DNA of 64,000 nucleotides from assembly GCF_000006985.1 (NCBI RefSeq), contig NC_002932.3, positions 395,501-459,500 on the forward strand, read 5' to 3'. Under the pieces are notes generated by a model, which had not been told where the DNA came from, ran no database searches, and worked only from the letters and a program-made list of their open reading frames with translations. Position 1 is the stretch's first letter. Each line of letters starts with the position of its first letter. Shown here piece after piece: positions 1 through 64,000 of this stretch. The position numbers and the translations under genes are program-made. This DNA is from Chlorobaculum tepidum TLS. Its GTDB lineage: Bacteria > Bacteroidota > Chlorobiia > Chlorobiales > Chlorobiaceae.

Positions 1-722
1 ATACCATCGATGAAGCCAGTGAAGCGCTTGCGCTGCTGGTGGCGAAAAGAGGCGGCATGGGGCCGGGCGATATTGTGCTGGATTGTGGGTACGGTTTTGG
101 CGATCAGGACATCCTCTGGGCAAGACAACTGAAACCCGAAAAAATCATCGGCCTGAACATTACGAGTTCCCAGGTGGAGCGCGCCCGGAAGCGTGTTGCT
201 GATGCAGGTCTGGAACAATCAATCGATTTACGAGAAGGTTCGGCAACAGCAATGCCCATTGAAAACGAGTCCATCGATCTGGTGGTTTCCGTAGAAAGCG
301 CTTTCCACTACAGAACTCGTGAGGCTTTTTTCAGGGAAGCGTTCCGCGTTTTGCGGCCGGGCGGAAGGCTTGTGACAGCGGACATTGTGCCAACAGAAAA
401 CTCCGGCAATCCCTTCAGGCGAATGGAGCAGTGGTTTTCATGGAATCTTGTAGCAGGAAAATTCAATATTCCGCAAGAAAACTATTACTTGATCCCATCC
501 TACCAGAACAAGCTCACCAAAGCCGGATTTGTCCAGATTGACATCAAATCCATCCGTGACGATGTCTATGAACCGCTTCATGCGTATCTGGCAAAAAACC
601 GGACATTTTTTGCCAAGATGCATCCCCTTGCAAGGATTATGGCGCAATTAACCCTGAATCGTTCTGCAGAGAGTGTGTATGCCGGCTTGGATTATATCCT
701 TTCTTATGCTGAAAAGCCATAG
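1..722 (+). CDS. SAM-dependent class I methyltransferase, 5' end outside window
   Basis: Transfers a methyl group from S-adenosylmethionine to an unidentified acceptor. The glycine-rich SAM-binding motif DCGYGFGD is followed by an acidic strand end and by the LRPGGRLVTADIV segment typical of UbiE/COQ5-like small-molecule methyltransferases. The reading frame is open to the left edge: codons from base 3 read TIDEASEALALLV before a GTG at 39. The gene therefore almost certainly begins upstream, and the GTG is not its real start. About 240 residues are visible and the stop is at 720-722. The substrate cannot be read from sequence. It converges on the cobalamin operon, and no functional link to B12 is shown. 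Confidence 0.8.
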   Translation, partial: TIDEASEALALLVAKRGGMGPGDIVLDCGYGFGDQDILWARQLKPEKIIGLNITSSQVERARKRVADAGLEQSIDLREGSATAMPIENESIDLVVSVESAFHYRTREAFFREAFRVLRPGGRLVTADIVPTENSGNPFRRMEQWFSWNLVAGKFNIPQENYYLIPSYQNKLTKAGFVQIDIKSIRDDVYEPLHAYLAKNRTFFAKMHPLARIMAQLTLNRSAESVYAGLDYILSYAEKP

Positions 723-1336
723 TCTGAAGCGGCTCTCAGGGTATGCAAAAATGAATGACACAGAACAGCGTTAAGCAAGCGCCTGTTTGAAGGCCGCTTT
801 TATACGAGAGCCACTCAAGTCTGCATATCCTGCTCTTTGGGGAAGGCTCTCCTTTGGCCTTGCTCGGAATATCCTAAACTGAACGGGGATTCAGATTACG
901 ATACGCCGCCCCGTTTACCTCTTCAACTTGACGTTTGCTTATCCCGAAACTTACAGGCCTCAAACCACCCGCGTTTCCGGTAATGCGTCAGCAGCTCATG
1001 CAGAATATCATGAGCAGAATGCCAGCTCTAAAGAGCTTAACCGATGCCCTCTGCAATAAGCTGCTTTGTTTTTAACACTCTATTGGTCTCGACAGGATGA
1101 TATTGCTTTACTATTGACTAAACAGTTTTTTTGGAACATCCCCCACCCATCGAGTGACCGAAAGACCTGCGCCCTCTTTGTAGAGGGAGTACTGTCTCAC
1201 AGAACAAAACCATAAGCGCCATTACTATGAATCTTATGGGCACCTTTCAACAAACGTTACGATATCAAAATCGACAGCCAACGCGCGCCAACGATAAAGA
1301 CTGTAGCCCCTCATATCTACTTCAGCAACGTGCAAT
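723..1336. other. intergenic region between convergent genes
   Basis: About 610 bases without a convincing gene. I see a perfect CCCTCT-ttgt-AGAGGG hairpin near 1170-1185, the terminator-like hairpin listed separately, and no recognisable transposase or RNA gene. The short ORF at 1227-1424 runs into the 3' end of the opposite-strand cbiJD gene and has no protein-like features. Confidence 0.5.
1203..1239 (-). terminator. possible Rho-independent terminator of the cbi operon
   Basis: On the minus strand CCATAAG and CTTATGG form a perfect 7-bp stem with a 16-base loop, followed by TTTTGTTCT. It lies about 100 bases past the stop codon of cbiJD, the last gene of the operon. The loop is long and the T tract imperfect, so this is tentative. 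Confidence 0.4.
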
Positions 1337-3190
1337 TCAATCGACGACGACCGCCTGCCCCTCCATGTCGAACAGCACGAAGGTCAGGGAGGTGTCAGGA
1401 AGCCACCGGCGACAGGCGCGATAGCTGGCGTTGGCAATGGCCGTATAGAGTGGTTCATCGCTGCTAAAAGGGATGAGGTCGGTCACATTCCGGACGAGGT
1501 GGAGGTCGGCGAGCTGGTTTGCAATTACCGGGCTGTAGCCAAGATCGGCAGAGAGATTGGCAAGCCATCGGGGATCGAGCTGAACGACGCGGCTGGAGAG
1601 GTCGGCCTGGCCCTGAGCGAGTTTGGTGGCTTTGGCGAGCATGACGCCAACGATGACGCGGCTGAAGCCGCCGTGCTGGTGCACCAGTTCGAGCGTGCGC
1701 CCAATATAGTTGCCGTAGTGAATGCAGGCCAGCTCCGGCAGGTCGGGGTAACGCGCGCGGAGGTGACGTTCGGTTCGAAGACCAGAGGTGAGAGCGAGGG
1801 TGGTACAGCCGTTGGTGGAGGCAACCGCGATAGACTGGCGGATGCTGGCGAGCCACGCCTCTATTGAGTAAGGAATGACCTCGCCACTGGTACCGAGAAT
1901 CGAGATACCTCCGGTGATGCCGAGCCGTTCGTTCATCGTTTTGCGGGCGACCGCGTTGCCGCCGGGCACTGATATCGTGACCGCGACGGCGTGGCGCAAC
2001 CCGCGCTGCCGCAACTCTCCGGCGATGCACTCCCGGATCATTTGACGTGGCACGGGGTTGATCGCCGGTTCGCCGGGTGGAATCTCCAGCCCCGGCAGCG
2101 TCACCCTGCCAACTCCTTCACCTTGCAGGAATCGCACTTCACCCGGTTCGCCGTTCGGCAACAGCGACACTTCACTGACAATCAGCAGGCCATGCGTCAC
2201 ATCGGGGTCGTCGCCCGCGAACTTCCGCACGCCGCACCGCGATCGCCCTCGCTCCGCGCGGTACGAGACGATCCCGAAGCTGGCGACTTTGCCGGACGGA
2301 AGCGTGATCGTGACCAAGTCGGGCGCAGCACCGTCAAACAGCGCGATCACGGCGGCTTTGGTAGCGGCGGCGGCACAGGCTCCGGTGGTGTAGCCTGTCC
2401 TGAGCGGCTTCAGCGTGACGGCGTCTGGCAGCAGCGCTTCAAGCTCCTCGACGGATGTTGCCACCACATCGTACGCGGGTGCGGGGGGACGCCGGATGAC
2501 GATCAGCGGAATGGCGCACCGTTCGGCAACCCGCAGTTTCGAGGAGAAAAAGCCGGACTCTCCGCTCTCCTTTGCGAGCAGGCAATCGACGCCATGCTTC
2601 CGCACCAGCTTTTCGAGCGCCTCGTCGGAACTATCGGGATTCATAGGCAGCAGCTGCGCTTCGGGAATCCCCTCGCGCCGCGCAAGCTCCATCGAGGCTT
2701 GTGTCGGCAGGATGCGCAGAAGCATGTCGTGCTGTTCCCACCACGGGCGTAACGGAGCGATGGACTGTACTCCGGTCAGCGCGAGCAGCTTCGCCGGATT
2801 GAGGCGGTCGAGCAGCGCAAGAGCTTCGGTGAAATCGGCTACGGAGTGAAGTCCTTCAAAATCTGGAACATCCACCGATGGTCTGTCGAAACGGATCAGG
2901 CGAACGGCGAGGTGCTGGCAAACCTCGAACAGCGAGCGGTGCAGTCGGGCGGCGAAGGGGTGGGCGGCGTCGATGACGAGCCGGACGCCGCTCGACGAGA
3001 CGAGTTCGGACAGCGCCGCCTCGTCGAGCGCTCCGTGGCGAAACTCGCCGCAGGCAGTTGCGAATGGTTCGACGCGGGTTTTGGTCGAGTAGATGAAAGG
3101 CAGGCCGAGCCGGTCGCAGAGCGCCGCCGCCTGCCGTCCCTCGGTGGTACCGCCGAAGAGCAGAATCACGCCGCCCTCCTCACGCGCCAT
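1337..3190 (-). CDS. cbiJD: CbiJ-CbiD fusion: cobalt-precorrin-6A reductase / cobalt-precorrin-5B C1-methyltransferase
   Basis: This bifunctional cytoplasmic enzyme of anaerobic cobalamin synthesis is about 617 residues long. Residues 1-250 are a CbiJ/CobK reductase domain, with the N-terminal FGGTTEGR nucleotide-binding motif and the DAAHPFA segment. Residues from about 262 onward are CbiD, starting with the diagnostic [13 protein letters not shown] motif at 264-276. CbiD methylates C-1 with SAM and CbiJ reduces cobalt-precorrin-6A. The frame is open upstream, but the part before the ATG at 3190 is only a shadow of cbiGF. A purine-rich GAAGGG sits close to ATG 3190, which overlaps the cbiGF stop by about 11 bases. 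ATG 3208 is an alternative. It is the last gene of the riboswitch-controlled operon. Confidence 0.93.
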
Positions 3191-5054
3191 GCCCTTCGCG
3201 GAAGCCATGCGTGAAGGATGGGTCGTAGAGCTTCGAGCGCCCGCCGCGCGCACCGATCGCCTCACCGACCACCAGCAGCACCGTGCGGGTTTTGCCGCTT
3301 TCGCGCACCAGCGAGGCCAGCCCGTCGAGCCGCCCGCGCCACACCTGCTGGTCGTCCCAGGTGAGCCGGTAGCAGACCGCCACGGGGGTATCGGGCGCGT
3401 AGTGTTCGAGCAGCTCGGACTGCACCTGGTCGCTCCACTCGGCGCTGAGGTAGATGCACATGGTCGCCCTCGCACGCGCCAGCTCCGAGAGCCGCTCCTT
3501 GTCTGGCACCGGCGTCCGCCCGCTGCCGCGCGTCAGGATGATGGTCTGCACCTTCTCCGGCACGGTAAACTGCGACTGCAACACCGCTGCCGCTGCCTGG
3601 AACGACGACACGCCCGGCACGATTTCGTACTCGAACCCCTCAGCGTCGAAAAAGGCCATCTGCTCCTGAATCGCTCCGTAAATCGACGGATCGCCGGTGT
3701 GCAGTCGCACCACGAATTTGCCCTGTCGATAGAACCGCTCCATCAACGCGAACTGCTCTTCGAGCGAAAGCGAAGCCGAACTCCGCACCAGCGCGCCCGG
3801 TTTGGCATAGTGGGTCAGCTTCTCCGGCACGAGGCTGCCCGCGTAGAGAATCAGGTCGGCCTGTTCGAGGTAGCGTTTGCCCTTGACCGTCACCAGCTCC
3901 GGATCGCCCGGCCCCGCCCCGACGATGGCGATGCGCCCGCGCCGTTCAGCTCCGCGCAAAAGGCTGACGGCGAAGGTGTAGTGGCGCGGCTCTCCCTCCG
4001 GAATACCGTCGAGCGAGATCTTCTGTTTCTCGATCAGCCAGCGGTTCTCGCCGGAGAGCAGCGCCGCCGAAGCCTCGGAAACGCTGTGCACGCCAGTTTT
4101 GCGGAAGACGACATCAGACGGATTGGGTACCGGCCCGACACTTTCGAGCTGCTCCGGCGTGAAACCCGTCAGCGTCGTGCCGCACGCTTCGGCAAAGGCA
4201 ATGAAGGCCTCTTCGTTTAGCTTGAAATCAACCGAACCGACGCTGCGGATCGAGCGCATGGAGAAACCGTTGCTTGCAAATTGTTCGGAAATCGAGCTGA
4301 CGAACCGTTCGGGGTCGATGCCTCGCTCCGACCCAACGCCAACGCAGAGCACCTTCGGTCGATAGAACACCGTCTGGACAGATGCTTCGATGATCCGCGG
4401 CGTCACGGCGAGCAGAAGACTGCACGTGCTGAAATCGACCTCTTCGTAGCGATAGGCAATCGTCACGAACGGCGGTGCGGTTCGCTCCAACTCATCGGTC
4501 AGCGAGTCGCGAACATCAAGTAGCAGCGTGGTCGGCTCGTGGTTCACGAAGGCCGCCATCGCCGTAGTCATCGATTCACCCGCGACCGGCGAGGCGAACT
4601 CGACGCCCCACCCCTCTTCACGCCCCAGAATGTCGAGCGGCCACAACCCCTGCACGTCGCTCGACGTGCTCAGCACCGCCTGTGCCCCCAGCAGCCGCGC
4701 GACCCGCCCGGCCAGCGCGTTCGCCCCGCCCGCATGGCCCGACAACACGCTCTGCACGAAGCGCCCGGACTCGTCGCAGTTGATGACCGCCGGGTCGCGC
4801 AGCTTGCCCTGCAACACCGGCGCAATCGAGCGCACGCAGATGCCGAGCGAGCCTATAAAAAGAAAAGCGTCGAAGCTGCCGAACGAGTGCCGGACAAACG
4901 CCGGAACGCTTTCGATGGGTTCGACACCCTCGGCGACGCGGGACGAGAACAGCCCGCACCCGGCAAACCCGTCGGCCACGAGCAGGCTTTTCAGTGAGCG
5001 GGCGAGCGCGATTCCGGTTTCGGTGATGGCGATAATGGCAATTCGTTCGTGCAT
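3180..5054 (-). CDS. cbiGF: CbiG-CbiF fusion: cobalt-precorrin-5A hydrolase / cobalt-precorrin-4 C11-methyltransferase
   Basis: A 624-residue fusion. Residues 1 to about 365 are CbiG (N-terminal, middle and C-terminal domains, with the GVGSERG motif near 239), which opens the delta-lactone of cobalt-precorrin-5A and releases acetaldehyde. Residues 373-624 are CbiF/CobM of the tetrapyrrole methylase superfamily, with [12 protein letters not shown] near 378 and the GDPSIYG motif, which methylates C-11 before the CbiG step. The fusion joins consecutive reactions in one polypeptide. CbiG marks the pathway as anaerobic (cobalt-early). It follows cbiET by 68 bases, the widest gap in the distal half of the operon. 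Confidence 0.95.
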
Positions 5055-5122
5055 GGGTTTTGTAAAACAACTGTTTGAAATAGTCCGGATAACGTTCTGA
5101 TCGGACAGGGCGTCTCAAGCGC

Positions 5123-6325
5123 TCAGCCCGGCATCACCGCCTTCATCACACTCACGGGATTGTGGTCGCCGACGGTTAGCTTGAGCGGCTCGGCGAGTTC
5201 CATACCGTGGCGGGCGGCGCTGGCGGTGAACGCTTCGGCGCTCGACCGGCGCACGGCGTTCATCACCACCCGACCTCCGGGAGCGAGATGCGTCGCCACA
5301 GCGGCGAACAGCTCGCCCAGCCGGTCGCCGTGGCCGCCGATGAAGACCGCATCGACGCCGTCGTTGCCGCACAACGCGCGGTGATCCTGTTCGAGAAAGT
5401 CCCCCATCACCTTTGCGATGCCGGGCGCTCCGAAGCGACGGGCGTTGACTTCCAGCAGGGCATCGCACTCGGGGCGCTTCTCGAAGGCGGTCACCGCGAG
5501 GCCGGGAAACCGGAGCCGCGCTTCGATAGCGACAGAGCCAGTGCAGAAACCAACGTCCCAGAAGGTGCGCGCCCGGCCAAGCTCCAGCGCGGCGAGAGCG
5601 GCCAGGCGAAAGGGCATTTTGGTAATCATGTTGGGCCGCCCCGGCAGCCCGTCGAACAGATTTTCGGGAATACCGAACCAGCGCTTCGGTGGCTCCGAAG
5701 CTTCGAGCAGCAGGCAGTTGAGCTTGCCGAATTGCATCCCGGAAGCCTCCTCCAGCGTACAGCGTGTTACCCGCTCATCGCTGCCGCCAAGCGATTCACC
5801 GACCGCCATGCGATAGCTGGAATAGCCGAAATCGAGCATTCGCCGCGCTACCTCTGTCGGCGTCTTGCGGGTGTCGGTCAACACGCCAATCAACCGCTCG
5901 CCTGCTATCAGAGCGCAGTCCAATTCCTCCCAGCTCCGCCCGGTGAGCGAGGCATGACGCATCGACTGGTACGGAATCAGGCAGCGCTGTGCCAGCATCT
6001 GAAGCGAGTGAAACGTCGGAAAACTTTGAATCGACGCGCCGGGAAAACGCTTCTGCAAGGTTGCGCCGAAGCCGTAAAAAAAGGGGTCGCCAGAGGCGAA
6101 GACCACCACCGGCTCGTCCGCCCCGGCAAGTTGCGACAGCACCTCGTCAATCGGCGGCGCGATGGTGATCCAGCGGTAGGCGGACGGCAGCAACGCACCG
6201 ACGATTTCGCGATGGCGGGTTCCGCCTGCGAAGATTCGATGTGCACGAATTGCCTCGATGGCGGAGGGGTCGAGATGCGGCTCCGTGCTGTCGCTGAGGC
6301 CGATGAGCGTGAACTGCTCAGACAT
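5123..6325 (-). CDS. cbiET: CbiE-CbiT fusion: precorrin-6Y C5,15-methyltransferase (decarboxylating), CobL type
   Basis: A 400-residue protein with two SAM-dependent domains. Residues 1 to about 205 are CbiE, a tetrapyrrole methylase carrying FASGDPFFYG around 76-85, that methylates C-5. Residues from about 230 to the end are CbiT, a Rossmann methyltransferase with FWDVGFCTGSVAIEA around 255-269, that methylates C-15 and decarboxylates the C-12 acetate. The same fusion is known as CobL in aerobic pathways, but the surrounding CbiK, CbiG and CbiD place this copy in the anaerobic route. Its ATG at 6325 overlaps the cbiHC end by 8 bases, which suggests translational coupling. Confidence 0.95.
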   Translation of the reverse strand: MSEQFTLIGLSDSTEPHLDPSAIEAIRAHRIFAGGTRHREIVGALLPSAYRWITIAPPIDEVLSQLAGADEPVVVFASGDPFFYGFGATLQKRFPGASIQSFPTFHSLQMLAQRCLIPYQSMRHASLTGRSWEELDCALIAGERLIGVLTDTRKTPTEVARRMLDFGYSSYRMAVGESLGGSDERVTRCTLEEASGMQFGKLNCLLLEASEPPKRWFGIPENLFDGLPGRPNMITKMPFRLAALAALELGRARTFWDVGFCTGSVAIEARLRFPGLAVTAFEKRPECDALLEVNARRFGAPGIAKVMGDFLEQDHRALCGNDGVDAVFIGGHGDRLGELFAAVATHLAPGGRVVMNAVRRSSAEAFTASAARHGMELAEPLKLTVGDHNPVSVMKAVMPG

Positions 6326-7724
6326 CGCGCCCCGGATTCATCGCCTCCGCCTCGTCGAGGCTGAAGGCCGCGTTGACGATGGTGGCCGCAATCGCGCTGC
6401 CACCCTTGCGCCCCTCGATGACGGCAATCGGCGTTGCGCCCGCCGCCGCCTTGAGCCGGTGCTTCGACTCGACTACGTTCACGAACCCGACCGGCGCTCC
6501 AATCACCCCCATCGGAGCGAAGCCTCCGCGATGCAGGAGCGATGCAAGTTCCAGCAGCGCCGTCGGCGCATTGCCGACGACGAAGAGCGCGTCGGGATGC
6601 TCCTTGGCGGCAAGCCGCATCCCCGCCTGGCTGCGCGTGATGCCCGCGCTTTTGGCCAGCTCCGTCACGCGCTCGTCGTGCAAGTAGCAGCGCACCGTCA
6701 CGCCGTAGCGCTCCAGCGCTGCCTTGCGCAGCCCCGACTGCACCATCGTCACGTCGGTAATGATCGTCGCGCCACCGGCGGTCAGCGCCTCGTGCCACCG
6801 CTGGATTGCGCCGGGTGTGGCGTGGAACAACTCCTGCATCTCAAAATCGGCGGTCGTGTGAATCGTGTGCATGACCGCCCAGCGCTCGTCAGTCGGGCGT
6901 GAGTCCGGCTTCATCAGTTCCGCGATGGCGCGGAAGCTGCTGCTCATGATCGACTGGCCAACCGGTCTCAGGCCACGCTCCTCTCGGCTGAAATAGCCCC
7001 TCGGCGTCACCATCCGCTCTCCGGAGAAGAAGGTGGTCGAGTTGCCAACCAGCATCATGGTGAACATGTCGAGCGAATCGGGATCGAACTCACCGAGCGT
7101 CGTCAGCACGACCGACTCATCCTTGCGCGTCACATTGCGGACGATGCCCACCGGCGTCGAGGGTGAGCGGTGGCGCAGGAACAGCTCGCGGAAGCGGTGA
7201 ATCTGCCAGTAGCGGTCGCGGCTGCGTGGGTTGTAAACCGCCGTCACGAAGTCCGCCGATGCCGCTGCCTCGATCCGCTTTTCGATCACCTCCCACGGCG
7301 TCATCAGGTCGGAGAGCGAAATGGCACAGAAGTCGTGGCTCACCGGAGCGCCGAGTCGCGCGGCAGCGGCCTGGAACGCACTGATGCCCGGCAGTACCTC
7401 GACCGCGACCTCCGGCCAGCGGCCGCTCGCATGCAGTTCGACAATGAGTGGTGCCATGCCGTAGATGCCCGCGTCGCCGGAGCTGACGACAACGACGTGA
7501 CGCCCTTCGGCGGCCAGCGCGAACGCCTCTTCGGCCCGCTGCATCTCGCCGGTCATGCCAGTCGCCACGGTCTGGACGGAGTCCGGAATCAGGTGTGCGA
7601 TGCTCTTCATGTAGCCGGTGTAGCCGACCACCGCGTCAGCCGTGCGGATCGCATCGAGCACCTGCGGGGTCATCATCGAGTCGCTGCCGGGGCCGAGGCC
7701 CACAACGGTAATCGTGCCGTTCAT
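6318..7724 (-). CDS. cbiHC: CbiH-CbiC fusion: (cobalt-)precorrin-3B C17-methyltransferase / (cobalt-)precorrin-8 methylmutase
   Basis: A 468-residue fusion. The N-terminal half is CbiH/CobJ of the tetrapyrrole methylase superfamily (VVGLGPGSD near residue 8, the SSGDAGIYG loop, VLPGISAFQAAAA), which methylates C-17 and contracts the ring. The C-terminal ~205 residues are CbiC/CobH, which moves the C-11 methyl to C-12. Its features include the IHTTADFE segment with the conserved active-site region and GAPVGFVNVVESK. The ATG at 7724 gives an ATGA overlap with the cbiL stop. A longer frame to 7757 only reads cbiL sequence. CbiH and CbiC act at non-adjacent steps, so this fusion does not simply channel an intermediate. 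Confidence 0.95.
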   Translation of the reverse strand: MNGTITVVGLGPGSDSMMTPQVLDAIRTADAVVGYTGYMKSIAHLIPDSVQTVATGMTGEMQRAEEAFALAAEGRHVVVVSSGDAGIYGMAPLIVELHASGRWPEVAVEVLPGISAFQAAAARLGAPVSHDFCAISLSDLMTPWEVIEKRIEAAASADFVTAVYNPRSRDRYWQIHRFRELFLRHRSPSTPVGIVRNVTRKDESVVLTTLGEFDPDSLDMFTMMLVGNSTTFFSGERMVTPRGYFSREERGLRPVGQSIMSSSFRAIAELMKPDSRPTDERWAVMHTIHTTADFEMQELFHATPGAIQRWHEALTAGGATIITDVTMVQSGLRKAALERYGVTVRCYLHDERVTELAKSAGITRSQAGMRLAAKEHPDALFVVGNAPTALLELASLLHRGGFAPMGVIGAPVGFVNVVESKHRLKAAAGATPIAVIEGRKGGSAIAATIVNAAFSLDEAEAMNPGRDV

Positions 7725-8461
7725 GACGCAAAGGGCGAAAGGGTTGACTGCCGGCAATGCGGCGAGCAGACCAGCAGCGAAAAGTAGGGGATAGCGCGTG
7801 AGCGCAAGGCGTCGACTTCCATCGTGATGAACTCGCCCGCCATGCCCACCTTTTCGGCGTAGAGGAAGGGTTTGGCGTACCGTTCGAGGAAGCTAACCAG
7901 CTCGTCTCTGACCGTCGAGAGCTTCATCACCACTACGGTGCTGTGCGTGACGAGAGCGCGTTCGAGTTCGCCGATCTCGTCGATCTGCGCCAACACCAAC
8001 ACGCTGTCGCTCTGCAACGCAAGCGGCATCCCGGCAGCTGACCCGGCAGCGATGAAGGCCGGAATTCCTGGCGTCATCGAGCAATCGAGACCGTCTCGCC
8101 GCGCCCGTTCGATAATCGCCGACGCAGTGCTGTAAAAGCCGCCGTCACCGACACTCACCACCGCCACCCGTCGGCCCGCCTGCACTTCTTCCGCCATCGA
8201 GGCGTAGTTCGCGGCATAACTCGCCTCGGCGGCCCCACGCGAGCGCGACATCGGCACGAGCATTCCCCGGAGCTTCGACGGATCGAGATCGAACTCCTTG
8301 AGAATATCGAGCGCCACGCTCGTCACCGCGCCCGAAGCGCTGACCGTGCCGGGATAGTAGATCACGTCAGCCTCGCGAAGCTGCGAAAGCGCCTTGACGG
8401 TAATCAGCCCGGGATCACCCGGTCCAAGCGAAACGCTGATGATCGAGCCTTGATTGTTCAT
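7721..8461 (-). CDS. cbiL: cobalt-precorrin-2 C20-methyltransferase
   Basis: CbiL/CobI adds the C-20 methyl of cobalt-factor II/precorrin-2 using SAM. The 246-residue protein opens with VSLGPGDPGLIT, the superfamily SAM-binding start, and has VVSVGDGGFYSTAS and MTPGIPAFIAA in the expected order. The frame extends upstream to 8689, but that part overlaps cbiK and is not protein-like. ATG 8461, 25 bases after the cbiK stop, gives the normal family length. The stop overlaps the ATG of cbiHC (ATGA). Confidence 0.95.
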   Translation of the reverse strand: MNNQGSIISVSLGPGDPGLITVKALSQLREADVIYYPGTVSASGAVTSVALDILKEFDLDPSKLRGMLVPMSRSRGAAEASYAANYASMAEEVQAGRRVAVVSVGDGGFYSTASAIIERARRDGLDCSMTPGIPAFIAAGSAAGMPLALQSDSVLVLAQIDEIGELERALVTHSTVVVMKLSTVRDELVSFLERYAKPFLYAEKVGMAGEFITMEVDALRSRAIPYFSLLVCSPHCRQSTLSPFAS

Positions 8462-8486
8462 TGGTTGCAAACGGTTGTTCAAAGCG

Positions 8487-9428
8487 TTAATCGATTTTGT
8501 CGGATGCTGAAAACAGATCGATACCATGATCTTCAGCGGTTTCAAGAATCCGCTTGGCGAAGATCGAGGCGAAACGATCATCCGAGCCAAGTCCCTCCAT
8601 GCGGATTTCGACACGACATCCCGCCGCCTCGAACGCTCCTTTCCACGAACCGGTATCGTCATCGGCAATGTCGTTGTGCGCGTGGTCACCCGCCGTTATC
8701 ATGAAGGGGCGCAACAGCACCGTCGTGCACCCTTTGCCCGTCACCTCGGCGACGATCTCCTCCACGCCGGGCCGCCCCTCGATCATACCGATGTGAATCT
8801 GTGCGCCCGGATAGCGACTGCGCATCACGTCACCGGTTTCGCGGAACACACCCGACGAGAAGAAGTCGTTGCCGTGTGCCACATAAACCAGCGCCGCGTC
8901 GAGCTGGCGGGCGCGTTCGACATCATCATCAAACAGCGCCGCCACCTCTTTGATGTCCTCGGTGTAGTCGTGCTCCACGCCGCAGGTGCCAAGCGCCGGA
9001 CGCGACAGCACCACCTTCTCGAAGGGCGACCAGACCCGCTTGATGGTGCGGATCGACTGGAGCGCCGAGACGTAGGATTTCAGATCCTCAAACTGCTCGC
9101 CGTGGTACATGTGGGTCGGCTGCACGATGATCGTCCGGTAGTTGCCGTCCTGTAAATTACCGATCGCGCCGAGAAACCCCTGCACGTTCAGGAACTCGTC
9201 GGCAACGCCCTCGGCGAGCCAGCGTTGCGGATCGCGCCGCCGCGCCGACCAGATGTTGCGCACCATGTTCGAGGTAAAGCAGTGCCGCACCTCAATGCCG
9301 GGAATCCGCGCCCGCACCTGCCTCCGGATGTTCTCCAGCGACGGCAGTGCCGAGGGATAGGTGGTGCCGAAATGGGCAAGCAGAATCGCCTTCTTGTTGA
9401 TCTGTGACCGTTTCTTGTGCTTACTCAT
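8487..9428 (-). CDS. cbiK: anaerobic sirohydrochlorin cobaltochelatase CbiK
   Basis: CbiK inserts Co(II) into sirohydrochlorin, the metal-insertion step that defines the cobalt-early pathway. The 313-residue protein belongs to the class II (ATP-independent, ferrochelatase-like) chelatases. LLAHFGTTYP near residue 16 is the typical start. His185 in YVAHGND and His249 in the GDHAHND stretch correspond to the metal-binding histidines of the family, and a further His-rich segment PTHMYHG lies around 104-110. No signal peptide is visible, so it should be cytoplasmic. It overlaps the cobA stop by ATGA. Its presence makes the CobN-type genes further right unnecessary for de novo synthesis. Confidence 0.95.
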   Translation of the reverse strand: MSKHKKRSQINKKAILLAHFGTTYPSALPSLENIRRQVRARIPGIEVRHCFTSNMVRNIWSARRRDPQRWLAEGVADEFLNVQGFLGAIGNLQDGNYRTIIVQPTHMYHGEQFEDLKSYVSALQSIRTIKRVWSPFEKVVLSRPALGTCGVEHDYTEDIKEVAALFDDDVERARQLDAALVYVAHGNDFFSSGVFRETGDVMRSRYPGAQIHIGMIEGRPGVEEIVAEVTGKGCTTVLLRPFMITAGDHAHNDIADDDTGSWKGAFEAAGCRVEIRMEGLGSDDRFASIFAKRILETAEDHGIDLFSASDKID

Positions 9429-10228
9429 TGCTGTTCATTGTGATTTTGATCAGACGGATCGGACGCATCGGACTGATCTGGGCACGCCCCCTCGGGAACG
9501 GCGTGTTCGCCGATGATGAACACCACCGGCAGGGATAGCTCGCGCTCGCGAATCTGCTGGACAATCGTGCCGATCGTGGCCGCAACCAGCGTCTGGTCGC
9601 TCCGCGAGACGCGCGAAACCGCGCACGCCGGGAGTTCCGGCGACAGCCCGGAGTCGATGAAGCGCTCGACGATCTTGTCCAGATTCTCGAAACCCATGTA
9701 CATCACCAGCGGCGTACCCGCCTTCATCAGCTCGATCACCGCCGCGAAATGCCCAAGCGAGTAGTCCGCCGTGTGGCCGGTGCAGAAGAGCACCGAGCTG
9801 TTCCGGTGGCGTTCGGTGAGCGGGATGCCGCAGAGGTCAGCGGCGGCGATGCCCGTCGTGATGCCCGGCACCACCTCGCACGGCACTCCGGCGGCGGCGA
9901 GCGCACGCACCTCCTCGATGCCGCGCCCGAACATGAAGGGGTCGCCAGCCTTCAGCCGTACGACGCATTTACCCTCTCTGGCGTGACGGACGAGCAGGTC
10001 GTTGATCTTCGTCTGGCGGTCGGTCTGATCCTTGCCGTCGCCGAGGCGCTTGCCGACGCTGATCCGCTCCGCGCCGTTCGGCAGCAACGCAAGAATTTCC
10101 GGGCTGATGAGCGCGTCATGCAGCACCACGTCCGCCGATTGCAGCACGTTGTGTGCACGTATGGTCAGCAGCTCCGGATCGCCCGGCCCGCCGCCCACCA
10201 GAAAAACCTTACCCTTACCGTCGCTCAT
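9425..10228 (-). CDS. cobA: uroporphyrinogen-III C-methyltransferase (SUMT)
   Basis: CobA methylates uroporphyrinogen III at C-2 and C-7 to give precorrin-2, drawing the common tetrapyrrole precursor into the corrin and siroheme branch. The 267-residue protein has the family start [15 protein letters not shown], the [11 protein letters not shown] loop, [11 protein letters not shown] and an intact C-terminal methylase fold. There is no CysG-type oxidase/chelatase domain, so precorrin-2 oxidation must be done elsewhere. The start overlaps the end of cbiO by 14 bases. The C-terminus carries a short Asp/Ser-rich tail of no known function. Confidence 0.95.
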
Positions 10229-11084
10229 CGCTTTTTTGATTCTCTTTCAATGTTTTCAAAACCTTTCGCGCTGCGCCAATTGTCATCACATTGCCAGGCA
10301 GCGTGAAGCCGTCCTTCGAGACGAGAATCTCGATCAGATGCGCGATGCGCGGCAGGCGAAGCCCGGCCTGCCGCACGAGATCGCGATGCTCGACTATCGC
10401 CGATATTTCGCCCTCGAAGAGCACCCGCCCCCGCTCCATGATGCAGACGCGGTCGCAGAAAAGCGGTGCCATTTCGATGTCGTGCGTGGCGACCACCACC
10501 GTCATCCCACGGGAGCGCTGCAACTCGCGGATGAAGCGCATGATGGCGTCCGCGCCCTGCGGATCGAGTCCGGCGGTTGGCTCATCGAGCAGCAGCACCG
10601 ACGGCTCCATCGCCAGCACCCCGGCCAGCGCCACCCGCTTTTTCTGCCCGAAGCTGAGGTGGTGCACCGGCTTGCGCGCTAGTGCCGACACGCCGACAAG
10701 CTCCATCGCCGCCTCGATCCGCCGCCGCGTCTCCGGCTCCGGCAGGCCGAGGTTGCAGAGGCCGAAGGAGATGTCTTCGTAAACGCTCGACGCGAAGAGC
10801 TGCGCGTCGGGGTTCTGGAAGACGATGCCGACCTTCTGCCGCAGCGCCTTCAGGCCGCGAGCCGAGTAGTCGAGCGGCTCATCGAGCAGCAGCACCCGGC
10901 CCGATTGCGGCTTCAGGATGCCGTTAAAACTGAGCAGGAGCGACGACTTGCCCGCGCCGTTGCTGCCGAGCAACGCGGTGACCTGGCCCGCGCGGATCGA
11001 AAGATCGACGCCATCGAGCGCCAAGGTGCCGTCCGGCCAGACGCACCGGAGCGCCTCGGTTCGGAGAATATCCGGCGACGGCAT
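10215..11084 (-). CDS. cbiO: cobalt ECF transporter ATPase CbiO
   Basis: ATP-binding subunit of the CbiMNQO energy-coupling-factor importer that supplies Co(II) for corrin synthesis. The 289-residue protein has the Walker A motif [11 protein letters not shown], a Q-loop at [11 protein letters not shown], the signature LSFGQKKR and Walker [16 protein letters not shown]. The ATG at 11084 overlaps the cbiQ stop (ATGA). The frame is open much further upstream, but only in the shadow of cbiQ. It is probably a homodimer at the membrane bound to CbiQ. Confidence 0.95.
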
Positions 11085-11869
11085 CAGAAGAGCCTCCCGA
11101 AATGCGTTGCGACGGCGACGCAAAGCAACGCCGCCTCGACCAACGCAATGCCAGCAAGCGACGGCTGCCGCGCTCCGCTCGTTGGCGCGAGCACGCGGAT
11201 CGCGCCGTCGTAGCCCCGGCACTCCATGGCCACGTACAGCTCCTCTGAACGCCTTGCCGAAAATACGAAAAGATTCGAGGCGAGCGCGGAGAGCGAGCGG
11301 AACGTTGCCTGCAGGCCGGCATATCCGAGACGTGACTTCTGGGCTGTGGCTATCGCCGACGACGTATCGAAAAGCTGAAAAACAAAACGATAGACCAGCA
11401 ACGTCATCTCGACGAAGAGTGGCGGGAGGCCGACCGAAGCCATCGAGCGGGCAAGGTCGGCGACCGGCGTGGTGAAGGCGATGACGTAGAGGCACGAGAC
11501 CGACGCGAGCGCCCTGAAACAGAGATGCGCCGCCATCGCGAGTCCGGCGGAGGTGACGCCGACGTGCACTCCGCCGAGCGGCGCGGAGACGATGAACGCT
11601 TCCGGAGATGCGGATGCATCCACGGCCACCGCAATGGTTCCAATCAGGAGAAATCCCGCCGGAAGAGTCAGCCAGCGAAGGTAATCGACTGGCCGCACGC
11701 CGCCCTTCACGACAACCGTGATTCCCATCAAGAGAAGCACCAGCAGGGAAAACACAATGGAATCGGCCCACAGCACCATCGCGATCGGCGGCAGCGCGTA
11801 GAAAAGCTTGTATACCGGCGCGACATCGCGCAGCCGGGAACGGGCGGCGTGTTCGTCAAGCGTCATCAT
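11084..11869 (-). CDS. cbiQ: cobalt ECF transporter transmembrane subunit CbiQ
   Basis: Coupling (T) component of the cobalt importer. The 261-residue protein has five to six predicted hydrophobic segments, for example around the [13 protein letters not shown] stretch. A cytoplasmic region near the C-terminal third carries the ECRGYDG element, the conserved Ala/Arg-Gly motif through which T subunits contact CbiO. Two consecutive ATG codons occur at 11869 and 11866. The first gives an ATGA overlap with the cbiN stop and was chosen. Confidence 0.93.
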
Positions 11870-12183
11870 TGCTGCTCGAAACCGGAAGCTTCATGCTTGC
11901 CTCGCAGAAATCCGAGGCCGTAGCCCAGCACGCCCGCGCCGATGGCCGCCTGCAACGCAAAGAGCAGGCTCTCGACCTCGCCGCCCGGCGGCTCCCAGAA
12001 TGGCGTGAACCACCGCTTGTACTCCGGGTGCAGTTGCGTAATGGCATGTTCGGCCTGGTCGTCCGAACCGCCGAACTCGGCGTGTTTGAGGCTCATCAGC
12101 GGTACGGCGGCCAGCGCGATCACCAGCACACCGAGCAACAGATTTTTCACGAGCAGATTGCTCTTTGTCGAAGCTTTTGTCAT
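11866..12183 (-). CDS. cbiN: cobalt ECF transporter accessory subunit CbiN
   Basis: Small membrane subunit needed for Co(II) loading of CbiM. The ~105-residue protein has two hydrophobic segments (about residues 10-30 and 75-95). They flank a periplasmic loop containing DQAEHAITQLHPEYKRWF and FWEPPGGEVESLLFALQA, the typical CbiN pattern. The ATG at 12183 shares a base with the cbiM stop (TGATG), and a strong GGGAGGTGA Shine-Dalgarno lies in the cbiM tail. A GTG at 12186 is a less likely start. Confidence 0.93.
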   Translation of the reverse strand: MTKASTKSNLLVKNLLLGVLVIALAAVPLMSLKHAEFGGSDDQAEHAITQLHPEYKRWFTPFWEPPGGEVESLLFALQAAIGAGVLGYGLGFLRGKHEASGFEQQ

Positions 12184-12938
12184 CACTTCACCTCCCTGGA
12201 AAGCGACTGCGCGCCAAAGAATGATTGACCCGTGTAGGCCATGATGGCGTTATAGACCATCACCGTCAGGATGCCCTCGCTCACGGCGAGCGGAACCTGG
12301 GTGATGGCGAAAATACCGAGGAACTTGACCGCCGAAGCGACAACGCCGCCGGTGATGGAAGGGAACGCGAAGGCGAGCTGAAAAGAGGTGACCACGTAAG
12401 TTGCCAGATCGCCAATCGAAGCAGCGACAAAGACCGACAGCCAGCGCGGCGAGCGCAAACTGTCGAAAAGTTTGTACAAACCCCATGACACGAACGGCCC
12501 GGTAATCGCCATCGAAAATGCGTTCGCGCCGAGCGTGGTCAAGCCACCATGCGCCAGCAGCAGCGCCTGGAAGAGCAGCACGATCGCGCCGAGCACGCTC
12601 ATCACCGACGGCCCGAACATGATCGCCCCAAGCCCGACGCCGGTCGGGTGCGAGCAACTCCCGGTCACGGAGGGAATCTTGAGCGATGAGAGCACGAAGG
12701 CGAACGCCCCCGCCATGGCCAGCAGCAGCTTCATGCGCGGATTGCTCGCCACGATCCGGCGCAGGGAGATGAAGCCGAGCACGAAAAACGGCAGCGACAC
12801 CAGCCACCAGAACAGGCTCCAGCCCGGCGGCAGGAAGCCCTCCATGATGTGCATGGCATAAGCCTCGCCGCCACCGAAGAGCATAAAAGCCACGGCCATC
12901 GAGGCCACGGCGAAAAAGCGGAATTTCAAATTGGTCAT
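12183..12938 (-). CDS. cbiM: cobalt ECF transporter substrate-binding membrane subunit CbiM
   Basis: Substrate-specific (S) component of the cobalt importer. After an N-terminal signal-like segment ending near AYA, the mature protein begins [10 protein letters not shown]. The N-terminal Met-His forms the square-planar Co(II) site with a later His, here in the [11 protein letters not shown] loop. Multiple hydrophobic helices follow in the 251-residue protein. The ATG has an AGGAGG Shine-Dalgarno in AAAGGAGGATAACC. The gene starts 12 bases after the outer-membrane protein gene and shares its riboswitch. Confidence 0.95.
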
Positions 12939-12950
12939 GGTTATCCTCCT

Positions 12951-13742
12951 TTAATTGAATCGTGCGGCCAGGCCCAGCAGCACAGCCGTATCAGGTTCGG
13001 CATCGTTCAAACCACCCTTGATGCCAAAATCGAAATCGAAATCTTTGGTGATGCTGTAAGTCAGTCCACCAATAAGAAATGCAGGATGTGTGCGTGAACC
13101 CTTCTCTGTGGCCGTTTCGAGACCGATATCGGCAACTGCCCTGAGCTTTTCCGAAAACGCATATTCGCCCGCAAGGGATGCGTTCCAGATGTCCTTGTTG
13201 CACGCTGCGTCATCCGCGTCAAGTGCGTAAGCGTTGCGATGGTAGCCGGCGTTGGCGTGCAGCGTCAGCGCCCCGAACTCTTTTGTGGCGATCAGCACCG
13301 CGCCGCCGGTCACCCGACCAGTACCGAGGCCCCTGTCGGCGTCACCGGTCGGCAACGAAATGCCGGGTTTCACGGCAAGGCTGAGACCACTCTTTTCGTT
13401 TTCCAGGAAGCGCCACTTGAGTTCGACCGTCATATCGCCGATGCCGCTTTCATCGTCGGTAACGAGCTGCCCTTGCCGATGCTGATACCACTGGTACGGC
13501 AAGGTGACAATAACATCCATGCGCTTTGCGACGCCATACGAAATCACCGTTGTCGCGTCGTCTTCACGATCCTTGATGCGGACGCCGCCATCGGTCCTGC
13601 TGCTGGTGGAAAATTCTGTATGGAGCTCTATCTGCCAGCCGCCGGCGCCCTGGGTGCCGGTATCGTCGGTCGTGAGGGGATAGGCCGCGTAAGCCGGAGC
13701 GGCGTAGCACAGTAGTGCTGTCGCCATAACATATTGTTTCAT
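12951..13742 (-). CDS. predicted outer-membrane beta-barrel protein in the cobalt operon
   Basis: A ~263-residue protein with a signal peptide ending AAPAYA. The mature sequence alternates polar and hydrophobic residues in beta-strand fashion (LPYQWYQHR, VELKWRF, LSLAVKPGISLPTGDADRG) and ends with a short strand and terminal Phe-Asn (AARFN). It resembles the MetA/phenol-degradation 'transporter' type of outer-membrane barrel (DUF3187-like). ATG 13742 was preferred to GTG 13748 because it gives a cleaner signal peptide. Its place between the cobalamin riboswitch and cbiM suggests an outer-membrane channel for cobalt entry, an inference from context only. Confidence 0.75.
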   Translation of the reverse strand: MKQYVMATALLCYAAPAYAAYPLTTDDTGTQGAGGWQIELHTEFSTSSRTDGGVRIKDREDDATTVISYGVAKRMDVIVTLPYQWYQHRQGQLVTDDESGIGDMTVELKWRFLENEKSGLSLAVKPGISLPTGDADRGLGTGRVTGGAVLIATKEFGALTLHANAGYHRNAYALDADDAACNKDIWNASLAGEYAFSEKLRAVADIGLETATEKGSRTHPAFLIGGLTYSITKDFDFDFGIKGGLNDAEPDTAVLLGLAARFN

Positions 13743-13761
13743 AACCACTTGTTTTCTTGCT

Positions 13762-14088
13762 TCAGTTGAGTTGCCAGAACGGAATGGCGGTCAGCGGATG
13801 ACCGGCGACGGTAAAACCGTCATGCCCTTGATGATCGTGTTGACAGTGTTGACCGGATTGACGCGAAAAAGGCGAACAATAGCCGATAAGATGAGTGCGA
13901 CAGGATCGATGGGGGGCGATGGAAAACAGCACGAATCGCGCCGGGACGCCGAAAGGCGAGCGGAACAGATCGTGATAGACAGGAGGAACGAATCGACTGA
14001 AAAGCGAGCGGAACAGTCGGCTGCGCATCGACCGGATCGATGCCCGAACCCAGCCTGTTCCGAAAAGCGGAACGGAGTTGTGTTTCAT
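13762..14088 (-). CDS. possible small His-rich protein between riboswitch and outer-membrane gene
   Basis: A 108-codon frame begins with ATG 38 bases after the riboswitch and ends 19 bases before the next gene, which is normal operon spacing. Its C-terminal part has a metal-binding-like HCQHDHQGHDG cluster. There is no recognised domain and no clear Shine-Dalgarno, and other frames in the same stretch are also open. The coding sequence repeats TTCCGCTCG-like units and contains a GTTCCG-ctttt-CGGAAC hairpin at 14057-14073. It may instead be untranslated leader. Low confidence. Confidence 0.25.
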   Translation of the reverse strand: MKHNSVPLFGTGWVRASIRSMRSRLFRSLFSRFVPPVYHDLFRSPFGVPARFVLFSIAPHRSCRTHLIGYCSPFSRQSGQHCQHDHQGHDGFTVAGHPLTAIPFWQLN

Positions 14089-14126
14089 GGTAGTATGTTG
14101 CTTTATTCCCGAAGCCAAAAAATATG

Positions 14127-14312
14127 AGGCAGGTCTTCTGACTTTCCCGGATTCTGCCGGCCTTCCCATCCCTGAACGGGACAGTGGCATTGTCGGCAAA
14201 CCTTGTCGCCAGCCTTGCGGCCAGCGCGGAATTACAGCAGCGGGTACTGTTCCGGACTCTCACCGGATTCCCTTTTAAGCCCGTATGTTTCCATGGCGGG
14301 CACCACATAATC
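14127..14312 (-). promoter_or_regulatory. cobalamin riboswitch 1 (upstream of cobalt import / corrin synthesis operon)
   Basis: Read on the minus strand, this has the canonical AdoCbl aptamer order: a GGTGCCCGCCATG-like P3 entry, the core GGGAATCCGGTGAGAGTCC, the B12-box region ACAGTACCCGCTGCTGTAA, and the closing GTCAGAAGACCTGCC. It precedes the outer-membrane protein-cbiMNQO-cobA-cbi operon and should repress it when adenosylcobalamin is plentiful. The ~385-base gap to the first confident gene is long, so the expression platform is unclear. Confidence 0.95.
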
Positions 14313-14423
14313 GGATGAAGTATAAGAAAAAGAAGGGTCTGGGCAAATGCTGGACGATTTTTTTTCAGCCCGAACAGGACGCCCCCCGAGGCAGGGACAC
14401 TCTTTTCAATTCATCATTCTCCC

Positions 14424-15431
14424 TTACTCTTTCCCGCTCTCCATAATAATGTGCTTGATCGAGCTGGCGAGGTGGGAGACGATGTCTTGCGCCAGGCTGC
14501 TGCTTGATGTTGGCGCGGTGACGGTGTCGAGACTTTCGATGCCCGCCTTCTTGACGGCGTTGCTGATGGTGACGGAGAGGATCGGGTTGCATTCCTTGAC
14601 GATCTCTTTGAGCATGAATGCCGCTTCGAACATGCTTTGCTGCACAATCTCCTCCTTGTCTTCGAGCGAGAGCACCTGGCAGTGCTTCGAGGCAATGATG
14701 CCGGCAAGGCAGGTGAGGTAGGTGTTGGTTGCGCCCGCAAGGAACAGGTTCAGGAAGAATGGTGTCAGGAGGTTTCCTCCCGGCAGCAAAGAGGAGAGTG
14801 TATTGCTGAACGAGCACTGGATGATCGGCTTGATGTGCGCCGGAAGCTCACCCTTGTTGAAATCCGACAGCGGCAGGCACTCGTAGACCGATCTGAGCAG
14901 TCGCAGGAACTCCCTGATCGAGTGTTTGTGGTGGTATCTCGCGTAGATGTTCCAGACAAGCTTGATGTTGTTGACCAGCGATGTCGTCGTGCCGTAGGAG
15001 GTATTCTGGGCGAAAGCGCCGATGAAGAAGTTTTTCGTGGCTACGGTTTTGGTTGTGTTGAGCGCATCGACCTCGTGGAGTTTGATATTGGCCTTGATCC
15101 AGCGCAGGTCGTGCTCCTTTCTGCCGCCGTCAGGATGGGCGTGGTGCACGGCGAGCGATTTGCCCAGCCAGGCGATATACGGCTCGAAGTTGCTGCCTCC
15201 GACCCGGTCGGCCAGCGGAGGCGCTTTCGGTGCGCTCCAGAGCCGCAAACCGGTGAAAAGCGTAACGGCGAAAAAGAGAACCCAAAGGGCAAGGAATGCA
15301 TAGCCGGAGTAGGGGAGAAGGCCGTTCAGTACTACCGAAAGACTGTAGAGCTGGTTGACGGCAATGGCCGCCAGGAGAAGGATGATGAACGAGGCAGACA
15401 GCCTCAACCAGGAGAGCAGTTGTTTCTTCAT
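14424..15431 (-). CDS. DUF697-like integral membrane protein
   Basis: A ~335-residue protein starting MKKQLLSWLRL. It has two N-terminal transmembrane helices (about residues 10-32 and 40-62), a long soluble region, and a C-terminal hydrophobic pair around LLTPFFLNLFLAGATNTYLTCL and the following segments. This arrangement resembles DUF697/YcjF-type membrane proteins. The function is unknown. The frame continues to a TTG at 15509; the ATG at 15431, directly before the hydrophobic helices, seems likelier, although neither start has a good Shine-Dalgarno. It is probably co-transcribed with the NPD gene 117 bases upstream. Confidence 0.65.
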   Translation of the reverse strand: MKKQLLSWLRLSASFIILLLAAIAVNQLYSLSVVLNGLLPYSGYAFLALWVLFFAVTLFTGLRLWSAPKAPPLADRVGGSNFEPYIAWLGKSLAVHHAHPDGGRKEHDLRWIKANIKLHEVDALNTTKTVATKNFFIGAFAQNTSYGTTTSLVNNIKLVWNIYARYHHKHSIREFLRLLRSVYECLPLSDFNKGELPAHIKPIIQCSFSNTLSSLLPGGNLLTPFFLNLFLAGATNTYLTCLAGIIASKHCQVLSLEDKEEIVQQSMFEAAFMLKEIVKECNPILSVTISNAVKKAGIESLDTVTAPTSSSSLAQDIVSHLASSIKHIIMESGKE

Positions 15432-15548
15432 GTTGGAAGGAGGCTGTTTTCTGGTTGGAACATGGTGACGGAACAGGCGCGAGAGACGCACTTGTTCCTT
15501 TCCATCCAAGGTAAGCTATCTGATTGTCTGAGGCAAAAAGACTGACGC

Positions 15549-16811
15549 TCACCCTTGCTTTTTGATCTCCGGTTTTCTGATCGAGTGGTTTTCGCTCAGG
15601 AGGTAGTCCATGAAAATATCCTCGGCGGAAGGTAACTGCCAGGAGCCGTCCGGCAACCGGTTGACGGTCTCCTTCAGCCGTGAAACCGTATGGCCGCAGG
15701 TCCAGCAGTCGTAGCGAGCCATGCCGGTGCAGAGGCAGGTGTGGTTTTTGACCACGAAACGGCCCTCTGCGGGGTTCCTTGATTCGAGCGCCTCGTAGTA
15801 ATCGTCGATATAGGAGCATTGACCGTTGTTATCGAGCAGATAGCCAAGTCCTTCGCAGTTCGGCTTTCTGCTGTAGTACAGGGTCGGCGACTGTTTCAGC
15901 ATTCGCATCGGATAACCGGTAGGCGATGAAAGGTTGACCTCCACATCCTCCGGGCTGGCGTTGATGTAATGCTGCTTGACCTCGTCCGGCAGGCCAGACT
16001 CCCTGGCGATGGTGAATCGCGTGGCCACCTGCACGGCGGCAGCGCCCGCTTGCAGGTACTCGACCGCATCGGTGCCGGTGAAGATGCCGCCCGCAGGAAT
16101 GATCGGAATATCCAGATTTTCCTTTTTGAGAAAGGCGAGCGTTTCAGCCACGATGGATTGCAGGCTTTGCGACTGCCAGTCGTCTGGGCCGAAGCCGAGA
16201 TGGCCACCGGCCAGCGGACCTTCGACCACAATGTAGTCTGGCGGCCGCTGCAAACGCATGGCTCGTTTCAGGAAGATCGAGAGGGCTCGCACCGACGAGA
16301 TGACGATGCCGAGCTTGACGTCACGGAACCGTTCGTGCTCGCTGATAAGATCGAGGCTTCTCAGATGGAGTCCGGCGGCCAGCGTGATGCCGTCGATTCC
16401 CGCTTCCATGGCTGCCTCCATGCGCACCTTGAGTGTCGCGGCGGAGTTGTTCATCGTAAGCTTCTCCATGCAATTCATGAAGATCGCTCCATTGCCTGTT
16501 TTCTGACTGATGGTATGGGATACAAACCGCTTCTGAGCTTCGGCGAGCTGTTCCAGATCGAAATGCACCGACGATTTGTCGCGATTGTTGACGTTCGACG
16601 CATACATCTGGCGCTTGTCGGCTACGTATGAGGTTCCAAACAGCTGGTCGCAGACAAACATCACCTCGGCATCGGAAATATGACCAATACCTCCCAGCCG
16701 TTCCGCCGACAAGGCGAGCTCCGAGGTCGAGATATTGACCCCCATGCCACCGATGACGATGGGGATATACTCTTTTCCGCCGAGCTTTAATCTGAAATTA
16801 TTGACGTTCAT
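15549..16811 (-). CDS. NPD-family FMN-dependent oxidoreductase (nitronate monooxygenase-like) with Cys-rich tail
   Basis: A TIM-barrel flavoprotein of about 420 residues. IPIVIGGMGVNIS near the N-terminus, EGPLAGGHLG in the middle, and the phosphate-binding IIPAGGIFTG plus AAAVQVATRF segments define the 2-nitropropane dioxygenase / enoyl-reductase-like family. The C-terminal ~90 residues add a cysteine cluster (NHTCLCTGMARYDCWTCGH) not found in simple nitronate monooxygenases, which could bind a metal or an Fe-S centre. ATG 16811 gives the conserved start MNVNNFRLKLGGKEY; the frame above it is leader. The physiological substrate is unknown. Nitronate detoxification or a lipid-related enoyl reduction are both possible. 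Confidence 0.8.
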   Translation of the reverse strand: MNVNNFRLKLGGKEYIPIVIGGMGVNISTSELALSAERLGGIGHISDAEVMFVCDQLFGTSYVADKRQMYASNVNNRDKSSVHFDLEQLAEAQKRFVSHTISQKTGNGAIFMNCMEKLTMNNSAATLKVRMEAAMEAGIDGITLAAGLHLRSLDLISEHERFRDVKLGIVISSVRALSIFLKRAMRLQRPPDYIVVEGPLAGGHLGFGPDDWQSQSLQSIVAETLAFLKKENLDIPIIPAGGIFTGTDAVEYLQAGAAAVQVATRFTIARESGLPDEVKQHYINASPEDVEVNLSSPTGYPMRMLKQSPTLYYSRKPNCEGLGYLLDNNGQCSYIDDYYEALESRNPAEGRFVVKNHTCLCTGMARYDCWTCGHTVSRLKETVNRLPDGSWQLPSAEDIFMDYLLSENHSIRKPEIKKQG

Positions 16812-16847
16812 GGTGTTCAGATCTGATACGTGCTGGTTACTGAAGTG

Positions 16848-16903
16848 CCGCCCGGTGGGCGCTGGCTTGTTCCTCCGTCCGACGGGCAACGGTAGCCGTT
16901 GCC
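16848..16903 (-). promoter_or_regulatory. two-hairpin leader upstream of the NPD gene
   Basis: Two adjacent inverted repeats lie 37-92 bases before the start codon: GGCAACGG-tag-CCGTTGCC (16885-16903, perfect 8 bp) and a CGCCC-ggt-GGGCG stem near 16849-16861. There is no T run, so they are not terminators. They may be a structured mRNA leader or an operator. No known riboswitch class is recognised. Confidence 0.35.
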
Positions 16904-17145
16904 ATGGGCTCAGGTTCGGTCATCAAGCGTCAAAAATCATATAAGATATAATATTTCGAACGATAATGCCATAACAGGGTGTTCAACGCCTTATAAAAAA
17001 TACCCTTGTCGCAGGAATTTCAGGGGGTTGCACGTCGCTGAGAGAATGTTTGAGAATGGTTTTTCAGAATATTAAATTGCCAAGCCTGTAAATGGCGCAC
17101 TCTTTCCTTTTTCAAGAATCAATTTACGAGCACAAGGAGCGTTAC

Positions 17146-17889
17146 ATGAAGAAACTTGTCCTGCTGAGGCACGGCGAAAGCCAGTGGAACCGGGAGAACC
17201 GTTTCACCGGATGGGTGGATGTTGATCTTTCCGAGAAAGGAAGAGAAGAGGCGAGAACCGCTGGCCAGCTGCTCAAGGATGAGGGTTTCGTGTTTGACCT
17301 CGCCTACACTTCGGTGCTCAAGCGCGCCATCAGGACGCTCTGGACGGTGCTCGACGAGATGAATCTCATGTGGATTCCCGTCACAAAAAACTGGCGTCTC
17401 AACGAACGCCATTACGGAGCATTGCAGGGGCTCAACAAGGCAGAGACTGCCCAGCGCCACGGCGACGAGCAGGTGCTGATCTGGCGCCGCAGCTACGACA
17501 CGCCGCCACCGGCTCTCACCGAGAGCGATGAGTTCTGGCCGGGCAAGGACCCGCGCTATGCTTCGCTGTCCTCTCAGGAACTGCCTGCCACGGAGTGCCT
17601 GAAGGATACGGTTGCGCGCTTCCTTCCCTACTGGCACGAGACTATTGCACCGCAGATTCGCGATGGCAAGAATGTCATTATTACAGCTCACGGTAATTCG
17701 CTCAGGGCGCTGGTCAAATATCTCGACAACATTTCGGATGAGGATATCGTCGGTCTGAACATTCCTACCGGTATTCCGCTGGTGTACGAGCTTGACGACG
17801 ATCTCAAGCCGCTGAAGAGTTACTATCTGGGCGACCAGGAGGAGCTGAAGAAAAAGGTGGAGGTCGTCGTCAAACAGGGCAAAGCCTGA
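17146..17889 (+). CDS. gpmA: 2,3-bisphosphoglycerate-dependent phosphoglycerate mutase
   Basis: Interconverts 3- and 2-phosphoglycerate in glycolysis/gluconeogenesis. The 247-residue protein has the phosphohistidine motif [10 protein letters not shown] at residues 5-14, the [13 protein letters not shown] substrate loop, the EAL-like WPGKDPRY segment and the second catalytic His in [10 protein letters not shown]. All are in the order and length of the dPGM family. ATG 17146 is preceded by AAGGAG 7 bases upstream. The longer frame from 17092 lacks these signals. It is a stand-alone gene divergent from the NPD gene. Confidence 0.97.
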
Positions 17890-18037
17890 ACTTTCAAGGA
17901 CTTCCGGTTTCGCGACATTCTGTTTGGCCTGAAGCTTTTGGCTTGAAGGTAAAAGGTCATGAATTTTCTGTTCAATACCTTATATTCTGGCCTTTGCGCA
18001 AGGAAAGTCCTGTATTTTTGAATTTTTCTGAATTGAT

Positions 18038-22654
<4,617 letters not shown>

Positions 22655-22690
22655 AATTGGGCGAGTCGCCTGAACAACGTATTACGACCT

Positions 22691-24163
<1,473 letters not shown>

Positions 24164-24227
24164 ACGAATCGGCAACCGACTGTGTTTGAAGAGGACGAAA
24201 AAGGCTGAATAAATCCGGATACGTTGT

Positions 24228-24497
24228 ATGGAACAGCAAAAACTGAGGGAGCTGCTCGAAACCCTGCATCAGGAGCTGGGGCAGATTGGAACGGTCGATG
24301 AAAAGACCGCAGAGGTGCTTGCCACGCTGAATGAGGACATCTCGAAGCTCATCGAAGGCGGCAAGGACGCCGCCGAGAATGAGGAGAGTCTGACGGATAG
24401 AATGGGTGAAGCAGTGGCCCATTTCGAGGAGGAGCATCCTCGCCTTAGCATGTTGATCCAGCACGTGCTCGATAGCCTCGCCCGTATGGGACTGTAA
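24228..24497 (+). CDS. DUF4404-like small helical protein
   Basis: An 89-residue acidic protein without cysteines or membrane segments. It has heptad-like Leu spacing (LRELLETLHQELGQ, LATLNEDISKLIEGG) and the ending HPRLSMLIQHVLDSLARMGL that I associate with the DUF4404 family. The function is unknown. It follows gltD by 64 bases and may be the last gene of that transcript. The ORF is open on both strands here, but the plus-strand product has the coherent amphipathic pattern. Confidence 0.7.
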   Translation: MEQQKLRELLETLHQELGQIGTVDEKTAEVLATLNEDISKLIEGGKDAAENEESLTDRMGEAVAHFEEEHPRLSMLIQHVLDSLARMGL

Positions 24498-24666
24498 GCA
24501 CAGGCGAAGTATAAATTGAGAATACTAAATGACTGTGAACGGTAAGAGTAGACCTGTGTGTCTGCCCTTTCATTCAGCCAGGATCGAAAAATTTCAGGGC
24601 ATCAGTCAAATAATTTCAATAGCGTGAACGTGTCGGCAATAACCGCGCAATCACAACCGCTACCAA

Positions 24667-25986
24667 ATGATAAAAGACAAAGAGCCGCGTAAAGGCCAGA
24701 ACGGCGGAAGGAAAAGTTACGGATCGGAACCGCCGGTTGTTTGCTCCTTCTGCGGAAGAACAAGCCAGGAGGTAAACAGCATGGTCGCTGGGCCGAGAGC
24801 CTTCATCTGCGACCGCTGCATTCTCAGCTCGGTAGAGATTTTGCGCAAGGAGATCAGCGCCATCCGTCATCCGGATCAGTCGCCTGAACCCGCTTTCCAG
24901 CCACGGCTGAAAAGCCCCGTCAACATCAAGGAGGCGCTTGACCAGTACGTCATCGGTCAGGAGCAGGCCAAGAAGTCGCTCGCCGTGGCGGTCTATAACC
25001 ACTACAAGCGACTTGACGCCCACGACTGGTCGTCCGGCGACGAGGTGGTGATCGAAAAGAGCAACATCCTGCTCATTGGTCCGACCGGCACCGGCAAGAC
25101 GCTGCTCGCCCAAACGCTGGCCAACCTGCTCGAAGTGCCCTTCACCATTGCTGATGCCACTTCGCTCACCGAAGCGGGCTACGTGGGCGACGACGTCGAG
25201 ACCATTCTTGCACGGCTTCTGCACGCCTCCGACTTCAACCTCGAACGCGCCGAGCGCGGCATCATCTACGTCGATGAAATCGACAAGATTGCCCGCAAAT
25301 CGGCCAACGTTTCAATCACGAGAGATGTTTCTGGCGAAGGCGTTCAGCAGGCGTTGCTCAAGATTCTTGAAGGCTCAGTGGTTGGCGTGCCACCGAAAGG
25401 CGGACGCAAGCATCCGGAGCAGCAGTTGATCAACATCAACACCAAGAACATCCTCTTCATCTGTGGAGGAGCGTTCGAAGGACTCGACAAGATCATCGCT
25501 CGCCGTGTCTCGAAATCCTCGATGGGCTTCGGCTCCAAGGTCAGAGGCAAACAGACAGGCTACGATCCGGAGATTCTCAAGCTTGTCACACAGGACGACC
25601 TGCATGACTACGGCCTTATCCCCGAATTTATCGGAAGACTACCCGTCATGTCCGTCCTCGAACCGCTCGATGCCGTCGCCCTGCGCAACATCCTTGTCGA
25701 GCCAAAAAACGCGCTCGTCAAGCAGTACAAGCGGTTGTTCGAAATGGACGGCGTGGAACTTGAATTCACCGACGAAGCGCTCGAGCGCGTGGTTGCAATC
25801 GCCATCGAACGCGGCACCGGTGCGCGCGCCCTGCGCTCCGTGCTCGAAAACGTCATGATCGACATTATGTTCGAGTTGCCCACCCGCAAGGATGTGCAGA
25901 AGTGCGTCATCACCGCCGAAACCATCGACAAAACCGGCGGGCCGGTGTATGAAAAGAAGGATGGAAAAGAGCGCAAGATCGCATAA
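24667..25986 (+). CDS. clpX: ClpX, ATP-dependent unfoldase of the ClpXP protease
   Basis: AAA+ unfoldase that recognises tagged or misfolded proteins and feeds them to ClpP. The 439-residue protein has the N-terminal zinc-binding domain with Cys26, Cys29, Cys48 and Cys51 (CSFC...CDRC). Walker A is [10 protein letters not shown], followed by the pore loop GYVGDD. Walker B is YVDEIDKIA, and the sensor-2 segment [12 protein letters not shown] is intact. The ClpP-docking IGF-type loop is represented by MGFGSKVRG. ClpP is not adjacent in this window. The start is ATG 24667, matching family length. Confidence 0.97.
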
Positions 25987-25993
25987 AAAGAGT

Positions 25994-26021
25994 TTGGATT
26001 CAGCCGGAAAAGTCCTATATT
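25994..26021 (+). promoter_or_regulatory. probable sigma-70-type promoter of tRNA-Val
   Basis: TTGGAT (25994-25999) and TATATT (26016-26021) are separated by 16 bases, about 15 bases upstream of the mature tRNA 5' end. The site sits in the short gap after clpX. Confidence 0.5.
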
Positions 26022-26036
26022 AGGGCCTTCTCGAAG

Positions 26037-26110
26037 GGGCGGTTAGCTCAGTTGGTTAGAGCGCTACCTTGACACGGTAGAGGTCAGAAGTTCGAATCTT
26101 CTATCGCCCA
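26037..26110 (+). tRNA. tRNA-Val(GAC)
   Basis: A 74-base cloverleaf. The acceptor stem GGGCGGT pairs with ATCGCCC (one G-T pair), with discriminator A. The D arm contains AGCTCAGTTGGTTAGAGC. The anticodon stem CTACC/GGTAG encloses loop TTGACAC, giving anticodon GAC for the Val codon GTC. The T arm is AGAAG-TTCGAAT-CTTCT. The 3' CCA is not encoded. Confidence 0.96.
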
Positions 26111-26123
26111 CATCCTCCGTTAA

Positions 26124-26155
26124 GCCTTGTAAGATAAAGACTTACAGGGCTTTTT
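26124..26155 (+). terminator. Rho-independent terminator after tRNA-Val
   Basis: GCCTTGTAAG and CTTACAGGGC form a 10-bp stem with one G-T pair and a 6-base loop, followed by TTTTTG. It lies 14 bases after the tRNA. Confidence 0.85.
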
Positions 26156-26539
26156 GTTTTCCCTTTCTTCCCTCTTGAAATACGTCATTTGCGCTGAGTT
26201 TTGTGCCTTTTCAGGCATTATTGTTACACCATTGTTATACGAAATGATGAGCTTTGTCAGAGGTTGTCCATAACCTTCAATATTAATGGCAATTATGATT
26301 TCTCTTGGCATAGAAGTGCTGCCTCTGCAAAGAGAGTGCAGGTGTTATTCGAGCGGGAAAATTTGAATCATTCATGTTGATCACGGATTTTCCGGCCGTT
26401 GGAGTAGATTGCTTCTATGCTGCTGGTGCTCATTTTGTGGTCATTGGCAAGATTTCTGTGCTCACCATTTGATCGATGGGCTTGCAAATCAGAAAAAGAT
26501 TTGGTATTTAAGGCCCTTAACAAGTTCTTTCTCGCCATG
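26156..26539. other. intergenic region between tRNA-Val terminator and riboswitch 2
   Basis: About 380 relatively AT-rich bases. Short minus-strand frames exist (for example 26120-26311 and 26368-26592), but they show no recognisable domain, and one overlaps the riboswitch. I could not identify an integrase remnant or a repeat of the tRNA 3' end, although the position next to a tRNA would suit one. The promoter for the downstream regulon should lie here. Confidence 0.4.
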
Positions 26540-26750
26540 ACAGGTGCCGGTTTAAAAGCCGGAGAATAGGGAAGTACGTGAGATTCGTACACTGTACCCG
26601 CAACTGTACAACGGTTAACCGCCGGGCAAATTCCGTGGCCACACGGATGCGCAAGGCGGGCTTTCAGGTCACTGCCGGTTTTCCTCCACGGAAAACTGCG
26701 GGAAGGTTTGGAGGCGCTCGATGCCGTGAAAGTCAGGAGACCTGCCAGTC
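26540..26750 (+). promoter_or_regulatory. cobalamin riboswitch 2 (upstream of corrinoid uptake/chelatase cluster)
   Basis: It contains GGTGCCGGTTTAAAAGCCGG (P2/P3 start), the core AGAATAGGGAAGTACGTGAG, TACACTGTACCCGCAACTGTA (B12-box-like with conserved CCCGC-ACTGTA), a variable peripheral region, and the closing AAAGTCAGGAGACCTGCC. It precedes the ferredoxin-btuFCD-cbiZ-cobN cluster with an intervening ~540 bases, and probably shuts that cluster off when adenosylcobalamin is available. Confidence 0.93.
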
Positions 26751-26752
26751 AT

Positions 26753-27288
26753 GCATTTGCACCAATAACGGACTACGGGTTTATAGTCTCAGGCAAAGAT
26801 TCATGTGAAAATCGTGCTTCACCCATTTGTCGTCTCGACACCTGCTCATCAGGCCGCCAACCGCGGTAAGTCTTGAGCCTTGCTTCCGGTTGCGCTTCAG
26901 CCAGTTCGGGGCGTAGTTTTGCTTTGGGTTGGCCGTTGCGGTTTTTCGTTGCTTCTTTTGTATGGTTCACCTTGCCTGAACAGAATCCTGTAGATCAGTT
27001 GATCGGTTTTTTTCACTGATAACAGGTACATGGATGGCCAGAATTCTCTTCTCTCTCGTCGGCACTTCCGCCAATGTTGTACGGAGCGCAGTGCTCACTT
27101 CTTTATTTCATCCGTTCAATTCAGATCGGCTTCGACCGGTCACGCCTTTTTCTGCATCAGCCCGCCGCGTTTTTCGGCAAGGGCGGAATCAAGGGTTGCG
27201 CTGACCATTTCAGTTTCTCCGTCAGGGCCTCCTGCCATGGTGTGGTGGTGGTGGGAGGGCTGACGCAATTATCAAATCTGGATTTTCC
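26753..27288. other. long leader between riboswitch 2 and first gene
   Basis: About 535 bases separate the aptamer from the first confident start codon. Frames at 26773-26970 (minus) and 27030-27263 (plus) lack domain signatures and good start signals. The stretch is unusually long for a riboswitch expression platform and may hold a decayed gene. I see nothing definite. Confidence 0.4.
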
Positions 27289-27591
27289 ATGAACGACAAG
27301 AATCAAAGAAGAAAACGTCGCCTGACTGTTCCCCGTGCAGAGATCGCCTGGTATCCGGTGATCGATGCCGAGCTGTGTAACAGTTGTCTGTCATGCTACA
27401 ACTATTGCCCGAAGGATGTTTTCGCTTCGGCAAAAGCGGAGGAGGGGCTGCGGCGGCGACCGAAAATGGAGGTGGCCAACCCTTACCGGTGCATCGTGCT
27501 CTGTTCGGCTTGTGAGCAGGAGTGTGCAGCGGGCGCGATCTCGTTTCCCTCGCCTGAGGAGTTCGAGCAGTTTGTTGAATATCTCGACTGA
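27289..27591 (+). CDS. ferredoxin-like 4Fe-4S protein
   Basis: A 100-residue cytoplasmic protein with two cysteine groups: CNSCLSCYNYCPKDVF (four Cys, typical bacterial ferredoxin spacing) and CIVLCSACEQECAAGAI, a second set with CxxxCxxCxxxC spacing. A basic N-terminus (NQRRKRR) precedes the cluster domain. It is the first gene of the riboswitch-2 transcript and is followed by the BtuF-like gene after 6 bases. Inference: it could supply electrons for corrinoid cobalt reduction or for the radical SAM enzyme encoded further down. Confidence 0.8.
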   Translation: MNDKNQRRKRRLTVPRAEIAWYPVIDAELCNSCLSCYNYCPKDVFASAKAEEGLRRRPKMEVANPYRCIVLCSACEQECAAGAISFPSPEEFEQFVEYLD

Positions 27592-27597
27592 ACGGTG

Positions 27598-28806
27598 ATG
27601 GCTCGATTCTACATAAGCATCAGACGTTTTGGCGCACTGCCGGTTCTTGGCGTCATTTTGTTGCAGGCGGCATTGCTCGCGGGATGCGGTACGCCTTCTG
27701 GCGGAAAACAGCATTCGACGAGCGTGGCGTCCGCTCCGGATTCTCTCAAGAGCTCTATCGGGTATTCGCGGCGCTTCAGGCTTTTTCGCCGGGGTGAGGT
27801 TACGGTGCTGGAGGTCATGGCCGGTCAAAAAGCTTACCCTGATACGCTTCGGTACCTTCTGGTTCCGGAGGGCAGGCCTCAACCTTCGGGTTTTGTTGGT
27901 TACACAGTCATTCGCACGCCGGTCAAGCGGATTGCCGTATTTTCCACCACGCATATCGGTTTTCTCGATATGCTCGGCAGGAGTGACGGCATTATCGGGG
28001 TTTCCCGTCCCGAGTTTGTCAACACCCCTGCGGTCAGATCCCGCATAAGGAGCGGAGCGATCAAAGCGATCGGCATGCCGTTCAGTCCCGATGTCGAGGC
28101 TCTGCTGAATCTGGAGCCCGATCTGGTTATCGCGCCGGCGCTTCCCGCGGCCCGGAAGACCGATTATCAGGCGCTTGTCCAGGCGGGCATTCCGGTGCTC
28201 GTCGTTGCCGAATGGCTGGAGCCGTCGCCTCTCGGGCGCGCCGAGTGGATCAAGCTTTTCGGCGCGCTTGTCGGCAAGGAGAAACTTGCCCGCGAGCGGT
28301 TTGCTGCGATTGAATCTTCGTACCTGAAGATCGCCGCGCTTTCCCGTAACCTGCCGAACCGCCCAACCGTGCTGACCGGCCTGCCGGTGAAGGATGCCTG
28401 GTATGTCCCGACGGGCGGAAGCTACGTGGCGGCCATGCTTCGTGATGCAGGGGCCTCGTACCACTGGCGTGATCTGCCCGGAACCGGAAGCGTGCCGCTT
28501 ACGATTGAGGCGGTCTGGCCGGTTGCGCTCGAAGCTGAGTACTGGCTGAATACCGGAACGGTCTCCACTCTCGATGAGTTGCTGGCCGTCGATTCCCGTT
28601 TCGGGCAGATGCGGTCGGTCAGGGAGCGGCGAGTCTGGAACAACAACCGGCTGGTCAACGCAGCGGGCGGCAATGCTTACTGGGAGAGTGGCGTGGTCAG
28701 GCCTGACCTGATTCTAAAGGATCTGGTGATGATTCTTCATCCGGGTCTTCTTCGCGCTCACGGTATCGGTGAGGGTGAACTCACCTTTTTCCAGGAGGTG
28801 AAGTAA
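27598..28806 (+). CDS. BtuF/FecB-type substrate-binding lipoprotein 1
   Basis: Periplasmic binding protein of a B12/siderophore-class ABC importer, about 402 residues. The N-terminal signal ends in the lipobox LLAGC (Cys about residue 22), so it should be membrane-anchored. The class III fold is marked by KRIAVFSTTHIGFLDMLGR, LEPDLVIAPAL and the C-terminal RERRVWNNNRLVN / ARPDLILKDLVMILHPGLL-like segments. ATG 27598 overlaps no upstream gene and gives the best signal peptide (GTG 27595 is an alternative). The riboswitch and cbiZ suggest a corrinoid or related tetrapyrrole ligand. Confidence 0.88.
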   Translation: MARFYISIRRFGALPVLGVILLQAALLAGCGTPSGGKQHSTSVASAPDSLKSSIGYSRRFRLFRRGEVTVLEVMAGQKAYPDTLRYLLVPEGRPQPSGFVGYTVIRTPVKRIAVFSTTHIGFLDMLGRSDGIIGVSRPEFVNTPAVRSRIRSGAIKAIGMPFSPDVEALLNLEPDLVIAPALPAARKTDYQALVQAGIPVLVVAEWLEPSPLGRAEWIKLFGALVGKEKLARERFAAIESSYLKIAALSRNLPNRPTVLTGLPVKDAWYVPTGGSYVAAMLRDAGASYHWRDLPGTGSVPLTIEAVWPVALEAEYWLNTGTVSTLDELLAVDSRFGQMRSVRERRVWNNNRLVNAAGGNAYWESGVVRPDLILKDLVMILHPGLLRAHGIGEGELTFFQEVK

Positions 28807-28807
28807 C

Positions 28808-29896
28808 ATGAGTAACGTTGCGGAACTTCGTGCCCCGGCCCATCCCTGGCCTTCGCTCGTGCCGAAAAGCGGCATGATCCTCTTTATGCTGATCCTGCTT
28901 GTGCTGCTCTTCATGCTCGACATTGCGCTCGGCTCGGTGTCGATTCCCCTGAAAAGCGTCGTGGCGATTCTGTTCGGAAGCGATCAGGAGCCTGTAGCCT
29001 GGCAGAAGATCGTGACGACGATCCGCCTGCCCAAGGCGATCACCGCGGTGATTGCCGGTGCTGCGCTCTCGGCGAGCGGCTTGCAGATGCAGACGCTCTT
29101 TCGCAATCCGCTGGCAGGCCCCTCGGTGCTTGGAATATCCGCCGGTGCGAGTCTCGGCGTCGCCATGGTGATGCTTGTGTCCGGATCGGCAGCCAATGCC
29201 TTCGCCATACGGCAACTGGGGCTGGGAGGGAGCTGGTTGATCGTGATTGCTTCATCGCTGGGAGCGGCAGCGGTGCTGCTGGTTGTGCTTGCCATCGCGG
29301 TCAAGATCAAGGATAACGTCGTGCTGCTGATTGTCGGCATCATGGTCGGCAATATTACGGTCTCTTTGATAAGCATCTGGCAGTATTTCAGTGAACCCGA
29401 GCAGATACAGGACTACCTTATCTGGACATTCGGCAGTCTCGGCGGTGTTCTGGGCAATCAGCTCTGGGTGCTCGGCATCGTTGTCGGGGCGGGGCTTCTC
29501 GTTTCATTCGCCGCATCGAAGCCGCTCAACGTGATGCTGCTTGGCGAAAATTACGCGAAAAGCCTCGGCATGAGCACCTTCTCTATCCGGATTACGGTGA
29601 TTGCCGCCACCAGCCTGCTGGCCGGAAGCGTGACCGGCTTTTGCGGTCCCATCGGCTTCATCGGCATCGCCGTGCCCCACCTGACCCGTTCGATTCTCAA
29701 CACCTCCGATCACCGTTTTCTCATGCCGAGTTCATGCCTGGTCGGGGCGATTCTGATGCTGGTCTGCGACATCATCGCGCAGATGCCGGGCAACCAGACA
29801 ACCTTGCCGATCAATGTCGTGACGGCGCTTATCGGTTCGCCGGTGGTGATCTGGGTGATCATTCGGCAGAGAAACCTCAAATCGTCATTTGCATGA
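28808..29896 (+). CDS. BtuC/FecCD-family ABC transporter permease
   Basis: Inner-membrane permease of 362 residues with about ten hydrophobic helices. Family signatures are LPKAITAVIAGAALSASGLQMQ (the conserved R-P/A-GA-L-G-Q region), NPLAGPSVLGISAGA, and the coupling-helix region GPIGFIGIAVPHLTR. A strong AGGAGGTG Shine-Dalgarno lies in the end of the binding-protein gene. The stop overlaps the ATG of the ATPase gene (ATGA). It works with the following ATPase and either of the two flanking lipoproteins. Confidence 0.93.
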   Translation: MSNVAELRAPAHPWPSLVPKSGMILFMLILLVLLFMLDIALGSVSIPLKSVVAILFGSDQEPVAWQKIVTTIRLPKAITAVIAGAALSASGLQMQTLFRNPLAGPSVLGISAGASLGVAMVMLVSGSAANAFAIRQLGLGGSWLIVIASSLGAAAVLLVVLAIAVKIKDNVVLLIVGIMVGNITVSLISIWQYFSEPEQIQDYLIWTFGSLGGVLGNQLWVLGIVVGAGLLVSFAASKPLNVMLLGENYAKSLGMSTFSIRITVIAATSLLAGSVTGFCGPIGFIGIAVPHLTRSILNTSDHRFLMPSSCLVGAILMLVCDIIAQMPGNQTTLPINVVTALIGSPVVIWVIIRQRNLKSSFA

Positions 29897-30978
29897 GCGA
29901 TAGCATGATACAGACTCGCAACCTTGCCATCGGCTACCAGTTGCGACAGCGGGAGTTCATCGCTTGGCGCAAACCGTCGCATCCGGCCTCGACAGTGGTG
30001 GCGGGCAGTATCAATCTCGATATCGCGTCGGGTGAGCTGGTCTGCTTGTTGGGGCCGAACGGATCGGGCAAATCGACCCTGATGCGAACGCTGGCCGGGG
30101 TGCAGCAGCCCCTTTCGGGATCGGTGCTGCTCAAGGGGCGTGACATGGCGGGGCTGCATCCCAAAGAGATAGCGAAGCTGTTGAGCCTTGTGCTGACCGA
30201 CCGGGTCATGACAGGCAATATGTCGGTCTATGCGCTGGTGGCGCTTGGCCGTTACCCTTACACCGGCTGGATGGGCACGCTGAGTGACGCGGACGAGGAG
30301 CTGGTGCGACGGGCCATTGAAACCACCGGAACGCGGGCGTTCGCACACCGGCATATCGGTGAATTGAGCGATGGCGAACGCCAGAAGGTGATGATCGCGC
30401 GGGCCATCGCGCAGGATACCCCCGTGATTCTGCTCGACGAGCCGACGGCGCATCTCGACCTGCCGAACCGGCTTGAAATCATCAGTCTTTTGAAACGCCT
30501 GGCCCGTGAAGAGGGCAAAGCGGTCGTGCTCTCGACGCACGAACTCGATCTGGCCTTGCAGGCCTCAGACAGGATATGGCTGATGAAACGCTCGGGCGAC
30601 CGCGTCTGTTCGATCGTGTCGGCCATCCCTGAATCCCTCGTGCTCGAAGGCCATCTTGAAAAGGCCTTTAGTCGCAACGGGTTCGAGTTCGATCAGTATT
30701 CCGGCTCATTTCGGTTCAGGCACGAAGGATCGAGCCAAGTTGGCCTTCTCGGCGATGGCGTCACGGCGTACTGGACCCGCCGAGCCCTCGAACGGGCCGG
30801 GTGTCGGGTCGTTCAGGGAGCATCGAACATCCGGCATGTTGAAATATCCGGCGACGAAAGCCGCAATATGCAGTGGCGGTTTTTTCCCGGAGAGAACGGA
30901 GAGCCGGTTGTTACCGGGAGCCTCGACGAGTTGTTGCGAGCCGTTGTCCGTTCGTCAAAAGAGAAGGAGGTTTCATGA
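29893..30978 (+). CDS. BtuD/FecE-family ABC transporter ATPase with C-terminal extension
   Basis: ATP-binding subunit of 361 residues. Walker A is LLGPNGSGKSTLM, the signature is LSDGERQKVMIARAIAQ, and Walker B is VILLDEPTAHLDL. Family members usually end near residue 260. Here about 100 further residues follow (FRHEGSSQVGLLGDGVTAYWTRRALERAGC and on), containing a small Gly-rich alpha/beta segment that resembles a regulatory or nucleotide-binding tail. ATG 29893 overlaps the permease stop. The longer upstream frame is a shadow of the permease gene. The last codons contain the Shine-Dalgarno of the second lipoprotein. Confidence 0.92.
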   Translation: MSDSMIQTRNLAIGYQLRQREFIAWRKPSHPASTVVAGSINLDIASGELVCLLGPNGSGKSTLMRTLAGVQQPLSGSVLLKGRDMAGLHPKEIAKLLSLVLTDRVMTGNMSVYALVALGRYPYTGWMGTLSDADEELVRRAIETTGTRAFAHRHIGELSDGERQKVMIARAIAQDTPVILLDEPTAHLDLPNRLEIISLLKRLAREEGKAVVLSTHELDLALQASDRIWLMKRSGDRVCSIVSAIPESLVLEGHLEKAFSRNGFEFDQYSGSFRFRHEGSSQVGLLGDGVTAYWTRRALERAGCRVVQGASNIRHVEISGDESRNMQWRFFPGENGEPVVTGSLDELLRAVVRSSKEKEVS

Positions 30979-32144
30979 ATCACATCAAAAGCTCCCTGCG
31001 CTGGGCTCTCTCTCTGATTATCGCGCTGCTCTTGTTTTCCATCCAGGCGTGCAAGCCATCGGAACATGCCAAAACCGCCTCCGGGACGGAGGCGAACGAG
31101 GCTGTTCCGCTGCGGTATGCGAAGCTTTTTACGATGAAGCGGGAGAACGGATGCACGCGGATCGATGTGTTTGCCGGCGAAAAAAACAGCTCGGTTCCCG
31201 TGGCGCGCTATCTGCTGGTGCCTCGCGGCAAGGCCGTTCCGGAGCACGACGCCGACATGCTTGTTGTGAAAACGCCGGTCAGGAGGCTGACCTGCGACAA
31301 CGGTCTTGAAGTGTCGTTTCTCGATCTGCTTGGCGCTTCCAAAGCGCTTGTCGGTGTATCGGGAAAGGTGCTCATCAGCCACGACCGCGTCCATCGCGCC
31401 ATCGACGACGGCACTCTTGCCGTGACCGGCTACGGGCGCTCGACGAACATGGAGACGTTGCTTGCCTTGAAGCCGGACGTCACGTTCATCATCACATCGT
31501 TTGGTGTTGACCTGCCATTCCGCCTCCGTTCGTACGGCATCACTCCCGGCCTTTTTTCGGCGTATCACGAAGAGCATCCGCTGGGGGTTGTCGAGTGGAT
31601 CAGGTTCATGGGGGCGTTTCTTGGCAAAGAGAGCTTGGCCGAAGCCATCTTCCGTGAAAAAGAGGCGGCCTATCTGGCGATGCAGCAAAGGGTTCGGAAA
31701 GTCCAAAAGCGTCCGACGGTCATCGCTGGTTACATGAGGAAGGGAACCTGGTCAACCATGACCGCGCCTCGCAGCTTCGTGACCATGCTCGATCATGCAG
31801 GAGCCGACTATCTCTTCAAGGAGCTGGAGCCGGAACGGGGTTATCTGTTGAGCGGAGAGGTCGCCATGCAGGCGGGCCAGCAGGCCGCGTTCTGGCTGAA
31901 CACCCACTCGCAAGCCTCGACGCTCCAGGAGGTGCTGACCGAGGACGGGCGATACGGCGAATTCAGAAGCGTGCGCGAAGGGCGGGTTTACAATAACAAC
32001 GGAAGCTGCTTCAGGAATGGCAAGACCAGGTACTGGGACATCGGCATGACCGAGCCTGACCAGATTCTGGCAGACCTTGTCGCCATCTTCCATCCAGAGC
32101 TGATGCCGGGCCATACACTTCGCTACTACAGGAGGCTTGAATGA
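30975..32144 (+). CDS. BtuF/FecB-type substrate-binding lipoprotein 2
   Basis: A second class III binding protein of 389 residues, with a signal peptide ending in the lipobox SIQAC. It shares with lipoprotein 1 the layout LVVKTPVRRLTC / LDLLGASKALVG / LLALKPDVTFI and the C-terminal SVREGRVYNNNGSC. The two are clearly paralogous but divergent. ATG 30975 overlaps the ATPase stop (ATGA) after GGAGG. Having two binding proteins around one permease/ATPase pair suggests two ligands or an alternative receptor. Neither ligand can be read from the sequence. Confidence 0.88.
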   Translation: MNHIKSSLRWALSLIIALLLFSIQACKPSEHAKTASGTEANEAVPLRYAKLFTMKRENGCTRIDVFAGEKNSSVPVARYLLVPRGKAVPEHDADMLVVKTPVRRLTCDNGLEVSFLDLLGASKALVGVSGKVLISHDRVHRAIDDGTLAVTGYGRSTNMETLLALKPDVTFIITSFGVDLPFRLRSYGITPGLFSAYHEEHPLGVVEWIRFMGAFLGKESLAEAIFREKEAAYLAMQQRVRKVQKRPTVIAGYMRKGTWSTMTAPRSFVTMLDHAGADYLFKELEPERGYLLSGEVAMQAGQQAAFWLNTHSQASTLQEVLTEDGRYGEFRSVREGRVYNNNGSCFRNGKTRYWDIGMTEPDQILADLVAIFHPELMPGHTLRYYRRLE

Positions 32145-32179
32145 CCGGGTGCGGGGGCAAGACGGATTCTTGAATTGAC

Positions 32180-33337
32180 ATGACAATAAACGTAATGAAG
32201 TTAGGAGTTTTTGGCAATGCGGAAGTCCATCGCAACGGCAAGATGATTTCGGTGCGTTTTCTCGCGCCGCACCGGGTTGTTTCGACCTGCCGGGTGCATG
32301 GCGGCCTGCGCGATGACCTCGACGGTGTGTTCAACCACCAGTCGTGCGAACCGGCAGGGCACATGCGCAAAGATATGAAAACCATTGTTGCTGAACCGGA
32401 GCGCTACCATCAGAGGTTGTGCCAACGGTATGGGGTTTCGGAGCTGAGCGCATCGCTCGGTACGGCGGCCAACATGAACCACGCGGCCATCGCCACACGC
32501 TCGTTCCGCGATCTTTCGGTAACGGCAATCTGCACCGGGGGCGTGGAGGGCAACGCGGGACGTGCGGGCGACCCCGCCTCGGTCTGGGAGGGCGAGACGG
32601 GGTTCGAGCCGCTGGACAAAAAGGGCGAAGAGCTGCCGGGCACGATCAACATGATGCTGCTCATCAACCGCGAACTGAGCCACGGTGCGATGGTGCGCAG
32701 CATCGTGACCGCGACCGAGGCCAAGAGCGCCGTATTGCAGGAGCTTGCGGTCTCGTCGCGCTACTCCGAGGGGCTGGCCACCGGCACCGGCACCGACCAG
32801 ATCGCGGTGGCCTGCGCGCTGGGTGGATCGCGTCCGCTCACTAGCGCGGGCAAGCACTCCAAGCTCGGCGAACTGATCGCACAAGCGGTGATCAATGCGC
32901 TGCGTGACACGCTTTCCCGCCAGAACTCCCTGACTCCGCAGAGCCAGCGCTCGGTCTATGAGCATATCCGGCGGTTTGGTGTAAGCAAAGAGGAGGTGAT
33001 GGAGATGGTTGCCGAGCGTTTGTCGCCGGATGAGAGCGAGGTGTTCAGGAAGAATTTCGGAGGCCTCGACCGCGACTCCATGACGGTGGCCGCGGCGTGC
33101 GCGCTGGTGCATCTGTACGACAAGCACGCCTGGGGTCTCTTGCCCGACTCCTGCATGGGCGAGATTTTCGTCATGCAGGGTGCGCTCTTCGCTGCGGCGG
33201 TTTCGCACCGGCAAGAGCGGATCGCAACGTACGCCGAACAGCTCGAAGCGGTCGGTTGGGGCGCTGGCCGGGAGGCACTGCTTTCACTTATCACAACCGC
33301 ATGGGCGCTGGGGTACGCCGACAAATGGAACGACTGA
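32180..33337 (+). CDS. cbiZ: CbiZ, adenosylcobinamide amidohydrolase, with C-terminal extension
   Basis: CbiZ cleaves the aminopropanol arm of cobinamide or pseudocobalamin to adenosylcobyric acid so imported corrinoids can be rebuilt. The family core is clear: STCRVHGGLR, LGTAANMNHAAIATR, ICTGGVEGNAGRAGDPA, NMMLLINRELSHGAMVRS and SSRYSEGLATGTGTDQIAVA. At 385 residues the protein carries about 135 extra C-terminal, mostly helical residues beyond the amidohydrolase domain. ATG 32180 follows the lipoprotein gene by 35 bases; ATG 32195 is an alternative. The stop overlaps the next gene by 13 bases. Confidence 0.9.
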   Translation: MTINVMKLGVFGNAEVHRNGKMISVRFLAPHRVVSTCRVHGGLRDDLDGVFNHQSCEPAGHMRKDMKTIVAEPERYHQRLCQRYGVSELSASLGTAANMNHAAIATRSFRDLSVTAICTGGVEGNAGRAGDPASVWEGETGFEPLDKKGEELPGTINMMLLINRELSHGAMVRSIVTATEAKSAVLQELAVSSRYSEGLATGTGTDQIAVACALGGSRPLTSAGKHSKLGELIAQAVINALRDTLSRQNSLTPQSQRSVYEHIRRFGVSKEEVMEMVAERLSPDESEVFRKNFGGLDRDSMTVAAACALVHLYDKHAWGLLPDSCMGEIFVMQGALFAAAVSHRQERIATYAEQLEAVGWGAGREALLSLITTAWALGYADKWND

Positions 33338-34884
33338 ATATCGCGCTTGTCCATCTGGCCGTCCGGCACGGCGAGCCGGAGCACAACCGCCGGGAGCTGA
33401 TCCGCCTCAACCGCCAGGCGGCTGAAGCTGGCGCAAGGATTATCGTGAACACCGAGCTGGCCGTCAGCGGCTACAGCTTCCGATCGCCGAAAGAGGTCGC
33501 CGCCGTTGCCGAACCGGTTGACGGCCCATCGGTTCAGGCGATGGCAGAAATTGCCGAAGCCGCGGGTTGCTACATCGTGCTCGGTTATCCCGAAATCGAT
33601 CCGTGCACCGGCATCTGCTACAACTCCGCCGCCGTGCTCGGCCAGGACGGAAAGCTGGTTCTCAATTATCGCAAGGTGACTGCTGAGGCGCGGTGGGCCT
33701 GTCCCGGCTCCCACATGCAGGAGAGCCTTTTCGAGACGCCGTGGGGCAGAGCCGCCGTGCTCATCTGCTCCGACAGTTATTACGGTCTCATTCCGAGGGC
33801 AGCTGCCCTGCGTGGAGCCGATCTTTTGCTGGTGCCAGCCAACTGGCCTGGTGGCTCACTCGATCCGAGGGAGCTCTGGCGGGCGCGAGCTTGCGAAAAC
33901 GGCTGTGCGCTGGTAGCCTGCAACCGCACCGGCAAGGATCGCACGATGGAGTGTTACGACGCAGTCTCTTGCGCCTATGGCGCCGATGGCTCGGTCATTG
34001 CCGAGCGCAGCTCACCTGACTCGGAGGTGTTTCATGTTGAGCTTCCCCTTTCGCGTGGAAAGCTGCGTTCGTCGAGCCGTGAACGTTTCGCATCGAGGAC
34101 GCCGGAACGGTACCGCTCGATCTATCTCGACATGCGTTATGCAAACGATATGACGAGCTGGCACAGCTTGCCCGAACCCGCTCCGGTGCAGGTGCACTGT
34201 CTGCACGAACTATACTTCGAGCCGGGCGACGTGTCGGTTCTCGACAGCCTGCTGCACGACCGCGAAAAGGCCGCGGGGCTGGTGGTGGTGCTGCCGATGC
34301 TTCGGGTTGCCAACCGTGAGGAGGCCGTCGGCTTCCTGCTGGATGTTGCACGGGCGCATGGCGCGGCGTTCTGCGCCGGGCTTGTGGATACGGACGGGGT
34401 GGCGGAGCTGATCTGCTGCCGCCCCGACGGCAGCGTGCATCGTCGGTGTCCGGAGCGTGACGACTTCGTGCTGATCGATCTCGATCATCTGCGCCTGACG
34501 CTGTTGTCCAAAGAGGAGTGCCGCCACCCGGAAGCGGTGACGGCACTCGCCAAAGAGGGGTGCGACCTGGCGGTGGTGCCCGAGACCGGATTCGACGAGG
34601 GCGACCGGGCCGTGCTCGGTTCCCGCTCTATCGAACAGCTTGCCATCGCGGCGTGCGGGCGCGACGTGTCGTTTATCTGCCTGCCGCCGGTCGATCACTA
34701 CCGCTGGGAGGAGGCCGTTGGCGAGGGGGTCGATGGAGCCTCCATGCTGATCGAGGTGGAAAAGCTGCGCCGCAAGCGCTTTTACGACCGGATCGACGTT
34801 GAGCTTTTGCTTGCGCGAAACGGGCGCTCGCCAGATGCCTGCCGGGCCGATGAAACCGGAAAGCGCGAGGAGGAAACGCCGTGA
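33325..34884 (+). CDS. nitrilase-superfamily carbon-nitrogen hydrolase, tandem domains
   Basis: A 519-residue protein. Domain 1 (about 1-265) has the complete Glu-Lys-Cys triad: Glu44 in NTELAVSGY, Lys117 in NYRKVTA and Cys148 in VLICSDSYYG. Domain 2 (about 285-505) appears to be a second copy of the fold. VLPMLRVANREEAVG and AKEGCDLAVVPETG align with the first domain, but the catalytic Cys position is replaced (KEECRHPEAV region, shifted). Domain 2 is therefore probably structural or regulatory. ATG 33325 lies inside the end of cbiZ. The family hydrolyses nitriles or amides, or transfers ammonia. A corrinoid side-chain amide is a tempting but unproven substrate. Confidence 0.82.
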   Translation: MERLNIALVHLAVRHGEPEHNRRELIRLNRQAAEAGARIIVNTELAVSGYSFRSPKEVAAVAEPVDGPSVQAMAEIAEAAGCYIVLGYPEIDPCTGICYNSAAVLGQDGKLVLNYRKVTAEARWACPGSHMQESLFETPWGRAAVLICSDSYYGLIPRAAALRGADLLLVPANWPGGSLDPRELWRARACENGCALVACNRTGKDRTMECYDAVSCAYGADGSVIAERSSPDSEVFHVELPLSRGKLRSSSRERFASRTPERYRSIYLDMRYANDMTSWHSLPEPAPVQVHCLHELYFEPGDVSVLDSLLHDREKAAGLVVVLPMLRVANREEAVGFLLDVARAHGAAFCAGLVDTDGVAELICCRPDGSVHRRCPERDDFVLIDLDHLRLTLLSKEECRHPEAVTALAKEGCDLAVVPETGFDEGDRAVLGSRSIEQLAIAACGRDVSFICLPPVDHYRWEEAVGEGVDGASMLIEVEKLRRKRFYDRIDVELLLARNGRSPDACRADETGKREEETP

Positions 34885-35894
34885 ACTGGCTGCTCAACAT
34901 CAGTACCCACGGTTCTGATCTGGAGATTGCCGGGCCGGAGTGGAGCGAAGCGGTCTCGCTGCTCCGGCGCACCGGCATGGACGGCTTCGAGCTGTACCCG
35001 GCTGGCGCGTACGACTGCACGGCGATTCCGAAAGAGATTGTCGGCGGAGTGCACCTGCGCTTTTTCGTCATGCTCCGCCAGATATGGCAGAACGACCGGG
35101 AGGGGTTGCTCCGCATGTTCGGCAGCGAACAGACCGTGCGCCACTACTACAGCGGCGTGAATCGCGAAGCCGTGATCTCGTGCTACCGTTCACAGCTCGA
35201 ACTGGCGGCCCGTTTCAATGTTCCCTATGTCGTCTTCCATCCCGTTCACTACGAGCTGGAGTATGTTTTCAACTGGCAGCCACCCTGGGGCTGGCGGGAG
35301 ACTGTCGATCTCTCGACGGAGATTATCAACGAGGTGGTGCGCGACACTCCGTACGATGGCTGGATTCTGTTCGAGAACCTCTGGTGGCCGGGCAACTTCC
35401 GGCTCGACAGCACGGATGAGATCGACCGCCTGCTCTCGAAAGTCCGGTGGCCGAAGTGCGGCATCGTGCTCGATACCGCCCATATTCTGAACAAGAATCA
35501 GGAGTTGCGAACTGAAGAAGAGGCGATTGCTTTTCTCTTGCGGCAAGTCGAGCGGCTCGGCGACTACCGCCAGCTCATCAAGGCGGTGCATCTCAGCAAG
35601 AGTCTGTCGGGCGAAGCGGCCAAGGCCGGATTTGCCAACGCCGATCCCTTTTGCGGCGCTCACGATTTCTGGCAGCGCTTCTCCATCGCTCTCCGCCATG
35701 TACGCGATCTGGATCGTCACGAGCCTTTTTCGCACTCCATGCTTGGCGAGCTGTTCGATCTCATCGAGCCGGACAACGTCGTGTTCGAACTTGCCTTCAG
35801 CTCCCTTGACGAGTGGATTGGCAAGATCGAACAACAGCAGCGGGCGTTACAACGCTTTTTTCCTGAATGCCGAATCAAGGAGAATTTGTATTGA
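34881..35894 (+). CDS. xylose isomerase-like TIM-barrel protein (AP endonuclease 2 superfamily)
   Basis: A 337-residue protein of the sugar phosphate isomerase/epimerase fold. A plausible metal-binding set is in place: Glu165 (ILFENLWW), Asp198 and His201 (VLDTAHIL), His237 (AVHLSKS) and Glu303 (VFELAFSS). His120 and His123 (VFHPVHYE) are additional candidates. This family includes isomerases, epimerases, dehydratases and metal-dependent oxygenases of peptides, so the reaction cannot be named. It overlaps the nitrilase-like gene by ATGA and the radical SAM gene by TTGA, implying tightly coupled production of the three proteins. Confidence 0.8.
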   Translation: MNWLLNISTHGSDLEIAGPEWSEAVSLLRRTGMDGFELYPAGAYDCTAIPKEIVGGVHLRFFVMLRQIWQNDREGLLRMFGSEQTVRHYYSGVNREAVISCYRSQLELAARFNVPYVVFHPVHYELEYVFNWQPPWGWRETVDLSTEIINEVVRDTPYDGWILFENLWWPGNFRLDSTDEIDRLLSKVRWPKCGIVLDTAHILNKNQELRTEEEAIAFLLRQVERLGDYRQLIKAVHLSKSLSGEAAKAGFANADPFCGAHDFWQRFSIALRHVRDLDRHEPFSHSMLGELFDLIEPDNVVFELAFSSLDEWIGKIEQQQRALQRFFPECRIKENLY

Positions 35895-36928
35895 ACAATC
35901 ACCGGATTTCATCGCTCATGCTCGTCGTCACCACAGCATGTAATCTCGATTGCGCCTATTGCTACGAAGGCGGCGGCAACGGTCAGGGAGAGATGATGGA
36001 TCTCGATACGGCTCTGCGTGCGCTCGATCTGGTGGCCGCATCGAACCAGCCCTTCCATGTGCAGCTGACCGGCGGCGAGCCGCTGCTTGCCGGAGAGCTT
36101 GTTTTCAGAATTCTGGAGTATATCAGAAACAACAATCTGCCCGCTACTACCGCCATCCAGACCAACGGCGTGCTGCTCGACCATCAGACCGCCCGCCGTT
36201 TGCACTCGTTTGGCACCGCTGTCGGGGTCAGCGTCGATGGACTGCCCGCCATTCAGGAGCAGCTTCGTGGCCAGGGCGCTGCAACCTGGAAAGCCCTCGC
36301 CATGCTCGACAGCGAGCGGGTGCCGTTTTCAGTCACGACGGTTTTGTCGTCGCGCAATACCCGCGACTTATCAACGCTCGGCATGGCGCTGCATTCGATG
36401 CCGGCGGCCTCGGCTATCGGCCTGGATCTGCTGGTGCAAAAAGGCTCTGCGGCGGCGAAAATTGGCGTGCAGCCACCGGATGCCGTCACGATCCGCAGCG
36501 GCGTCACCCGCCTGCTCGCCACGCTCGATGTGCTGAATGCGCAGCGGAGCCGTCCTCTCATTTTGCGCGAACGGCAGACGGTGCTCAAGGCGCTCGGTCG
36601 CGATGAAGCTCGTCCCTACTGCCAGGCCTGCACCGGTTCGAGCCTCGCCGTCACGCCGCGCGGTGAACTCTATCCCTGCACCCAAACGCTCGGTGATGCC
36701 CGCTTCCACCTCGGTACGCTCGATCATCCCCGTCTCTCCGGCACGGCGCTGCCCGACGGGCGGTTGCCGAAGCGCGAGGAGTGTGCCGGATGCGGGCTTC
36801 AGGGGCGTTGCCCTGGCGACTGTCCGTCGCGTTTGCACTACAACGGCGCTGACGGGGCCGGTCTGGTCTGCGCTCTCTATCGAACCATCTGCGACTATTG
36901 TCTGTACAAAGGAGAGATACCATCATGA
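35891..36928 (+). CDS. radical SAM protein with SPASM-like C-terminal cysteine domain
   Basis: A 345-residue protein with the radical SAM cluster motif CNLDCAYC (Cys17, Cys21, Cys24) and the GGEP motif in QLTGGEPLLAG. The C-terminal cysteine-rich region (CQACTGSSLAVTPRGELYPC, then CAGCGLQGRCPGDC and CDYC) is SPASM-like and should hold auxiliary Fe-S clusters. SPASM proteins often modify peptides, and some act on small molecules. I chose TTG 35891 because AAGGAG lies 8 bases before it and it overlaps the upstream stop as TTGA. ATG 35867 has no such signal. No precursor peptide gene is seen nearby. Confidence 0.85.
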   Translation: MNNHRISSLMLVVTTACNLDCAYCYEGGGNGQGEMMDLDTALRALDLVAASNQPFHVQLTGGEPLLAGELVFRILEYIRNNNLPATTAIQTNGVLLDHQTARRLHSFGTAVGVSVDGLPAIQEQLRGQGAATWKALAMLDSERVPFSVTTVLSSRNTRDLSTLGMALHSMPAASAIGLDLLVQKGSAAAKIGVQPPDAVTIRSGVTRLLATLDVLNAQRSRPLILRERQTVLKALGRDEARPYCQACTGSSLAVTPRGELYPCTQTLGDARFHLGTLDHPRLSGTALPDGRLPKREECAGCGLQGRCPGDCPSRLHYNGADGAGLVCALYRTICDYCLYKGEIPS

Positions 36929-39900
36929 AACCAATCTCGCTCTGCTATTTCTGTGTCAACCCCTCCGAAATCTCCACGCTCAGCGCCGGACTCAGGCGCT
37001 ACAACGACGGAGGCGGTCAGGCGGAACTCAAGGCCCGCATCGCCGCGCAGCTCTCCACGCCGGAGCAGATCGCCGTGTTCGCCCGCGCCGCAGCCTCGGC
37101 GGATGCGGTCATTATCCGACTCATGGGCGGCAAGGCCTCCTTTCCCGCATTCGACGCTTTTCTCGAAGCGTTAGCCGAACGGCGCGAAGCGGGCCAGGCT
37201 ACGCCGCTCATTCTGATTTCCGCCGGAGGGGGTGACGACGAAGCTGCCGAACTGGCCCAGCAGCACAGCGCCCTGTATGGCACCGAAGCGGGCGACAGGC
37301 TCCGGCGCTACATCCAGAACGGCGGCGTTATCAACGTGGCCAACATGCTCCGTTATCTGCACCATCTGATCCACGGCGGCGAAAACGACGCCGACGAGCC
37401 GGTCGAGATGCCTCACGAGGGCATCTATCATCCCGACTGGCCAGCGTTCGACGACTTCGAGGGGTACCTGGCAAAGCATGTCGATCCGTCCAAACCTACG
37501 GTCGGCCTCTGGTTCTACCAGAACTACTTCGTCGATGGCGATCTGGCCGCGTATGATTATCTCATCCGCCAGGTCGAAGAGCGAGGGGCCAACATCATCG
37601 CTGTTTTCCACCACCGTTACCGCGACGCGATGCGGGGAAACAAGGGGGCCGATTACGTGGCCGAACGCTACTTCCGCCGCCCGGATGGCACAAGCCGCAT
37701 CGATGTGCTCGTCAATCCGATGCTCTTCGCCCTGTCGATGGCTTCGCCAGAGTACCGGAGTATTCTTCCGGGCCTCGACGTGCCGTTCCTGCAAGCCTTC
37801 AACACCTTCCAGAGCCGCGAGCAGTGGCGGGAGAGCATTCAGGGACTCGGCACGATGGAGGTCTCCTACAACGCCGCGCAGCCCGAATTCGACGGTGCGC
37901 TCATGACCGTGCCCTTTTCGACGCGCGAGAACATGGGCATCGATCCGCTCACCGGAGGCGAAGTGCTCAGGATCATGCCGGTCGAAGAGCGCGTCTCGAA
38001 GCTGGCCGACATGGCGCTCCGCTGGGCGGCGCTGCGGCGCAAACCGAACGCCGACAAGCGCATCGCCATCATCTTCCACCACTACCCGCCGCGTAACGAC
38101 CGCATCGGGTGTGCTGTCGGTCTCGACAGCTTCGAGAGCATCAGGCTGCTGCTCGAACGGATGGCGGCGGAGGGCTACGTGGTCGAGCGACAGTACGAAA
38201 ACGGCGACGAGCTGGCAAAAGAGCTTGTTACCCGAATGACCTGCGACCGACGCTGGCTCACCCCGGAGCAGATGGCCGAAAAAGCGGAAGCCAAGGCAGG
38301 CTCGAAGTTGTTCCAGCCCTGGCACGAAGCGTTGCCCGCAGCGGTGAAGCAAAAGATGGTGAAAAATTGGGGCGAGATGCCGGGAGAGCTGTTCGTGCAC
38401 GACGAGGAACTGCTCTTTCCGGGTACGATCAACGGCAACGTCTTTATCACCATCCAGCCGTCGCGGGGAAGCATTGAGCGTCAGGATCAGATGCTGCACG
38501 ATCCCGACATTCCGCCGCCGCACCACTATCTGGCCCACTACCGCTGGATCAGAGATGTCTTCAAGGCAGACGCTGTCATGCACGTCGGTAAGCACGGCTC
38601 GCTCGAATGGCTGCCGGGCAAGGCACTCGGACTGTCGGAGGAGTGCTATCCCGATCTGTCGATCATGGATCTGCCGAACATCTACCCCTACATCATCAAC
38701 GATCCGAGCGAGGGGACGCAGGCCAAGCGGCGCTCGAATTGCTGCATCATCGACCACATGACGCCGGTCTTCACCAACGCCGACCTGTACGAAGAGATGG
38801 CGGTGCTCGAAGGCCACCTGCGGAGCTACGCCGAGGCGCGCAACAGCGATCCCGGCAAGCTCGACGTGCTGCGCCCGATGATCTGGGATGCGGTGCTCGC
38901 AGCCGATCTCGACAAGGACACCGGGTACACCCGCGAAAAGGCGTTTGCCGATTTTGACAAATTTCTCGAAGTGCTGCACTCCGCGCTCGACGAGATTGCC
39001 GATACCATGATTTCCGACGGCTTGCACACGATGGGCGTCGCGCCCGATGGCGACCGGCTGGTCGAGCTGCTCGTTCAGCTCACCCGTCTCGAACAGGGCA
39101 GCGTACCGTCACTGCGCGAGTCGATTGTTACGGCGATGGGCTTTAATTATGACGAACTGCTTGGTCGCAAGGGGGAGCCGGTTTTTGGCCCGACCTCCGA
39201 GACCGGCGGGGAGATGATCCGTCGTGCTCATGAACACGCGCTCGCGATGGTGAAGCTGCTCTCGGCGAACGGCTACTCAACACAAGCTCCCGAGTTCGTT
39301 CAGGCTGAACTGCCCGCACTCGTGACGCCCGATGTGATGGCCGCTCTCCGCTACATCTGCGACGACCTCGTGCCGCGTCTCTTGAAAGTGACCGACGAAA
39401 TCGACGCCTCCCTGAAAGGCTTTGCCGGGCGCTTTGTCGATCCCGGCCCGTCCGGCGCTCCCACCCGCGGGCAGGCCGACATCCTGCCGACCGGGCGCAA
39501 CTTCTTCTCCATCGATCCCCAGCGTATTCCCACGCCTGCCGCCTGGAAGGTCGGGTGCAGCCTCGGCGACGCCCTCGTCCAGCGCTACCTCGCAGAGAAG
39601 GGGGAGTATCCCCGCAACATCGGCATCATCCTGTTCGGCGGCGCGACCATGCGCTCCGGCGGCGACGATCTTGCCGAAATCTTCTACCTCATGGGCGTAC
39701 GACCGGTCTGGAAGAAGGGTAGCGGGTATGTCCAGGGGGTCGAGATCATTCCGCTGAACGAACTTGGCAGGCCGAGGCTCGATGTGACGCCCCGCATCTC
39801 CGGCTTTTTCCGTGACGCTTTTCCGCTGCTGGTCGAGCGTATCGATGATGCGGTCAGAATGGTCGCCGCGCTCGACGAGCCGCTCGAAAGCAACCTCTTG

Positions 39901-40704
39901 CGCCGCAACGTGCTTGCTGACGTCGAGGAGTACCGGAAGCAGGGCATGAACGACGAGGAGGCGCTGCGCGAAGCGTCGTTCCGCGTCTTCGGTTGCCCTC
40001 CTGGCACCTATGGGGCGGGCGTTTCGGAGCTGATCGAATCGAAAAACTGGCAGACGCAGGGCGATTTGGCGGCCAACTACATCCGCTACTCCTCCCACGC
40101 CTACGGGCGCGGATCGTACGGCCAGCAGAAACCCGACACCTTCAAGCGGGTGCTCTCCCGCATGGACGCCACGGTCAAGAACGAGGACAGCCGCGAGTAC
40201 GACATGTTTTCTTGCACCGACTACTACAACTACTACGGCGGCCTCATCACGGCGGCCAAGAGTCAGCGCGGCGGCGAGTTGCCCGAAGCCTTCATGGGCG
40301 ACAGTTCCGATCCGAACCGGGTGCAGGTGCGCACCACATTCGAGGAGGCAAAGCACATTTTCCGCTCCCGCCTGCTCAATCCCAAATGGCTCGACGGCCT
40401 CAAACGGCATGGTTACAAAGGCGCGGGCGACATCTCCAAGGTGCTCGACATCATCCTCGGCTGGGACGCCACCGCCGAGGTGGTCGATGACTGGATGTAC
40501 GAGCGCGTGGCCGGGAAGTATGTCTTCGACGAGGAGATGAAAAAGTGGATGGAGGAGGTCAATCCCTACGCCCGCCAGAACATTCTCGACAAGCTGCTCG
40601 AAGCGATCAGCCGGGGCATGTGGAACGCCACGGACGAGATGAAGCAGCGTTTGCAGGAGGAGTACCTCGAAACCGAAGGGCAGCTGGAGGAGATCAACGA
40701 ATGA
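36925..40704 (+). CDS. cobN: CobN-like cobaltochelatase large subunit 1
   Basis: Large tetrapyrrole-binding subunit of a class I (ATP-dependent) chelatase, about 1259 residues. CobN hallmarks are IAIIFHHYPP, LDSFESIRLLLERMAAEGY, the catalytic block MHVGKHGSLEWLPGK with His553 and His557, and DLPNIYPYIINDPSEGTQAKRR. CobN inserts cobalt into a corrin ring together with two AAA subunits; here these should be the ChlD- and ChlI-like proteins encoded downstream. ATG 36925 follows GGAGAG and overlaps the radical SAM stop. The KHG motif points to CobN rather than BchH. Since CbiK serves de novo synthesis, the in vivo substrate is open. Confidence 0.9.
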   Translation: MKPISLCYFCVNPSEISTLSAGLRRYNDGGGQAELKARIAAQLSTPEQIAVFARAAASADAVIIRLMGGKASFPAFDAFLEALAERREAGQATPLILISAGGGDDEAAELAQQHSALYGTEAGDRLRRYIQNGGVINVANMLRYLHHLIHGGENDADEPVEMPHEGIYHPDWPAFDDFEGYLAKHVDPSKPTVGLWFYQNYFVDGDLAAYDYLIRQVEERGANIIAVFHHRYRDAMRGNKGADYVAERYFRRPDGTSRIDVLVNPMLFALSMASPEYRSILPGLDVPFLQAFNTFQSREQWRESIQGLGTMEVSYNAAQPEFDGALMTVPFSTRENMGIDPLTGGEVLRIMPVEERVSKLADMALRWAALRRKPNADKRIAIIFHHYPPRNDRIGCAVGLDSFESIRLLLERMAAEGYVVERQYENGDELAKELVTRMTCDRRWLTPEQMAEKAEAKAGSKLFQPWHEALPAAVKQKMVKNWGEMPGELFVHDEELLFPGTINGNVFITIQPSRGSIERQDQMLHDPDIPPPHHYLAHYRWIRDVFKADAVMHVGKHGSLEWLPGKALGLSEECYPDLSIMDLPNIYPYIINDPSEGTQAKRRSNCCIIDHMTPVFTNADLYEEMAVLEGHLRSYAEARNSDPGKLDVLRPMIWDAVLAADLDKDTGYTREKAFADFDKFLEVLHSALDEIADTMISDGLHTMGVAPDGDRLVELLVQLTRLEQGSVPSLRESIVTAMGFNYDELLGRKGEPVFGPTSETGGEMIRRAHEHALAMVKLLSANGYSTQAPEFVQAELPALVTPDVMAALRYICDDLVPRLLKVTDEIDASLKGFAGRFVDPGPSGAPTRGQADILPTGRNFFSIDPQRIPTPAAWKVGCSLGDALVQRYLAEKGEYPRNIGIILFGGATMRSGGDDLAEIFYLMGVRPVWKKGSGYVQGVEIIPLNELGRPRLDVTPRISGFFRDAFPLLVERIDDAVRMVAALDEPLESNLLRRNVLADVEEYRKQGMNDEEALREASFRVFGCPPGTYGAGVSELIESKNWQTQGDLAANYIRYSSHAYGRGSYGQQKPDTFKRVLSRMDATVKNEDSREYDMFSCTDYYNYYGGLITAAKSQRGGELPEAFMGDSSDPNRVQVRTTFEEAKHIFRSRLLNPKWLDGLKRHGYKGAGDISKVLDIILGWDATAEVVDDWMYERVAGKYVFDEEMKKWMEEVNPYARQNILDKLLEAISRGMWNATDEMKQRLQEEYLETEGQLEEINE

Positions 40705-41464
40705 AGTTTTCCGTTACCTGCATCATGACAGCGATGCTTATGTCGGTCGCCCCTGCGGATGTGGTGCGTGCTTCCGGGCGCGGCGATGAGTTCGGCGCGG
40801 AGTTCGACGGGCTGGAGAGCCGGAGCTGGTACAGGGAAACAACCACCAGCAACAGCGACTCCGATCGAGACTTCTTTTCGCGACTCCGGGTGAAGTCGGC
40901 GGGCCAGACCCTGAAAAGGCAGGTGTCGCAAATCGAGCTGAACGCGGGCAGCAGCAGTAACCTGCCCACCTTCCGGCAACGCTACAACGAGACCTCCACG
41001 ACCCGCTCCAACCCCGACTTGCAGAGGGAGCGGGCCGTGAAGACCGGCCTTGCCCTGTCGTTTGCGCCGTCGGAGAAGCTGACCTTCACCTGGAAGCCCG
41101 CCGCATGGCTCGAACTGACCCCATCGTACCTCTACCAGCACGCCCGCAATGAAGAGACCGGCCTCTGGCTGCCGCCATTCCATTCCATACCCTGTCGGGA
41201 CAGATCGTGCTCAAACCTGTCAGCCGTCTCTCCATTCGCGCCGACCTGAAATACACAGGCGAGGTCTATGCCCGCCCGGACAACGTCGAGCGCCAGCCAG
41301 GCTACGGGCTGGTGGATCTGCGCGTGGAATATCGGGCGGGCGCGATGCAACTCTCTCTCGATGTCGATAACCTGCTCGACCGCGAGTATCTCTATGTCGA
41401 TGGCTATGACGCGCCGCCCCGTGAGTGGAAGATTGGCATGAACTACACTTTCTGTCTGAACTGA
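40701..41464 (+). pseudogene. truncated, frameshifted TonB-dependent receptor remnant
   Basis: The ATG overlaps the cobN stop (ATGA). A signal peptide (VTCIMTAMLMSVAPADVVRA) is followed directly by C-terminal barrel pieces, including NPDLQRERAVKTGLALSF and LELTPSYLYQHAR. The plug domain and most of the barrel are missing. Near 41182-41195 the frame shifts: the homologous sequence continues in another frame as TLSGQIVLKPVSRLSIRADL through NLLDREYLYVDGYD to the stop at 41464. The remnant looks like an internally deleted outer-membrane receptor that once belonged to this operon, now perhaps replaced by the receptor at 48701. Confidence 0.82.
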
Positions 41465-41468
41465 AATC

Positions 41469-43418
41469 ATGAAAAGAAAATATTTCCCGTTTTCGGCCAT
41501 TCTCGGCCAGGAGGATCTCAAAAAAGCGTTGCTGCTCAATGCCGTCAATCCCCGCATTGGCGGTGTGCTGGTGCGCGGCGAGAAGGGCACGGCCAAATCG
41601 ACCGCCGTCCGGGCGCTCGGCGCACTGCTTGCCGCAGCGAGGAACGGCAGCGGTGGTGAAGGCGAGGTGGTCGTGACGCTGCCGCTCAACGCCACCGAGG
41701 AGATGGTGGCCGGAGGCATCGATTTCCAGCAGACCATGAAGGAGGGGCGGCGCGTATTCCAGCCGGGCCTGCTCGCCAAAGCCCACAAGGGGATTCTGTA
41801 TGTCGATGAAGTGAACCTGCTTGATGACCATCTGGTCGATATCGTCCTCGATGCGGCTTCCTCCGGCGAGAACCGCGTCGAGCGCGAAGGGATCACCCTC
41901 AGCCATCCCTCCCTTTTCGTGCTGGCCGGTACGATGAATCCCGAGGAGGGCGAGCTGCGCCCGCAGTTGCTCGACCGTTTCGGACTCTGCGTGGAGGTGC
42001 GCGGCGAGGCCGATCCAGCGCTTCGCGTCGATCTGATGTTGCGCAGGGAGGCGTTCGACCGTGAGCCTGAAGAGTTTTCGGAGAGGTATCGTGCCGAGGA
42101 GGAGCGGCTTGGGCGAACTATTGCCGATGCGCAGTCGCTTCTGCCGTCAGTCAGGATTCCGTCGCATTTGCGCGGCTTCATTTCGGAGCTGTGCCGGAAC
42201 AGCAATGTCGCCGGGCACCGGGCAGACCTGGTGATCGAGCAGGCGGCGCGGGCCAACGCCGCTCTGCGCGGGTCGCGCGAGGTGTCGGTGGAGGATGTCA
42301 CGAAGGTCGCGGGCTTTGCGCTCGTGCATCGCCGCCGCGATCCGGTTCCGCCGCCCGAACAGAAGCCGCAGGAGCCGGAGCGCCAGGAGGAGCAGTCGCG
42401 TGACGAGCAGTCCCGGCAGGAGAAGCCGGAAGAGCGTGGCGATGAGCCGCAGCAGCCACAGGAGGGCGACGACAGGCGGGACGGCAACGACGATTCCGGC
42501 AATGAAGAGAGGTCGCAGCCAGAAAACAGGGATGCCGCCGAACAGCAGGAGCGGCCCGATAACGAAGGTCAGGACGAGCTGTTCAGCATCGGCCAGTCCT
42601 TTCGTGTTCGCAGCATCGCCACTCCGAAAGATCGCAAGATGCGGCGCGGCTCCGGAAAGCGTTCGCGGTCGCGGGTTTCGCAGAAGCAGGGGCGCTATAC
42701 CAAGAGCACCATGCCGCGCGGCAACAACGACATAGCGCTCGACGCCACGCTCAGGGCCGCCGCGCCGTTCCAGCGCCATCGTGAAAACCCCAACGGCATG
42801 GCGGTGGTGTTGCAGAACGAGGATATCCGCGAAAAGATCAGGGAGAAGCGCCTCGGCAACCTGCTGATTTTCGTGGTCGATGCGAGCGGTTCGATGGGCG
42901 CGCGGGGCCGCATGGCCGCCTCGAAAGGGGCGGTCATGTCGCTCTTGCTCGACGCTTACCAGAAGCGCGACAAGCTGGCGATGGTCTCGTTCCGCAAGAA
43001 TGAGGCGTTCGTCAATCTGCCGGTCACCTCCTCCATCGAGCTTGCCGCCCGGATGCTCAAGGAGATGCCGGTGGGCGGGCGCACCCCCTTTTCCGCCGGT
43101 CTGCTCAAGGGGTACGAAATCGCTCAAAACTATCTCCGCAAAGAGCCGGGCGGACGACCGCTTATCATCCTTGTCACCGACGGCAAAGCGAATCGGGCCA
43201 TCGGGCAGGGCAAGCCGCTCGACGAAGTGTTCACCATCTCCGAAAAGATTTCCCGCGAGGAGCGAATCCGCTTTCTCGTCGTCGATACCGAAGAGCCTGG
43301 TCTGGTCACTTTTGGTCTCGCCAAAAAAATCGCCGGTCTGCTCGATGCCTGGTACTACCGCATCGACGACTTGCGTGCAGACACCCTTGTTTCCATCGTA
43401 AAAACCATGATGCCATGA
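41469..43418 (+). CDS. ChlD/BchD-like chelatase subunit with AAA and VWA domains
   Basis: A 649-residue AAA-VWA protein. The AAA part keeps an intact Walker A (GEKGTAKST, 37-45) and Walker B ([12 protein letters not shown]), unlike many magnesium-chelatase D subunits in which these are degenerate. A Pro/Glu/Asp/Arg-rich linker spans about 300-370. The C-terminal VWA domain has the MIDAS motif VVDASGSMGA beginning near Asp471. In class I chelatases this subunit bridges the AAA ring and the large CobN/ChlH subunit. The stop overlaps the ATG of the ChlI-like gene. Confidence 0.9.
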   Translation: MKRKYFPFSAILGQEDLKKALLLNAVNPRIGGVLVRGEKGTAKSTAVRALGALLAAARNGSGGEGEVVVTLPLNATEEMVAGGIDFQQTMKEGRRVFQPGLLAKAHKGILYVDEVNLLDDHLVDIVLDAASSGENRVEREGITLSHPSLFVLAGTMNPEEGELRPQLLDRFGLCVEVRGEADPALRVDLMLRREAFDREPEEFSERYRAEEERLGRTIADAQSLLPSVRIPSHLRGFISELCRNSNVAGHRADLVIEQAARANAALRGSREVSVEDVTKVAGFALVHRRRDPVPPPEQKPQEPERQEEQSRDEQSRQEKPEERGDEPQQPQEGDDRRDGNDDSGNEERSQPENRDAAEQQERPDNEGQDELFSIGQSFRVRSIATPKDRKMRRGSGKRSRSRVSQKQGRYTKSTMPRGNNDIALDATLRAAAPFQRHRENPNGMAVVLQNEDIREKIREKRLGNLLIFVVDASGSMGARGRMAASKGAVMSLLLDAYQKRDKLAMVSFRKNEAFVNLPVTSSIELAARMLKEMPVGGRTPFSAGLLKGYEIAQNYLRKEPGGRPLIILVTDGKANRAIGQGKPLDEVFTISEKISREERIRFLVVDTEEPGLVTFGLAKKIAGLLDAWYYRIDDLRADTLVSIVKTMMP

Positions 43419-44458
43419 AAAAGAACTACACCTATCCCTTTACGGCCATTGTCGGTCAGGAAGAGATGAAGCTCGCGCTGATTCTCAACATCATCAATCC
43501 GGCCATCTCCGGCGTGCTCATCCGCGGCGAGAAGGGGACGGCCAAATCGACCGCCGTCCGGGCGCTGGCCGATATTCTGCCGGAGATCGAGGTGATTGCC
43601 GGAATTCCCTTCAATCTCGCGCCCGACGAGGATGACGAAACGATCCGCGAGTGCTTTACGGTGACGGGTCACGCTATGCCCGATCCGGACAACCTCGAGG
43701 TTACCATGCACAAGGTGCAGGTGGTCGAGCTGCCGGTGGGCGCGACCGAGGATCGTGTGGTCGGCACACTCGATCTCGAACATGCGCTCAAGACGGGCGA
43801 AAAGCGCATCGAGCCGGGCCTTCTCGCCGCCGCGCACCGGGGCATTCTGTATGTCGATGAGGTGAACCTGCTTGATGACCACGTGGTTGATGTGCTGCTC
43901 GACTCGGCGGCGATGGGGGTGAACACTATCGAGCGCGAAGGGGTCTCCTTTTCCCACCCGGCCCGTTTCACGCTGGTTGGCACCATGAACCCGGAAGAGG
44001 GTGAGCTGCGTCCGCAGTTGCTCGACCGCTTCGGACTCTGCGTTCACGTCGGCGGCATCGCTGATCCGCAGGATCGCGTGACGGTCATGGAGCGCCGTTT
44101 CGCTTTCGAACAGGATCAGGAGCGCTTCTGCAGCGAGTGGCAGGGTGAATCGTCGAAGCTTGCTGAACGCATCGTCGCGGCACGCGAGCTTTATCCCTCC
44201 GTCACGATCAGCCGCGAGCACCTGCTTGGCATTGCCAAAAGCTGCCTCAAAGTGGGCGTTGACGGCCATCGCGGCGACATCATCATCATGAAGACCGCCA
44301 AGACCATCGCCGCCTGGGAGGGCCGTCATTGCGTCGGCAGCGACGACATCGACCGCGCCGTCGCCCTCGCGCTGCCCCACCGCATCCGCCGCCAGCCGTT
44401 GCAGGACATGGTGATGGATGTCGGCTCGTTGCTGGGGTCAAAGTGCACGACCAACTAA
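43415..44458 (+). CDS. ChlI/BchI-like chelatase AAA ATPase subunit
   Basis: A 347-residue AAA+ motor subunit. It has [19 protein letters not shown] (Walker A), the [19 protein letters not shown] insertion loop typical of Bch[16 protein letters not shown] (Walker B), and the sensor regions [20 protein letters not shown] and [16 protein letters not shown]. It should form the hexameric ATPase ring that drives metal insertion by the CobN-like subunits. It closely resembles the AAA half of the neighbouring ChlD-like protein. A separate magnesium-chelatase bchI is expected elsewhere in a phototroph; context assigns this copy to the CobN complex. Confidence 0.9.
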
Positions 44459-44477
44459 TCGTCAAATCCGTACCAAC

Positions 44478-47400
44478 GTGATCACTATCGCTTATTATAA
44501 CAACATCCACAGTTCGGCCATCTGGCATCAGCTGGCGGCTGTGGTTCGTGACGAGGGCATCGAGCTGCTCTCTTTCGGCTTCGGCGGAGAGCAGGCTTTT
44601 GTCGAGCGCCTCGATAACGGCTCCATCGACCTGCTGCTGGTCAACGTGCCGCCGGAAGCGCCCGGTTTGCCGGGGCTGCTTCCGAAGATGATGCAGGTCC
44701 CCGGAAGGGTCGCTCTGCATCCGGGATTGCCGGAGAGCTTCTCCACGGTTGACGACGCGGAGCTCCGGACACTCCGCGACTATTTTGGCGTGCTCTCACA
44801 AGAGAACTACCTGAACGGCCTGCGCCGCCTTGCCGGTCTCGACCACGAGCCTTGCCGCGTGGTCAGCACGACCGGTATCTATCATCCCGGAAGCGACCGC
44901 TTCTTCGAGAGCGCCGAAGAGTACGCTTCATGGTTACGGGGAACGGAGCGGTGGAGTGAAAATGCTCCGGTTGCCGGGATTATCATGCACTACAACCTTC
45001 TGGCCGAGACCAACCACGCTGATGTTGATGCACTCGTCGAGGCGCTTTCTGAAGCGGGTATCGTGCCGTTTTGCGTCTTTTTCGACAGCGAGGCGGCCAT
45101 GTTGCAGGAGAATCGCTACCCCTGGCATCGCCTTTTCACCTCCGGTGAGTTGCGCCCCGATGTGGTGCTGAACTTCCTGCTTGGGCGGCTGCTCGCGACG
45201 CCCGAAGAGCGCCATGTTCTGCAGTCCCTCGACGTTCCGGTCATCCAGCTTCTCCGCAACTTCATGCTCTCGCCTGAAGAGTGGCTCGCCGATCCGGTCG
45301 GCATCAGCGCCATGTCCCTGACCCACTCACTGGTGCAGCCGGAGATGTTTGGCGCCATCGATCCGGTCATGGTGTCAGGAATGATTCGCAAGCCCGGCGA
45401 CCCGTTTACGCTTCGAACCGCCGTTCCAATCGATGACCGGATTGCAATGATCGCCAGGCGCGTCAGGCGGTGGGCGCGCCTTCGCCATGCGTCTAACGCT
45501 GAAAAAAGGATCGCCATTATGCTCCACAACAATCCCTGCAAGGGGGTCGAGAGCACCATTGGCATGGCCGCCGGTCTCGATACCTTCGAGAGCCTGCTCT
45601 CGCTGCTCCGGCGGATGCAGCAAGAGGGGTACGACACGGGCGAGCTGCCGGAGTCGGGCAAGGCGCTGCTCGACCTTATACAAGACCGCAAAGCGCTGCT
45701 CGAATTCCGCTGGACGACCGCCGACGAGATCATGCGCAAGGGCGGCGTCTTGCACGCAATGCACGAAGAGGAGTACCGCGAGTGGTTCGACGGGCTCGAC
45801 GCCGGCGTGCGCGAGCGTGTGGATGCCGACTGGGGCGTCTTTCCGGGCGAGGGGATGGCGCTCGAAGTCAATGGCAAACCGGCGCTGCTCATCACCGGCT
45901 TGCGTTTCGGCAAGGTGCTCGTGATGCCGCAACCGAAGCGCGGCTGCTACGGCGCTCGCTGCGACGGCGAGGTGTGCCGCATTCTGCACGACCCCAACAT
46001 CACGCCGCCGCACCACTGGCTGGCCACTTACAGTTGGGTGCAGAAGGAGTGCGATGCCGTCATCCATTTTGGCACGAGCGGCGCGCTGGAATATCTGCCC
46101 GGCAAGCGGGCCGTGCTCTCCGGCAACTGCTTCAGCGACATCTCGCTCGGCGATCTGCCGAACATCTATCCCTACATCATGGATGTGCCCGGCGAGGGGA
46201 TGACCGCCAAGCGCCGGGGCCGGGCCGTCATCATCGACCACCTCACGCCGGTCTATCGCCCTGCGGCCCTGACGCCGGAATTGCAGCGATTCGACGAGCT
46301 GCTGAATGAATTCCGCCGCACGGTGGATGGCAATGAAAAGGCGCGCATGGAGGCGTTGCAGGAGGAGCTGCTCGAGCTGGCTGTCAACTTGCGATTCCTG
46401 CCGGAAAATGCTACCACGGCTCACTTGCTCGACGAGGTCGAGCGCCTCTCGCGCAGGATCGGTCTGGTGAAGCAGTCGATGGTGCCCGACGGGATGCACC
46501 GGTTCGGCGAGCCTCCGCCGGTTGAGGGTGTCGCCTCCATGCTGACGGCTGCTCTGCCGCGACTCGGCGACGAGTATCCCTCCCTGGCCGAGGTTGCCGG
46601 GCTGCATCCAGGGCTCGGCGGCGACGACTTCATGAAAGCCTCCGAACTGTTCGCGGCACTGCTCGATCCTTCTCAGGGCGAACAGGCCATCCGCGACGCT
46701 GCCGAGGCCTTGCCGGATGCGCTCAAGGCGTGGTGTCTGAAAACCGCCGAGGGGATCGGGCGGGCAGGCGACGAACTGACCAACGTCATCCGGGCGCTCT
46801 CCGGGCGCTACATCGAAGCCGGTCTCGGCGACGCCCCCTCTTCTGGCAAGGCCGACGTGCTGCCCACCGGCAGGAACTTCTACGCTGCCGACATCATGAC
46901 CATGCCAACCGAAACCGCATGGACAATCGGTTCGGGCATGGCCGACATGGTGCTGCAAAAATTCCATCGAGAGGAGGGGCGCTTTCCCGAAAGCATCGGC
47001 ATGAGCCTCTGGAGCTCGGATGCCTTCAAATCGGACGGCGAACTGCTTTCGCAAATCTTTGCCCTCATGGGGGTCAGGCCGGTGCGGCAATCGAATGGCA
47101 GGGTGAACGGTATCGAGGTGATCCCGCTCGACGAGCTGACGGTGAGTATCGACGGCGTCTCGATGCCGAGGCCGAGGATCGACGTGACCATCGAAACCAG
47201 CAGCATCGTCCGCGACATGGTGCCGCACTTCCTTGCGCTGATCGACAAGGCGGTCGCCGCCGTCAGCGCCCTTGAAGAGGAGTCGCCGGAAATGAACTTC
47301 GTGCGCAAGCACACGCTCGAACAGCTTGCCGCTTTGCAGGAGTCCCACGCCGAACAGATGGACGCTTCGCTCATGCAGCGCCTGTCACTCTACCGCGTCT

Positions 47401-48230
47401 TTTCATCGCCACCCGGCGCCTATGCCAACGGCGTGGCGCTCGCGCTCGACGCCTCGGCCTGGAACGACCGGCGCGATCTGGCCGAAACCTATATCAACCA
47501 CTCAGGCTACGCTTATGGCGGCGAGCAGCTCGACCACGGCGTAAAGGCGTACGGCGTGTTCAGCAGGCAATTGGCCAAAGTCGAAGTCTCCTTCATCAAG
47601 CAGACCTCCGAAGAGTACGACGCGCTCGACTGCGGCTGCTACGCGGCCAGCGCCGGGGGAATGGCTGCCGCCGCGCAAGTGCTCTCCGGCAAACCGGCGA
47701 AGACCTGGTGGGCCGACGCCACCCGCCCCGGCAATCCCGACATTCGCGACTTTCGGGAAGAGGCCGAACGCGCTGTCCGGGCCAAGCTCTGCAACGAGTC
47801 GTGGATCGCTTCGATGAAAGAGCACGGTTTTCAGGGTGCGCAGGGGTTCGCATCGCGGATCAACAACCTCTTCAAATGGAGTGCCACGACGGGCGAAGTC
47901 GAGACCTGGGTGTTCGAGCGTGTCGTCGAGACCTTCGTGCAGAACGACGAGAACCGCGAGTGGATTCGCCAGCAGAACCCTTATGCGCTCGAAGAGATCA
48001 CCCGCCGCCTGCTCGAAGCCGAAGCACGCGGCCTCTGGGAAGCTCGGCCCGATCTGCTCGAAGCGGTGCGGCAGGCGGCGCTCTCCATCGAGGGCGACCT
48101 CGAAGAGCGCATCGGCGATGTTGACGAATCGTTCCAGGGAGGCCGCATCGACATTTTCACCGGTAAAGACGTAGAACGCTGGAAACAGGAGTGGCGTCTT
48201 GGCGTCGATTCTTCGGAAAAGAAGCAGTAA
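44478..48230 (+). CDS. CobN-like chelatase large subunit 2, variant active-site motif
   Basis: A ~1250-residue CobN/ChlH-family protein. Family blocks are RIAIMLHNNPCKGVESTIGMA, DTFESLLSLLRRMQQEGY, DPNITPPHHWLATYSW and the GDLPNIYPYIMDVPGEGMTAKRRG stretch. The catalytic block reads IHFGTSGALEYLPGK: where CobN1 has KHG and ChlH has M/T-HG, this protein has Thr-Ser-Gly, so the usual His is Ser534. It has clearly diverged from CobN1. The start is a GTG at 44478, 19 bases after the ChlI-like stop, without a strong Shine-Dalgarno. The frame above it is a shadow. It could be a specialised dechelatase, a scaffold, or a subunit for another metal or ring. Confidence 0.85.
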   Translation: MITIAYYNNIHSSAIWHQLAAVVRDEGIELLSFGFGGEQAFVERLDNGSIDLLLVNVPPEAPGLPGLLPKMMQVPGRVALHPGLPESFSTVDDAELRTLRDYFGVLSQENYLNGLRRLAGLDHEPCRVVSTTGIYHPGSDRFFESAEEYASWLRGTERWSENAPVAGIIMHYNLLAETNHADVDALVEALSEAGIVPFCVFFDSEAAMLQENRYPWHRLFTSGELRPDVVLNFLLGRLLATPEERHVLQSLDVPVIQLLRNFMLSPEEWLADPVGISAMSLTHSLVQPEMFGAIDPVMVSGMIRKPGDPFTLRTAVPIDDRIAMIARRVRRWARLRHASNAEKRIAIMLHNNPCKGVESTIGMAAGLDTFESLLSLLRRMQQEGYDTGELPESGKALLDLIQDRKALLEFRWTTADEIMRKGGVLHAMHEEEYREWFDGLDAGVRERVDADWGVFPGEGMALEVNGKPALLITGLRFGKVLVMPQPKRGCYGARCDGEVCRILHDPNITPPHHWLATYSWVQKECDAVIHFGTSGALEYLPGKRAVLSGNCFSDISLGDLPNIYPYIMDVPGEGMTAKRRGRAVIIDHLTPVYRPAALTPELQRFDELLNEFRRTVDGNEKARMEALQEELLELAVNLRFLPENATTAHLLDEVERLSRRIGLVKQSMVPDGMHRFGEPPPVEGVASMLTAALPRLGDEYPSLAEVAGLHPGLGGDDFMKASELFAALLDPSQGEQAIRDAAEALPDALKAWCLKTAEGIGRAGDELTNVIRALSGRYIEAGLGDAPSSGKADVLPTGRNFYAADIMTMPTETAWTIGSGMADMVLQKFHREEGRFPESIGMSLWSSDAFKSDGELLSQIFALMGVRPVRQSNGRVNGIEVIPLDELTVSIDGVSMPRPRIDVTIETSSIVRDMVPHFLALIDKAVAAVSALEEESPEMNFVRKHTLEQLAALQESHAEQMDASLMQRLSLYRVFSSPPGAYANGVALALDASAWNDRRDLAETYINHSGYAYGGEQLDHGVKAYGVFSRQLAKVEVSFIKQTSEEYDALDCGCYAASAGGMAAAAQVLSGKPAKTWWADATRPGNPDIRDFREEAERAVRAKLCNESWIASMKEHGFQGAQGFASRINNLFKWSATTGEVETWVFERVVETFVQNDENREWIRQQNPYALEEITRRLLEAEARGLWEARPDLLEAVRQAALSIEGDLEERIGDVDESFQGGRIDIFTGKDVERWKQEWRLGVDSSEKKQ

Positions 48231-48264
48231 GAAAAAGTAGCAACTGACAATAAATAATTCAGTT

Positions 48265-48458
48265 ACGGTTTCCGGTGCCCGGTGGGGCGCCGGAATGAAA
48301 AGGGAACCCGGTGAAAATCCGGGACAGTGCCCGCTGCTGTGATCCTCCCGTCGGCCACAATCGGGTCGGCGGACGATCGCTTCCGATGAGGCCACTGGTT
48401 CGCGCCCGCGAACCGGGAAGGCCGGAAGCGAGGGGAGAGTCAGAAGACCTGCCGTAAT
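48265..48458 (+). promoter_or_regulatory. cobalamin riboswitch 3 (upstream of TonB-dependent receptor)
   Basis: GGTTTCCGGTGCCCGG begins the aptamer, followed by the core AAAAGGGAACCCGGTGAAAATCC, the B12 box ACAGTGCCCGCTGCTGTGA, a long peripheral hairpin region and the closing GAGTCAGAAGACCTGCCG. It lies between cobN-like gene 2 and the TonB receptor and gives the receptor its own B12 control. Confidence 0.95.
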
Positions 48459-48700
48459 GCAGTAAATGCTCCGGGAAGAGAGCGAATACGAACATGACAA
48501 CAAACAGCGCGATTGCCGCGTGTGGCCGGGCGGAGGCGACAAGATTCCGTCCGGCAGAAGCGAACGTTCCCTTTTCCTTACGGAAAAGGATCGTCAGGAG
48601 ACGCGGAAAACGATCAGCAGGTTGCCACATCCGTGATGGGCCGTGTGTGGATGACTTGCACAACACACAAAGAAACATTCCAACAACAATCCGTTTAATC
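48459..48700 (+). promoter_or_regulatory. leader between riboswitch 3 and TonB receptor
   Basis: About 240 bases with a strong CCTTTTCC-ttac-GGAAAAGG hairpin at 48570-48589 that lacks a T run. It may take part in the riboswitch expression platform or in translation control. The receptor frame is open through this stretch from ATG 48494, but the translated leader is not protein-like. Confidence 0.35.
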
Positions 48701-50833
48701 ATGAAAAGCAATTTTGTAAAGCCTTCGAAGTCATTCATCCGCATGGCAGGCCTGCTTGCCGTGCTCTCGACAGTCTGTCGTCCGGACGCTGCCGCAAAAG
48801 AAGTTGCCAAAACCGATTCGGCTGACTACGTAGCCGATGAAATCGTCGTCAGCTCAACCAGAACAGACGAAAAACTCAAGAACATCCCGCGCAAGGTCGA
48901 GGTGATTACCAGCAAGGATATTGAGGCGCTCGATCCCGATAATGCCACCGAGTTGCTGCAAAAAACTGCCGGTGTTGATGTGATCGAGTATCCGGGCGTG
49001 CTTTCTGGCGTATCGATGAGGGGCTTCGTGCCAAATTACGGTTCATATCTCAATCCCCAGTACGTTACCTATCTCCTTGATGGCCGCCCTCTTGGTACGT
49101 ACAATCTTGCCTCGGTAGATATGAACATGATCGAGCGGGTCGAGGTGATTAAAGGCCCATCATCGGCATTGTATGGATCGAAAGGAATGGGAGGCACCAT
49201 CAACTTTATTACAAAGAAATCCCGTGGCCCGATCAAGGGGACGGCCTCGCTCGGCTACGGAAGTTTCGAAACCTTCGAGGGCAATGCCGCCGTCGGCGGT
49301 TCGATCAGTGACCGGTTCGATTTCGATATCGGTTTCCGCTACTTCAATCAGGGCGAAGACTACAAGGTTGGAAAAAATACGCTCATATCGAATCCCGATC
49401 CGCAGATTCTCGAAAGGGACATTGATACGATGCACAACAGTACCTACTCGACCAATTCGGGCATGATGCGTGTCGGTTATCGGTTGAACGACAATTTCAG
49501 AGTCGATTTGCGCGGTGCGTTTTTCAATGCCCCATCCGTACATACCCCCGGCTCTATCTGGGGCTACTATGGTGAGGGTATGAAAGATGTGTATCGAAAA
49601 ACAGCAGATCTTTCGCTTACCGGTACGGCAGGACGTCACAGCATCAAATTCATGCCGTACTGGTCAAAAGACGAATCGAACAATCTCAAGCAAACCGAAG
49701 CTACACAGAATAAACCGAGTAAAATCTACCCGTATTACCTGGGAGATTTTGAGGAGTATGGCTTTCAGTTGCAGGATGTTATTGCTTTGGGCAACCACCG
49801 TATAACCGGCGGTTTGGATTATGATAACCAGACGTACAAAACCAGGCGGTACAGTGCACCGGATGTTGCCCAAAGACCGTATAGCGCTGACAGCAGAACT
49901 AGTGATTTTGGCCTGTTTACCCAAGCCGCGCTCTCTTTTCTTGATAATCGCCTGATTGTCACTCCCGGAGTCCGATTCGACGCAACGACATTCGGTTTGC
50001 TTGATACACCGCTTGTTCCCAATGTGAACACCGAAAAAGAGCATGACGGGTTTTTCAGTCCATCGCTGGCATTCCAGTACTCTTTTGTTCCCGAATTGAA
50101 AGTGCATTCGAGTATCGGACGAGCATTTGTCGCGCCTTCGGGGTTGCAGAAAGCTGGTGAATATGTTGACTCTTTTGGAAGAACGGTCAGGGGTAATCCC
50201 GATCTGGAGCCGGAAACAAGCCGAACGTGGGATGTCGGTCTGACCTGGAGTGACACGAAAAAAGGAGTGCGGGCCGATGTGACCTACTATGATACTGATT
50301 TTAAAGATTTTATTACGCAAGTACAGAGAACGGATGGCAGCACGACTTACATGACTTATGTCAATGCGGGAAGCGCGAAGATCAGGGGACTTGAGTTCGA
50401 GCTGTCCTACGACTTTGGAGCTTTGGCTGATTACCGCTACTCATTACGCTGCTTCGTAAACTATACGCATCAATTTGAGAATGATGTCACAATGGGTGGT
50501 GTTACGAGTCCAATGAAGTATGTGCGGGACGGTCTTGGTTCATTCGGCATCGAATATGACGATTTCCGGCTACTCAGTGCGCGACTCAGTGGTCGCTATC
50601 TGGGTACCAGTTATGAAGACAACTATTATCGATCGTATGGACGGTTACCGAATGTGTTAGTGATTAAAAACGAACCTGCATTAGTGTTTGATGCGACGGT
50701 TGGCATAAAGATCAACGCTCAGAACCGCGTCGATCTGATGGTCAAGAATCTTCTCGATGAAAACTATGCCGAAAAAACCGGCTACAACATGCCGGGCCGC
50801 TGGTACGGCATGAAATACATCGTCACCTTCTGA
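48701..50833 (+). CDS. TonB-dependent outer-membrane receptor, B12-regulated
   Basis: A 710-residue outer-membrane receptor for energy-coupled uptake, probably of a corrinoid (BtuB-like role inferred from riboswitch 3). The signal peptide covers about residues 1-30. A TonB box, DEIVVSSTR, lies near 46-54. The plug domain has KVEVITSKDIEAL, VSMRGF and IERVEVIKGPSSALYGSKGMGGTINF. The beta-barrel ends in a short strand MKYIVTF with terminal Phe. ATG 48701 was chosen because it starts the signal peptide. It is larger than E. coli BtuB (594 residues in the mature protein), so it could belong to the siderophore/heme receptor subgroup. Confidence 0.92.
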   Translation: MKSNFVKPSKSFIRMAGLLAVLSTVCRPDAAAKEVAKTDSADYVADEIVVSSTRTDEKLKNIPRKVEVITSKDIEALDPDNATELLQKTAGVDVIEYPGVLSGVSMRGFVPNYGSYLNPQYVTYLLDGRPLGTYNLASVDMNMIERVEVIKGPSSALYGSKGMGGTINFITKKSRGPIKGTASLGYGSFETFEGNAAVGGSISDRFDFDIGFRYFNQGEDYKVGKNTLISNPDPQILERDIDTMHNSTYSTNSGMMRVGYRLNDNFRVDLRGAFFNAPSVHTPGSIWGYYGEGMKDVYRKTADLSLTGTAGRHSIKFMPYWSKDESNNLKQTEATQNKPSKIYPYYLGDFEEYGFQLQDVIALGNHRITGGLDYDNQTYKTRRYSAPDVAQRPYSADSRTSDFGLFTQAALSFLDNRLIVTPGVRFDATTFGLLDTPLVPNVNTEKEHDGFFSPSLAFQYSFVPELKVHSSIGRAFVAPSGLQKAGEYVDSFGRTVRGNPDLEPETSRTWDVGLTWSDTKKGVRADVTYYDTDFKDFITQVQRTDGSTTYMTYVNAGSAKIRGLEFELSYDFGALADYRYSLRCFVNYTHQFENDVTMGGVTSPMKYVRDGLGSFGIEYDDFRLLSARLSGRYLGTSYEDNYYRSYGRLPNVLVIKNEPALVFDATVGIKINAQNRVDLMVKNLLDENYAEKTGYNMPGRWYGMKYIVTF

Positions 50834-50873
50834 GCCGGGCGCAGCAGATGATGGCATTCAATCTCATCAAAAA

Positions 50874-50897
50874 GGCAGTACTGGTGACGGTACTGCC
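50874..50897 (+). terminator. possible terminator of the TonB receptor transcript
   Basis: GGCAGTAC and GTACTGCC make a perfect 8-bp stem with an 8-base loop, followed by TCTTCTGCTTCTG, a T-rich but interrupted tract, 40 bases after the receptor stop. Confidence 0.55.
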
Positions 50898-50965
50898 TCT
50901 TCTGCTTCTGACGGTCTGCGGTTTTGAGTAAGCCAGGTTGGTAACAGGGCGACAGCTCGCCATCT

Positions 50966-51229
50966 TTATGGGACGATCGGGGTGTGCTTGGGATAGCCGA
51001 GGTGTTCATCCAGTTCACCTTCGAGTGCCTTTTCGATTAAGCGCTTTTTGAACTGGTCGAACAGGCCACCGTTGTCAAAAAGGGCTTGGGGGCTGCCGCT
51101 TTCTCGCAGAAGCTGCCCGATCAGCTCGCCCTGAATGTCCGGGGTCTTGTTTTTCTTTCTGGTCATAGTTTTGCTCCTTGTTACATGATAGGAAACTACG
51201 ACCGTTTACACACTTTATCTTACAGACCC
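50966..51229 (-). mobile_element. IS256-family insertion sequence remnant (left end and transposase N-terminus)
   Basis: A 67-residue frame (51166 to 50966) encodes the N-terminus of a Mutator/IS256-type transposase. It contains LFDQFKKRLIEKALEGELDEHLGYPKHTP, here given by its parts: LIEKALEGELDEHLGY is diagnostic. The frame ends abruptly after KHTPIVP, where normal transposases continue for about 330 residues. Upstream, 51205-51229 read on the minus strand is GGGTCTGTAAGATAAAGTGT, a typical IS256 terminal inverted repeat. The rest of the element, including its other end, is missing, so it cannot transpose by itself. Confidence 0.8.
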
Positions 51230-51356
51230 TTTTAATTTTTTTGACGATCGGTCACATGAAGTGCTCTTAAATTGCTTATTGCTTGTTTTGGTGTGTTTAA
51301 TTTGGTTACTTAATATGTGAGTGTGTATCTTATATATGAAGGAAATGCCTTGGGTA

Positions 51357-52238
51357 TTAAAGCTTGACGTTTAAAGGTTACGCTGTCATTTTTTAACTTT
51401 TTGTTATGAGTGCCCAGGAATTGTCTCGAGGCTTCGCCTGTAAGACCGGTTCATGCTGGCCAGCCAAGAGGCGCGTGTAATCTTTTTTTGTGTTGCGCTG
51501 ACCGCGATGAGGTTTGCGGGAAAAAACTGACAATTTCGATTAACTGGTTGACTAAACTTTTTAACAAAACAGACGGAGGAAACAAACATGCTGAAAATGT
51601 ATGTGGATTACTATGTTGCTGTATTAAGTGGATTTTTACAGCAGTATTTTGGCGTGAAATCGCAAAAAGGTGTAACCATGATTGAGTACGCCTTGATTGC
51701 TTCCTTGATTGCTGTGGCGGTCATTGCGGTTCTTTTGACTGTTGGATCGAACCTGCAGACCGTCTTCAGCTATGTCGGTAGCAATCTCACGACGTAATTA
51801 AAGCTTGACGTTTAAAGGTTACGCTGTCATTTTTTAACTTTTTGTTATGAGTGCTCAGGAATTGTCTCGAGGCTTCGCCTGTAAGACCGGTTTATGCTGG
51901 CTAGCCAAGAGGCGCGTGTAATCTTTTTTTGTGTTGCGCTGACCGCGATGAGGTTTGCGGGAAAAAGGCTGACAATTTCGATTAACTGGTTGACTAAACT
52001 TTTTAACAAAACAAACGGAGGAAACAAACATGCTGAAAATGTATGTGGATTACTGGGTTGCTGTATTAAGTGGATTTTTACAGCAGTATTTTGGCGTGAA
52101 ATCGCAAAAAGGTGTAACCATGATTGAGTACGCCTTGATTGCTTCCTTGATTGCTGTGGCGGTCATTGCGGTTCTTTTGACTGTTGGATCGAACCTGAAG
52201 ACCGTCTTCAGCTATGTCGGTAGCAATCTCACGACGTA
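51357..52238 (+). repeat. tandem duplication of leader plus flp gene (441-442-base period)
   Basis: The block beginning TTAAAGCTTGACGTTTAAAGG at 51357 is repeated head to tail from 51798 and carries flp1 and flp2. Differences are few: Tyr9/Trp9 codons, Gln/Lys in the C-terminal region, and a one-base length change in the leader (gggaaaaaac versus gggaaaaaggc). The second copy lacks the promoter-proximal sequence 51261-51356. Confidence 0.92.
51588..51797 (+). CDS. flp: Flp-type pilin 1
   Basis: A 69-residue prepilin of the Tad pilus. Cleavage after Gly28 in SQKG-VTMIEYALIA matches the Flp motif, with Glu-Tyr at mature positions 5-6, followed by one hydrophobic helix (IASLIAVAVIAVLLTVGSNL). 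The unusually long leader peptide has its own hydrophobic, Tyr-rich stretch (MYVDYYVAVLSGFLQQYF). A strong GGAGGAAAC Shine-Dalgarno precedes the ATG. It differs from copies 2 and 3 by Tyr for Trp at residue 9 and Gln for Lys in GSNLQTV. Confidence 0.92.
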   Translation: MLKMYVDYYVAVLSGFLQQYFGVKSQKGVTMIEYALIASLIAVAVIAVLLTVGSNLQTVFSYVGSNLTT

Positions 52239-52239
52239 A
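52030..52239 (+). CDS. flp: Flp-type pilin 2
   Basis: A 69-residue prepilin nearly identical to copies 1 and 3, with the same GGAGGAAAC ribosome-binding site, the same long leader and the same SQKG-VTMIEY cleavage site. The mature part is identical to copy 3 except for Ser/Ala in IASLIAV versus IAALIAV. It is the second member of the 441-base tandem repeat and lacks a private copy of the full promoter region, so it is probably read from the flp1 transcript. Confidence 0.9.
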   Translation: MLKMYVDYWVAVLSGFLQQYFGVKSQKGVTMIEYALIASLIAVAVIAVLLTVGSNLKTVFSYVGSNLTT

Positions 52240-52392
52240 TTGGTTGCCCGGCCAGGCATAGGCGCGTTTACTACGGCGGTCATTGCGGTTCTTTTGACTG
52301 TTGGATCGAACCTGAAGACCGTCTTCAGCTATGTCGGTAGCAATCTCACGACGTAATTGGTTGCCCGGCCAGGCATAGGCGCGTTTACTACG
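52159..52392 (+). repeat. 117-base tandem repeat creating an flp 3' fragment
   Basis: 52159-52275 and 52276-52392 are head-to-tail copies of the last ~27 codons of flp plus the downstream TTGGTTGCCCGGCCAGGCA stretch. The second copy is a start-less 3' fragment of flp ending in TAA at 52354-52356. Confidence 0.9.
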
Positions 52393-52416
52393 TAAAAACT
52401 CTTTTACAGATTAACA

Positions 52417-52572
52417 GTGAAACGACCAATCTTTGTTGTCATCGCACTCACCTTGGGTGCGATGACGGCTTTCATCGCGGCCCGCTGGATGAGCGGCCCC
52501 AAGGCTTCAGGGCCCAGTGTAGTCATTGTGGAACAGCCCATCGCCGCCGGCCGGCCTATTTCGTGCTCTTAA
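52417..52572 (+). pseudogene. truncated cpaB copy
   Basis: GTG 52417 begins 48 codons that match the start of the intact cpaB at 53162 (KRPIFVVIALTLGAMTAF). The frame then runs into the duplicated promoter sequence and stops at TAA 52570-52572. It would encode a 51-residue peptide with only the membrane anchor. It is a by-product of the 1302-base duplication and not a functional assembly protein. Confidence 0.9.
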
Positions 52573-52891
52573 ATTGCTTATTGCTTGTTTTGGTGTGTTT
52601 AATTTGGTTACTTAATATGTGAGTGTGTATCTTATATATGAAGGAAATGCCTTGGGTATTAAAGCTTGACGTTTAAAGGTTACGCTGTCATTTTTTAACT
52701 TTTTGTTATGAGTGTCCAGGAATTGTCTCGAGGCTTCGCCTGTAAGACCGGTTCATGCTGGCCAGCCAAGAGGCGCGTGTAATCTTTTTTTTGTGTTGCG
52801 CTGACCGCGATGAGGTTTGCGGGAAAAAGGCTGACAATTTCGATTAACTGGTTGACTAAACTTTTTAACAAAACAAACGGAGGAAACAAAC

Positions 52892-53101
52892 ATGCTGAAA
52901 ATGTATGTGGATTACTGGGTTGCTGTATTAAGTGGATTTTTACAGCAGTATTTTGGCGTGAAATCGCAAAAAGGTGTAACCATGATTGAGTATGCCTTGA
53001 TTGCCGCCTTGATTGCTGTGGCGGTCATTGCGGTTCTTTTGACTGTTGGATCGAACCTGAAGACCGTCTTCAGCTATGTCGGTAGCAATCTCACGACGTA
53101 A
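52892..53101 (+). CDS. flp: Flp-type pilin 3
   Basis: A 69-residue prepilin, the copy directly upstream of intact cpaB. It has the same leader, cleavage motif SQKG-VTMIEY and Shine-Dalgarno as the other copies, with Ala instead of Ser in IAALIAV. It carries its own copy of the upstream promoter region (from 52563). Gap to cpaB is 60 bases. It is the pilin most likely to represent the ancestral operon layout flp-cpaB-cpaC. Confidence 0.92.
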   Translation: MLKMYVDYWVAVLSGFLQQYFGVKSQKGVTMIEYALIAALIAVAVIAVLLTVGSNLKTVFSYVGSNLTT

Positions 53102-53161
53102 TTGGTTGCCCGGCCAGGCACAGACGCGTTTACTACGTAAAAACTCTTTTACAGATTAACA

Positions 53162-53998
53162 GTGAAACGACCAATCTTTGTTGTCATCGCACTCACCTTG
53201 GGTGCGATGACGGCTTTCATCGCGGCCCGCTGGATGAGCGGCCCCAAGGCTTCAGGGCCCAGTGTAGTCATTGTGGAACAGCCCATCGCCGCCGGCAGGC
53301 CTATTTTGGCAGGACAAATCAAAGCGATCAGTTGGTCGGGTTCAGTTGTGCCGCAAGAGGCCTTCAGCCGTACTGCGGACGTGGTTGGTCGAATTGCCTT
53401 GGTTCCCATGATCCCCGGTGAGCCTGTTCTTCCTGGTAAGCTGGCTCCAATCGGCGCGACCGGCGGATTGTCTTCGATAATCCCGGCAGGCAAGCGCGCC
53501 ATTAGTGTTCGTGTGAATGACGTCGTCGGGGTTGCCGGATTTGCCCTTCCGGGCAGTTATGTGGATATTCTGGTCAGCGGCAGAGATGTCAGCGGCCAGC
53601 CTTTTTCCCGAATAGTGCTGTCGAAAGTCAAGGTATTGGCTGTGGAGCAGGATACCGTTGCGGAAAAAGACAAACCGAAAGTTGTGAACGCGGTGACCCT
53701 CGAGCTTTCACCGCAAGAATCAGAAAAACTGGATCTGGCCCGGAACATCGGCGCGCTTTCCCTGGTTCTGCGCAACGAACTTGACACCACCGTAGTAAAC
53801 TCTGTAGGCGTCCGTCTGTCTGATGTTGTCTACCCGCAGCGTGGTGTTCCAAATACATCTTCTCAGTTTAAACAAGCTGCACCTGTGCAGGCTTCACAAG
53901 CTGCACCGGCGCAGGTTTCACAAGCTGTACCGGCGCGTCAATACCGTGGAGTCGAAGAAATTCGCGGCATCAGCCGCCAACAAGCTACCACACCATAA
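53162..53998 (+). CDS. cpaB: Tad pilus assembly protein CpaB/RcpC
   Basis: A 278-residue inner-membrane-anchored periplasmic protein of the Tad secretion system. The N-terminal helix (FVVIALTLGAMTAFIAA) is followed by a SAF domain region (EQPIAAGRPILAGQI) and the RcpC/CpaB domain with GKRAISVRVNDVVGVAGFALPGSYVDIL. The C-terminus is a Gln/Ala/Pro-rich tail with repeated QAAPAQ units. The start is GTG 53162, confirmed by the parallel truncated copy that shares the same GTG. CpaB is thought to link the secretin with the inner-membrane complex. Confidence 0.93.
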   Translation: MKRPIFVVIALTLGAMTAFIAARWMSGPKASGPSVVIVEQPIAAGRPILAGQIKAISWSGSVVPQEAFSRTADVVGRIALVPMIPGEPVLPGKLAPIGATGGLSSIIPAGKRAISVRVNDVVGVAGFALPGSYVDILVSGRDVSGQPFSRIVLSKVKVLAVEQDTVAEKDKPKVVNAVTLELSPQESEKLDLARNIGALSLVLRNELDTTVVNSVGVRLSDVVYPQRGVPNTSSQFKQAAPVQASQAAPAQVSQAVPARQYRGVEEIRGISRQQATTP

Positions 53999-54004
53999 GC
54001 CAAC

Positions 54005-55642
54005 ATGGACATGAATTTGACATGCGTAAAGCGTCTGGCCTGCGGAATGAGTGCTCTTGTGGCACTTGCTGGCGCAGTTCCCGTGGTTGTACTGGCCTCT
54101 CCAGCCTCTGTGCTTGCAGTGGTCGCATCGGAACCCGTAGCTAAAAAGGCTACTCCTGCACCCGCAAAACAGGTCGCACCGGCAACCGTAGCCAAAACAG
54201 CCGCCCCTGCATTTGTAACTCCAAAAACCACTCCTGCGCCTGCGGCTAAAAAGGCTGCTCCTGCGTACGTGGCAAAAAAGTACTCACGCGTACGCGCTAG
54301 TGCGATGGATTTTTCTGCATACGCACCTTCGAGCTATTCTGTTCCTGAAGGTGAATCCAGGGTCTACCGGCTTGCCGTGCCAGCCAAGCGTGTTGCTGTG
54401 GGGGACCCTGCCATTGCAGATTTTATTATGATCAGCCCCTCAGAACTCTATCTGTCGGGCAAAAAAACAGGCGCTACCAATCTTATTGTCTGGGGCAAAA
54501 ACGGCAACTTCACCACTGCTCCGCTGGTTGTCAGCCGGAATGTCAAACCCATACAGGACCTGTTGAGAGCTGTTTTGCCGAAAGAGCACGATATTCAGCT
54601 ATACTCCTCAGGGGATGCCTTGGTATTGGCTGGTTCCGTGTCCAACGCTTTGGCTGCTGAAACCGCTATCCGCCTGGTAAAAACCTTTTTGGGGGGCACA
54701 GTTCCGGATGTTACCCCAGAAGCCACCCTGACCAAGAAAAGCGAGGCAGCGACGGGCACATCGGGGGGAACCAGTATATCAGGCATGACTGGAGTCGCCA
54801 GCGCCGCAGGTATGTCTGGTGCTGCGACAGTGGCATCTTCCGGCATTCATGGTTTTATCAACCTTCTCAAAATACGCGATCCGCAGCAGGTCCGCCTCGA
54901 AGTGCGCATTGCTGAAGTTTCGAAGTCCTACATGGAAGCTCTGGGCTTCAGCTGGACGCAAGGCGTGGGCAGCACCGCAGGCAGCAGCCTTATGACAGGG
55001 TTTGTCAGCAACGCAACGCTCAACCTCCTCCTGAAGAATAGCGGAAATCTTAAGGTTGAAGCAGATAGTCAAAAAAACTGGATTAAAATGCTGGCTGAAC
55101 CCACCATTGTCGCCATGAGTGGTCAGGAAGGGTATTTTCTGGTTGGAGGCAAAATTTATACACCTACCCCAACAGGAAACGGAGCAGTCGACTATCAGGA
55201 ACGCACCTATGGTGTAGGGTTGCGATTTACTCCTACCGTGCTGGATGCAGGCCGTATTTCGCTCAAGGTTGCTCCCGAGGTCTCTGAGCCCGACTCGCAA
55301 TTCCAATCTGCAGGAAGCCTGTATAATTTGCCTGCCTTTAAAGTCAGTGCGGCTTCCACCACCGTTGAAATGAACGAGGGACAGAACCTTGTTATCGGCG
55401 GCCTTCTGAAAGACAAACTTACCGAAACAATCGAGGCCGTGCCTTTGCTGGGTCAACTTCCCCTGCTCGGCGCATTGTTCCGTCACACTTCGATGGATTC
55501 TGAAAAGGTCGAGGTCATCGTCATTGTTCGCCCGACACTGGTCAAAGCAAGCGATACCGTGCCGGAGCTTCCGACAGACAGGTTTGTTCCGCCTGGTCCA
55601 AATAGGCTTTTTCTCGAAGGAAAACTTCAAGGCTCGAAATAA
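54005..55642 (+). CDS. cpaC: Tad secretin CpaC/RcpA
   Basis: The 545-residue outer-membrane channel for the Flp pilus. The signal-like N-terminus is followed by a low-complexity Ala/Pro/Lys region (about 45-95) with APAKK-type repeats. A pilus secretin N-domain follows (RLAVPAKRVAVGDPAIADF, LSGKKTGATNLIVWGK), then a BON-like segment (LYSSGDALVLAGSVSN). The secretin core contains VRLEVRIAEVSK, LNLLLKNSGNLKV, the VPLLGQLPLLGALFR motif and a C-terminal VEVIVIVRPTLV strand. The Ala/Pro/Lys stretch may bind peptidoglycan or span the periplasm. ATG 54005 or 54011. Confidence 0.93.
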   Translation: MDMNLTCVKRLACGMSALVALAGAVPVVVLASPASVLAVVASEPVAKKATPAPAKQVAPATVAKTAAPAFVTPKTTPAPAAKKAAPAYVAKKYSRVRASAMDFSAYAPSSYSVPEGESRVYRLAVPAKRVAVGDPAIADFIMISPSELYLSGKKTGATNLIVWGKNGNFTTAPLVVSRNVKPIQDLLRAVLPKEHDIQLYSSGDALVLAGSVSNALAAETAIRLVKTFLGGTVPDVTPEATLTKKSEAATGTSGGTSISGMTGVASAAGMSGAATVASSGIHGFINLLKIRDPQQVRLEVRIAEVSKSYMEALGFSWTQGVGSTAGSSLMTGFVSNATLNLLLKNSGNLKVEADSQKNWIKMLAEPTIVAMSGQEGYFLVGGKIYTPTPTGNGAVDYQERTYGVGLRFTPTVLDAGRISLKVAPEVSEPDSQFQSAGSLYNLPAFKVSAASTTVEMNEGQNLVIGGLLKDKLTETIEAVPLLGQLPLLGALFRHTSMDSEKVEVIVIVRPTLVKASDTVPELPTDRFVPPGPNRLFLEGKLQGSK

Positions 55643-55643
55643 C

Positions 55644-56129
55644 ATGAACAGGATGCACGCAAATACCGCCGCCATGCGTCACGCGCAGGCGCCGAAGCAT
55701 GCTCAATTTCAGAAGGGTGCGGTGATGGTAGAATTTGCGTTTATCCTTCCCATTTTTCTGCTTCTCCTTTTCGGGATGGTTACTTTTTCGATAGCCCTTT
55801 ACGATAAAACCGTGCTTTGCATTGCAAGCCGTCAGGGAGCGCGTACCGGAGCCTTGTATTATGCAAGCAACTACGACAGCAATGGAAATTTAATCAATGC
55901 AAATGTTCAGCAGAGAGCCTGTGATGCTGCCAACGCTGTCTGCCAGCAAGACCTGATCAATTTTGGGCCTAACATGAACCTTCAGATACAATGTCAGGTT
56001 TTGGGTGGTACCGTTCATGGCCAGAGGTCTGTTTCCGTCACAACCGGCATTGATTATACGGGGATTTACATTTTATCGGATGTGTTGCACTTATCGTCCA
56101 CAACCATAATGAGGCTTGAGGAGGATTAA
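55644..56129 (+). CDS. tadE: TadE-like minor pseudopilin
   Basis: A 161-residue protein with the TadE N-terminal pattern: a basic leader, QKGAVMVEFAFILPIFLLLLFGM (prepilin-like site after Gly, with Glu at mature position 5), and a C-terminal domain with paired cysteines. ATG 55644 directly follows the secretin stop (55642); the longer frame above is a shadow. TadE/F pseudopilins support Flp pilus assembly. The hydrophobic leader suggests processing by the prepilin peptidase encoded at 61697. Confidence 0.88.
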   Translation: MNRMHANTAAMRHAQAPKHAQFQKGAVMVEFAFILPIFLLLLFGMVTFSIALYDKTVLCIASRQGARTGALYYASNYDSNGNLINANVQQRACDAANAVCQQDLINFGPNMNLQIQCQVLGGTVHGQRSVSVTTGIDYTGIYILSDVLHLSSTTIMRLEED

Positions 56130-56135
56130 GTAATC

Positions 56136-57188
56136 ATGGCACGTTTACGCTCCATCAAACGCCTTCATAGCCAGCGTGGTGTAGTAACCATTTTGTTCGC
56201 ATTGGTATTGATGGTATTGGTTGGTCTTATTGCGCTGGCGGTTGACCTGACTCGTCTCCATCTGGTTAAGGCCGAACTTCAGAACGCGGCCGACGCCGCT
56301 GCGCTGGCTGGCGCCGGTTCACTCATCGACACATCATTGCAGACGTTCAATTGGTCAGCGGCTACGGCCAAAGCGCAGGAATTTGCAGACGTCAACTCCG
56401 CAGATGGCAAGACGATTGGGCAACATCGGCAAGAGCAGGATGTGAATGTGGCCATTCAGCCGGGCTACTGGAACCTCATAACGCCGTCATTTACTTCCAA
56501 TACCGGTTTGGTAACTCATACAGGGGATGGAAATATCCCCGCTGTGCAGGTTACAATTACCCTTTCTCACCTGAAATTTTTTTTCGCTCCGATTCTGGGT
56601 ATTCCTGAAGGTACAGTTCAGGCTACTGCTATTGCTGCGGTATCGCCACCAACAGGCGGTACGGGCTTGTTTCCCATGGCTATTGGCGGATGTCTGTTCA
56701 ATCTTTTTTGGGATTCAGTGCATAACACTCCAAAGCTGGATCCGGCAACAGGGCAGCCCTATGAAATTCAGGTCTATAGCGTTTACTCTGGTGGAGCTGG
56801 CGCTTCATGCGACTCGGGCCAATGGACCAGTTTTCAGACAGATGCTAACAACGTTCCATTTATAAGAGATCTGATTAAAAATGGAAATAGTATTCCATTA
56901 TCCATTGGTGATTCCATCTGGATTCAACCGGGTACCGAGGCGACTGTATACGACAGTGTTCCCACCAACGTTGATGTTGCTGTGCCGGTTGTTGACAATG
57001 TTGCTACGCACTCTTCTCAGACTGTTATTGCGATTGCCGGTTTTCATATTACGGGTGTGGTTAAACATGGCAACAAGAGTGTTGTTACAGGTCATCTCAT
57101 CCCTCAGTCTATGGTTCCCAGTCTCCATCCCGGTAACGGCACTGGCATCCCTTACGGCGCTTACACTCCTCCCTTTTTGGTCAAATAA
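56136..57188 (+). CDS. tadG: TadG-like pilus assembly protein
   Basis: A 350-residue membrane-anchored protein starting SQRGVVTILFALVLMVLVGL, followed by AVDLTRLHLVKAELQNAADAAALAGAGSL, the Tad-like putative Flp/TadG N-terminal signature. The rest is a periplasmic or surface domain without a visible von Willebrand MIDAS motif, and shorter than many TadG proteins that have one. It is 6 bases after tadE and 6 before tadZ, so it belongs to one transcript. Confidence 0.85.
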   Translation: MARLRSIKRLHSQRGVVTILFALVLMVLVGLIALAVDLTRLHLVKAELQNAADAAALAGAGSLIDTSLQTFNWSAATAKAQEFADVNSADGKTIGQHRQEQDVNVAIQPGYWNLITPSFTSNTGLVTHTGDGNIPAVQVTITLSHLKFFFAPILGIPEGTVQATAIAAVSPPTGGTGLFPMAIGGCLFNLFWDSVHNTPKLDPATGQPYEIQVYSVYSGGAGASCDSGQWTSFQTDANNVPFIRDLIKNGNSIPLSIGDSIWIQPGTEATVYDSVPTNVDVAVPVVDNVATHSSQTVIAIAGFHITGVVKHGNKSVVTGHLIPQSMVPSLHPGNGTGIPYGAYTPPFLVK

Positions 57189-57194
57189 AAGTAT

Positions 57195-58318
57195 ATGAAC
57201 ATAGTTACATATTCTCCACAGCCATGGGATGTTTCCGATTCGCAGCTTGAACTGGGTCAACACCACCTGACTCGACTTCTGGGCGAGTCAGGGGAGATGG
57301 TTCGCCAGATCAAGGCAAAAGACCCTGACGTTGTATTCATAGTTGGCTTTAAATCCACCGATCCCGGCTTCATTTGGGAGCTGGAAAAGCTCTGTCTTGC
57401 GCTGCCTCATGCTACTATTGTGGTACTGGACCCGCAGGCAGGGCCTGAACAGTTGTTGACGCTTATGCGCGCCGGTGTGCGTGAAGTCATCGACGATAGC
57501 TCCGAAAGAACCCTGCAACAGGTTATCGAGAGGGCTTTTCTTCGTACCAAAGGTGCGATCATCAGGCAGAAGAGGGTTTTTGGATTTGTCTCTGCCAAAG
57601 GGGGGGATGGCGGCTCCTGCATAGCGGCCAACTTTGCATTTGCGCTTTCTCAGGAGCCTGACATTCATGTGCTGGCGGTAGACATTTCTTTGCCCTTTGG
57701 TGACCTTGACATGTATCTTAGCGGAAACACCCACAGTCAGGATCTTGCTGACATTTCCAATGCAAGCGACCGGCTCGACAAGTCGCTGCTCGACACCATG
57801 GTGCAGCATATCAGTCCCTCGCTCGACCTCATTCCCTCGCCTGCAACGTTCGAAAAAATCGTGAATATCGAACCTGAGCGAGTGAGCGATCTCATTCACA
57901 TTGCGGCAAGCTTTTACGACTACATTATTGTTGATTTTGGAGCATCTATAGACCATGTTGGTGTTTGGGTTCTCGAACACCTTGATGAACTCTGCATCGT
58001 AACCACCCCGTCACTCCAATCGCTGCGCCGGGCGGGTCAACTGCTCAAACTCTGTAAAGAATTTGAAAAACCAATTTCTCGCATCGAAATCATCCTTAAC
58101 CGAGCTGACACAAATTCTCGCATTACCAGTGATGAAATAGAAAAAGTTATTGGCAGACCAATCAGCAAGCGCATTCCTCAGGATGAGGATGCCATGCAGG
58201 AATCACTCTTGTCTGGTCAGTCAGTGCTGAAAGTTGCGCCCAAATCCCAGCTTTCCAAAACCATCGTTGACTGGGCCTTGCACCTCAACGGCGTCAGTCG
58301 GCCTAATAAACGCTCGAT

Positions 58319-58343
<25 letters not shown>
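57195..58343 (+). CDS. cpaE: TadZ/CpaE-type localisation ATPase-like protein
   Basis: A 382-residue MinD/ParA-like protein that places the Tad machine in the cell. Residues 1 to about 120 form an atypical receiver-like domain (DVVFIVGFKS, LMRAGVREVIDD). The MinD-like domain starts VFGFVSAKGGDGGSCIA near 130. The deviant Walker A keeps the first Lys of KGG, but the P-loop Lys of the usual GK(T/S) is Gly, so hydrolysis may be weak or absent, as in many TadZ proteins. It overlaps cpaF by 25 bases. Confidence 0.9.
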
Positions 58344-59761
<1,418 letters not shown>

Positions 59762-59766
59762 ACTTT

Positions 59767-60744
59767 GTGCACATCATGACCACGTTTTTGTTATCATTAT
59801 CTGTTTTTTTTGCGGTTCTGCTGATCATGTGGTTGGTGTATTTGGTTTGGTCCCGGTTTTTCGATCCCAACAACAAATCCAAAAATCAGAGGCTGAAGAA
59901 TATCCAGACCACTATTCAATGGGGTGGGCAAGCTCCGAGCAGCTTGCTAACGAACCTTGAGGAGCATGAACTTGAAACGTGGTTACGTTCACGATCCAGA
60001 GCATTTGAGAAACTTGTTAACCTCGTTCAGCAATCTCGCAGCTCTTTCAGTGCAGGGAGCGTCCTTGGTCTTATGCTTGCCTTGTTTGCGGTAGTGCTGC
60101 TGGCTGGTCTTCTGACCAAAACCAACATTCTGTTCCTGCTTGTGCTGGCTGTCGCTATTGCCAGCATGCCTGTTATGTGGTTATCCCGAAAGGCCAAGAA
60201 GCGGCGCATGGCTTTCGAGGCAAAACTCCCCGAAGCGCTCGACTACATCTCTCGCTCACTGCGTGCCGGCCACAGTCTTTCCTCTGCCATTGGTATGATT
60301 GGCAAGGAGTTCCCCGATCCCTTGGGTGGTGAATTCAAAACCGTCTTCGATGAAATGAACTTCGGTATCCCATTCAAAGAAGCCTTCGCCCACCTCTCTA
60401 ATCGTATTCGTAGCAACGATATCAGTTTCTTTGTTATCGCTCTCATGATACAGCATGAAACTGGCGGCAACCTCGCCGAACTGCTCGGTGGGTTGGCCAC
60501 AACCATACGCGAACGCTTCAAGTTGCGTGGCAAGGTTCGCACGCTTTCGTCTGAAGGGCGCATATCAGCCCTGGTGCTGGGCAGTATGCCATTTGTATTC
60601 GCAACTATTATCTCTCTCATAAACCCCCGGTACATCCTGCCGCTCTTTAACACTCCCCAAGGTCACACCCTTCTTTACATCGCTGGGGGGCTCATGCTTG
60701 TTGGCATGTATGTGCTTAACAACATGGTTAAGATCAAGGTTTAA
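59767..60744 (+). CDS. tadB: Tad inner-membrane platform protein TadB
   Basis: A 325-residue GspF-family protein. It has an N-terminal helix (LLSLSVFFAVLLIMWLVYLVW), a central pair of helices around 95-140, the cytoplasmic GspF domain (LPEALDYISRSLRAGHSLSSAI; ELAHxxNLAELLGGLATTIRER-type segment at HETGGNLAELLGG) and C-terminal helices. GTG 59767 and ATG 59776 are both possible starts. With TadC it forms the membrane platform acted on by CpaF. Confidence 0.93.
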   Translation: MHIMTTFLLSLSVFFAVLLIMWLVYLVWSRFFDPNNKSKNQRLKNIQTTIQWGGQAPSSLLTNLEEHELETWLRSRSRAFEKLVNLVQQSRSSFSAGSVLGLMLALFAVVLLAGLLTKTNILFLLVLAVAIASMPVMWLSRKAKKRRMAFEAKLPEALDYISRSLRAGHSLSSAIGMIGKEFPDPLGGEFKTVFDEMNFGIPFKEAFAHLSNRIRSNDISFFVIALMIQHETGGNLAELLGGLATTIRERFKLRGKVRTLSSEGRISALVLGSMPFVFATIISLINPRYILPLFNTPQGHTLLYIAGGLMLVGMYVLNNMVKIKV

Positions 60745-60761
60745 CCCAAGCAACGTCCACA

Positions 60762-61700
60762 ATGTTAGACGCCCTGCAATTTTTGACCATAGTGCTCTCG
60801 GGTGCTGCTGTAGCTTCGGTTGTGTTTGCGTTGTACAATTGGTGGCTCAGTAACACCGTCAAAAAAAGACTGAGTCAAATCGTTCGCCAGCGCTGGGCCC
60901 CAGCCGACGTTGCTTCACCCAGGAAGCCAACACCGCAAAAAATAGACACAGTCATCAATATTCTCTCAAAACTCTCGCTTCCGGAAGAGGGGTGGCAAAG
61001 CTCCACCGTTCGGACGAGGTTTTTGCAGGCAGGCATTCGCAACAAAAATGCACCTCAATACTACTATGCCGTTAAAACCCTGCTCGTATTTGGGTTGCCG
61101 GTGATGCTGTTTTTGTTTCTGCGTTTCGCTCAGCCCAAGCTCCCCGTCATTCTTTTCTTGATTTTTATGCTGCTCTCGGCAGCAGCAGGTTATTACCTGC
61201 CTGAAATAGTGATGGACTTCATCACCAAAAAACGTGTCGAACGCATGCGTAACAGCCTGCCCGATATGATAGAGCTTATGGTCGTCTGTACTGAGTCGGG
61301 TATGAGCATCGACGCTGCCATAGCCCGTATATCGCAGGAAATGGCCCGCACCCACCCCGACCTCGCTCAGGAGTTTTATCTTGCCGGTCTTGAAATGCGA
61401 GCCGGCGCTACCCGCATTGACTCATTGCGCAACATGGCACTGCGAACATCTCTTGATGAGTTGCATGACCTTGTTTCCATGCTCATACAGGCTGAAAAAT
61501 TTGGTACCAGCATGGCAGAATCGTTACGTGTGCAGTCAGAAGTGATGCGCACAAAACGTACTCAGCGTGCCGAGGAGCTTGCCGCCAAAATCCCCGTCAA
61601 ACTGGTACTGCCGCTCGGCCTGTTTATTTTTCCGACACTTTTGATCGTGATGCTGGGGCCGGCAATCCTTCAGTTGATTGATGTTTTAAAACATAAGTGA
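60762..61700 (+). CDS. tadC: Tad inner-membrane platform protein TadC
   Basis: A 312-residue GspF-family paralogue of TadB with the same helix arrangement. The cytoplasmic segment reads LPDMIELMVVCTESGMSIDAAIARISQE, and later MLIQAEKFGTSMAESLRVQ, both typical of TadC. The C-terminal helices include PVKLVLPLGLFIFPTLL. The stop overlaps the GTG start of the prepilin peptidase gene (GTGA). Confidence 0.93.
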   Translation: MLDALQFLTIVLSGAAVASVVFALYNWWLSNTVKKRLSQIVRQRWAPADVASPRKPTPQKIDTVINILSKLSLPEEGWQSSTVRTRFLQAGIRNKNAPQYYYAVKTLLVFGLPVMLFLFLRFAQPKLPVILFLIFMLLSAAAGYYLPEIVMDFITKKRVERMRNSLPDMIELMVVCTESGMSIDAAIARISQEMARTHPDLAQEFYLAGLEMRAGATRIDSLRNMALRTSLDELHDLVSMLIQAEKFGTSMAESLRVQSEVMRTKRTQRAEELAAKIPVKLVLPLGLFIFPTLLIVMLGPAILQLIDVLKHK

Positions 61701-62422
61701 GTTTCAGCCCCATGGTGCATCTTTTTTTTACAGACTGGCCATGGTGGGTGGCTGGTGCATGGGCAGGGGTGTGCCTGGTGTCTTTGGGCCGTATTATTCC
61801 GCATAAGGTTTTGCAGCGTGCCCAGGTTCCTCTGAACGAATGGCAGGGCCCCGGTGGCGGCCTGGAGCAACCCGTTCCGAAGGCTCGACGTATTTGGGTG
61901 CCGGTGGTCAACGCCGGCTTGTGGGCCTCCGCAGCCGATACCGCTAACCAGCCGGTATTCTGGGGCACGTTTCTATGGGCCGCTTTGGCCAGCACTCTGC
62001 TTTTGCTTGCTCTCATTGACTGGGACACCACCCTGCTGCCGGACTGGATTGTTCTTCCGCTGGGGTTGGCGGGCCTCCTCAGCAGCTATGCTGGGTTTAC
62101 CCGGCAAAGTCTGGCCGTCAGTGCGGCATCTGCTGTTGTAGTGCTGGTCCTGCTTGGCGGTTTTGCCTGGATATTCCATCGTATCAGGGGCGTTAGTGGT
62201 ATCGGAGGTGGTGACCTCAAACTTCTGGCAGCGCTGGCCGCCTGGTGGGGTCCTGACGGTGTCCTTTACGTGGTGGCGTTGGGTAGTGTGGTTACCGTAG
62301 TCTGGTATCTGGTGTGGCGACGCTTCAAAGGCCTGAGCCCCGAGGCAGAATGGCCATTTGGACCAGCTCTTGTGGTAGCTGCGCTGGCGTGGGGCTTGTG
62401 GGCTGCTCATTACTCGATTTAG
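61697..62422 (+). CDS. cpaA: prepilin peptidase (CpaA/TadV-type, A24)
   Basis: A 241-residue polytopic aspartic protease that removes leader peptides from the Flp and TadE-type prepilins. The two A24 aspartate motifs are present: IDWDTTLLPDW near 107-117 and GIGGGDLKLLAALAAWWGP near 170-188. It lacks the zinc-binding N-terminal methyltransferase domain of PilD. It starts with GTG 61697, overlapping tadC. The frame also has ATG 61712 as an alternative. Confidence 0.9.
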   Translation: MSFSPMVHLFFTDWPWWVAGAWAGVCLVSLGRIIPHKVLQRAQVPLNEWQGPGGGLEQPVPKARRIWVPVVNAGLWASAADTANQPVFWGTFLWAALASTLLLLALIDWDTTLLPDWIVLPLGLAGLLSSYAGFTRQSLAVSAASAVVVLVLLGGFAWIFHRIRGVSGIGGGDLKLLAALAAWWGPDGVLYVVALGSVVTVVWYLVWRRFKGLSPEAEWPFGPALVVAALAWGLWAAHYSI

Positions 62423-62625
62423 GTTGATTTGGCAACGGTTATCCGGTATTCACGCTCAACGCTATCTGTTTTTTCTCAGTGCCATTCTGTCTTGAATAAT
62501 GTGCTATCACCCCTTTTAGTCTAAGGGCTGGCGGTTTGGGTATCGGGTTTTGTCCCTTCCTTTTCAGGAAGTGCATGATCAATTTCGGGAATCGACAGTC
62601 TTCACTATTTTGATCAGGAGGTACT

Positions 62626-62793
62626 ATGCTAAAAAGTATCAACTCACAAAAGGGCGTCACCATGATCGAGTACGCTTTGATTGCTGCTTTGATCTCTACG
62701 GTTACGATTCTGGCTCTTTCGCAGGTCGGTCAAAATCTGGTAACTTTGCTTGTCAGCGTCGTAAACGCTTTTTCCAGTGCGCCGCCGAACTGA
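62626..62793 (+). CDS. flp: Flp-type pilin 4 (distal, divergent)
   Basis: A 55-residue prepilin not related by recent duplication to copies 1-3. MLKSINSQKG-VTMIEYALIAALIS has the same cleavage and Glu-Tyr motif but a leader of only ten residues. The mature protein ends VVNAFSSAPPN. The Shine-Dalgarno AGGAGGT lies 5 bases before the ATG. It is separated from cpaA by about 200 bases. It may be a minor pilin or a second major pilin expressed under other conditions. Confidence 0.88.
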   Translation: MLKSINSQKGVTMIEYALIAALISTVTILALSQVGQNLVTLLVSVVNAFSSAPPN

Positions 62794-62846
62794 CCACCGT
62801 ACATATTGCTGCTGTCGGGTAATAAAACTTTATTTCCTAAGGGTAA

Positions 62847-62915
62847 ATACCCCGCCGTTTACGGCGTAAAGTATTCAAGTATTGCCTTCAAGATACCCCG
62901 CTGCTTGCGGCGGGG
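62847..62915 (+). terminator. double hairpin after the Tad locus
   Basis: A first hairpin (CGCCG-ttta-CGGCG inside an AATAC/GTATT outer stem, 62847-62875) is followed by CCCCGC-tgcttgcg-GCGGGG at 62896-62915 and then TTCTTCATT. It can serve as terminator for the pilin transcript. The second hairpin also resembles REP/IS200-type hairpins. Confidence 0.55.
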
Positions 62916-63086
62916 TTCTTCATTACGGGACAACTCTGAAAATTGCGTTCATTAAACCCGCTACATGCGCAATATCCCGGTGATTCCTTTTTTGAAAATC
63001 AGATATTTGTAAAGAAATTGGCGCCTCTAAAACAGGGTGGGGACTCTTTTTTTCTCAGTAAATCAGAACCTGTAGAAACAGATACC

Positions 63087-64000
63087 ATGAAATCAGATAA
63101 GCACTGGCTGAACCGGGAGCGTCTTACTGTTTATCCCCGAATTTTTCTGGCTCTGTTCCTTATCCTTGGTCTGGTGTGGGTTCTGATGTCGAAAAATATG
63201 CTTGACATTAAAGGAAAGCCGCTTGGATACGATTTTATGACATTCTGGGCTGCATCGCATCTTGCCTTGACGGGACATGCTCAAGACGCCTACAAAATAC
63301 CCTTGCTTTTCAAGGCTCAGCAACTTGCCATATCGGCTTCAAAAGTTGCTTACGCATGGTTCTACCCGCCCACCTTCTATCTTGTTGTGCTGCCATTGGC
63401 GTTACTGCCTTACGTGACAGCATACTGGACCTTTATGCTCTCAACGCTGTGGGGTTATCTTCTGGTGTTTCGCCGCATCGTTCGTGGCAACATCGCGATG
63501 TGGTGTCTGGCGGCATTCTCCGGATTGTGGATAAACTTTTTCTGCGGCCAGAACGGATTCCTGACTGCATCACTTGCCGGCTTGGCACTGCTCACCGTTG
63601 AGCGACGTCCTGTTCTGGCAGGAGTGTTCATCGGGCTGCTTGCCATCAAACCGCATCTTGCGATGCTCTTTCCGGTGGCATTACTCGCTATTGGCGCGTG
63701 GCGAACGTTGGTAACCGCTGCCGTGACAGCGGTCACCTTTATGGCTATTGGTATGGCAACTTTCGGAATCGCCGTATTGAAGGGCTTCCTTGCGAGCATT
63801 GGCGATGCTCGTCTGTTTCTGGAAAACGGCATTCTTGAATGGATAAAAATGCCCTCCGTTTTTGTGTTCATGCGCTTGCTCGGAATGCCCGTCGCCGGGG
63901 CGTATATTGCCCATTGTGCCGTAGCCATAGCGGCAGTAATCGTCGTCTGGCGTGTGTGGCGTCGTTGCGAAGATCGAAACCTGCGCGGTGCAGCCCTGAT
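63087..64000 (+). CDS. GT87-family (DUF2029) membrane glycosyltransferase, 3' end outside window
   Basis: At least 304 residues are visible, with no stop before the right edge. The protein has a first helix (FLALFLILGLVWVLM), then GYDFMTFWAASHLALTG with the conserved Asp-containing loop, then the AWFYPPTFYLVVLPLALLPY segment and repeated hydrophobic helices. This is typical of GT87 polyprenyl-phosphate-mannose-dependent alpha-mannosyltransferase-like proteins. The acceptor is unknown. Adjacency to the Tad locus hints at surface glycan or pilin glycosylation, but the intervening hairpins suggest a separate transcript. Confidence 0.8.
   Translation, partial: MKSDKHWLNRERLTVYPRIFLALFLILGLVWVLMSKNMLDIKGKPLGYDFMTFWAASHLALTGHAQDAYKIPLLFKAQQLAISASKVAYAWFYPPTFYLVVLPLALLPYVTAYWTFMLSTLWGYLLVFRRIVRGNIAMWCLAAFSGLWINFFCGQNGFLTASLAGLALLTVERRPVLAGVFIGLLAIKPHLAMLFPVALLAIGAWRTLVTAAVTAVTFMAIGMATFGIAVLKGFLASIGDARLFLENGILEWIKMPSVFVFMRLLGMPVAGAYIAHCAVAIAAVIVVWRVWRRCEDRNLRGAAL

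Follow-up and report, generated by a model that had tools for sequence, protein, structure and literature searches.

Which forms of B12 a microbe can use is decided by cobamide remodeling, and to our knowledge only a few enzymes that initiate the process have been identified (CbiZ, CbiR and the CobS of Vibrio). Within the 64,000-nucleotide stretch of the Chlorobaculum tepidum TLS genome analyzed here (NC_002932.3, 395,501 to 459,500; hereafter the window), the gene for CbiZ runs head to tail into overlapping genes for a nitrilase-like protein, a TIM barrel, a radical SAM enzyme and CobN, raising the question of what the three intervening enzymes do. In a species that is apparently well studied, CbiZ is thus linked with two enzyme families whose active sites can be read, as well as with a radical SAM-CobN pair. 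Mok et al. (PMC7733943) describe it as unknown whether, in genomes bearing both, the homologues of CbiR and CbiZ function in remodeling.

Because the three genes lie in a B12-controlled uptake operon and occur only in those relatives that bear CbiZ, their products probably help to dismantle and rebuild scavenged B12-like cofactors. We favor the view, with a probability of roughly 0.55, that they belong to a cobalamin-riboswitch-controlled operon that imports and remodels cobamides, and that they fall into two functional modules. The assignment of the pathway itself, corrinoid remodeling, is well supported. All features of the window described here lie on the forward (+) strand. A cobalamin riboswitch precedes the operon (26525..26763; Rfam RF00174, 79.8 bits, E 5.1e-18), and the uptake genes encode a BtuF-type periplasmic binding protein (27595..28806; PF01497, E 1.9e-21), a BtuC-type permease (28808..29896; PF01032, E 1e-75), a BtuD-type ATPase (29893..30978; PF00005, E 1.2e-29) and a second BtuF-type protein (30975..32144; PF01497, E 5.2e-17). 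Next comes CbiZ, an adenosylcobinamide amidohydrolase (32180..33337; PF01955, E 2.9e-63) whose C-terminal fragment gave no Pfam match beyond the tail of its own CbiZ domain. Its gene overlaps the nitrilase gene by 13 bases, a length kept in all seven loci with a readable junction (the window, L001, L014, L016, L017, L018 and L074). The nitrilase/TIM, TIM/radical SAM and radical SAM/CobN junctions overlap by 4 bases each and the three open reading frames are intact, just as the original prediction had placed three overlapping enzymes between cbiZ and cobN. Across families of Chlorobiales, where the proteins share 36-55% identity, their active sites are likewise kept intact, which excludes chance open reading frames. 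The arrangement resembles the CbiZ remodeling loci of the Rhodobacter sphaeroides type in joining CbiZ and Btu-type transporter genes in one operon, but differs in the nitrilase and TIM barrel that follow CbiZ in Chlorobiales.

The co-occurrence analysis proposed along with the original prediction found CbiZ in nine of 394 Bacteroidota genomes, and the TIM barrel in eight of these nine and in none of the rest, a pattern that spans two families; for the ninth, the contig stops partway through the nitrilase gene. Within the shared sample, the genomes with the nitrilase are the same as those with CbiZ. Homologues of all three enzymes sit in B12 loci, rather than mainly elsewhere, in every Chlorobiales genome examined, and these loci are under cobalamin riboswitches wherever riboswitches could be seen. 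A corrin side chain, a lower ligand and a peptide had all been put forward as targets; the B12 loci, riboswitches and CbiZ co-occurrence uphold the corrinoid link, whereas the peptide option stays weak. The picture of a coupled trio has to be loosened, since the coupling is not obligate. A Chloroherpeton-like genome carries cbiZ-nitrilase-TIM and radical SAM-CobN as two separate operons, and two other genomes have a cbi operon inserted between the nitrilase and the TIM barrel. In every Chlorobiales locus read, the nitrilase comes after CbiZ and the TIM barrel after the nitrilase, either immediately or with cbi genes in between. Each of the split operons lies behind a cobalamin riboswitch of its own (L016 13257-13457 and L072 18070-18277), so moving the nitrilase-TIM pair has not taken it out of the B12 regulon. 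That the radical SAM enzyme is separable from the first module does count against our preferred explanation. A search for relatives in other phyla, by one scan of genome contigs, returned near relatives alone; none were found in viral contigs, and plasmid records held two distant TIM-barrel orphans, in Fusobacterium and Acetoanaerobium, in what appear to be mis-labelled chromosomes and with no recognized B12 gene adjoining, a further point against our preferred explanation. The cbiZ/cobN regions reported for Ca. Chlorobium antarcticum, alike in species and gene neighborhood, form an accessory, low-coverage part of that population genome; the report covers cbiZ, cobN and transporters, and its main text contains neither "nitrilase" nor "radical SAM" (PMC8620254).

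We infer that the first module, made up of cbiZ, the nitrilase and the TIM barrel, takes part in remodeling, where its targets would be the nucleotide loop and the amide side chains, with CbiZ cleaving the amide through which the aminopropanol linker is attached. The nitrilase-like protein (519 aa; 33325..34884) scores 124.8 bits against PF00795 (CN_hydrolase, E 4.8e-36; gathering cut-off 23.2), and its N-terminal domain bears the triad E44-K117-C148, invariant across six homologues, which confirms the amidohydrolase-like triad first noticed. The predicted model has a pLDDT of 79.9, and its N-terminal domain aligns with 6ypa at Z 31.6 and rmsd 2.5 over 254 residues. The C-terminal half, which has no match in Pfam and matches the N-terminal half weakly in a profile comparison, is probably a degenerate second nitrilase-fold domain without catalytic residues. 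The protein thus shares the full Glu-Lys-Cys triad with amidases of the superfamily such as PH0642 and Nit2, and differs from them in its extra C-terminal domain. We regard it as a predicted two-domain nitrilase-fold amidase that would hydrolyze some corrinoid-related amide.

The TIM barrel (337 aa, GTG start; 34881..35894) belongs to the AP_endonuc_2 family (PF01261, E 7.8e-18; 65.5 bits, gathering cut-off 31.1). Instead of the five-residue metal site originally predicted, it carries nine metal-type ligands that are invariant (H58, H120, E165, D198, H201, H237, D278, H280 and E303). These make up the tri-metal set of endonuclease IV and do not vary among ten sequences, the most distant at 25-29% identity; H120, E165, D198, H201 and H237 align with Nfo in a profile alignment, and H58, D278, H280 and E303 were assigned by motif (HDSYL, DRHE and LETP). 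Comparison by hhalign gave 88-95% against endonuclease IV, over the central strands, and a probability of 0.2-0.4% against CbiR of Chlorobiaceae. A profile search of the PDB that started from the TIM alignment returned no useful match. In VIA-align, where isomerases and their related folds reach Z 18-20, the protein ties with sugar isomerases, so that the fold alone is indecisive on chemistry. A sugar isomerase is nonetheless less favored, because the best Foldseek match is endonuclease IV (2x7v) and the nine-ligand set favors phosphoesters. The chemistry of the trio had been called unknown, which is unduly cautious for the TIM barrel: its endonuclease IV-type metal site points to phosphodiester hydrolysis, and looks built for cutting the B12 tail.

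Two known phosphodiesterases were considered as identities for the TIM barrel and rejected. The CbiR model NF041277 (cut-off 105 bits) does not hit it at E 0.001, and at a relaxed threshold the best E was 0.051, in 2 of 6 members; a genuine CbiR is encoded elsewhere in the C. tepidum genome (892546-893307), and two Chloroherpetonaceae have the TIM barrel with no CbiR match. CbiR, whose homologues are common in Chlorobi, still provides a precedent, in that it cleaves cobamides at their phosphoribosyl bond (Mok et al. 2020, PMC7733943). The two proteins share the superfamily PF01261, His/Asp/Glu metal-type residues and adjacent cobamide genes, but the TIM barrel is not profile-alignable with CbiR. 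It is not the DNA-repair endonuclease IV either, since it scores 18.4 bits (E 0.0011) against TIGR00587, whose cut-off is 129.65 bits, and a proper Nfo lies in the same genome (332312-333133). It resembles Nfo in its nine-ligand pattern, profile match and Foldseek rank, and differs in this low score and in the setting of its gene in a B12 operon. Because C. tepidum already has CbiR and Nfo, a second phosphodiesterase must differ from them in substrate or timing. From these sequence features we propose that the TIM barrel is a cobamide nucleotide-loop phosphodiesterase other than CbiR, which would hydrolyze the ribose-phosphate bond through its three-metal site. It may convert an intact cobamide to cobinamide-phosphate and alpha-ribazole, as CbiR does. 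Alternatively, it may convert the aminopropanol-phospho-riboside that would be released by CbiZ to aminopropanol-phosphate, which could be reused by CbiB. The re-assembly enzymes CobD, CbiB, CobU and CobS are kept in the genome and have beside them an adenosyltransferase match that falls slightly short of its cut-off; other open reading frames read as CbiP and as a protein resembling BluB.

The second module would act on the macrocycle or its metal, and consists of the radical SAM enzyme directly before CobN, followed by ChlD, ChlI and a second CobN. The radical SAM enzyme (345 aa, TTG start; 35891..36928; PF04055, Radical_SAM, E 2.2e-16, 60.9 bits) was recognized at the outset as a SPASM protein, and rightly so: its CxxxCxxC motif (C17, C21, C24) and all seven SPASM cysteines (C244, C263, C298, C301, C307, C311, C327) are invariant in four homologues. 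This core pattern is shared with PapB, AnSME and AhbD/NirJ, but the operon enzyme differs in being coupled to CobN, with no precursor peptide. CobN (36925..40704; PF02514; TIGR02257 986.6 bits, cut-off 822) is followed by a ChlD-like subunit (41469..43418; TIGR02442 807 bits), a ChlI-like ATPase (43415..44458; TIGR02442 484.8 bits, below cut-off; TIGR02030 439.7 bits) and the second CobN-like protein, whose start is uncertain (44418..48230; NF004646 920 bits and TIGR02257 672 bits, both below cut-off). If the radical SAM-CobN pair does act on scavenged corrinoids, editing of the metal or ring would add a new layer to B12 salvage. We advance tentatively the broader idea that CbiZ-type remodeling in green sulfur bacteria needs a dedicated nucleotide-loop phosphodiesterase, from a branch of AP endonuclease 2 other than that of CbiR, and a two-domain nitrilase-fold amidase, with a separate radical SAM-CobN module working on the macrocycle or metal, so that both ring and lower ligand would be remodeled.

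The strongest alternative, which we consider unlikely, is that the operon salvages unusual or damaged corrinoids, such as cobalt-free corrins from neighboring purple sulfur bacteria; certain purple sulfur bacteria do make cobalt-free corrinoids in growth without cobalt (PMC6771967). The nitrilase would then adjust side-chain amides, the radical SAM enzyme would repair or alter the macrocycle, and CobN with ChlD/ChlI would insert cobalt into the ring taken up. With a CbiK-like gene and the anaerobic pathway already present, the CobN/ChlD/ChlI set needs another job, and CobN is directly preceded by the radical SAM enzyme in all loci that show this junction; cobalt insertion into exogenously acquired cobalamin in C. 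tepidum has also been suggested earlier, as reported in PMC8620254. The known CobN substrate, however, is hydrogenobyrinic acid a,c-diamide, and the sequence does not point to a substrate. We know of no CobN that uses a complete corrin.

It is improbable that the nitrilase and TIM barrel are passengers of a mobile B12 island, with ordinary roles on amides or sugars. Their distribution is patchy, the operon in one genome (G169) adjoins open reading frames resembling an integrase and mobile genes, and the nearest nitrilase relatives of similar length among plasmid records lie in a urea-type transporter locus. Speaking against mere passengers are the retained 13-base cbiZ overlap, the strict CbiZ co-occurrence across two families and the separate riboswitch control where the operon is split.

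More doubtful still is the breakdown of corrinoids for cobalt recovery, by analogy with the heme de-chelatase (HmuS) operons of Bacteroidota. The gene kinds resemble those of hmu heme-uptake loci: a TonB receptor, binding protein, permease and CobN-like protein. A cobalamin-riboswitch operon should, however, be active when B12 is in short supply, a state in which corrinoid destruction would be harmful. The HmuS motif LSLDHxxEFMGG (PMC12583661) is absent from both CobN-like proteins, and CobN itself passes the cobaltochelatase cut-off with ChlD/ChlI beside it. Least likely of all is a peptide or protein as substrate of the radical SAM enzyme, whether RiPP-like or in maturing one of the operon's own proteins, for instance CobN. 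Among family models, those closest to the enzyme are for maturases of peptides or proteins (PapB, Nif11-type, sulfatase maturase), but it scores far below the cut-off of each (PapB 97.9 bits against 340), and, as first noted, no precursor peptide is seen, the overlapping genes leaving no room for one. Relatives of the radical SAM enzyme in plasmid records lie beside ferritin-like genes.

Ahead of the first BtuF-type gene is a ferredoxin-like open reading frame of 100 aa (27289..27591), recognized by its cysteine pattern, with no NCBIfam match at E 1e-20. It recurs in L014 and L020 at 70-71% identity (tblastn), was not found in the remaining loci searched, and is a possible electron donor. Between CobN and the ChlD-like gene lies the frameshifted and shortened remnant of a TonB-dependent receptor (40701..41464, by three-frame translation), where relatives have full-length open reading frames of 571-630 aa. 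A second cobalamin riboswitch (48249..48470; RF00174, 107.6 bits) precedes the next TonB-dependent receptor (48494..50833; PF00593 and PF07715).

The three genes probably act in B12 salvage or remodelling, a reading to which we give a probability of roughly 0.8. In the single-contig genome (2,154,946 bp; window, bases 395501-459500), the predicted overlaps of 4 bases are all present, and Pfam assigns CN_hydrolase to the nitrilase-like ORF (33325-34884), AP_endonuc_2 to the TIM barrel (34881-35894) and Radical_SAM to the third ORF (35891-36928); cbiZ and the nitrilase gene overlap by 13 bases. A cobalamin riboswitch (26525-26763) precedes a ferredoxin-like ORF (27289-27591), followed by BtuF, BtuC, BtuD, a second BtuF, CbiZ, the nitrilase, the TIM barrel, the radical SAM protein, CobN, a TonB receptor remnant, ChlD, ChlI and another CobN, with gene spacing consistent with one operon from the riboswitch onward. 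The ferredoxin-like protein, encoded first, could supply electrons to the radical SAM enzyme; its ORF recurs in two other extracted loci (L014 and L020) and was not found in the Chloroherpetonaceae loci. Among named relatives, a homologue scan placed Chlorobaculum parvum and Ca. Chlorobium antarcticum nearest. Upstream, on the minus strand, lie cbi genes with a further cobalamin riboswitch (14111-14322), and because they include a CbiK-like gene, we infer that the anaerobic pathway does not need CobN to insert cobalt de novo.

Co-occurrence, one of the checks proposed with the original prediction, ties the TIM barrel closely to CbiZ. A systematic search confined to the window's GTDB phylum found CbiZ in 9 of 394 Bacteroidota genomes and the TIM barrel in eight of these nine and in no others; the ninth (G125) holds cbiZ and nitrilase residues 1-205 before its contig ends. 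In a smaller sample, the nitrilase and CbiZ genome sets are identical, and the radical SAM protein and this CobN share the same five genomes; in a 148-genome sample, CbiZ occurs in only 4 of 31 Chlorobiaceae. The naive odds of such overlap are tiny, but that calculation ignores shared ancestry, and a stronger argument lies in the patchy distribution inside two families. In another Chlorobaculum genome, integrase-like and mobile-element-like ORFs after the operon (L074, 4066-5202) hint at an integrated island.

The coupling originally proposed for the trio holds for the overlapping genes of the window but breaks down in a Chloroherpeton-like genome (G005), where BtuF-cbiZ-nitrilase-TIM lies at ~2.665 Mb and BtuF-BtuC-BtuD-TonB-BtuF2-rSAM-CobN-BtuB-ChlD-ChlI at ~2.93 Mb, each starting with a cobalamin riboswitch. 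Two further genomes (G145 and G295) have a cbi operon inserted between nitrilase and TIM barrel. The trio is thus two modules: the nitrilase and TIM barrel belong with CbiZ, and the radical SAM protein with CobN.

Nine metal-type residues of the TIM barrel are invariant, rather than the five first proposed, and all are retained in relatives from Fusobacterium (L065, 15001-15951) and Acetoanaerobium (L066, 15001-15966) that share 25-29% identity and have no recognised B12 gene alongside; although labelled as plasmids, the records holding these relatives (2.1 and 2.6 Mb) look like chromosomes. The arrangement of these ligands follows that of endonuclease IV, D-T-x-H and D-x-H motifs included, a profile comparison of the two scored 88-95% over the central strands, and the top Foldseek match is T. 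maritima endonuclease IV (E 1.2e-9); VIA-align tied the fold with sugar isomerases. CbiR, an AP endonuclease 2 protein that hydrolytically cleaves cobamides at the phosphoribosyl bond (PMC7733943), is a precedent in this superfamily that suggests a phosphodiesterase, a putative function to which we give about even odds. That the protein is CbiR itself can be dismissed: it fails to match the CbiR model at the normal threshold (E 0.05 at best), hhalign probability is <1%, and a genuine CbiR (278.5 bits) is encoded elsewhere in the genome, among cobD, cbiB, cobU and cobS. This late cobamide cluster (L073, G000:C1:885000-900000) reads as BluB-like and CbiP ORFs, CobD, CbiB, an adenosyltransferase, BtuC/D-like proteins, CbiR, CobU and CobS, so CbiR and CbiZ coexist in this organism. 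In the two Chloroherpetonaceae the window-type TIM barrel is present and nothing matches CbiR. The TIM barrel may work like CbiR without being CbiR.

Glu44, Lys117 and Cys148 of the nitrilase are invariant in all six homologues, and its modelled residues 1-265 superpose on the PH0642 amidase (Z 31.6, rmsd 2.5, 254 residues). A Pfam search matched nothing in the second half (about 270-495); its predicted strand/helix order, together with a faint profile similarity to the first half that keeps the register (probability 28%), suggests a degenerate second nitrilase-fold domain. In the radical SAM protein the core motif is canonical and the set of seven SPASM cysteines is complete.

We suspect that CbiZ would cleave the amide of imported cobamides and the TIM barrel their ribose-phosphate bond, whichever acts first, the pieces returning to assembly via CbiB, CobU and CobS. 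The nitrilase presumably cleaves a corrinoid-related amide, candidates being a peripheral amide and the f-amide in a form rejected by CbiZ, and the radical SAM protein may work together with CobN, its target being the macrocycle, the metal of the macrocycle or CobN; any one specific substrate for the nitrilase or radical SAM enzyme is unlikely to be the right one.

The operon has two CobN-type subunits against one ChlD and one ChlI, and the second CobN-like protein (44418-48230) scores under the cobaltochelatase cut-off. The TonB-dependent receptor gene that separates CobN from ChlD (40701-41464) survives here as a short remnant with a frameshift; at this position relatives retain a receptor gene of 571-630 aa. 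CbiZ carries ~140 extra C-terminal residues (32900-33337) without a Pfam match of their own, conserved in Chlorobiales homologues. Farther along, at 53162-62422, this green sulfur bacterium has a locus for assembling a Tad/Flp-type pilus (CpaB, secretin, T2SSE, T2SSF and prepilin peptidase).
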